Shown here piece by piece: positions 1 to 32,395 of a stretch of DNA of 32,395 bases; within the stretch, counting starts at the first letter, position 1, and each line of letters begins with the position of its first letter. Origin of the DNA: an uncultured Bacteroidales bacterium (lineage in GTDB: Bacteria > Bacteroidota > Bacteroidia > Bacteroidales > UBA932); contig ONOI01000023.1 in NCBI GenBank assembly GCA_900319375.1, positions 1-32,395 of the forward strand, written 5' to 3'. Both the position numbers and the translations under genes were made by a program. The notes beneath the pieces are model-generated. The model did no database searches and had not been told where the DNA came from. It saw nothing but the letters and a program-made list of their open reading frames with translations.

Positions 1-137
1 AGCCTCCGGCGGAGGAGTTCCGGGAGGCGTCCGCGCGGTTCCTGGACCGGTTCCGGGAGGCCTGCCGCGCCTGCTCCGAATCCCGGACGGACGAACTACG
101 TTCATCTGATTGTAACGATTTCACCACGGAGGACTGA
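1..137 (+). CDS. 3' end of an unrecognised CDS (partial)
   Basis: An open frame enters from the left edge (first whole codon at base 3) and stops with TGA at 135-137. It encodes about 44 residues rich in Arg, Glu and Ala (for example FREASARFLDRFREACRACS), then a polar acidic tail. I do not recognise a family. The next ORF begins three bases after this stop, in the same frame, so the two pieces could once have been one protein interrupted by the TGA. They could equally be two neighbouring genes. Only the C-terminus is in view, so no function is offered. Confidence 0.4.
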   Translation, partial: PPAEEFREASARFLDRFREACRACSESRTDELRSSDCNDFTTED

Positions 138-140
138 ATC

Positions 141-300
141 ATGTTTCAGGGCAAAATGAAAGCCGTCACGTTCAGCTACGACGACGCGCTTGACGAGCTG
201 AACCGCTGCCTTCTTTTCAATAGTTGTAATCACAAGGCGCGTGCACTGAAGGCTGTCGTTCTTCGTAAGCTACAGGAAGGCAAGCAGAAAGGCGGACTTC
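141..300 (+). pseudogene. Remnant of a TPR-containing (DUF5107-like?) protein
   Basis: From ATG 141 the translation contains DDALDELNRCLL and then NHKARALKAVVLRKL. This is the shape of a tetratricopeptide-type helix pair (ALxxLNRCLLxNxxNxKARxLKAxxLRKL), as seen in the TPR part of large Bacteroidales DUF5107 proteins. The recognisable part is only about 45 residues. After about base 270 the frame loses family character and runs into DNA that encodes the 3' end of the opposite-strand lipoprotein. There is no complete domain on either side. I read it as a gene fragment left by a rearrangement. The family assignment is from memory of the motif and is weak; that it is a fragment is clearer. Confidence 0.35.
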
Positions 301-1384
301 AGATAGGCAGTTCGCAGGAACTGAACGAACCGCGCAGTTTGCGGACCCTTATCCTGAGAGGCGTATTGAAATCGTGTTCGATTATGCAGTACGAGGTAGT
401 ATCTCTGAGCTCTTTAGTGTTGTCCCAGTCATTCCAGATCGAGCGGTGTTTTCCGGCATCCGAACAAAGGGTTTCGAACGCATCCATTTCCTGCCACACG
501 CCGTCTTTGTAGTAATATACTGCATAGTCCTTACTGTAAAGGCAATCCTTGGAATAGACGGTCTGGAAGCGCTTCCTTACCGACTCGATAACCTTGCCTG
601 ACTGATGTTCTGTAAGAACGGCGCCTACGCTGTAGCTGCCGTCTTCAGGATAAGCGGACAGATCGACAGTAATGGATACGTCTACTCCGGGGCTGATGCC
701 CTGACTCAGTTCCAACGAAGGGAAGAAGGTTTTCTTGTCCAGGGTAAGGTTGAGGGCTGGAGTCCATGGCTCGTCGGCTCCGGGCGGAGGCAGGACGCTT
801 GCCGTCTTACTGTCCGGGCGGGCCATCATGACGCAGGGAGAAGCTACTATTTCGCTGACAAGAGAGTCTGAGAAAGCGTAGTATGTGTTGGTGCAGTTGT
901 CTATATTCAGTCTGGCATTGTCAAAACCGGAGGGCGCGTTGATTATATTCAGACTCACTACGGAACTGACTGGCCTGAAATGAGGTATGACTTTCTTTAC
1001 TGAGCCTTCTATGTCGAGGGCGGCCACCCAGAGGCCGTCGTTGAAGGTACGGGAATCTACTGTCTGAAGATTGTATGATCCGGACGGAGAACCCGAGGCA
1101 GAGGGGGAAAAGATGAAGGAATCAGGATTTTTGTATGCGAGCAACTTGACCTTATCTCCCGGCTTTACACTGAGATTGGGACATACGCTGACATCTTCAA
1201 TCTCGCAGACCGACACGCAGACATCGTCTCTGAATACCAGGGCTTTGCCGCAATATCCTACGAGTGCTTCGATAGACTGGGCATCAGGGCTGAGACTTAC
1301 GGTCTGCATACGCTCCTTATTACAGGAACACAGCAGGGATAACCCTGCGAGAAGTAGTGTTATTGATGTCATGTGTCTGGTCAT
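299..1384 (-). CDS. Cell-envelope lipoprotein of unknown function
   Basis: 361 codons. The N-terminus is a hydrophobic stretch ending in a lipobox (LLCSC, Cys21 or Cys17 if Met5 is the start), so the protein should be lipid-anchored. The remainder is beta-rich with no obvious enzyme motif. The section around RPVSSVVSLNIINAP followed by a long strand-rich half faintly recalls two-domain transthyretin-like FimB/Mfa2 fimbrial-anchor lipoproteins, but I would not assign it. It has several extra cysteines in the N-terminal half (VCVSVCEIEDVSVC). It is transcribed away from the forward PUL and shares a 227-bp intergenic region with it. A -7 box lies just upstream at 1406-1413. It may be an accessory surface protein of the locus or an unrelated neighbour. 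Confidence 0.7.
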   Translation of the reverse strand: MTRHMTSITLLLAGLSLLCSCNKERMQTVSLSPDAQSIEALVGYCGKALVFRDDVCVSVCEIEDVSVCPNLSVKPGDKVKLLAYKNPDSFIFSPSASGSPSGSYNLQTVDSRTFNDGLWVAALDIEGSVKKVIPHFRPVSSVVSLNIINAPSGFDNARLNIDNCTNTYYAFSDSLVSEIVASPCVMMARPDSKTASVLPPPGADEPWTPALNLTLDKKTFFPSLELSQGISPGVDVSITVDLSAYPEDGSYSVGAVLTEHQSGKVIESVRKRFQTVYSKDCLYSKDYAVYYYKDGVWQEMDAFETLCSDAGKHRSIWNDWDNTKELRDTTSYCIIEHDFNTPLRIRVRKLRGSFSSCELPI

Positions 1385-1405
1385 TATTAGTCTATATTAG
1401 ACTCT

Positions 1406-1413
1406 CAAAGATA
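1406..1413 (-). promoter_or_regulatory. Candidate -7 box (TATCTTTG) for the lipoprotein at 299-1384
   Basis: On the reverse strand this reads TATCTTTG, a match to the Bacteroidota -7 consensus TAnnTTTG, 22 nt upstream of the ATG. No clear TTTG is present at the expected -33 spacing, so the call rests on one element. Confidence 0.45.
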
Positions 1414-1548
1414 CTACTATTTTAAAGAATGCTTTGTGGAATTTTTAACGGAAAGAGGAAAAAAATGAGTAAATTGCGTTGAAATGTCGGTAAGGGGCTG
1501 TACGAATAATCCGTTATTTTTTCCACCGTCCTCCATTATTATATTAGG

Positions 1549-1556
1549 TACATTTG
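1549..1556 (+). promoter_or_regulatory. Candidate -7 box (TACATTTG) for the forward PUL operon
   Basis: TACATTTG matches TAnnTTTG and would start transcription near 1563, giving a leader of about 50 nt before ATG 1612. No convincing -33 TTTG is seen. This would fit a promoter that needs an activator such as the HTCS at 13156, but that link is inference. It is the only plausible promoter I see for the genes that follow. Confidence 0.45.
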
Positions 1557-1611
1557 TACTGCATTAAAAGCACATAAAAACACTTCAATAACTAACCAAC
1601 TTAATTTCACA

Positions 1612-3363
1612 ATGAAGAAAATTTCTTTTCTCATGATGCTTGCCTGCGGTATTTTCGCACTCGCATCCTGCGACAAGGAGGAAAAGGTTACCAATCCTGA
1701 GACTCCTATCGCATCCATCAGCGTTACGGTTGCCGGCGAAACCGTTCAGGGAGTCGTCGATGACGCAAACCGCAACGTAAAGTTCGTCTTCAATGAGGCG
1801 GAGTCTTTCTCAAGTTGCGACATTGACATTCAGGTAAACAAGGGCTGGGAACTCACCTACCCTACAACCCTTACCGGTGTCGATCTTCAGAGCACTCCTA
1901 CTCTCAACTTTAAGTCTCCCGAGGCTACAGTTGTGAAGTACAGCGTATCCTTCTCATCCAACGCAATCCCTATTCTCGATGCGACCAAGATCCAGGTGGA
2001 AGGCCTCGAGCCCGGCGAGAACATCAGCCTTGACAATGCGGCAAAGGTCATCACCGTCGTTTACGATGCGGCGAAGATCGATATGACCAATGTCACCATC
2101 ATCTTCAACCCCGGTGCTCTCCAGGAAGGCGTTCAGACCCCTGACGATCTTACCTATGACTTCACCGACGGAATGGAGCAGCCCCTCGTCCTCAAACTCG
2201 GCGGAGACCGTCCCTACACTCTCAAACTCGATGTGTCTTCTTACCTCAAGAAGGCTCCCGGCGCACTCGGATTCGTTGATGAGTCTGCCACCTACGGCGT
2301 AGACGGAGTGGAGGTTTACGGAACAGACTACATCACTGGTGTCCCTGTATTCTGCCTGACCACTATTTGGTGCCCTTCGAACCCCTTCAACTGGGATTAC
2401 GAGTGGCCCGATCTCGATGCAGGTGAGACCTACACTTACTCGGCAGACGTATTCTCCTTCCCCGGAGACTGGACAGAAGACCGTCCTAAGATGGATATCC
2501 ACGGCCGTGTAGCTATCGTTTACATCGACCAGGCCAAGTTCGCTGCCGACATCAAGGCCAACGTCGACTTCTCGAAGAAGATGGCCGATTTCAACAACGC
2601 TGTTGTAGTTACCGGTTGCAAGAAGGGTGATGTCATCAACTATATGGTCTACGATGAGAAGAACTTCGCAGACGAAGGTCAGGACGCACCTTGGAGAAAC
2701 TCCATCGGTATCAACGACGCCGGCAAGCTCTCCTTCAATTATGCAGCCGCCAAGGATGACGGACTCTATATCGTAGGAGTTCAGTCCGGATACGCTGCCG
2801 ATGTTGCAGGAGTCGTTGCTGACGCTACCGAGAAGTGGGATGTCAAGGACGCCGCTTGGGCTTACGTACAGGGTATCCGCGAGGGCAAGGCTCTCAAGGC
2901 TCTCGACATTGTCTACAACGACGGTTCGCAGTGGATGTCGATGCAGGGCGTCTGCGGTATGGGCTGGAACGGCTTCTATCACAAGAGGATCCTCATCGGC
3001 CAGACCTACGACAACAAGATCGCCCTTATGGTCAGCGGCGGTGGCGAAGACATCTGGGATGATCGTGCGGCCGCAAACCAGCCTAACCCCACCGACGGAT
3101 TTGACTGGGGCGACAGGTATGGCGCCGGCATCAAGGGCCTCTCGACTCCTCAGATGCTCTGGATCGCAAATGAACTCGGTTGGAGGAACGCCGCTCTTAT
3201 CTCTACCAGCGACGACCACGCCGATACCAGCATCCTTCCTAACATCAGGATCGGCGGCAAGGCTGTTATCCAGCAGGAGCAGGCTACTTACACTCCTGAT
3301 CTGTATGCCAACGACGCAGCAGACGTAACAGCTGCTTACTTCCTTACTTTCGATGCCCGTTAA
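1612..3363 (+). CDS. Surface lipoprotein with Ig-like N-terminus and NAGPA-like C-terminal region
   Basis: 583 aa, SPII signal with lipobox LASC (Cys20), then Asp-Lys-Glu-Glu, as in surface-exposed Bacteroidota lipoproteins. Residues about 30-210 look like two beta-sandwich repeats (DUF5018/SGBP-like). The C-terminal half follows the order seen in phosphodiester glycosidases (NAGPA/DUF2233): a segment around NNAVVVTG, a short strand before the core, then RILIGQTYDNKIALMVSGG, then a helix in LSTPQMLWIANELGW followed by AALISTSDDHADTS. In catalytic NAGPA members the last position reads about ALNLDGGGS. Here DGGGS is absent, so the domain may be a binding protein or use different residues. Its place as first gene of the operon, before susC, suggests a glycan-binding role. 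Lipoprotein call is firm; fold call is a hypothesis from motif order. Confidence 0.65.
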   Translation: MKKISFLMMLACGIFALASCDKEEKVTNPETPIASISVTVAGETVQGVVDDANRNVKFVFNEAESFSSCDIDIQVNKGWELTYPTTLTGVDLQSTPTLNFKSPEATVVKYSVSFSSNAIPILDATKIQVEGLEPGENISLDNAAKVITVVYDAAKIDMTNVTIIFNPGALQEGVQTPDDLTYDFTDGMEQPLVLKLGGDRPYTLKLDVSSYLKKAPGALGFVDESATYGVDGVEVYGTDYITGVPVFCLTTIWCPSNPFNWDYEWPDLDAGETYTYSADVFSFPGDWTEDRPKMDIHGRVAIVYIDQAKFAADIKANVDFSKKMADFNNAVVVTGCKKGDVINYMVYDEKNFADEGQDAPWRNSIGINDAGKLSFNYAAAKDDGLYIVGVQSGYAADVAGVVADATEKWDVKDAAWAYVQGIREGKALKALDIVYNDGSQWMSMQGVCGMGWNGFYHKRILIGQTYDNKIALMVSGGGEDIWDDRAAANQPNPTDGFDWGDRYGAGIKGLSTPQMLWIANELGWRNAALISTSDDHADTSILPNIRIGGKAVIQQEQATYTPDLYANDAADVTAAYFLTFDAR

Positions 3364-3380
3364 TAGGGACAAATGATTCC

Positions 3381-3416
3381 ATCAGGGCCAAGATGCGCCA
3401 GCAACTTGGCCCTGAT
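3381..3416 (+). terminator. 12-bp perfect hairpin between first PUL lipoprotein and susC1
   Basis: ATCAGGGCCAAG (3381-3392) and its exact complement CTTGGCCCTGAT (3405-3416) enclose a 12-nt loop, followed by TTAT. The stem is strong but the T tract is short, so it could be a partial (read-through) terminator or a hairpin protecting the 3' end of the upstream lipoprotein mRNA. It lies 17 nt after that stop codon and 19 nt before the susC1 start. It would allow the lipoprotein to be expressed at a higher level than the transporter genes. Confidence 0.65.
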
Positions 3417-3435
3417 TTATAACAGAAAAATCTGA

Positions 3436-6400
3436 ATGAAAAAAACACTGTGGACCATCCTCCTTGTGTTTCTCTGCCTGACTGCCCTTGCGGCTCCGGA
3501 CATAGAATACAGAGGAAAGGTAATCGATGCCGGAACCGGCGAGCCGCTTGCCGGCGCGTCGGTGATTGTCAAGGGCACACTCATAGGCGCGATTACAGAT
3601 AACGACGGACAGTTTGTTCTTCCAGTCCCCTCGGATGTGAAGAATATAGTGCTCGAAGTCTCATACATCAGCTATTCGACCCTCGAGGTCAAGCCTGCGT
3701 CCCGTACCGGGCTTGTATTCCAACTGTCAGATGACCAGAATTTTCTGGAAGCTGTACAGATAGTTGCCTACGGCTCACAGAGAAAGACTTCAATTACGGG
3801 AGCCATTACCTCCATCGGTACCGAAGAACTCCTTAAGTCTCCTTCGGGAAGCGTAGCCAACTCCCTTGCCGGAGCCCTTACCGGCATCTCATCAATCCAG
3901 TCCTCCGGTCAGCCGGGTGCGGAAGACCCTGTCATCTACGTCAGAGGCTCCGGATCGCTTACCAATCAGGCCTCGATGCCTCTTATCCTCGTAGACGGCG
4001 TAGAGCGTTCGTTCTTCCAGATGGATCCGAACGAAATCGCAAACATCACCGTCCTTAAGGACGCCGCCTCTACAGCCGTATTCGGCGTTCGCGGCGCCAA
4101 CGGCGTCATCCTCGTTACTACCAACCGCGGAGAACAAGGCAAGGCAAAAATCAATTTCAGCTCTTCCTTCGGCGTGACTCAGCCCCTTCGTCACCTTACT
4201 ACAACGACCAGCTACGAACACGCCAAGATCTTTACGGAAGCCCAGCTTTCCGATAACCTTTATGCGGAAAACACTCCACTCACCTTCTCTGAGATGGCGA
4301 CGGAGATGTTCCGCACGGGTGCAGACCCTATAATGTTTCCCAACGTCAACTGGGACGAATACATTTTCAACAAACTCTCTTTCCAGACCCAGCACAACAT
4401 AACCGTTTCCGGCGGTGCGGAGAGGGTCAGGTACTTCGTTTCCTTCGGTTACCTCTATCAGGACGGTATGCTGAAGAGTTTCGAAAACTACAATTCGAAC
4501 TATACTTACAACAGATACAACTACAGAGCTAATGTCGATGTAGACATCACCCCGACTACCCTGCTCAAGATAAACATCGGCGGAAGGGTAGGAATACGCC
4601 ACGAACCCAACGGCTATGGCAGCAACATCTGGCAGTACATCACCTGGTGTACGCCTTACTCCAGCCCGGGTTTCATCGACGGCCACTTTACCAAACCTAT
4701 CCTGGGAGACTTCATCCCCATCGATACGGGTATGTCCGGAATAGATCTTTACTACGGTTACGGCTACAACGAAGAGACGGCCAATACCCTCAACCTCGAC
4801 CTTCAGCTCTCCCAGAACCTTGATTTCATCACAAAGGGCCTCAGCGCGAGCATCAAGGGCGCGGTAAACTCCAACTACAGCCTCTATGTCAACAGGACTC
4901 CTACCGCCGCTACATCGCGCTGGCAGGGCGTCAACTACAAAGGCCACTACACCCAGCCTGGAATGAAGATGGACAACCCGATGTATGACAATACCCACGT
5001 CTTCATCACTTCCGGCGTAGAACATCTCGACGAGCCTCTTTCCTACGCCTCTTATTCCGGAAGGGGCAGGGACTGGTACCTTGAGGGCAGCCTCAACTAT
5101 TCCCGCAAGTTCGGGGAGCATGAAGTAAACGGACTTCTCCTCTACAACCAGTCAAAGTCTTACTATCCTTCCTATTTTACCGAGATTCCTACCGCGTACG
5201 TAGGCTACGTAGGGCGTATTACCTATAATTATAAGAGAAAGTACCTTGCAGACTTCAATGTCGGTTACAACGGCTCCGAGAACTTCGCTCCCGGCTATCG
5301 CTATGGCTTCTTCCCCGCCGGTTCGGTGGGCTGGGTAATAAGCGCCGAGCCCTGGATGGAGGGAGCCAGCAATGTGGTCGATTTCCTTAAGGTAAGAGCG
5401 TCTTACGGTCTTGTAGGTAACGACAAATACAGCGGTGCACGTTTCCTCTATCTTAACGGATCGTGGAACCCCGCCCACGACGATTCCCGCTTCGGCAACT
5501 GGGGTACCTGGCAGTTCGGCTCGCTCTACAGCGGAACGATGCTTCAGGACGCCATAGAAAATGCTGTCGGCAACCCTATCGTCTCCTGGGAAAAATGTCT
5601 CAAGCAGAACTACGGTATCGACGTAGTACTGTTCGGGCAGAAACTCTCCATCACGGCAGACTACTTCCGCGAACACCGCTACGACATCCTTTCTACCCGC
5701 AATACCCTGCCGGACATAGCCGATATCAGCCTGCCGATGCTCAATCTCGGTATTGTAGACAACCACGGCTATGAGCTTTCGACTTCCTGGAACCACAAAA
5801 TCAATTCTGATTTCAGCTACCACATCACCGGCAACCTCTCCTTCTCCCGCAACAAGATAATCTATATGGACGAAGTCGAGCCCAACGAGCCTTATATGGC
5901 CCAGACGGGGCGCAGCACCGGCCTCTCCTACGGACTTATCTTCGACCGTTATCTCAACGAGGGCGATTTCAACGAGGCCAACGAACTCCTGACCACGGAA
6001 AAAGGCGGAACCCTCCCCAGCATCACCCTCGGTAACCCCCGTCCCGGCGACGCCATGTTCAAGGACCTGAACCACGACGGCAAGATCGACGGCGACGACT
6101 GTACCTTCTTCGGTTACGGCCAGAGGCCCGAGTATGTAGCCGGCCTTATCACCGGATTCAACTGGAAGAACTTCGGAGTATCCGTTCAGTTTACGGGTGC
6201 CTGGAACGCTTCCCGCCAGCTCGGTATCGAGTATATGGAGCCTTACGGAATGACTAATACCAGAGGCCTTCTGAAGTACCTTGCAGACGGAAGGTGGACC
6301 CCCGAGAACCAGAATTCCCGCTTCCCCCGTATCACCTTCCTCAACAAGAACTGGTATACGATGTCCTCGAACATCTGGCTGATGGACGCTTCATACCTTC

Positions 6401-6639
6401 GTCTGAAGAATATCGAGCTTTCATATACCTTCAACAACATCGCTATTATGAAACGCCTCGGCATCAGCTCGATGAGGGCTTATGTCAGCGGATACAACCT
6501 TCTGACCCTCTTCTCGGATCTCGCCGATATCGACATAGACCCTGAGGAGCAGACCGGTTCTGCCAACGCAAACGGCGAGTACATCTACAAGTATCCTAAT
6601 GTAAGGATCTTCAATGCCGGATTCAACATCTCATTCTAA
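3436..6639 (+). CDS. SusC-like TonB-dependent outer-membrane transporter (SusC1)
   Basis: 1067 aa, the usual SusC size. A Sec signal peptide (MKKTLWTILLVFLCLTALAA) is followed by a carboxypeptidase-D regulatory-like domain at about 25-100 (GKVIDAGTGEPLAGASVIVKG) and a plug domain with the family motifs LVDGVERSFF (near 186) and ITVLKDAASTAVFGVRGANG. A 22-strand barrel follows, ending in a terminal Phe (NISF). A DLNHDGKIDGDD calcium-loop-type motif lies near residue 878, common in SusC proteins. It would import oligosaccharides using TonB energy with the SusD encoded next. susD1 follows after 15 nt. The exact ligand cannot be inferred. Confidence 0.95.
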   Translation: MKKTLWTILLVFLCLTALAAPDIEYRGKVIDAGTGEPLAGASVIVKGTLIGAITDNDGQFVLPVPSDVKNIVLEVSYISYSTLEVKPASRTGLVFQLSDDQNFLEAVQIVAYGSQRKTSITGAITSIGTEELLKSPSGSVANSLAGALTGISSIQSSGQPGAEDPVIYVRGSGSLTNQASMPLILVDGVERSFFQMDPNEIANITVLKDAASTAVFGVRGANGVILVTTNRGEQGKAKINFSSSFGVTQPLRHLTTTTSYEHAKIFTEAQLSDNLYAENTPLTFSEMATEMFRTGADPIMFPNVNWDEYIFNKLSFQTQHNITVSGGAERVRYFVSFGYLYQDGMLKSFENYNSNYTYNRYNYRANVDVDITPTTLLKINIGGRVGIRHEPNGYGSNIWQYITWCTPYSSPGFIDGHFTKPILGDFIPIDTGMSGIDLYYGYGYNEETANTLNLDLQLSQNLDFITKGLSASIKGAVNSNYSLYVNRTPTAATSRWQGVNYKGHYTQPGMKMDNPMYDNTHVFITSGVEHLDEPLSYASYSGRGRDWYLEGSLNYSRKFGEHEVNGLLLYNQSKSYYPSYFTEIPTAYVGYVGRITYNYKRKYLADFNVGYNGSENFAPGYRYGFFPAGSVGWVISAEPWMEGASNVVDFLKVRASYGLVGNDKYSGARFLYLNGSWNPAHDDSRFGNWGTWQFGSLYSGTMLQDAIENAVGNPIVSWEKCLKQNYGIDVVLFGQKLSITADYFREHRYDILSTRNTLPDIADISLPMLNLGIVDNHGYELSTSWNHKINSDFSYHITGNLSFSRNKIIYMDEVEPNEPYMAQTGRSTGLSYGLIFDRYLNEGDFNEANELLTTEKGGTLPSITLGNPRPGDAMFKDLNHDGKIDGDDCTFFGYGQRPEYVAGLITGFNWKNFGVSVQFTGAWNASRQLGIEYMEPYGMTNTRGLLKYLADGRWTPENQNSRFPRITFLNKNWYTMSSNIWLMDASYLRLKNIELSYTFNNIAIMKRLGISSMRAYVSGYNLLTLFSDLADIDIDPEEQTGSANANGEYIYKYPNVRIFNAGFNISF

Positions 6640-6645
6640 AGGAGG
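6638..6645 (+). promoter_or_regulatory. Strong Shine-Dalgarno site ahead of susD1
   Basis: AAAGGAGG overlaps the susC1 stop codon and sits 9 nt before ATG 6655. It is the best anti-16S match among the start sites of this operon. Most other starts here have none, as is usual in Bacteroidota, and it supports this start. Confidence 0.6.
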
Positions 6646-6654
6646 AACATTCTG

Positions 6655-8697
6655 ATGAAAAAGCATATTTACAGACTTATATTTGCTTCGCTGCTCATTG
6701 GAAGCGCTATTTCCTGCAGCGACCTCAAGTTTGGAGACGCTTTCCTCGAGAAAGCTCCGGGAGTGGATGTTACCATCGATACCATCTTCTCCTCGAAGAT
6801 GTACGCCGAGCGCGCCCTGGTATCCGCCTACGCTACAATGAGGGTAGGTTATCCCATCCACAACAGCGCCTGGCCCCTGGGCTCGCAGTGGCAGTTCAAT
6901 ACAGACGGAAACTACGACCGCGGCTGCAGCCAGCTGGACAACGATAATTTCGATGCTATTACAGACCTGATGGTCTCTCATAATTCCTGGCAGAGCGGAG
7001 CCCAGCTCTACTACGCCGGAAACTACAGCGCCGATTCGGAGAACGGCCTGAATTCCTGGACGAAGATGGCCTTCATCCCGAGTACCGAAAACAACTGGAC
7101 CGGAATCAGAAAGGCTTTCCTCTATATTGAGAATGTAGACAAGGTGCCCGATATGACCGAAGAGGAAAAGATGGTCGGAAAGGGCGAGTGTTATGTAATA
7201 ATCGCATCACACTACCTCGACATGTTCCGCAATTTCGGCGGAATCCCCCTTCTCAAGAGCTCGGTCGCGGCAGACAACGTAATGTCCTACGACTTCTCGA
7301 GGCAGACTGCCCAGGAGACCCTGGATTACATACTCGAATGTCTCGAAAAGGCCGAGACGATGCTCCCCTGGACGGTCACTCCCGAGCGTGACGGCCACCT
7401 CACGAAGGCCTCGGCAATGGGCCTGAAGATCCGCGCGCTGCTCTTCGCGGCGAGCCCGATCTTCAATGCGAACGCGCCTTACAACCCCAACACCCCGGTC
7501 GCGAAGAAAGCTAACGCCACCCATGTCAATGCGAGCGAAATACCGCAGATGTACTGGTTCGGAGGCTATGACCCTGCACGCTGGCAGGCAGTAGTAGACG
7601 CCTGCGAGGACTTCCTTGCCGAGAATGAGGCTGGCGGCAATCCCTACAAGCTCATCCAGGCCGAAGGGACTACCGTAGAGGACTATAGAAGCGCATGGAA
7701 CACCTGCTATGCAGACCGTTACAACGGCGAGATCCTTATCCAGACCGGGCGTCATTACCCCACCTTCGCAGATACATACCTGAGGTGTTATTTCGGAGTC
7801 TCCGACGACCACGGCAACACGGGCCGCGGCTACGGCGGCGGATGTATCACGCTCAACTTCGTGGACCTGTTTACCAAGACAGACGGAACCAAGGCCCTCT
7901 ATACGGACTGGCTCGGAGGAGCGGATAAGGTCAGCAAGATCGAAAACGATCCCTTCCGCGACCGTGACCCCCGCCTCTATGAGTCAGTGATGATCATCGG
8001 CGACCATTTCCGCGGACGCCCGGCCGAGATGTGGATAGGCGGACTGGAGCGCAGCTCGGAGGAAAGCAACAGAGCCCTTACGGGTTTCTGCTCCAGGAAG
8101 TACATCTGGGACTACAACGACGAGACCTTCATGAACCGTCCGTCCAATTACTCATATCTCAGACTTCCTGAGATCTACCTTACCTATGCAGAGGCTCTCA
8201 ATGAGACCGGCCATAAAGCCGAGGCCTACGACTGGCTAAACAAGGTCCGCGAAAGGGTCGGCCTTCCGAAGATGGACGACGCCCTTCTCGCCCAGGTCCA
8301 GACAGCCTCTCAGTACCACACTTACGACGAGCCTCTCCAGGGCGATGCGAAACTCCGCGAGGAAATCCTTGACGAAAGGGCCCGTGAGCTCTATTTCGAG
8401 GAGAACAGGTGGTACGACATAGTTCGCTGGAAGCGCGAAGATATCTTCAAGAAAAAGTTATACGGAATCAAGATCAGTATCGCAGACGGAGTCCGCACCC
8501 AGGACACCAACAACGACGGTCTTGTCAACGAAGAAGACGACATAGATGCCTTCGCGTCAACCTTCACCTATTCTCTCCCTTATGCGGAGAACGACAGGTA
8601 TTGGGCTACACATTGGGATACGAAATGGTATCTGAGCGCCTTCCCTACCTCAGAACTCAACAAGGGATACGGACTTGTACAGAACCCCGGATGGTAG
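6655..8697 (+). CDS. SusD-like surface glycan-binding lipoprotein (SusD1)
   Basis: 680 aa with lipobox SAISC (Cys21), placing it on the outer face of the outer membrane as the lid of SusC1. The N-terminal TPR-like SusD fold is recognisable (SSKMYAERALVSAYATM; ECYVIIASHYLDMFRNFGGIPLL). The C-terminal RagB/SusD region carries the family motifs LRLPEIYLTYAEALNETG, KVRERVGLP, ILDERARELYFEENRWYDIVRWKR and a final LNKGYGLVQNPGW. A DTNNDGLVNEEDD calcium-loop-like motif lies before the end. It is somewhat longer than many SusD proteins. It binds the target glycan and delivers it to SusC1. Confidence 0.95.
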   Translation: MKKHIYRLIFASLLIGSAISCSDLKFGDAFLEKAPGVDVTIDTIFSSKMYAERALVSAYATMRVGYPIHNSAWPLGSQWQFNTDGNYDRGCSQLDNDNFDAITDLMVSHNSWQSGAQLYYAGNYSADSENGLNSWTKMAFIPSTENNWTGIRKAFLYIENVDKVPDMTEEEKMVGKGECYVIIASHYLDMFRNFGGIPLLKSSVAADNVMSYDFSRQTAQETLDYILECLEKAETMLPWTVTPERDGHLTKASAMGLKIRALLFAASPIFNANAPYNPNTPVAKKANATHVNASEIPQMYWFGGYDPARWQAVVDACEDFLAENEAGGNPYKLIQAEGTTVEDYRSAWNTCYADRYNGEILIQTGRHYPTFADTYLRCYFGVSDDHGNTGRGYGGGCITLNFVDLFTKTDGTKALYTDWLGGADKVSKIENDPFRDRDPRLYESVMIIGDHFRGRPAEMWIGGLERSSEESNRALTGFCSRKYIWDYNDETFMNRPSNYSYLRLPEIYLTYAEALNETGHKAEAYDWLNKVRERVGLPKMDDALLAQVQTASQYHTYDEPLQGDAKLREEILDERARELYFEENRWYDIVRWKREDIFKKKLYGIKISIADGVRTQDTNNDGLVNEEDDIDAFASTFTYSLPYAENDRYWATHWDTKWYLSAFPTSELNKGYGLVQNPGW

Positions 8698-8710
8698 ACT
8701 ATCTTAAGAA

Positions 8711-11491
8711 ATGACTACGATGAGAAAATATATACTGACTACATTAGCGATAGCATCCCTTGCCTGTCCGGGTCTCCGGGCTCAGGAATCGAAGCCGGAT
8801 TCAATCGCTCTTGGATACAACATTTTCCAGAGTAAGGAGGCCAGCTCCGCTGCGGTCGGGGTGATACGCGGCTCTCAGATCGAAAGCTCTTCCCAGCACC
8901 AGATCCTCAGTGCGCTGTATGGAGAGCTTGCCGGTCTTGGAGTCTATCAGGCCGGTTCGACGGCTAATCCGGACGACTGCTATCCTACCGTCAATGTCCG
9001 TGGAAACGGATCCTACAGCGGCAACCATGTCCTCGTCCTGGTAGACGGCGTGGAGCGCAAAGCATCGTTCGTAGATGTGCGCGAGGTCGAGAGTGTCACT
9101 GTCCTTAAAGACGCGGCATCCCTTGCCCTCTACGGAATCAGGGGCGCAGACGGCGCCATCCTCATTACGACAAGACGCGGAGGGACAGACGCCATCAAGA
9201 TCAAAACGGGTTATACCTTCGGAGTTCAGGCCCCCTTCAGAGTCCCTCAGATGGCCTCACCCCTCGAGTATGCGTCTGCAGTCAACGAGGCCAGGGTCAA
9301 TGACGGTCTCTCCCCTCTTTATTCCCAGACCAATCTCGATCAGATATCGGCAGGAAACTCCTTCATCCCTACCGTAGACTGGCAGAATCTGGTACTAAAG
9401 AACCTGGGCTTCGACAACGATGCCTTCATTTCCGTAGACGGACGTTCGGACAACACCCGTTTCTATGTTTATGCCGACTACAGGAGTAACCGCGGTTTCT
9501 TCAAGAATACGGGTATTATAGACGGCCTCAGTTCCCAGAGCACATACGACGCCCTCAAGTTCCGCTCGAACCTTGATATAGCGGTAACCCGTTCGACCAA
9601 TGTTGCGGTCAATCTGTCGGCCCGAATCCAGCAAAAGGGAGAGCCCGCCCTGGGCAGCAGCCTTGAAAAGCTTTACGCAGCTCCCTCGGTAGGATTCCCG
9701 GTAATGTACCACAACATCTGGGCTCAGTCTGCAAAATACGCCAACCCGGTCCACGATATTCTGGGTACAGGAGAAGCGAAAATCTTCTCCAGGATGCTCT
9801 CTGCAGACCTCGTTATTACTCAGGACCTTTCTGCGATAACGGAAGGCCTGAGCGCTGAGGCTGCCATCTCATATGACAACTCCGCCGACATCAAGGATAC
9901 CAGAAGTTTCGGAAGTTCATACTATGTCTTTACCCCCGTGTTCGAGGGCGGAGAGCTGGCCGATTACTCGGCCGCCAGGTACGGCAACGATACCGGAATG
10001 AGCTTCTCAAGCTATCTGTCATATCAGTTCATGCATGTCAATGCCAGGGCTAAGATAGCCTACGACCGCAGCTTCGGGGCCAATCACATCGCTTCCGCCC
10101 TCGTATTCAACCGCGAAAAGCGCAAGAATACCGGAGCAAATACCTCTTATGTCCACCACGACCTGGTTTACAACGCCGCATACGACTATGCCGGTAAGTA
10201 TCTTGCCAGCGTTACAGCCTCTTATTCCGGAAGCAGCTATATGCCCCGCGGCGACAAATACCGCTTCTACCCGGCTGCTTCGCTTGGATGGGTGGCCTCT
10301 AAAGAAGATTTCCTGAAGGATGTAGACGCTGTAAACTACCTCAAAGTTCGCGGCTCGTATGGTCTGGTCGGAATGGATGCGAACCTGGACTGCGATATGG
10401 ATATCCAGTTCAACGGCTCGGGCCTTTCTTATATCTTCATCTCTCCTACCGTGATCAACGGTATGAAGGAAGGCGCGCTGCCCTCTACTGGAATTCAGCC
10501 CGAGCTCGATGCCAAGGCCGACCTTGGACTTGAATTTACGCTATTTGGCGGCCTGAGCGGCGAGATCGATCTCTTCAGTAACACCAGAACCAATCTCCGC
10601 ACTATCTCAGGCAATGTCTACTCAGGCGTACTCGGCATAGGCGTAGGAGACGCGTTCGACGGCAAGGTAGTCAACGATGGAGTCGAAGTAAGTCTGGGAT
10701 GGGACGGCAAGATAGGCGAAGTCAGCTATTTCCTTAAGGGAAACGCAAGCCTTGTAAAGAACAGGATAGAGAAGATAGCAGAAGAGTATGTCCCCTATGA
10801 CTATATGTACATAACCGGACATCCTATCGGCACCTTCTATGGTCTTGTCTCAGAGGGCTTCTATCAGGAGTCTGATTTCGACAATGAAGGAAACCTTCTT
10901 CCCGGAGTCGTTCGCAGCACCTTCGCTTCCGTACGTCCCGGAGACATCAAGTATAAGGACCTCAACACAGACGGCAAGATAGACAACTACGACTATAAGT
11001 ATCAGCTCGGATCCAACCTCCCTGAGCTCTACTACGGCTTCCAGCTCGGCGCCTCATTTAAAGGCGTAAGCTTCAAAGCCGTCTTCCAGGGCGTTTCGGG
11101 TTGTACGATACCTACTGTTCTTACGAGCATCTATCAGCCTCTCTACGGCGGCGACAAGAATATCTCCAAACACTATCTGGAGAATCACTGGAGCGCTGCC
11201 AACACCGAGGCCCGCTACCCCCGCCTGACTACCCTTGAGAATGCAAATAATTTCTTGCCCAGCGACCTCTGGACAGAGGACGGCTCCTTCCTCAAGCTTC
11301 GCGAGGTGGAGCTTCGCTACACCCTCCCGAGCTCTCTTACAGACAAGCTGAAGCTGGGAGAGGCTCAGGTATACCTCAGAGGCAACAACCTCTTCTCCAT
11401 CGACAGTATCGGTATCATGGATCCCGAAGCCGTAGATTTCATTTATCCAACAGCCCGTACGGTCTGTGCCGGTCTTACTGTCAACTTTTAA
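8711..11491 (+). CDS. SusC-like TonB-dependent transporter lacking the N-terminal CarboxypepD-like domain (SusC2)
   Basis: 926 aa. After a signal peptide (cleavage near GLRAQES) the protein goes almost directly to the plug domain (LVDGVERKASF; VTVLKDAASLALYGIRGADG). The roughly 80-residue carboxypeptidase-regulatory-like domain of SusC1 is missing, which explains most of the shorter length. A short segment, LGYNIFQSKEAS, sits where a TonB box and the VGYG-type motif usually lie. The barrel includes a DLNTDGKIDNYDYK loop and ends in LTVNF. It begins 13 nt after susD1. Met4 at 8720 (MRKYILTTLAIAS) gives a cleaner signal peptide and could be the true start. It probably pairs with SusD2. Confidence 0.93.
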   Translation: MTTMRKYILTTLAIASLACPGLRAQESKPDSIALGYNIFQSKEASSAAVGVIRGSQIESSSQHQILSALYGELAGLGVYQAGSTANPDDCYPTVNVRGNGSYSGNHVLVLVDGVERKASFVDVREVESVTVLKDAASLALYGIRGADGAILITTRRGGTDAIKIKTGYTFGVQAPFRVPQMASPLEYASAVNEARVNDGLSPLYSQTNLDQISAGNSFIPTVDWQNLVLKNLGFDNDAFISVDGRSDNTRFYVYADYRSNRGFFKNTGIIDGLSSQSTYDALKFRSNLDIAVTRSTNVAVNLSARIQQKGEPALGSSLEKLYAAPSVGFPVMYHNIWAQSAKYANPVHDILGTGEAKIFSRMLSADLVITQDLSAITEGLSAEAAISYDNSADIKDTRSFGSSYYVFTPVFEGGELADYSAARYGNDTGMSFSSYLSYQFMHVNARAKIAYDRSFGANHIASALVFNREKRKNTGANTSYVHHDLVYNAAYDYAGKYLASVTASYSGSSYMPRGDKYRFYPAASLGWVASKEDFLKDVDAVNYLKVRGSYGLVGMDANLDCDMDIQFNGSGLSYIFISPTVINGMKEGALPSTGIQPELDAKADLGLEFTLFGGLSGEIDLFSNTRTNLRTISGNVYSGVLGIGVGDAFDGKVVNDGVEVSLGWDGKIGEVSYFLKGNASLVKNRIEKIAEEYVPYDYMYITGHPIGTFYGLVSEGFYQESDFDNEGNLLPGVVRSTFASVRPGDIKYKDLNTDGKIDNYDYKYQLGSNLPELYYGFQLGASFKGVSFKAVFQGVSGCTIPTVLTSIYQPLYGGDKNISKHYLENHWSAANTEARYPRLTTLENANNFLPSDLWTEDGSFLKLREVELRYTLPSSLTDKLKLGEAQVYLRGNNLFSIDSIGIMDPEAVDFIYPTARTVCAGLTVNF

Positions 11492-11503
11492 TTCGGATGC
11501 GCT

Positions 11504-13156
11504 ATGAAACGTTACAATAAGTTATTTGTAATCATTGCCCTTGCCGCTCTTGGCCTTTCAGGTTGCCGCGATCTGGATCTCAACGAATCGCAGTACCACA
11601 CCAAGACCTTCCAGTTCGGCAATTTCTCCGAAGTCAAGGACATGATGACCAATGTCTACGGTTATCTTCAGTCCGGTTTCCTCTCCTTCCAGGAGTGTGC
11701 AACCGACGACGCTGTATATGCCAATTCCCCGGATATAGTACTACCCTACTATGATGGAAGCTGGTCCGAGAACAATTTGATTGATGACCAGTGGGGCTAC
11801 TATTATGAGGCTATCCGCGCCGCAAATTATCTTATAGAAAACTGTCCGGAGGATTTCGCCGACGCGAAATGGGACGAGCGCTATAAGGATTATCTGGCCC
11901 AGCTCCAGAATTACCCTTGGGAAGCAAGGGCTCTGAGGGCTTTCTTCCATATGGAACTGCTCAAGCGCTACAACAACATAGTAAAGGCAGACAGAACTTT
12001 CACCAAGGAGGAAGTAAACGATCTGGTTCCCAGTACAAACGGCGAGATAGTGAATTGGATTGTGAGCGAACTTGATGCCTGTATCGAACATCTACCCAGT
12101 ACTTATTCGGATTCCTACTACGCGGAAATAGGCCGCGTCACGAAGGGCTTTGCGATGGCAGCCAAGGCCAGGGTACTCCTGTATGCCGCGAGCCCCCTGT
12201 CGAACCCTTCAAATGACAAGGAAAAGTATTATAAGGCTGCCGCCGCAGCTTCCCAGTTTATCAACTCTACCTCGGAGAAGGCAGTCTATGGCCTTGCAAA
12301 ACAGAGCTTCAATTCGGAAGCAAAGGACCTGATATTCGGAATAAGGGAAGTGTCTGACAACAACTACGAGAAGAACAACTTCCCCGCCGGCTACGAAGGA
12401 GGCCTGTCGGGCATCTGCCCAACCCTGAACCTTGCAGAGGCTTTTGACCTCGCAGACGGTACTCCTTTCGACGAAAGCCTCCATATGGCAAATCTCCTGA
12501 ACCCCTCGTCAAGGGATCCCCGCTACGCGAAGGCGATTATCTCTAATGGCGACCTGTTCAAGGGCCAGACTGTCGAGACCTTTGAAGGCGGACGCAACGG
12601 CTCTCCGGTCGAGAATGCAAGCCCTACCTCATTCTATCTTCGCAAGTTTGTTCAGGAAGCGACCAGCCTTACTGCAGGAAACATTACGAGCTATCCCCAT
12701 ATCTACCCTATCTTCAGGGTCCAGGAGGTCTATCTCAACTACGCGGAGGCACTTTTCGAAGCCACCGGAAATCCCGAGTATACCGGGACTATGGGCGGAG
12801 TCAGCTATACCCTCAGTCCCCGCGCGGCGCTCAACAAGATAAGGACGGTATACTCAATGCCTGACATCCCTGCAGGTCTTTCGGAGGCTCAGTTCCGCGC
12901 AAGACTCAGAAACGAGCGCAGGGTCGAGCTCTGCTTCGAAGGCCACAGGATGTGGGATCTGAGGCGTTGGAAGACCGGCAATCTTACAGTGGATATCTAC
13001 GGACTCAACATAGTTAAGGACGGAGATGATTCTTTCTCCTGTACAAAGAAGAAGGTTCAGACCAGGTACTGGGACGACAAGATGCTCTGGTATCCTATCT
13101 CTGCAGTCGAACTCCACAAAAATCCTAATCTGAATCAGAATACAGGCTGGAATTAA
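11504..13156 (+). CDS. SusD-like surface glycan-binding lipoprotein (SusD2)
   Basis: 550 aa, typical SusD length, lipobox GLSGC (Cys21). Family signatures include PWEARALRAFFHMELLKRYNNI, a KGFAMAAKARVLLYAASPL segment, FRVQEVYLNYAEALFEATG, ALNKIRTVYSMPD and LRNERRVELCFEGHRMWDLRRWK, with a closing NPNLNQNTGWN. It would cap SusC2. Its stop (TAA 13154-13156) overlaps the ATG of the sensor gene by one base, so translation of the two is probably coupled. Sequence differs clearly from SusD1, so the two pairs are unlikely to be a recent duplication and may bind different parts of a substrate or different chain lengths. Confidence 0.95.
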   Translation: MKRYNKLFVIIALAALGLSGCRDLDLNESQYHTKTFQFGNFSEVKDMMTNVYGYLQSGFLSFQECATDDAVYANSPDIVLPYYDGSWSENNLIDDQWGYYYEAIRAANYLIENCPEDFADAKWDERYKDYLAQLQNYPWEARALRAFFHMELLKRYNNIVKADRTFTKEEVNDLVPSTNGEIVNWIVSELDACIEHLPSTYSDSYYAEIGRVTKGFAMAAKARVLLYAASPLSNPSNDKEKYYKAAAAASQFINSTSEKAVYGLAKQSFNSEAKDLIFGIREVSDNNYEKNNFPAGYEGGLSGICPTLNLAEAFDLADGTPFDESLHMANLLNPSSRDPRYAKAIISNGDLFKGQTVETFEGGRNGSPVENASPTSFYLRKFVQEATSLTAGNITSYPHIYPIFRVQEVYLNYAEALFEATGNPEYTGTMGGVSYTLSPRAALNKIRTVYSMPDIPAGLSEAQFRARLRNERRVELCFEGHRMWDLRRWKTGNLTVDIYGLNIVKDGDDSFSCTKKKVQTRYWDDKMLWYPISAVELHKNPNLNQNTGWN

Positions 13157-16100
13157 TGTCTATGAGGAAGGTACTCTCGCTCGCACTAGCGTTCCTTGCC
13201 GTCTGTCTTCAGGCGGCTGCGGGCGATATTGCGTTCAGACCGCTGCCTTCTCAATCCCTTCCTTCGGAGAATGTCCTTTATCTCTATCAAGACAGTGAAG
13301 GTTATCTCTGGGCTGTGACCTATCAGGGTATAGTCCGCTACGACGGCTACGACACAAGACTCTATTTCACCAGAAGCGCTGCAGACGATTATTTCGACAA
13401 TTACCTCCATTCCGTTATAGACTACGACGAGAAGAGCCTTCTAGTTGCTACTGCCAGGGGGCTGTTCTTGATGGACAAGCATTCAGGCAGCGTAGAAAGG
13501 GTAGAGGACGAAGCGCTGAGCAATGTCAATATATCCAGAATGACCAGAGACTCCAACGGGAAGATCTGGATCAGTTCCGACAAGGGAGTGTTCTGCCGCG
13601 GTAAGGACGAAAGCCGCTTTACCTGGGTCGGCCTCTCGGATGCGATTTCCGTTTGTTCAGACTGGCAGGGGGATATCTGGATTACGACCTGGATGAGCGG
13701 CCTGCATCGCTACAGTACCTCGGAAGGCAAGCTTTACTCTTACAACCAGGGCGCCTTGGGCTCAGCCTTTACTCTCTTCCTGGATTCCAAGGGCCGTTTA
13801 TGGGTAGGTACCTGGGGTAACGGCCTTCTGAAAACTGACCCGGCCTCCGCTACCGACGACACTCTCCCCTATCAGCGTTTCTCCCACGATGACAGGCAGC
13901 CCGATACTATCCTCGACAATATAATCTACGATATAAGCGAAGACGAGGAAGGCAACATCTGGATCGGAAGCCGCAGCGGACTGAGTATAATGAGAGAGGG
14001 AAAATTCGTCAATTACTACCCTGACGGTACAGACGAGGGACTCCCCTACAATGAGGTCAACTCCATAGTTAAAACTGCAGATGGCACGATGATGCTTGGC
14101 CTTCTGGGAGGAGGCATCTGCATAGCCGAATCAGACCAGTCTTCATACTCAACTATCAAGCTGGAATCGATCCGGGCTAAATACAAGACCAATTCGGTAA
14201 AGAACATCTGCTACACGGGTGACGGCATTTACTGGCTGGGAATCTCCGGCCATGGCCTTAGCCTGTACGACGCCAATACCGGCCGTGAGAGCAATTATTC
14301 GGATCTTCCTGCATTTCGCGGCTTCCCTTCCACCGGTATAGTTGAAACATCGCTGGAGCTGGAAGACAGCGGGCAAATCCTGTTCGGCAGTTATGAATCA
14401 GGATTGTGGGTATACGACTACAAAGACAAGACAGGACGCGTATTCAGCTCGGCCAATTCCGGGCTCGGAGACAACCGCATAAGGGCCCTTGCAAGGGATT
14501 CGAGGGGCGATGTGATAATAGGTACCAGCAGGGGCGTTTACCGTATGTCCAGGGGCGGCGATATCCGCTCCATCGACCCGGAACTCAAGATTATCGACCT
14601 TGCGGTAGATTCGTTGGACTGCATCTGGGCTGCGACTGATTTCAGTGGAATAGTCAAGTTCTCTCCCGAGGGCAAGACCGGTTATCTTAGCGGAAACGAG
14701 CGCGAGCGCAGAAGCTTCAACTCGGTCCTCGTCGATTCTTCATCCAATATATGGGTGGCATCACCCAGAGAGGGCTTGTACCTCTACGACAGGAATTCGG
14801 ATTCATTCAAAGCACTCGAAGAACTCGCCTTCCTCGGGCGCAGAAACATAAACAACCTCGCCCAGAGCCCCGACGGACGCATCTGGATTACTGCAGACAA
14901 CCAGCTTGCCTCTTTCCTCTACAGCGACGGCTCGTTCGAGAGCGTGTGGTTCGAAAGCCTCGACGGAGTCTCGTTCAACATGAATACCTCCGCCTACCTG
15001 CCGGATTCCGGCCGGATGGCCTTTGGAAGTACGCGCGGCATAGTCTGTTTCCCTTGTATGCAGAGCCCCTCTCCTAAGGGCTACGAGAGCAGAGCCTCCA
15101 TTACGGATATAGAGCAGAATCAGAGGGATGTTACGGTAAGCTTCTCCCTGATGGATTTCAGCCCCCACAAAAACGGTATTTATCGTTACAGGCTGTCCCG
15201 TAAAAACGACAGACGCCGCTCCGAGGGCTGGACTATTATAAGCGCAGAGAGCAATAAAGCATCGTTCCGCAATCTCAAGCCCGGCCGTTACATCTTCGAA
15301 GTATCGGGTTCAAGGTTCGGAGACAAGACGCCCGGGGCAGTAAGCAGTCTGGAGATATATATCCCCCAGAACCCATGGCTTTCGTGGTGGGCTTTCCTGA
15401 TTTACGCAATTCTCCTTTTCGCTGCCGTCTTCTTCCCTGTCCGTATCACAAGAGAAAGGATTGAGATGAAAAGGCGCATTGCATACGAACAGTTCAGGGC
15501 CCAGAAAACAGAAGAAATCAATCAGGCGAAGCTCAGTTTCTTCACCAACGTTTCCCATGAATTCCTTACCCCTCTGAGCATTATTCTCGCTTCTATCGAA
15601 AGTCTTGATCCCAAGACCCAGAAAGACAAGAATGTAACTGCGATAATGAGTTCGAACGCCATCCGCCTTACTCGCCTTGTCCAGCAGGTACTGGATTTCA
15701 GAAAGGTAGAGAGCGACAATATGAGACTCAAGGTATCCGAAGGCGATGCGGCGGAATTCATAGGACACTGTGTGGAGGCTTTCAAGCCCCTGGTCCGCAA
15801 ACGCAATCTTACTATTACCTATACTTGCGATCCTACATCGATAAAGGGTTGGTTCGATCCGGACAAACTGGATAAGATTATCTACAACCTTATCTCCAAC
15901 GCAGTCAAGTATACGCCTGAAAACGGTACTATTTCAGTTGAAGCCAGACTCGCCTCAGACTCTCTTATCGTCAATTGTACAAACGGCGGCAAGGTGATGA
16001 GCAAGAGTACTATCTCAAAGCTCTTCCAGCGCTTCTATGAAGGCGATTACCGCAAGTTCAACACTATCGGCAACGGTATCGGTCTTTCTCTTGTCAAAGA

Positions 16101-17052
16101 CCTTGTCACTATCCATAAGGGTACCATCAAGGTAGAAAGCGCAGAGAGTATAGGTAACAGGTTCAGTTTTACTATCCCTATTTCTCAGTCCAGCTACAGC
16201 GAGACCGAAACCGATCAGGAAAATCCCAAGAACTCTTCCCTGCCTCTGGCTCTTACGATAGGTGAAGACGTAATAAAGGAGAATTACACGGTTCTTTGTG
16301 TGGATGACAGTCAGGACCTGTGTGACCTTTTCAACGTAATCCTCTCCAAGCGCTTCAATGTTATAACCTGCGGCAGCGCCGAGGAGGCGATAGAAATCCT
16401 CTCCGGGAATCCCGTTGATGTTGTAGTGACTGACGTCATGATGCCGGGAATGAACGGAATGGACCTTTGTTCCTACATAAAGGAACATATCGAGTACAGC
16501 CACATCCCTGTGATCCTTCTTACGGCCAAAAAAGACGATGATTCCAGCATCGAGGGCTATCGTCATGGGGCAGACGGCTATCTTACCAAGCCCTGCAATT
16601 TCGCAGTGCTCTCGGCTATGATAAGCAACCTGATGAGAAAGCGCGAGAAGCAGATTGCAGACCTGCGCACCCAACTCGTTTTCGAGGTAAAAGACGGCGA
16701 GTATACCTCTATAGACAAACAGTTCCTCGAAAAGGCCGTAGGAGTAGTTGGCGACCACATCTCCGACGAGTCGTTCAGCCAGTCCGATTTCGCGGCAGAG
16801 ATGGCTGTATCGAAGACAGTACTCACAGAGAAGATGAAGAGCCTTACCGGCTTTACCCCGGTAGCGTTCATAATAAATACGAGGCTTGCAGTAGCCTACA
16901 AAACCATTCTGAAAGAAACGGGCAAGATCAGGGTCTCGGATCTGGCATATTCTGTAGGATTCGCAGACGCCAAATATTTCAGCAAGTCTTTCAAGGCTAA
17001 ATTTGGGAAATCTCCCAAGGAACTTATAGACGAAGTAAAGGAGAGAAGATGA
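13156..17052 (+). CDS. Hybrid two-component system sensor kinase/AraC regulator (HTCS)
   Basis: 1298 aa. After a signal peptide (1-22) come repeated propeller blades with the Reg_prop pattern D.xGxxWxGT..G (e.g. LYQDSEGYLWAVT, LFLDSKGRLWVGTWG, DEEGNIWIGS), then a Y_Y_Y-type domain (about 655-735). One membrane helix (about 742-762, WLSWWAFLIYAILLF) leads to a HisKA box FFTNVSHEFLTPL (His801). The HATPase_c domain has NLISNAVKYTP (from 911) and GNGIGLSLV (from 972). A receiver domain has VVVTDVMMPGMNG (Asp1093), and the protein ends in an AraC-type HTH (about 1195-1298). It senses a glycan fragment in the periplasm and activates PUL transcription. All catalytic residues are intact. It overlaps susD2 by 1 nt and the GH3-GH127 gene by 4 nt, so it lies inside the operon. 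Met3 is an alternative start. Confidence 0.96.
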   Translation: MSMRKVLSLALAFLAVCLQAAAGDIAFRPLPSQSLPSENVLYLYQDSEGYLWAVTYQGIVRYDGYDTRLYFTRSAADDYFDNYLHSVIDYDEKSLLVATARGLFLMDKHSGSVERVEDEALSNVNISRMTRDSNGKIWISSDKGVFCRGKDESRFTWVGLSDAISVCSDWQGDIWITTWMSGLHRYSTSEGKLYSYNQGALGSAFTLFLDSKGRLWVGTWGNGLLKTDPASATDDTLPYQRFSHDDRQPDTILDNIIYDISEDEEGNIWIGSRSGLSIMREGKFVNYYPDGTDEGLPYNEVNSIVKTADGTMMLGLLGGGICIAESDQSSYSTIKLESIRAKYKTNSVKNICYTGDGIYWLGISGHGLSLYDANTGRESNYSDLPAFRGFPSTGIVETSLELEDSGQILFGSYESGLWVYDYKDKTGRVFSSANSGLGDNRIRALARDSRGDVIIGTSRGVYRMSRGGDIRSIDPELKIIDLAVDSLDCIWAATDFSGIVKFSPEGKTGYLSGNERERRSFNSVLVDSSSNIWVASPREGLYLYDRNSDSFKALEELAFLGRRNINNLAQSPDGRIWITADNQLASFLYSDGSFESVWFESLDGVSFNMNTSAYLPDSGRMAFGSTRGIVCFPCMQSPSPKGYESRASITDIEQNQRDVTVSFSLMDFSPHKNGIYRYRLSRKNDRRRSEGWTIISAESNKASFRNLKPGRYIFEVSGSRFGDKTPGAVSSLEIYIPQNPWLSWWAFLIYAILLFAAVFFPVRITRERIEMKRRIAYEQFRAQKTEEINQAKLSFFTNVSHEFLTPLSIILASIESLDPKTQKDKNVTAIMSSNAIRLTRLVQQVLDFRKVESDNMRLKVSEGDAAEFIGHCVEAFKPLVRKRNLTITYTCDPTSIKGWFDPDKLDKIIYNLISNAVKYTPENGTISVEARLASDSLIVNCTNGGKVMSKSTISKLFQRFYEGDYRKFNTIGNGIGLSLVKDLVTIHKGTIKVESAESIGNRFSFTIPISQSSYSETETDQENPKNSSLPLALTIGEDVIKENYTVLCVDDSQDLCDLFNVILSKRFNVITCGSAEEAIEILSGNPVDVVVTDVMMPGMNGMDLCSYIKEHIEYSHIPVILLTAKKDDDSSIEGYRHGADGYLTKPCNFAVLSAMISNLMRKREKQIADLRTQLVFEVKDGEYTSIDKQFLEKAVGVVGDHISDESFSQSDFAAEMAVSKTVLTEKMKSLTGFTPVAFIINTRLAVAYKTILKETGKIRVSDLAYSVGFADAKYFSKSFKAKFGKSPKELIDEVKERR

Positions 17053-20000
17053 AAAAGAGTTTGATCGGTCTTTTTGCTCTGGCTTTTTTATCCGCACTCA
17101 ATTCCTGCAACCCAGGCGTGCGCTATACCGAAACCGATTACGGCCAGTTCAGAGTGATATCTCAGAAGGGAGGGCGTACGCTCGGATACTCCCCCGCCTC
17201 CGGAATATCGATACTTAACTCAGACGGATACGGTTTCAAAGATCTGGACAGGGACGGAGAACTCGATCCCTACGAAGACTGGCGTCTCAGTTCCCGAAAA
17301 AGAGCCGAGGACCTTGCATCCAAACTCTCCATCGAAGAGATAGCCGGCCTGATGCTCTACAGCAGCCACCAGGCCATCCCTACGGACGATTACGGTTTCT
17401 GGTCGTCTACCTACAACGGGACTATCCTCAGGCTCAGCGGCCTGCCTAAATCGGCCCTCAGCGACAAGCAGAAGGCCTTCCTTGCCGACGACAACCTTCG
17501 CGCGGTCCTTATCGTCCGCTCGGAAACCCCGCGCATGTTCGCCGAGTGGAACAACAATGCCCAGGAATTCTGCGAGGGCCGGGGCCACGGCATCCCGGTC
17601 AACATCAGTTCGGACCCGCGCCATGAAGTCGGGACGGTGGCCGAATTCAACGCCGGATCGAGCGGCACTATCTCCAAGTGGCCGGCTCCGCTGGGACTGG
17701 CTGCCACCTTCGATCCCGACCTGGTCCGGGGTTTCGGCCGGATTGCAGCGGTAGAATACCGGGCTCTCGGTATAGCGACCGCCCTTTCGCCGCAGGCGGA
17801 TCTTGCAACCGATCCGAGGTGGGCCCGTGATTATGGGACTTTTGGCGAGGATCCGTATCTCGCGGCCGACCTGACCAAGGCCTATATCGACGGTTTCCAG
17901 GAATCCGAGGGCTGCGAGCAGATCGAAGACGGCTGGGGCTTCGGGAGCGTCAACACGATGGTCAAGCATTGGCCCGGCGGAGGTGCGGGAGAAGGCGGAC
18001 GCGACGCCCACTACAGCTTCGGTAAGTACTCTGTCTATCCCAATGACAACGTAGGCCAGCAGATTATCCCCTTCGTCGAGGGAGCGTTTAAGCTGGACGG
18101 TAAGACGGGCTCTGCTTCGGCGGTGATGCCTTATTACACTGTCTCCTATGGGCTGGATCCTTCGGGAAACAACGTAGGCAATAGCTTCAGCGAGTACATT
18201 ATCAACGAAAAGTTGAGAGACCAATACGGTTTCGACGGCGTTGTTTGTACCGACTGGGGCATAACCCACGATTATTACAAGGTCGAGGAGGCATACGGAA
18301 AGCCCTGGGGTGTAGAGACGCTTTCTGAGGATGAGAGACATTACCGTGTCATCAAGGCAGGCGTAGACCAATTCGGCGGCAACAACGACAAGGGCCCCGT
18401 ACTAGCCGCCTACAGGAAGTGGTGCGATGAGTTTGGGGAGAAGAGCGCCCGCGGGCGCTTCGAACGCTCGGCGGTCCGACTTCTGATGAACATGTTCCGA
18501 ACCGGACTTTTCGACAATCCTTATATCGATCCAGATTATACCGAGCGTACCGTTGGAAAGGCGGAGTTTATGGAAAAGGGCTTTGAGGCCCAGCTCAAGT
18601 CCGTTGTGATGGTCAAGAACCGTTCGAATGTTCTCCCGGTCGCTGCGGGTAAGAAGGTATGGTTCCCCAGGCGTTTCGACAGCGAGAAACAGACTTTTCT
18701 TAACGGCTCAACCGGTTCTGAAAGCTGGGTCTACCCTATCGACACGGCTATCGTAGGCAGGTATTTCACTCTTGCCCAGACTCCTGAGGAGGCGGATTTC
18801 GCCCTTGTAATGGTTCGGAGTCCTCAGAGTGGCTACGGCTACGATCTGGCAGACCGCATGAAGGGCGGAAACGGTTATCTTCCCATCAGCCTTCAGTACA
18901 ATGATTATACAGCTGATTCGGCCCGAGAGAAGAGCATTGCGGGAGGCGACCCGCTGGAGAAGTTTGACAACAGAAGCTACAAGGGAAAGACCGTCAGGAC
19001 TTCCAACAGGACGGATCTAGACCTGGTGAAGGCAACCCGCAAGGCTATGGGAGATAAGCCCGTAGTTCTCGCAGTAGCGGCAGACAATCCCTTCGTCCCC
19101 GCCGAGATTGAGCCTTACGCAGACGCAATCCTGATCGGCTTCGGCATTCAGTATCAGGCCATGCTTGACATTGCTTCCGGTAAGGCGGAGCCCCAGGGCC
19201 TGCTGCCGGTCCAGATGCCGGCGGATATGAATACCGTCGAACTCCAGGCTGAGGATACGCCCGGCGATATGCGCTGCTACATCGACTCTGAAGGCAACGC
19301 CTATGACTTCGCCTTCGGCCTCGATTGGAAGGGCGTTATAAGGGACGCGCGAGTAAAAAAGTATGGGAGACCGGCTCCCTGCGTTCAGGCCCCTTATTCG
19401 GCCTTCTATGACGGCGGAATCGGACACATCAAGACCGACGGCTGGCTGCTCGAGTTCCTCAAGAGGCAGCTTTCCGGTATGACCGGCCACCCTGAAGCCC
19501 TTTCCTACCCTTATGATTCCTGCCTCTGGGACGGCGAGAACATCACGCGCAATACCGAATCGTACGGAAGCGACTGGTGGCGCTACGAACAGACGGCCTA
19601 CTATACCGATGGAATGCTGCGTCTGGCCTATATCCTGGGCGATAAAGACCTAATCCGTAAAGGCGAGGCCGGGATTCATTATACCGTAGACCACGCGGAC
19701 TCTACGGGCCGTTTTGCCCACACTACCTTCGGTTTCGCAGAAATGTGGCCGATGGCGGTCTTCTTCAGGGCAATGAAGGCTTATTACGATTACAACCGCG
19801 ACGAGGCGCTTCCCTCCAAACTGGAGAAGCACTACCTCACTCTCAACACCGAGCGCATGAAGTTATGGCGCAATGTAGTATCTATCGAGGGCATGCTGTG
19901 GACTTATTCCCACACCCACAATCCGGCGTTGCTTAACCTAAGCGAAGAAGTATGGAACGCCGGTCTCTTTACCGATCTTACACCGGAAGCCTGCGCTATG

Positions 20001-21275
20001 GATCATGTCCCCTTCATGCACGGAGTTACTTTCTGCGAAGAGCTCAAGCTCCCCATGCTCCTGTATGCCTATACCGGCAAGGAAAGATACAAGGAACTGG
20101 CTCTGAATGCCCACAAAAACCTTCTGCGCGAGCATATGCTCCCCGACGGGGTGCCGGTAAGCGCTGAGGCTCTTTACGGGCGCGGCGAGATACGCAACAG
20201 CCACGAAACCTGCGACATCGCCGATTACACCTGGACCTTAGGCTATTTCCTTCAGATCACCGGCGACCCGGTCTACGCGGATATGATAGAGCGCGCTGTG
20301 CTGAACGCATGTCCGGGCGCTGTGACCAAGGACTTCAAATCTCTCCAGTACTTCTCATCCGTCAATCAGGTTCGGGTGACCGGGGACTCGAACCACAACG
20401 GTTTCTTCCACGGCAGTACCTGGATGGCTTACAGGCCTACCCACCAGACTGAATGCTGCGCAGGAAATGTCCACAGAATAATGCCGAACTATGTAGACAG
20501 GATGTGGATGAGAGGCCCTCAGGGAGAGGTGGTAAGTACTCTTTTCGGCCCTTCAGAGTACTGCTTCGAAGCAGGTGGAAAGACGGCAACTGTAAAAGAG
20601 ACTACGGAGTATCCCTTCGACGAGACCGTAACCTACACTTTCCGTAACCCCGGACGTGCAAAGATTGCCCTCAAGCTCAGGATCCCCCAGTGGTGTGAGA
20701 ATGCCACTCTCAGAATAGGCTTGAGAAAGTACCGCGGAGAACTCAAACCCGGTTCTTTCGTTACCGTTGAAAGGAAGTTCAGCCGCTGGACGAAGGTTCG
20801 TCTGACGCTCCCTATGAAGGTATCCGTAAAGGAGATCGACGGAAAAGGCTACTATGTAGAAAGAGGACCTCTTCTGTATGCGCTCGATGTAGCCGGCAAT
20901 AAAGTCGAGGACACTACGGTCTACGAGAATATGAACGGAAAGGTCCCCGGAAATCCGGATTTCAAGTGTTGGAGCATCACTCCCGCTTCGGAGTGGAATT
21001 ACGCTCTTGTCGGTAGCGCGGAGGATATAGCCCGCGAGGCTAAGGTAAGCGTCTCGAAACGCCGCAAGGGCTATCCTTTCGATCTGGGCAACTCCCCTGT
21101 TACTATTACAGTTCCGGCAAGAAAGATAGACTGGCCCCTTGAAGAGGACAGATTCACTCCTGAAGTTCCAACTCCAGATCAGGTGAAGCCTCTTTCGGAT
21201 GAGATTCATCCCATAACTCTTGTCCCCTACGGGGCAACCGAATTACGAGTATCAGTATTTCCCTTTATCAGATAA
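17049..21275 (+). CDS. GH3 / GH127-like fusion glycoside hydrolase lipoprotein
   Basis: 1408 aa with lipobox LNSC (Cys20). Residues about 30-770 are a family 3 glycoside hydrolase. It starts with a DLDRDGELDPYEDW calcium-type loop, has VKHWPGGG (Lys306-His307) and the nucleophile region GVVCTDWGIT (Asp402), and then the GH3 C-terminal alpha/beta domain and end region. From about 772 to the end is a DUF1680/GH127-type (beta-L-arabinofuranosidase superfamily) module with the zinc-thiolate signature: HETCD (Glu1053, Cys1055) and TECCAGNVHR (Cys1136-Cys1137). In GH127 HypBA1 the equivalent positions bind Zn and include the cysteine nucleophile. Both active sites look intact. It is preceded by AAGGAGA at 17038 and overlaps the HTCS gene by ATGA. 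It probably removes two successive sugars; the linkages are unknown. Confidence 0.88.
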   Translation: MKKSLIGLFALAFLSALNSCNPGVRYTETDYGQFRVISQKGGRTLGYSPASGISILNSDGYGFKDLDRDGELDPYEDWRLSSRKRAEDLASKLSIEEIAGLMLYSSHQAIPTDDYGFWSSTYNGTILRLSGLPKSALSDKQKAFLADDNLRAVLIVRSETPRMFAEWNNNAQEFCEGRGHGIPVNISSDPRHEVGTVAEFNAGSSGTISKWPAPLGLAATFDPDLVRGFGRIAAVEYRALGIATALSPQADLATDPRWARDYGTFGEDPYLAADLTKAYIDGFQESEGCEQIEDGWGFGSVNTMVKHWPGGGAGEGGRDAHYSFGKYSVYPNDNVGQQIIPFVEGAFKLDGKTGSASAVMPYYTVSYGLDPSGNNVGNSFSEYIINEKLRDQYGFDGVVCTDWGITHDYYKVEEAYGKPWGVETLSEDERHYRVIKAGVDQFGGNNDKGPVLAAYRKWCDEFGEKSARGRFERSAVRLLMNMFRTGLFDNPYIDPDYTERTVGKAEFMEKGFEAQLKSVVMVKNRSNVLPVAAGKKVWFPRRFDSEKQTFLNGSTGSESWVYPIDTAIVGRYFTLAQTPEEADFALVMVRSPQSGYGYDLADRMKGGNGYLPISLQYNDYTADSAREKSIAGGDPLEKFDNRSYKGKTVRTSNRTDLDLVKATRKAMGDKPVVLAVAADNPFVPAEIEPYADAILIGFGIQYQAMLDIASGKAEPQGLLPVQMPADMNTVELQAEDTPGDMRCYIDSEGNAYDFAFGLDWKGVIRDARVKKYGRPAPCVQAPYSAFYDGGIGHIKTDGWLLEFLKRQLSGMTGHPEALSYPYDSCLWDGENITRNTESYGSDWWRYEQTAYYTDGMLRLAYILGDKDLIRKGEAGIHYTVDHADSTGRFAHTTFGFAEMWPMAVFFRAMKAYYDYNRDEALPSKLEKHYLTLNTERMKLWRNVVSIEGMLWTYSHTHNPALLNLSEEVWNAGLFTDLTPEACAMDHVPFMHGVTFCEELKLPMLLYAYTGKERYKELALNAHKNLLREHMLPDGVPVSAEALYGRGEIRNSHETCDIADYTWTLGYFLQITGDPVYADMIERAVLNACPGAVTKDFKSLQYFSSVNQVRVTGDSNHNGFFHGSTWMAYRPTHQTECCAGNVHRIMPNYVDRMWMRGPQGEVVSTLFGPSEYCFEAGGKTATVKETTEYPFDETVTYTFRNPGRAKIALKLRIPQWCENATLRIGLRKYRGELKPGSFVTVERKFSRWTKVRLTLPMKVSVKEIDGKGYYVERGPLLYALDVAGNKVEDTTVYENMNGKVPGNPDFKCWSITPASEWNYALVGSAEDIAREAKVSVSKRRKGYPFDLGNSPVTITVPARKIDWPLEEDRFTPEVPTPDQVKPLSDEIHPITLVPYGATELRVSVFPFIR

Positions 21276-22925
21276 ATGAAAGCGTTACGAGCCCTTTTAA
21301 TAGCCGCTGCAGCCCTCAGCCTGCTCTCTTGCGTCAGGGTAACCTGCAGCCAGGTAGATCCACTTGTCAAGGTATTTCCTGAGATGACGGCCTTTCCGGC
21401 CGCTCCCCAGATGCAGTACGCCGCAGGCGGGATGAATGTAGAATTTCAGTTTGCGCTGTATTCCAATTCTCCGGTCAAGAACTTCAGGATCAGCTGCAGC
21501 GAATTCCGCTCGGATGAGGGTAATAAGATCCCCGCTCCGGTGTGTGGTCTTGTCGATTATGTAGGCTGCTCGGAACTCCAGCAGTACCCGGCCCATGACG
21601 CCCTACGCAGCAATTCCGGGCTCTTCCCCGATCCTATTCTGGAACAGGACAGCTACGATCTGCCGGCATTCAGAGCCTTCTGCCCCTGGATTACCCTGCG
21701 TGTCCCCGAAGGGACTCCTGCGGGCATCTACACGGCTACCGTAACTATGAAAGGAAGAGGCTTTTGTTTCAGAGAGCCGGTAAAGGTCAAAGTCTACCCG
21801 TTCGATATGGAGAAACCCTCCTTCGAGAACGTGAACTGGGTCTTCGACTTCCCCGAGGTCCTCACATATTGGAACAACGGCGAGAAGGTCGAGCTTGATT
21901 CCGACCTTTATTGGGAGTATATGGACCAGCTGGCCGAGAAGATGTACGAGGGTCATCAGACTATGTCCATGGTCAATATCTTCAGGGTAGTCGGGATGGA
22001 GCGCGGAAGCGACGGGAAATGGACTTTCGACTGGACTCTTTTCGACAAGCAGGTCCGAGGCTACATAGCCCACGGGGTGGGCGAACGGATCCAGGGCGCC
22101 GAACTTGGCCACAGGCTGAACCCGGTATGGGAAAGCCCGATGGGACTCTTTTATCCGATGGGAGGCGACGAGATTGAGCTGCTGCCCGTCTCCGATCCCA
22201 GGATACAGGAATTCTACTCGCAGTTCCTGCCGGCTTACAAGGCCCATGTCGAGCAGAACGGCTGGGCAGACAGGTGGGTCCAGAAAGTCTGCGACGAGCC
22301 TATCGACGCCAATGCCGAAAGCTACTGCGAGGTCGTCCGCTTTATCCGCCGCTATTGGAAAGACATCCAGGTTCTTGAGGCTCTTCAGACTACCAGGCTG
22401 ACCGGTGCGGTAGATATTTGGGTGCCTCAGCTGAATATCTGGCACAACAACTACGACTTCTACAAGGAGCGCCAGAAGGCGGGAGACCATATCTGGTTTT
22501 ACACCTGCTGCTTCCCTCAGGAAGAGTATCCCAACAGATTTATCGAGCAGCCCCTTCTCAAAGGCCGTATGGTCTACTGGATGGGTTATAAGTACGGCGC
22601 TGAAGGTTTCCTCCACTGGGGCTTCAATTACTGGAATGCAGACTGCTACAAAGACGCCAGCAAGTGGTCAGGCTCTCTGGTACTTCCCGGCGGCGACAGC
22701 TGGATTGTTTACCCAGGCTACCATAAATTCCTGCGTTCGATACGCTTCGAACAGATGCGTGACGGTCTGGAAGACATCACCCTTCTCCAGATGCTTGAGC
22801 GCAAGGATGCGAACAAAGCCCGCGCTGTGTGCGACGGGCTCGTAATGAACTGGTGGGTCTATTGTACTTCCCCGACCCGCTATATGGAGACGAGAAAATT
22901 CCTTCTGGAAGCTCTCAGCGAATAA
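21276..22925 (+). CDS. GH123/DUF4091-like glycoside hydrolase lipoprotein
   Basis: 549 aa, lipobox LLSC (Cys19). An N-terminal beta-sandwich (about 30-180) precedes a TIM-barrel-like domain of the DUF4091/GH123 group: WVFDFPEVLTYWNN, the paired acids VCDEPIDAN (Asp340-Glu341), WVPQLNIW, WFYTCCFP, FLHWGFNYWN and a late LPGGDSWIVYPG ... RFEQMRDGLEDITLLQMLE. GH123 enzymes use a neighbouring Asp-Glu pair in substrate-assisted hydrolysis of N-acetylgalactosaminides. This member shares the pair, but many DUF4091 proteins in plant-glycan loci have no known activity, so the sugar specificity is open. Its ATG immediately follows the stop of the GH3-GH127 gene (0 nt). It is the last gene of the forward operon and converges on the reverse operon. 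Confidence 0.82.
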   Translation: MKALRALLIAAAALSLLSCVRVTCSQVDPLVKVFPEMTAFPAAPQMQYAAGGMNVEFQFALYSNSPVKNFRISCSEFRSDEGNKIPAPVCGLVDYVGCSELQQYPAHDALRSNSGLFPDPILEQDSYDLPAFRAFCPWITLRVPEGTPAGIYTATVTMKGRGFCFREPVKVKVYPFDMEKPSFENVNWVFDFPEVLTYWNNGEKVELDSDLYWEYMDQLAEKMYEGHQTMSMVNIFRVVGMERGSDGKWTFDWTLFDKQVRGYIAHGVGERIQGAELGHRLNPVWESPMGLFYPMGGDEIELLPVSDPRIQEFYSQFLPAYKAHVEQNGWADRWVQKVCDEPIDANAESYCEVVRFIRRYWKDIQVLEALQTTRLTGAVDIWVPQLNIWHNNYDFYKERQKAGDHIWFYTCCFPQEEYPNRFIEQPLLKGRMVYWMGYKYGAEGFLHWGFNYWNADCYKDASKWSGSLVLPGGDSWIVYPGYHKFLRSIRFEQMRDGLEDITLLQMLERKDANKARAVCDGLVMNWWVYCTSPTRYMETRKFLLEALSE

Positions 22926-22970
22926 GTTTATCAAGCCTTAGAAGCTGGCTGGCGGTCCACCATGTACTGT
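22926..22970. other. Gap between convergent operons, no terminator seen
   Basis: Only 45 bp separate the stops of the two convergent operons. I see no GC-rich hairpin with a T tract on either strand. The reverse-strand reading of this DNA continues the damaged 3' end of the 22971 gene (see findings), so part of it is probably decayed coding sequence. Confidence 0.5.
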
Positions 22971-24365
22971 TCAGCCAGAGCTCTTCTGAGCCAGTTTGTC
23001 GCCGTTGTATTCGTAGAGCGACAGATACCCGTCACACACATCTGCAATCGATGAATCGATGGGCTCTTCGTAGAAATACTGCTCGCATACGTAAGGCGGG
23101 AAGGCATTGACGCCATCGAACTTGTCCCAGTGGACGAACTGATCCTCGCTCAGGCGGATGAGGTCATAGGCGTTGCTGACATCGAGCTTCGAAGGCTTTT
23201 CGGCAGTCAGAAGATAGGCGGCATAGGGCGAGGCCGTGAAGTTCGTAAGGTTCATATATGAGGGGAAATCATCCCACATCGAGTCCTCGAACATACCCGA
23301 AAGGTCGAAGCGCGGAAGCGCGACCTCGGTTATGTATTTCTCGGCCTTGAGGCGCGTCTGCTCGAACTCCTTGATCCCGTACTGGCTCTCGAAGCGGCGC
23401 AGGTACTTGAGCGCATGGGCGGGCCAGAGGCGGAAGTGGCTGAGGGACTCCCCTGTCGCGAGATTTACCCTGATCGGCCATGAACCGTCTTCATACTGGA
23501 TTCGGGCATAAGTCCGGGCAACGGCGAGCGAGCGCTCAAGCCATAGGGAATCGCCGGTAGCATCGAACAGGTCGAGGAAGGCTTCGCCGGCTACGGATGC
23601 CTCCAGGACCATCATCTTGGCCCCATTGCCAGCCTGGACCTTCGAAACGTAGGTGTCGCCGTCTTCCGGCACCTCGCCATAGGTGGGTGGCCATCCGGCC
23701 AGCGGAGAGCCCTCCGGCTGAGCGAGCGAGGCCATGTAGCGCCCGGCTCCAAGGGCGGCCTTCATCGCTTCGTCATGGAGCTCGGGAATCTCGCGCGCTA
23801 CCAGACACTCGATGCGGACTGTCGCGCCCACTATCTTACAGACATACGAATTGAAGGGATAGGACATATCCGGCAGCTCGCTCTCCTGCCAATGGCGGGT
23901 AGAGGGCATGTTGTGGATGAAGCGGCAGGCATCCAGGGCGGTCTGTCTATAGCTCTTTGCAGGGCCTTCGAAATCTCCCCTGAAAGGGAAATCCCTTACG
24001 AACTCGCGGGTTCCGGCAAGCGATAGCGAGTCTCCGCGCGAGTTTAGCGCAGTGACGGTGAGTGTTGTCTTTCCTGGAGGAATCAACTTCCATATTCTTC
24101 CAAGGTCATCATTGGGAGTCGAAGACTTGAAAGAGGCTACTTCAGAGCCGTTCTGTCTGACCGTATATCGGTACTCGGCTGCTCCTTCGACCTTTTCGAA
24201 ACCGAAGGCTGGCGCATAGGTGAATTTCTTCGCGTATACGTTCCAATAGGGCTCCCCCTTACGGATTGGTATGGCATAATCGGCCTCCGCCTTTCTGGTC
24301 AGGGCCTCTTTTGAAGAGCAGCAAACAGCAAGGATGGCGGCAGCCGCTAGAAATAATCTTCTCAT
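22971..24365 (-). CDS. (alpha/alpha)6-barrel-like exported lipoprotein, 3'-truncated or frameshifted
   Basis: 464 aa. The signal ends in a lipobox (LAVCC, Cys15 or Cys16). Residues about 25-125 form a small beta domain ([13 protein letters not shown]). Residues about 140-464 are a helix-rich glycosidase-like toroid: [68 protein letters not shown] and [17 protein letters not shown]. The last lines read [19 protein letters not shown] and stop. In another frame the DNA continues as [16 protein letters not shown], which fits a further toroid helix, so a frameshift near 22975-22990 is likely. A final helix pair still seems absent. ATGA overlap with the GH2 gene upstream. No exact family is recognised; catalytic residues are not assigned. 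It may be inactive. Confidence 0.7.
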
Positions 24366-26215
24366 TTAAGTGTCTCTATGATAGATTGGTTGACGTTTTT
24401 CATGTGTTCGATGTCGAACTTGACTACCTCTCTGTCGTAGGTCATCAGGCCGTTGGATTCGAGTTCGACATCTGTAGTCTGGGTGTAGACGGCGGCCGAG
24501 CAGCCGGTCTTGATGAAGATCTTGAGCATCTCTCCGAATTCGTCATAGAGGTCCTGGAGACCCTGCTTATCCTTACCGTAGCTGTAGCCCCAGTTGTCTG
24601 AGGATTCCACCCACATATGGCCCTTTACAGGGAAACCGATACCGCCATATTCGCCCAGGACATTGATGAACTGATGGTCGAAGGCGTTCATCGCCGGACA
24701 GGAATAGTGGTGGACATCGATAATGTCGCCGGCGAAGTGGAAGTTTCCGCCGGAGGCCTCGTTGACAAGGCGGGTCGAGTCATGGGCTCTGGTGAAGGCA
24801 ACTACCTCGCGGGTATCGAACTGGCCCCACGCTTCGTTGAAAGGCACCCAGACGGCAATACACTGGAAAGGCTTCAGGGCGTCGATTATCTCTCCCCATT
24901 CGTGGTAATAGTTGTCCTTCCACTCCTGGGGGATCTTGCAGTCCGAACCGCCTACGAAGCTGTCTCCGGACCACCAGTTAACGGAATTCTCAACCACCTC
25001 TGGATCGCGCCAGGCGGAGTTCTCCCTGTCCGGATCGGCGATGCAGGGCATATCCTGCCAGACTATCATTCCGAGAACATCACACCAGTAGTACCAGCGG
25101 GCGGGCTCTACCTTTACGTGTTTGCGTATCATATTGAAGCCCAGTTCCTTGGTACGGATTATATCTGACTTCAGGGCTTCGTCCGTAGGCGCCGTAAAGA
25201 TCCCGTCCGGCCAGTAACCCTGGTCCAGAGGACCGAACATGAACAGGCGCTCTCCGTTCAGAGCCAGGCGCTTGTATGCGTTCTGATGCGAGCCTGCCCA
25301 TTCGTCCTTTTTCATGGATACTGTGCGAAGGCAGGTGTAGCCATCAATCTTGTCTACCGTCTTCCCTTTCTTGAGAATAGATATTTCCAGACCGTAAATG
25401 CTGGGAGATGAAGGACTCCAGAGTTTTGGATTCTCAACCGCTATCTTAAGTCCTTCGCCGACTACTGAGGAACCGTCCTTAAGAACGGCCTTAATCACAT
25501 CATAGTCGCCTTCAGCATTGACATCAATGGACAGAGTATTTCCGTCCCACACAGTGTTGTATGAGGCGATGTGGGCCGACTTGTTTACAGGCTCAAGCCA
25601 CACAGTCTGCCATATTCCGGAGGTAGGAGTATACCAGATGGCCCTTGGCGAGAGACACTGCTTTCCGCGCGGCTGATAGCCGTTGTCGCTGGCATCTTCG
25701 ACCCTGACCCGGATAGTCTGCCTGCCGCTCTTTCTGAGGACATTTGTTATGTCGAAAGTAAACGGGGCGTATCCTCCCTTATGCTCTCCGACCTTAGTTC
25801 CGTTGACCCAGACTTCTGTTTTCCAGTCGCAGGCTCCGAAATGGAGAAGAACGCTCTGTTTGCGCCATTTTGAAGGAACTGTAAAGGTCCTTTCGTACCA
25901 GAGGGCATCTTCTTTTGTGATGCTTCTCTGAACTCCGGAGAGCGAAGACTCTACGCAGAAAGGCACCAGGATCTTTCCGTCCGGCTTACTGTATTGCTGG
26001 TCTGCTTTAGTTATCGAATAATCCCAGAGGCCATTGAGATTGATCCAGTCCTGCCGGACCATCTGAGGACGGGGATACTCGGGAAGCGGACATTTAGGGT
26101 CTACCTGCTCTGTCCAGCGGGTTTTAAGCCTGTCTCCTGCAGGCGCCCAGCCCTGGGCACATAAAGGAAGTGTAAGCGACAGTGTAAGAATTAATGTAGT
26201 CAGATATCTTTTCAT
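24362..26215 (-). CDS. Glycoside hydrolase family 2 enzyme
   Basis: 617 aa with a Sec signal peptide (cleavage near LPLCAQ). Domain order is typical of GH2. The jelly-roll sugar-binding domain (about 45-205) contains [19 protein letters not shown] and [21 protein letters not shown]. An Ig-like domain (about 210-305) follows. The TIM barrel has [25 protein letters not shown], the acid/base motif [11 protein letters not shown] (Glu461) and the nucleophile motif VLGEYGG (Glu522). Both catalytic glutamates are present, so it should be active, probably in the periplasm. GH2 covers beta-galactosidases, beta-glucuronidases, beta-mannosidases and some arabinofuranosidases; I cannot choose among them. 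It overlaps both neighbours by 4 nt (ATGA), so the three reverse genes are one translationally coupled unit. Confidence 0.92.
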
Positions 26216-28266
26216 AATGATGATATATTTCCGGAAAAACGGACTTCATAGTCCGACTTCAGATTTACAGACAATTCTTTGATTTGCTTTTCGTCTGCCT
26301 TGACGATAAGAGTCTTGCCGCGCCTGCGGACTTTGCAGTTGTAGGCCCCTATGCTTCCGTCCGGCCGCTCGAGGATGAAGGCTCGGGTGAGTACGGCCTC
26401 CGCTATGAACTTGAAGGCTTCGTGGACATCGTTGTCGCAGACATTTACGGTCTGATAGTCGCTTACCATCGGGACATAACACTCGCCCAGAACCTTTTCA
26501 TGGTTGGGATAACAAGCCGGGTTGGGATTGCCGGAAAGGAGGGAGTCCTTGCTCGAACCCTCTATCGGCTCGTCGGCCTGCACCCCCCTTACATACGGGT
26601 CCACGACGAAGGCCCATCTCAGTTCGCCCGTCCTGCCGTCTATCAGCTGGGCGAAAGCATCGGCCGCGTCGAAGGTTTGCCGCAGCCATTTTTCTTCGCC
26701 CGTAAGCAGGTATGCGTAGTAAGTAGCGTAAGCCCTCCAGGCACTCCAGCCGTGGGGTGAGGAAATCATATTCGGGATAAGCATTACATCGTACTGCGCT
26801 TCCCAGAAACGGAGCGTTCCCCCGCGTCTTCTGGCATCCGGGACGAAGTTTTGTGTAAGGCAGTCGTGTTCGCCCAGAAGCCTGAGCATCTCCCTTGTAT
26901 ATAGGGCGCGTTTAGCGGGATCTCCGGTAAGAAGGGCGAGCTGCCCCATCTGCAGGGCCGAGCAGGATACCATCCCGTCTTCGAAGGTAATCTCGCCTTC
27001 TGTGTTGAAGTCTCCCCTGGCCCTTACCAACTGATCGACTGCCTTCCCCGCAGCAGTCATATGTCTGTAAGAATCCATTATCATGGAAGAATCCCTGCTG
27101 TGTTCTTCTGCCTGGGCCAGCTCCATGACAGACTTGGCGATATAGATTACGCTCGTATAAACAGTTTCTCCGTTCATAAACGCTCCGTCCGGGGCCTGGG
27201 AAAAGTCGATCAGCCAATCGCATAAGCGGCTGGCCAGCCTCAGGTCCTTCATGTCTCCGTAGGCCTCATATTTGTCTGTCAACATACCTATGATGCCGGC
27301 GGTGTTCTGGATGCGGCTCTCATAGATTAGCGGGTGGGCGTCTACGGTGTCTACCTGAAGATTTAGAAGGTAATCGAAGCGCGTTACAAGCTGCTTGTCT
27401 TTTTCCGGGTCCGGGAAGTATTTTGCCGCGAGAAAAGCCGAGTAGAATCCGTAGGAGGTCTCTATGTGGGACCCTGCGTGTTGCTTGTACCTGAGGGCAG
27501 CCTTGCGGGCACCTGTAATGGCCTTGGACCATGGGCGGCGGATATGGACGGTAGCTGTAGTTTTATGCCCATATTTGTCTGTCGCTGTAATCTTATGACT
27601 TCCCTTTAGGGCGCTGACCCTGGCGCGGACTTTCACACCCTCTCCGTGAACCTTATAGCTGAACTTCTCCCGAGGCTCGTAGCTGGTTTTCTCAAGCTCG
27701 ATGACAGGAATTCCAGCCATCTTCGAAGTCTCGCAGGCAAACTGCCCGAGATTATCGAGTTCTTTCAGGTATATAGTCCAGGTTATGGTCTGCCGGGGAT
27801 TAAGCCCCGAAAGCGTCTGAGGGTGATGTTTCGGTAAAGGAAGACAGTGGAGCAAGTCTAGCTTGACGTCTTCTATTCTGTGTCCCCAGAAGGGATATCC
27901 GGGAGGGTCTTCGTAAGAGATATTGTAGTCGAGATGCCAGCTGGCAATAGGATCGGGCGAGGCCAGGGCCAGGATCTTGCCCGAAGGGCTCTGTAAATAC
28001 CCGTAGAAGTGTGTTCTTTCGCAGTAAAGGAAGGTTGGGAAGAACTTATCCAGCCACTCAGGATATTTGTCCATATAGGTATCGACCCCAAGCGAGAGGC
28101 TCGCGCTTTCCACATCCACTCTTTTGTCTGAGGTATTAGTGAGGGTAATTTCCCAGACGAGGGCATCGGCGGTTCTTGTACTGTCGATGGAGCAAAGGAT
28201 GGGAGAGTCTGCCGGTTTCAGGTAGATAGCCGGCAAAAGGCTCACCAATAGCATCAAAAGTCTCAT
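26212..28266 (-). CDS. Exported (alpha/alpha)6-toroid protein, putative glycosidase
   Basis: 684 aa with a signal peptide ([16 protein letters not shown]). Residues about 25-245 are beta-rich ([28 protein letters not shown]-type strands), and residues about 250-640 are repeated helix pairs of a six-hairpin toroid: [95 protein letters not shown] and [23 protein letters not shown] short beta tail ends the protein. No family-specific catalytic motif is recognised, so the substrate is unknown. Its position as first gene of the reverse enzyme operon with GH2 supports a role in trimming the PUL substrate. Met5 is an alternative start. A -7 box lies only 6 bp upstream of the start. Confidence 0.75.
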
Positions 28267-28271
28267 TAACT

Positions 28272-28279
28272 CAAAGATA
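28272..28279 (-). promoter_or_regulatory. Candidate -7 box (TATCTTTG) for the reverse enzyme operon
   Basis: Reverse strand reads TATCTTTG, an exact TAnnTTTG, ending 5 nt before the ATG at 28266. The transcript would start at or next to the start codon, so the message may be leaderless, or translation starts at Met5. No matching -33 TTTG is seen. Confidence 0.45.
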
Positions 28280-28291
28280 AGGATTATTTGT

Positions 28292-28299
28292 TAAATTTG
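28292..28299 (+). promoter_or_regulatory. Candidate -7 box (TAAATTTG) for mnmE
   Basis: TAAATTTG matches TAnnTTTG and ends 4 nt before the GTG start of mnmE. It faces away from the reverse-operon box, 12 bp away. This also suggests a leaderless or nearly leaderless transcript. The -33 element is not clear. Confidence 0.4.
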
Positions 28300-28303
28300 C
28301 GAC

Positions 28304-29725
28304 GTGTTCAATCAGGATACCATATATGCGCCTGCTACCCCGGTCGGTTCCGGGGCTGTTTCGGTGATTCGCATCAGCGGTCCCAGCTCGCTTGAGTTCG
28401 CGGATAAGCTTGTCTCTTTCCGTAAAGGCAAAGCGGTCGAGTCTAAGGGCTACGAAATCAAGTTCGGAGAAATACCCGGGCTGGATGAGGTGTTGGTGTC
28501 CCTGTATCGCGCGCCACACTCCTATACCGGCGAAGATGCGGCGGAAATAAGTTGCCATGCATCTGCGTATGTAGTAGGGGCAATCCTCCAGCGTCTTGGG
28601 GAACTGGGCTGCAGGATGGCAGATCCCGGAGAATTCACCCGCAGAGCTTATCTCAACGGGAAGATGGACCTGGCGCAGGCGGAAGCTGTAGCAGACCTGA
28701 TTGCCGCTGATTCCCAGGCTGCCCATAAGCTGGCGTTTTCGCAGCTCAAGGGCGGCTACTCCGAGGAATTCCGCCAGCTTCGCGCTCAGCTCGTAGAGCT
28801 CGCCTCGCTGGTGGAACTTGAACTGGATTTCAGCGAGGAAGAAGTCGAATTTGCAGATCGCTCTAGTATTTCCGAACTTCTTGATAAAGCGAGGGTTAAG
28901 GTAGATGGTCTAAAGGCTTCCTATAAGGTTGGCAATGCCGTTAAAAGCGGTGTCCCGGTAGCTATTGTCGGCGCTCCGAACTCGGGTAAAAGTACCCTTC
29001 TCAACGCCCTTTTGGGCGAGGACCGCGCTATCGTTTCCGACATCCCAGGAACTACCCGCGACACGGTCGAAGAGACCATGGTCCTGGAGGGAGTCCGCTA
29101 CCGCTTCATCGACACGGCGGGCCTTCGCGAATCGTCTGATACGATCGAACAGCTCGGAATCGGCCGCTCGCTCGAGAAGCTCCGCTCCGCTTCGATCGTG
29201 ATTTGCGTGCTCGATGCCTGCGACTCCCCTTCCGAGCGTTCTGCCGTGGCTCGCCAGGTGCTCGCCGAAGTTTCCCGCGATCAGAAAGTGATCTTCGCGC
29301 TGAATAAATGTGACTTGATGGGCTCCTCGCCCGAGCCGGTGTGTGATTCGGCCCATTTTACACACCAAGCCCCCATTTTTGAGCCTTCGGTGTGTGATTC
29401 TGGCGATTTTACACACCAAGTCGTCGCTATCTCCGCGCTGAGGGATACCGGCCTGGATGCTCTGCGCTCCGCTATTGCCTCATGCGGCTTCGGCCTTTCC
29501 GGCAGCGAGGGCGCGGTCGTTACCTCCGCCCGCCACTATCAGGCCCTTTGCGAGGCCTCCGAGGATCTTTCCCGCGCCAGCTCGGCCCTGGCCTCCAACC
29601 TCCCCGGCGATCTTCTCGCGGAGGATCTCCGCTCGGCTATCAGTACCCTCGGCTCCATCTTCGGCGAAATCACCTCCGATGAACTCCTCGGCGAGATCTT
29701 CTCGAAGTTCTGCATCGGAAAGTAA
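28304..29725 (+). CDS. mnmE: tRNA uridine-5-carboxymethylaminomethyl(34) synthesis GTPase MnmE
   Basis: 473 aa. The N-terminal tetrahydrofolate-binding domain (DTIYAPATPVGSGAVSVIRISGP; GEFTRRAYLNGKMDLAQAEAVADLI) is followed by a helical domain carrying a TrmE-type G domain: G1 GAPNSGKS, the DTAGLRES switch and G4 NKCD. The C-terminus is the conserved FCIGK. With MnmG it makes the xm5U34 wobble modification of tRNA. The start is GTG: the frame opens at 28304 and the family start (MxNQDTI) begins there, with no usable ATG nearby. About 28 residues between G4 and G5 (from about 345) are not typical of MnmE and derive from two palindromic repeats. Housekeeping gene, unrelated to the PUL. Confidence 0.96.
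   Translation: MFNQDTIYAPATPVGSGAVSVIRISGPSSLEFADKLVSFRKGKAVESKGYEIKFGEIPGLDEVLVSLYRAPHSYTGEDAAEISCHASAYVVGAILQRLGELGCRMADPGEFTRRAYLNGKMDLAQAEAVADLIAADSQAAHKLAFSQLKGGYSEEFRQLRAQLVELASLVELELDFSEEEVEFADRSSISELLDKARVKVDGLKASYKVGNAVKSGVPVAIVGAPNSGKSTLLNALLGEDRAIVSDIPGTTRDTVEETMVLEGVRYRFIDTAGLRESSDTIEQLGIGRSLEKLRSASIVICVLDACDSPSERSAVARQVLAEVSRDQKVIFALNKCDLMGSSPEPVCDSAHFTHQAPIFEPSVCDSGDFTHQVVAISALRDTGLDALRSAIASCGFGLSGSEGAVVTSARHYQALCEASEDLSRASSALASNLPGDLLAEDLRSAISTLGSIFGEITSDELLGEIFSKFCIGK
29338..29366 (+). repeat. 29-bp palindromic repeat, copy 1, inside mnmE
   Basis: Starts GGTGTGT (29338-29344) and ends with its complement ACACACC (29360-29366), enclosing 15 nt. Copy 2 lies 51 bp downstream with the same length and ends. 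It translates in frame as part of VCDSAHFTHQ. Confidence 0.8.
29389..29417 (+). repeat. 29-bp palindromic repeat, copy 2, inside mnmE
   Basis: Same GGTGTGT (29389-29395) and ACACACC (29411-29417) ends and same length as copy 1, differing only in the centre (TTCTGGCGATTT versus TTCGGCCCATTT). It translates in frame as VCDSGDFTHQ. The 51-bp offset is a multiple of three. Confidence 0.8.
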
Positions 29726-29857
29726 GAAACGAAACAACGCGGTACAGAGCGAGACAAGGCGAAACACGAAAACCATTGTAAATACTTAATAATCAATATG
29801 ATTTAACGGACTTCTCGCGAAATCCGTGTTCATCCTTGTCGCAGTACGTCGCAAGTT
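29726..29857 (+). other. Intergenic DNA after mnmE, no gene seen
   Basis: A purine-rich stretch of about 45 nt with GAAAC/GAGAC-like runs, followed by an AT-rich part, and a GTCGCA repeated 10 bp apart near 29838-29853. No terminator directly follows mnmE. This is a plausible place for a left attachment site of the element that carries the recombinase, but no duplicated core can be shown in this window. Confidence 0.3.
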
Positions 29858-29893
29858 GGGGGACAAAATAATTTGTTTTTGTCCCCCGTTTTT
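29858..29893 (+). terminator. 11-bp perfect hairpin plus T-run upstream of the recombinase gene
   Basis: GGGGGACAAAA (29858-29868) pairs exactly with TTTTGTCCCCC (29877-29887) around an 8-nt loop, followed by GTTTTTATT. The shape is that of a rho-independent terminator and could end mnmE transcription. It also spans the -33 element of the promoter called for the recombinase gene, so it may be a dual element or an operator. Confidence 0.55.
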
Positions 29894-29903
29894 ATTACTT
29901 TCG
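29872..29903 (+). promoter_or_regulatory. Bacteroidota-type promoter of the recombinase gene
   Basis: TTTG (29872-29875), 20 nt, then TACTTTCG (29896-29903), a near match to TTTG-N19-21-TAnnTTTG. It predicts a start near 29910 and a 17-nt leader to ATG 29927. It is the best two-part promoter in the window. The -33 part lies in the loop and 3' arm region of the hairpin at 29858-29887. Confidence 0.55.
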
Positions 29904-29926
29904 CATTGTTAACAAAAGAAAGTAAT

Positions 29927-31294
29927 ATGGCATCAATCACACTCACACTCTCGAGCGTCAGGAACAAGAAGACGAACAAGTCCGAAATCCTGCTCCGCTA
30001 CCGCAACACACGCAAGGTCGCCCTTCGTGCGCATACGCACATCTACGTCCTGCCCGAGTTCTTTTCCGACGGTCAAATCGTCATTAACAAGCGCCGCGAG
30101 ACTGAAGAAGTCAAGGAGGCCCGAGCCGCCAAGACCAAACTCGACGCAATGATTACCCTGCTGGAGGAAAAGGGCAGCAAGATGGACATTGATGACATCG
30201 GCCCCGGCTGGGCGCAGGACGTCATCGACCGCTTCATGTTCCCGGAGAACTACAAGAAGGCCGACAAAGAGCACATCTGCTTCAATGACAAGACTGAGGA
30301 GTTCCTCAAGTACAAGAAACTCTCTGCCGAACGTGTACACACTTACCAGGCTGTCTTCCGCATCATAGAAAGATACCAGCTGTACACCGGTAAGGTCATC
30401 GTCCTGGATAAGGCCAACTCCGATACCCTCGTGGCTTTGGACGACTTCTTCCGCACTGAGCACACGCTCTTTGAGCCAGTTCAGTTGAAGTATCGCATGG
30501 GTCTCAAACCCGTCAAGAAGTATAAGTACGCCTGGGACCACACCAAGCACGAACGTGCTCCCCGCGAGCGAAGCGACAATGCTATCGTCAGCTACATGAG
30601 CGCAGTCCGCGCATACTGGCGCTGGTGCATCGATATGGGCTACACAAAGAATGACCCCTTCCGCAAATACTCCGTCGGCTCCCAGAAGTACGGTACCCCC
30701 TACTACCTCACCACAGAAGAGCGCGACCTCTTGTACAAGACGGACATGGGCGATGATAAAGATCTCCGTGCCGCCCGCGACATCTTCATCTTCCAGTGCT
30801 ACATCGGTTGCCGTATCAGCGACCTTCTCTCCTTCACGGAGAGCAACATAGTCACCTCCGATAACGGGATCTCCGTTCAGTACGTGCCCTCCAAGACAAA
30901 GGAGGAACGCCCGCGCGTAGTCAAGGTGTACCTGGCACCCACTGCCATTGAGATCCTGGAGCGCTACAAAGGCTCGAACAGAAGCACCATCTTCCCCTAT
31001 TTCAGCACCGGCAAGCTCAACGACCTCATCCGCGCCTCCCTCAAGAAGGCCGGTATCAACCGTGTCGTCACTATCGTCAACCCCAGGACCAAGCAGTCCG
31101 AGCAGCACCCCATCTGCGACATCGCCAGTTCGCATATGGCCCGCCGCACCTTCATCGGCAACCTGTATAAGAAGGTCAAAGACCCGAACCTCGTCGGCAA
31201 GCTCTCCGGCCACTGCGAAGGCTCCAAGGCATTCGCCCGCTACCGCGACATCGACGACGACATGATCCGTGAAATGACCAACCTGCTGGATTAA
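29927..31294 (+). CDS. Tyrosine-type site-specific recombinase/integrase
   Basis: 455 aa from ATG 29927. The frame also opens at 29873, but that would put the start inside the hairpin and promoter, and family proteins begin like MASITLTLSSVRNKK. An arm-type DNA-binding domain (about 1-90) is followed by a SAM-like core-binding domain (about 110-260). The catalytic domain has the RHRHY set: GCRISDLL (Arg296), HMARRTF (His403, Arg406), SGHCEGSKAFARYRDI (His429, Tyr439). All residues are present, so it should be active. It probably integrates or excises a mobile element. Such Bacteroidota integrases occur in integrative elements and in DNA-invertase roles. No tRNA gene is next to it. The 252-aa gene follows after 20 nt. 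Confidence 0.93.
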   Translation: MASITLTLSSVRNKKTNKSEILLRYRNTRKVALRAHTHIYVLPEFFSDGQIVINKRRETEEVKEARAAKTKLDAMITLLEEKGSKMDIDDIGPGWAQDVIDRFMFPENYKKADKEHICFNDKTEEFLKYKKLSAERVHTYQAVFRIIERYQLYTGKVIVLDKANSDTLVALDDFFRTEHTLFEPVQLKYRMGLKPVKKYKYAWDHTKHERAPRERSDNAIVSYMSAVRAYWRWCIDMGYTKNDPFRKYSVGSQKYGTPYYLTTEERDLLYKTDMGDDKDLRAARDIFIFQCYIGCRISDLLSFTESNIVTSDNGISVQYVPSKTKEERPRVVKVYLAPTAIEILERYKGSNRSTIFPYFSTGKLNDLIRASLKKAGINRVVTIVNPRTKQSEQHPICDIASSHMARRTFIGNLYKKVKDPNLVGKLSGHCEGSKAFARYRDIDDDMIREMTNLLD

Positions 31295-31299
31295 ATGTG

Positions 31300-31307
31300 T
31301 AAATTTG
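31300..31307 (+). promoter_or_regulatory. Candidate -7 box (TAAATTTG) before the 252-aa gene
   Basis: TAAATTTG lies 7 nt before ATG 31315. It has the same sequence and nearly the same position as the box before mnmE, again predicting a leaderless transcript. No -33 element is clear, and the gene could also be read from the recombinase transcript. Confidence 0.35.
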
Positions 31308-31314
31308 CACGGCT

Positions 31315-32073
31315 ATGACGAAGACAGACGCAGAAAACATAATAGATGCAATCAACCAGCTTTCTTCTGCTGCTGAGAGGATTCTCGACTCCGATGACAT
31401 CCAGCCTGAGAAAGTCTTCAACGGCGTCAAGCAATATCTGGGGAACTACTACGGCGCTCCGGAAGTCTGCACCGTAGTCCTCGACCGTACGACCATCGAA
31501 TACTGCAGGCAGCACATAAAGACGACTCGGGACGGATACTACACCGCCACCGAATTCTTCGACATAGATCTCGACCCCATTCAGGAGCTTGCCGAATATC
31601 TCGACGACCAAGACCACGCCGACGAGGCTGAACTCGTCTGGGCTGTCGTAGACTTCGTGAACGAAATCCGGCAGTGGGCGGACCGACAGTCTGATCCCGT
31701 TCAGGAGCAGCCATACACCCGTCACCAGCGCCAGCATCAGGAAGGCACGAACCTTATGACGGAAGACGCATTCCTGGCCTTGTTCGACAAATCCACCAAA
31801 ACCCACAAAGCCCGGCTCCTCCTGGACCATATACTGGAGGTGTCCGGCGAGAAGAATGTCCACACCTACTACGGCGCTCTTGTCACTCAGTTCAGGAATT
31901 GGTTTAAGCCAGACGAACGGGATTTCGCCAACCTCCTCCGCAATTTCCTCTCCGTCGCAGGTCTTGACCCTGCCCTTGCAGCCGACGTCAGAGAGACAAA
32001 GCTTGGTTCAAAAGCCATCAAGAGAGCTCAGGAGAAACTTGCTGAAATAGACCGCACCAGGGCCCGCGCATAG
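31315..32073 (+). CDS. Protein of unknown function, recombinase neighbour
   Basis: 252 aa, no signal peptide, no membrane helix. The N-terminal half is acidic (FFDIDLDPIQELAEYLDDQDHADEAELVWAVVDF), a Gln/Arg-rich linker follows (about 125-145, PYTRHQRQHQ), and the C-terminal part is basic and helical (KARLLLDHILEV; TQFRNWFKPDERDFANLLRNFL), ending in a Lys/Arg-rich tail. I do not recognise the family. The two-part charge layout and the position 20 nt after an integrase suggest a mobile-element accessory protein, perhaps DNA-associated, but that is inference. Codon use resembles the integrase. A hairpin terminator follows 30 nt after the stop. An 11-nt AAATGTGTAAA sequence occurs before the gene, and its exact inverse after it. 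Confidence 0.65.
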   Translation: MTKTDAENIIDAINQLSSAAERILDSDDIQPEKVFNGVKQYLGNYYGAPEVCTVVLDRTTIEYCRQHIKTTRDGYYTATEFFDIDLDPIQELAEYLDDQDHADEAELVWAVVDFVNEIRQWADRQSDPVQEQPYTRHQRQHQEGTNLMTEDAFLALFDKSTKTHKARLLLDHILEVSGEKNVHTYYGALVTQFRNWFKPDERDFANLLRNFLSVAGLDPALAADVRETKLGSKAIKRAQEKLAEIDRTRARA

Positions 32074-32103
32074 AATTACACATCTTTACACATTTGCCTT
32101 TGC

Positions 32104-32130
32104 AACCGTCTGATAACCAGGCGGTTTTAT
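32104..32130 (+). terminator. Rho-independent terminator after the 252-aa gene
   Basis: AACCGTCTG (32104-32112), loop ATAAC, CAGGCGGTT (32118-32126), then TTAT. The 9-bp stem has one G-T pair. It lies 30 nt after the stop, where a terminator for the recombinase transcript is expected. Confidence 0.65.
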
Positions 32131-32190
32131 TTGTGTTATCTACCGTCGAAATCTGTGTAAAACATTGGTTTTCAACCCATTTTATCAAAT

Positions 32191-32198
32191 TATTTTTG
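32191..32198 (+). promoter_or_regulatory. Candidate -7 box (TATTTTTG) for the AT-rich gene at the right edge
   Basis: TATTTTTG matches TAnnTTTG and would give a leader of about 100 nt before ATG 32307. An ATTG lies 23 nt upstream, a poor -33. The leader would contain the inverted repeat at 32253-32285. Confidence 0.35.
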
Positions 32199-32252
32199 TA
32201 TCGGCAAACCCTGGGAATCAGACATAGATAACAACCGTTTCCCGCCGGGCCC

Positions 32253-32285
32253 CACCTCCGCAGTTTGTTGTTTCGATGGGAGGTG
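32253..32285 (+). promoter_or_regulatory. Inverted repeat pairing CACCTCC with GGAGGTG in the leader of the right-edge gene
   Basis: CACCTCC (32253-32259) is complementary to GGAGGTG (32279-32285), with a 19-nt loop. The right arm is an excellent Shine-Dalgarno-like sequence but lies about 21 nt before the ATG, further than usual. It could be a leader hairpin or a protein site. Confidence 0.35.
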
Positions 32286-32306
32286 CAACTATTAAAACAA
32301 GGTAAA

Positions 32307-32395
32307 ATGGAAACACTTGATTTAAAGCTAAGAAATCAAGAAGAATCATTAGAAATTATTTTATATCAAAATGAAAAAATTGAAAAATATAAATT
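32307..32395 (+). CDS. N-terminus of an AT-rich gene running off the right edge (partial)
   Basis: From ATG 32307 the frame stays open to the window end (29 codons): METLDLKLRNQEESLEIIL, then Lys/Glu/Asn-rich sequence with coiled-coil character. Base composition is strongly AT-rich (Lys AAA, Asn AAT, Ile ATT), unlike every other gene in the window, which suggests cargo of foreign origin. Too little is visible for a family call. Confidence 0.5.
   Translation, partial: METLDLKLRNQEESLEIILYQNEKIEKYK

Follow-up and report, generated by a model that had tools for sequence, protein, structure and literature searches.

A GH3 glycosidase module joined to a GH127-like module in one protein of a Bacteroidales polysaccharide utilization locus

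In this study, we analysed a 32,395-nucleotide stretch of DNA from a gut-type Bacteroidales genome (hereafter the window) and found a real fusion of a GH3 module with a GH127-like module. On balance, we consider it probable that the join is a genuine two-enzyme protein of a polysaccharide utilization locus, formed by the merger of adjacent operon genes, with the activities proposed below and one HexNAc-containing glycan as the shared substrate.

The fused reading frame and its recurrence

The fused frame lies at 17049..21275 on the forward strand, starts with ATG and encodes 1408 amino acids without an internal stop, in the order signal/lipobox, GH3 module, short junction and GH127-like module. 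We take its N-terminus, MKKSLIGLFALAFLSALNSC, judged by eye, to be the signal/lipobox; the product is probably a membrane-anchored lipoprotein, and its likely site is the periplasm.

A frame of identical length (1408 aa) was found in a second species (genome G227), with protein identities of 98.6% in the GH3 half and 97.2% in the GH127-like half. The first-pass annotation had stated that a frameshift or a sequencing join between two genes would overturn the fusion. The window's genome is fragmented (80 contigs), which would suit an assembly or frameshift artefact of two genes, but the full-length frame is present in both assemblies, with about 4% difference in DNA between them; they also share the junction and the adjoining genes, and the probability of such an artefact is negligible. 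As far as the two assemblies show, the fusion is real. Between the window and G227, dN and dS were 0.0062 and 0.070 for the GH3 half, and 0.017 and 0.255 for the GH127-like half; both halves are under purifying selection. It is extremely improbable that one half is catalytically dead and used as a binding module, since dN is well below dS and the catalytic residues are conserved in both halves.

The two catalytic modules

The GH3 module spans residues 51-764 (17199..19340, forward strand), with Asp402 at the nucleophile position. Pfam detected the GH3 N-domain (PF00933) at residues 136-411 with 104 bits (cut-off 27) and the C-domain (PF01915) at residues 519-759 with 32.2 bits (cut-off 31; model 1-199 of 200), and stand-alone GH3 proteins of about 750-800 aa were approximately 60% identical to the module. 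At least 26 of the 27 GH3 rows in the alignment, the window and locus L034 included, have Asp at the Asp402 position, and Glu637 was among the conserved candidate acid/base positions. The closest PDB matches were 9ul7, a GH3 'beta-glucosidase' (phmmer E 3e-94), and SN243, 7qe1 (E 1.8e-62), both of which share the KH(W/F)PGGG and nucleophile regions with this half; their PDB chains (620 and 759 residues, respectively) lack the GH127-like part that the fused protein has. PMC9730296 describes SN243 as a GH3 beta-glucuronidase. The residue aligned with Asp402 is Asp in 7qe1 and Asn in the PDB sequence of an SN243 variant (7qee), the latter being in our reading a nucleophile mutant. The GH3 half would act as a retaining exo-beta-glycosidase with Asp402 as its nucleophile.

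The GH127-like module covers residues 777-1408 (19377..21272, forward strand) and comprises a helical barrel and a beta-sandwich part, with Glu1040, Glu1053, Cys1055, Cys1136 and Cys1137. In Pfam, the GH127 catalytic domain matched residues 947-1148 with 50.2 bits (cut-off 24.9; model 182-374 of 376 only) and the middle domain matched residues 1161-1256 with 57.5 bits (cut-off 24.2), compared with about 366-457 bits for the best GH127 profile scores among the matches listed. C-terminal profile scores short of GH127/GH142/GH146 had also been named as grounds for rejection; with the Pfam and NCBIfam profiles used, the Pfam GH127 cut-offs were passed. Its sole NCBIfam match was NF049879 (aceric acid hydrolase), at 82.4 bits and below the cut-off of 950.

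Although the catalytic Pfam model matches only the C-terminal half of the domain, the module is complete, since it aligns end to end with stand-alone proteins of approximately 650-670 aa (53-58% identity) and gave an AF2 model with a mean pLDDT of 89.9. Foldseek with this model returned GH127/GH146 entries as all of the top 21 PDB matches (13-18% identity), and the predicted fold is of the GH127 type, an (alpha/alpha) barrel with beta-sandwich domains. Pfam, the full-length alignment to stand-alone proteins and the AF2 model of the C-terminal half bear out the earlier claim of two complete catalytic modules in one chain, and its residue placement also held, with DWGI from Asp402, HETCD from 1052 (Glu1053, Cys1055) and TECC from 1134 (Cys1136-Cys1137).

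We then compared the GH127-like half with characterised relatives. The predicted zinc ligands Glu/Cys/Cys/Cys, with the predicted nucleophile Cys, were aligned in all 48 rows, and Glu1040, the likely acid/base from the alignment, was kept in 46 of them. HypBA1 (3wkx and others) and Ara127N (4qjy, 4qk0) have the same fold as the model (query TM-scores 0.65-0.72), and the residues of this half align with their zinc-binding Glu and Cys residues, their nucleophile Cys and their acid/base Glu, but identity is 15-17% (Foldseek). The GH146 enzymes BT0349 (5opj, 6yqh) and Bll3HypBA1 (8k7x) likewise share the fold and the Zn-Cys3-Glu site, at only 14-15% identity (Foldseek). The best Foldseek match was BT1003 (5mqo), presumably the aceric acid hydrolase of NF049879. 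In a tree whose reference rows were allotted to GH127, GH146-like and BT1003-like by motif and not by CAZy, the GH127-like half fell among 28 rows that stood apart from all three groups on a branch of 3.48 (support 100/100). Of the HypBA1 substrate residues, Arg273 could be placed clearly in the alignment, in contrast to His142, Tyr145 and His194; the Arg273 position reads HAVR in GH127-type rows and HGVT in the window (Thr), and GH146-like rows also carry Thr. GH127 proper was rejected on the tree position and the missing Arg273, and GH146 proper on its motif-assigned tree rows. Of the earlier label "GH127-type", the fold and the zinc-cysteine residues stand, while membership of GH127 or GH146 proper gives way to a third deep lineage. 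The half would be a zinc-assisted cysteine glycosidase with Cys1136 as nucleophile, zinc held by Glu1053, Cys1055, Cys1136 and Cys1137, and Glu1040 as acid/base, from an uncharacterised lineage about equally distant from GH127 and GH146.

The junction, its probable origin and the rarity of the fusion

The junction, at about residues 765-780 (19341..19388, forward strand), contains no stop and no second signal peptide. It runs from RVKKYG, the ending of stand-alone GH3 proteins, into APYSAF, as in mature stand-alone GH127-like proteins. In a related genome (locus L092), unfused GH3, GH127-like and GH123 genes follow one another on the same strand, the GH3 and GH127-like frames being separated by 63 bp; the GH123 of L092 is only 33% identical to that of the window. 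Two adjacent operon genes probably merged: the stop codon of the GH3 gene disappeared along with the spacer and the signal peptide of the second gene, leaving the short junction. The suggestion that the domain order may mirror the order of attack was not supported; L092 has the identical order as separate operon genes, and the domain order therefore probably reflects gene order.

In another locus (L157, genome G287), a GH3 of a different subfamily lies 16 bp upstream of the GH127-like gene. Among close GH127-like relatives, G022 and G287 gave no match to the GH3 of the fused frame, and G286 gave one on another contig. At 20 inspected loci of relatives of the GH3 half, no GH127-like neighbour was found, although longer antisense frames can hide genes, and a small label set showed no partner common to most of them, the GH3 frame itself being masked by a longer antisense frame in four.

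The fusion was found in 2 of 299 sampled genomes of the family, a search in which the Pfam scan covered L070 and L077, with several open frames of 850-2030 aa outside it. The GH127-like lineage occupies 275 related places in GTDB contigs, and one of the best 80, which were inspected, carries the fusion. The first-pass description of GH3 and GH127 in one chain as unusual is fair for the exact pair, although relatives of both halves occur in other catalytic fusions. A literature search for a GH3-GH127 fusion by exact name found none; other wording could escape it. A CE15-GH8 multicatalytic CAZyme of Bacteroidetes has reportedly been described (PMC8417218); like the fused protein it joins two catalytic domains in one protein of such a locus, but the families differ.

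A neutral read-through fusion, in which the halves act on unrelated substrates and share a chain merely from operon neighbourhood, would fit the agreement of domain order with operon gene order, the confinement to two genomes and the other catalytic fusions of relatives of either half. However, two species have retained the fusion, each half shows a dN well below its dS, and the pairing of a GH3 with a GH127-like gene recurs at L157 with a different GH3 subfamily; we consider neutral fusion quite unlikely.

The locus and the candidate glycan

The surrounding genes include a SusC/SusD pair, CAZymes and a regulator, as in a polysaccharide utilization locus. Upstream on the forward strand, two tandem SusC/SusD pairs (3436-6639, 6655-8697, 8711-11491 and 11504-13156; span 3436..13156) are followed by a 1298-aa hybrid two-component regulator of the HTCS type (13156..17052), which overlaps the start of the fusion by 4 bp. 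A 549-aa GH123-type protein (21276..22925, forward strand) starts on the base right after the fusion's stop codon. It carries the DE pair and matched 8k2j, an oligosaccharide/monosaccharide-releasing beta-N-acetylgalactosaminidase, with E 2e-100 (for the comparison, see PMC11087588). Three genes follow on the reverse strand: a 464-aa protein with no family named (22971..24365; predicted structure of low quality, pLDDT 55.5), with 72-73% identical relatives at L088 and L091, where GH127-like genes are close by; a 617-aa GH2 protein (24362..26215); and a 684-aa protein (26212..28266) that gave no match in Pfam and PDB sequence searches.

To compare neighbourhoods, we searched for GH20 and GH123 near loci of the clade. 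They were found near 12 of 80 clade loci, whereas none of the 40 canonical loci had either (p = 0.008 by Fisher's test; singly, GH20 p = 0.03 and GH123 p = 0.18), and near 13 of 80 versus 0 of 40 with queries from a locus outside the 80 (p = 0.0045); these p-values are optimistic because the loci vary in length and taxa and lack independence. Neither family was detected near the other 67-68 of the 80 clade loci. GH43, searched with one query for an arabinan context, was near only 1 of 80.

These results bear on the expected beta-L-arabinofuranoside activity, which they do not support. The corresponding alternative is a plant-cell-wall enzyme, in which the GH127-like half would be a beta-L-arabinofuranosidase and the GH3 would remove the sugar that comes next on a branch of arabinan, extensin or AGP. 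It draws on the Zn-Cys3-Glu residues, found in GH127/GH146 beta-L-arabinofuranosidases according to PMC10850190, and on rumen and hindgut samples among the relatives' records. Against it stand the deep branch separate from the GH127, GH146-like and BT1003-like rows, the change of Arg273 to Thr (though shared with GH146-like rows), the scarcity of GH43 (searched with one query) relative to GH20/GH123 and the beta-GalNAc-ase-like gene immediately downstream, and we regard it as unlikely. A HexNAc-containing glycan is the more likely putative target of the fused protein.

From these data we infer the activities of both halves and their shared substrate. After SusCD import of oligosaccharides from one HexNAc-containing glycan, the fused protein would trim terminal sugars of two kinds from them, and the GH123 encoded next door would act together with it on the same glycan. 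More tentatively, and with somewhat less than even confidence, the GH127-like half may represent an unclassified family-level lineage of zinc-cysteine glycosidases, as judged against GH127, GH146-like and BT1003-like rows. Its target would be a sugar of furanosyl or deoxy type in glycoconjugates of microbes or the host that contain HexNAc, and the GH3 fusion would tie it to one substrate.

To our knowledge and from the papers cited, only a small number of cysteine glycosidases have been described, and the ones known to us act on plant or algal sugars. The GH127-like lineage, with its 275 places, zinc-cysteine residues, altered substrate residue and HexNAc-glycosidase neighbours, would extend cysteine-glycosidase chemistry. 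If the family-level reading is true, the GH3 fusion makes the activity of the second half findable, and the fusion and the unfused L092 operon form a natural pair for asking whether physical linkage helps.

Authenticity, rarity and origin of the fused frame

Translation of the window gave an ORF at 17049-21275 of 1408 codons without a stop, in which both domains of GH3 and both domains of GH127 scored above the curated Pfam cut-offs. Although the GH127 catalytic profile was matched only over the second half of its own length, the GH127-like module is complete, because it aligned in full to stand-alone homologues of about 650-670 aa (53-58% identity). These results bear out the first-pass annotation, which had described a complete GH3 and a complete GH127-type module in one chain, and a residue check on the ORF found all of its motif coordinates exact. 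A frameshift or sequencing join had been raised as a concern; the same 1408-aa ORF, with identical architecture and neighbour genes, was present in G227, a second species of the genus, which speaks against an artefact. The two fusion ORFs were 96.1% identical in DNA, with dN 0.0062 and dS 0.070 for the GH3 part and dN 0.017 and dS 0.255 for the GH127-like part. Since dN was well under dS in both, purifying selection seems to maintain both parts within the fused chain. On the evidence of these two assemblies, the fusion is not an artefact.

Among 299 family genomes, 49 matched the GH127-like half (E <= 1e-30) and 59 the GH3 half (E <= 1e-60), while both matches lay in a single frame only in G000 and G227, the two fusion carriers. 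A search of genome_contigs, which may lack records from the window's own genome, gave 275 related places; among the best 80 of these, one was fused to this GH3 (L083, the record of G227). In a class sample of 395 genomes, 15 other genomes held a match, none with an open frame longer than 841 aa there.

The unfused parts were found on one strand of locus L092 (CALUKK010000139.1), in the order GH3, GH127-like, GH123. With starts set mechanically, these ORFs were 1077 aa (61% to the fusion's GH3 half, its N-terminus longer by about 320 aa), 662 aa (63 bp after the GH3, 56% identity to the fusion's half) and 572 aa (33% identity to the window's GH123). At L157 (genome G287), a GH3 of another subfamily ended 16 bp upstream of the GH127-like ORF. 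The GH3 profile was matched at 6 of 80 clade loci (best 80 of 275), and at L083, L092 and L157 the GH3 was fused or adjacent. The junction is clean. In most stand-alone GH3 relatives the chain stops at ..R(V/T)..KY or only a few residues later; past this end the fusion continued with GRPAPCVQ and then APYSAF, with which the mature GH127-like sequence begins.

The GH3 half and the surrounding locus

The nearest solved structures to the GH3 half were 9ul7 (E 3e-94) and SN243 (E 1.8e-62). In the passages of PMC9730296 on SN243, pNP-beta-glucuronide is the best substrate, with lower activity on beta-GalA and far lower activity on beta-Glc, beta-Xyl, beta-Gal and alpha-Araf. Of the 27 rows aligned, at least 26 share Asp402. 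At 20 loci around GH3-half relatives, a GH78 gene lay beside or near the GH3 in three, one of which also held GH20 and GH123 relatives, and no GH127-like neighbour was seen.

Two SusCD pairs share the fusion's locus with an HTCS regulator, whose gene overlaps the fusion start by 4 bp. The SusC/D pairs stand in tandem at 3436-13156 (+), an arrangement discussed in part of PMC6499787. Directly after the fusion's stop codon comes the first base of a GH123 gene; its protein, with the catalytic DE pair present (PMC11087588), had its nearest match in 8k2j, which bears the name oligosaccharide/monosaccharide-releasing beta-N-acetylgalactosaminidase. L088 and L091, loci of close GH127-like relatives, each encode a counterpart of the window's 464-aa protein (72-73% identity), together with GH31, two GH123-type proteins and GH20, as named by domain scans at L088 and by similarity only at L091. 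The 464-aa protein itself (22971-24365, -) had no Pfam or PDB match and a poor AF2 model; relatives occurred in 26 of 299 family genomes, the window's own counted, with 2-4 matches per genome, often side by side, in one other genus. The 684-aa protein (26212-28266, -) had no Pfam or PDB sequence match and, by eye only, the look of a beta-sandwich plus helical-toroid enzyme. At the locus edge, ORFs 299-1384 (-) and 1612-3363 (+) had no Pfam match above cut-off.

GH20 or GH123 was nearby at 12/80 clade loci (best 80 of 275) and 0/40 canonical loci (drawn from among the matches listed; Fisher p = 0.008), with queries from the window and L088 that bias towards the clade. Queries taken from L079, which is not among the 80, gave 13/80 against 0/40 (p = 0.0045), or 12/79 against 0/40 (p = 0.008) without L083, the fusion's own record; the loci compared are of unequal taxa and length and non-independent. 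Taken singly in the first of these comparisons, GH20 gave p = 0.03 and GH123 p = 0.18; in the same comparison, HTCS (4/80 vs 7/40), GH2 (1/80 vs 4/40) and GH97 (4/80 vs 5/40) were commoner in the canonical controls.

Placement and predicted action of the GH127-like half

An AF2 model of the GH127-like half (41 sequences) had mean pLDDT 89.9 and pTM 0.94. The first 21 Foldseek matches of this predicted model in the PDB were all GH127/GH146 entries (13-18% identity), named by title or shared sequence except the best, 5mqo (TM 0.71), which we take to belong among them; at match 22, TM fell to 0.28. A 48-sequence tree placed 16 close members and another 12 of about 30% identity in one set (support 100/100). 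Between this set and the 20 canonical sequences lay a branch of 3.48 changes per column, with 0.72 more on the far side of the midpoint root. The canonical sequences divided into a GH146-like group (mostly FWCCVG) and a GH127-like plus BT1003-like group, names given by motif and in part our assumption. Glu1053, Cys1055, Cys1136 and Cys1137 were present in all 48 rows and Glu1040 in 46, with Gln in two canonical rows. HypBA1 Arg273, one of four substrate residues differing in GH146 enzymes according to a passage of PMC10850190, is replaced by Thr in the fusion and likewise in the GH146-like rows.

With the Zn-cysteine residues and predicted fold kept, the C-terminal half is predicted to work like a cysteine glycosidase, but on this tree it falls outside GH127 and GH146. 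The first-pass assignment as a GH127-type module thus stood for predicted fold and catalytic residues; the tree, with its separate 28-row set, rejected grouping with either family. Family membership alone could not settle the sugar, since 3,6-anhydro-D-galactosidases are already within GH127 (part of PMC5698469).

From imported oligosaccharides, the GH3 half would remove one sugar by a retaining mechanism at Asp402, and the Zn-cysteine site would remove another. The lipoprotein would most likely be periplasmic, because its lipobox cysteine is followed by NPGV, presumably without the acidic surface-export signal of Bacteroidetes. Linkage of the halves would give a fixed ratio and co-localisation, and operon history and recurrence suggest that the two may share one substrate molecule.

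The papers searched gave no mention of a GH3-GH127 pair under its hyphenated or spaced name, other wordings being possible. Further catalytic joins occurred among relatives. GH3-half relatives were fused to GH97 as GH3-GH97 (L076:6426-10727, -) and to GH29 as GH29-GH3 (L080:2347-6036, -), and a GH13 cyclomaltodextrinase-type enzyme to a GH127-like module as GH13-GH127-like (L070:6632-10642, +; L071:9471-13535, -, is similar in length and context). GH127-like modules were also joined to a SASA esterase and, in a Verrucomicrobia MAG, to both a GDSL lipase and a GH97 domain, the shared ORF being truncated at the contig end (L160:3335-7571, +); a GH127-domain protein of the wider clade was joined with GH43. 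By domain scan, an M6 metallopeptidase domain preceded the GH127-like module at L110:4399-8400 (+), and the ORF at L121:4269-8258 (+) is similar in length and start; this join hints at glycoprotein substrates. Of more interest than the fusion itself is the uncharacterised lineage to which its C-terminal half belongs.
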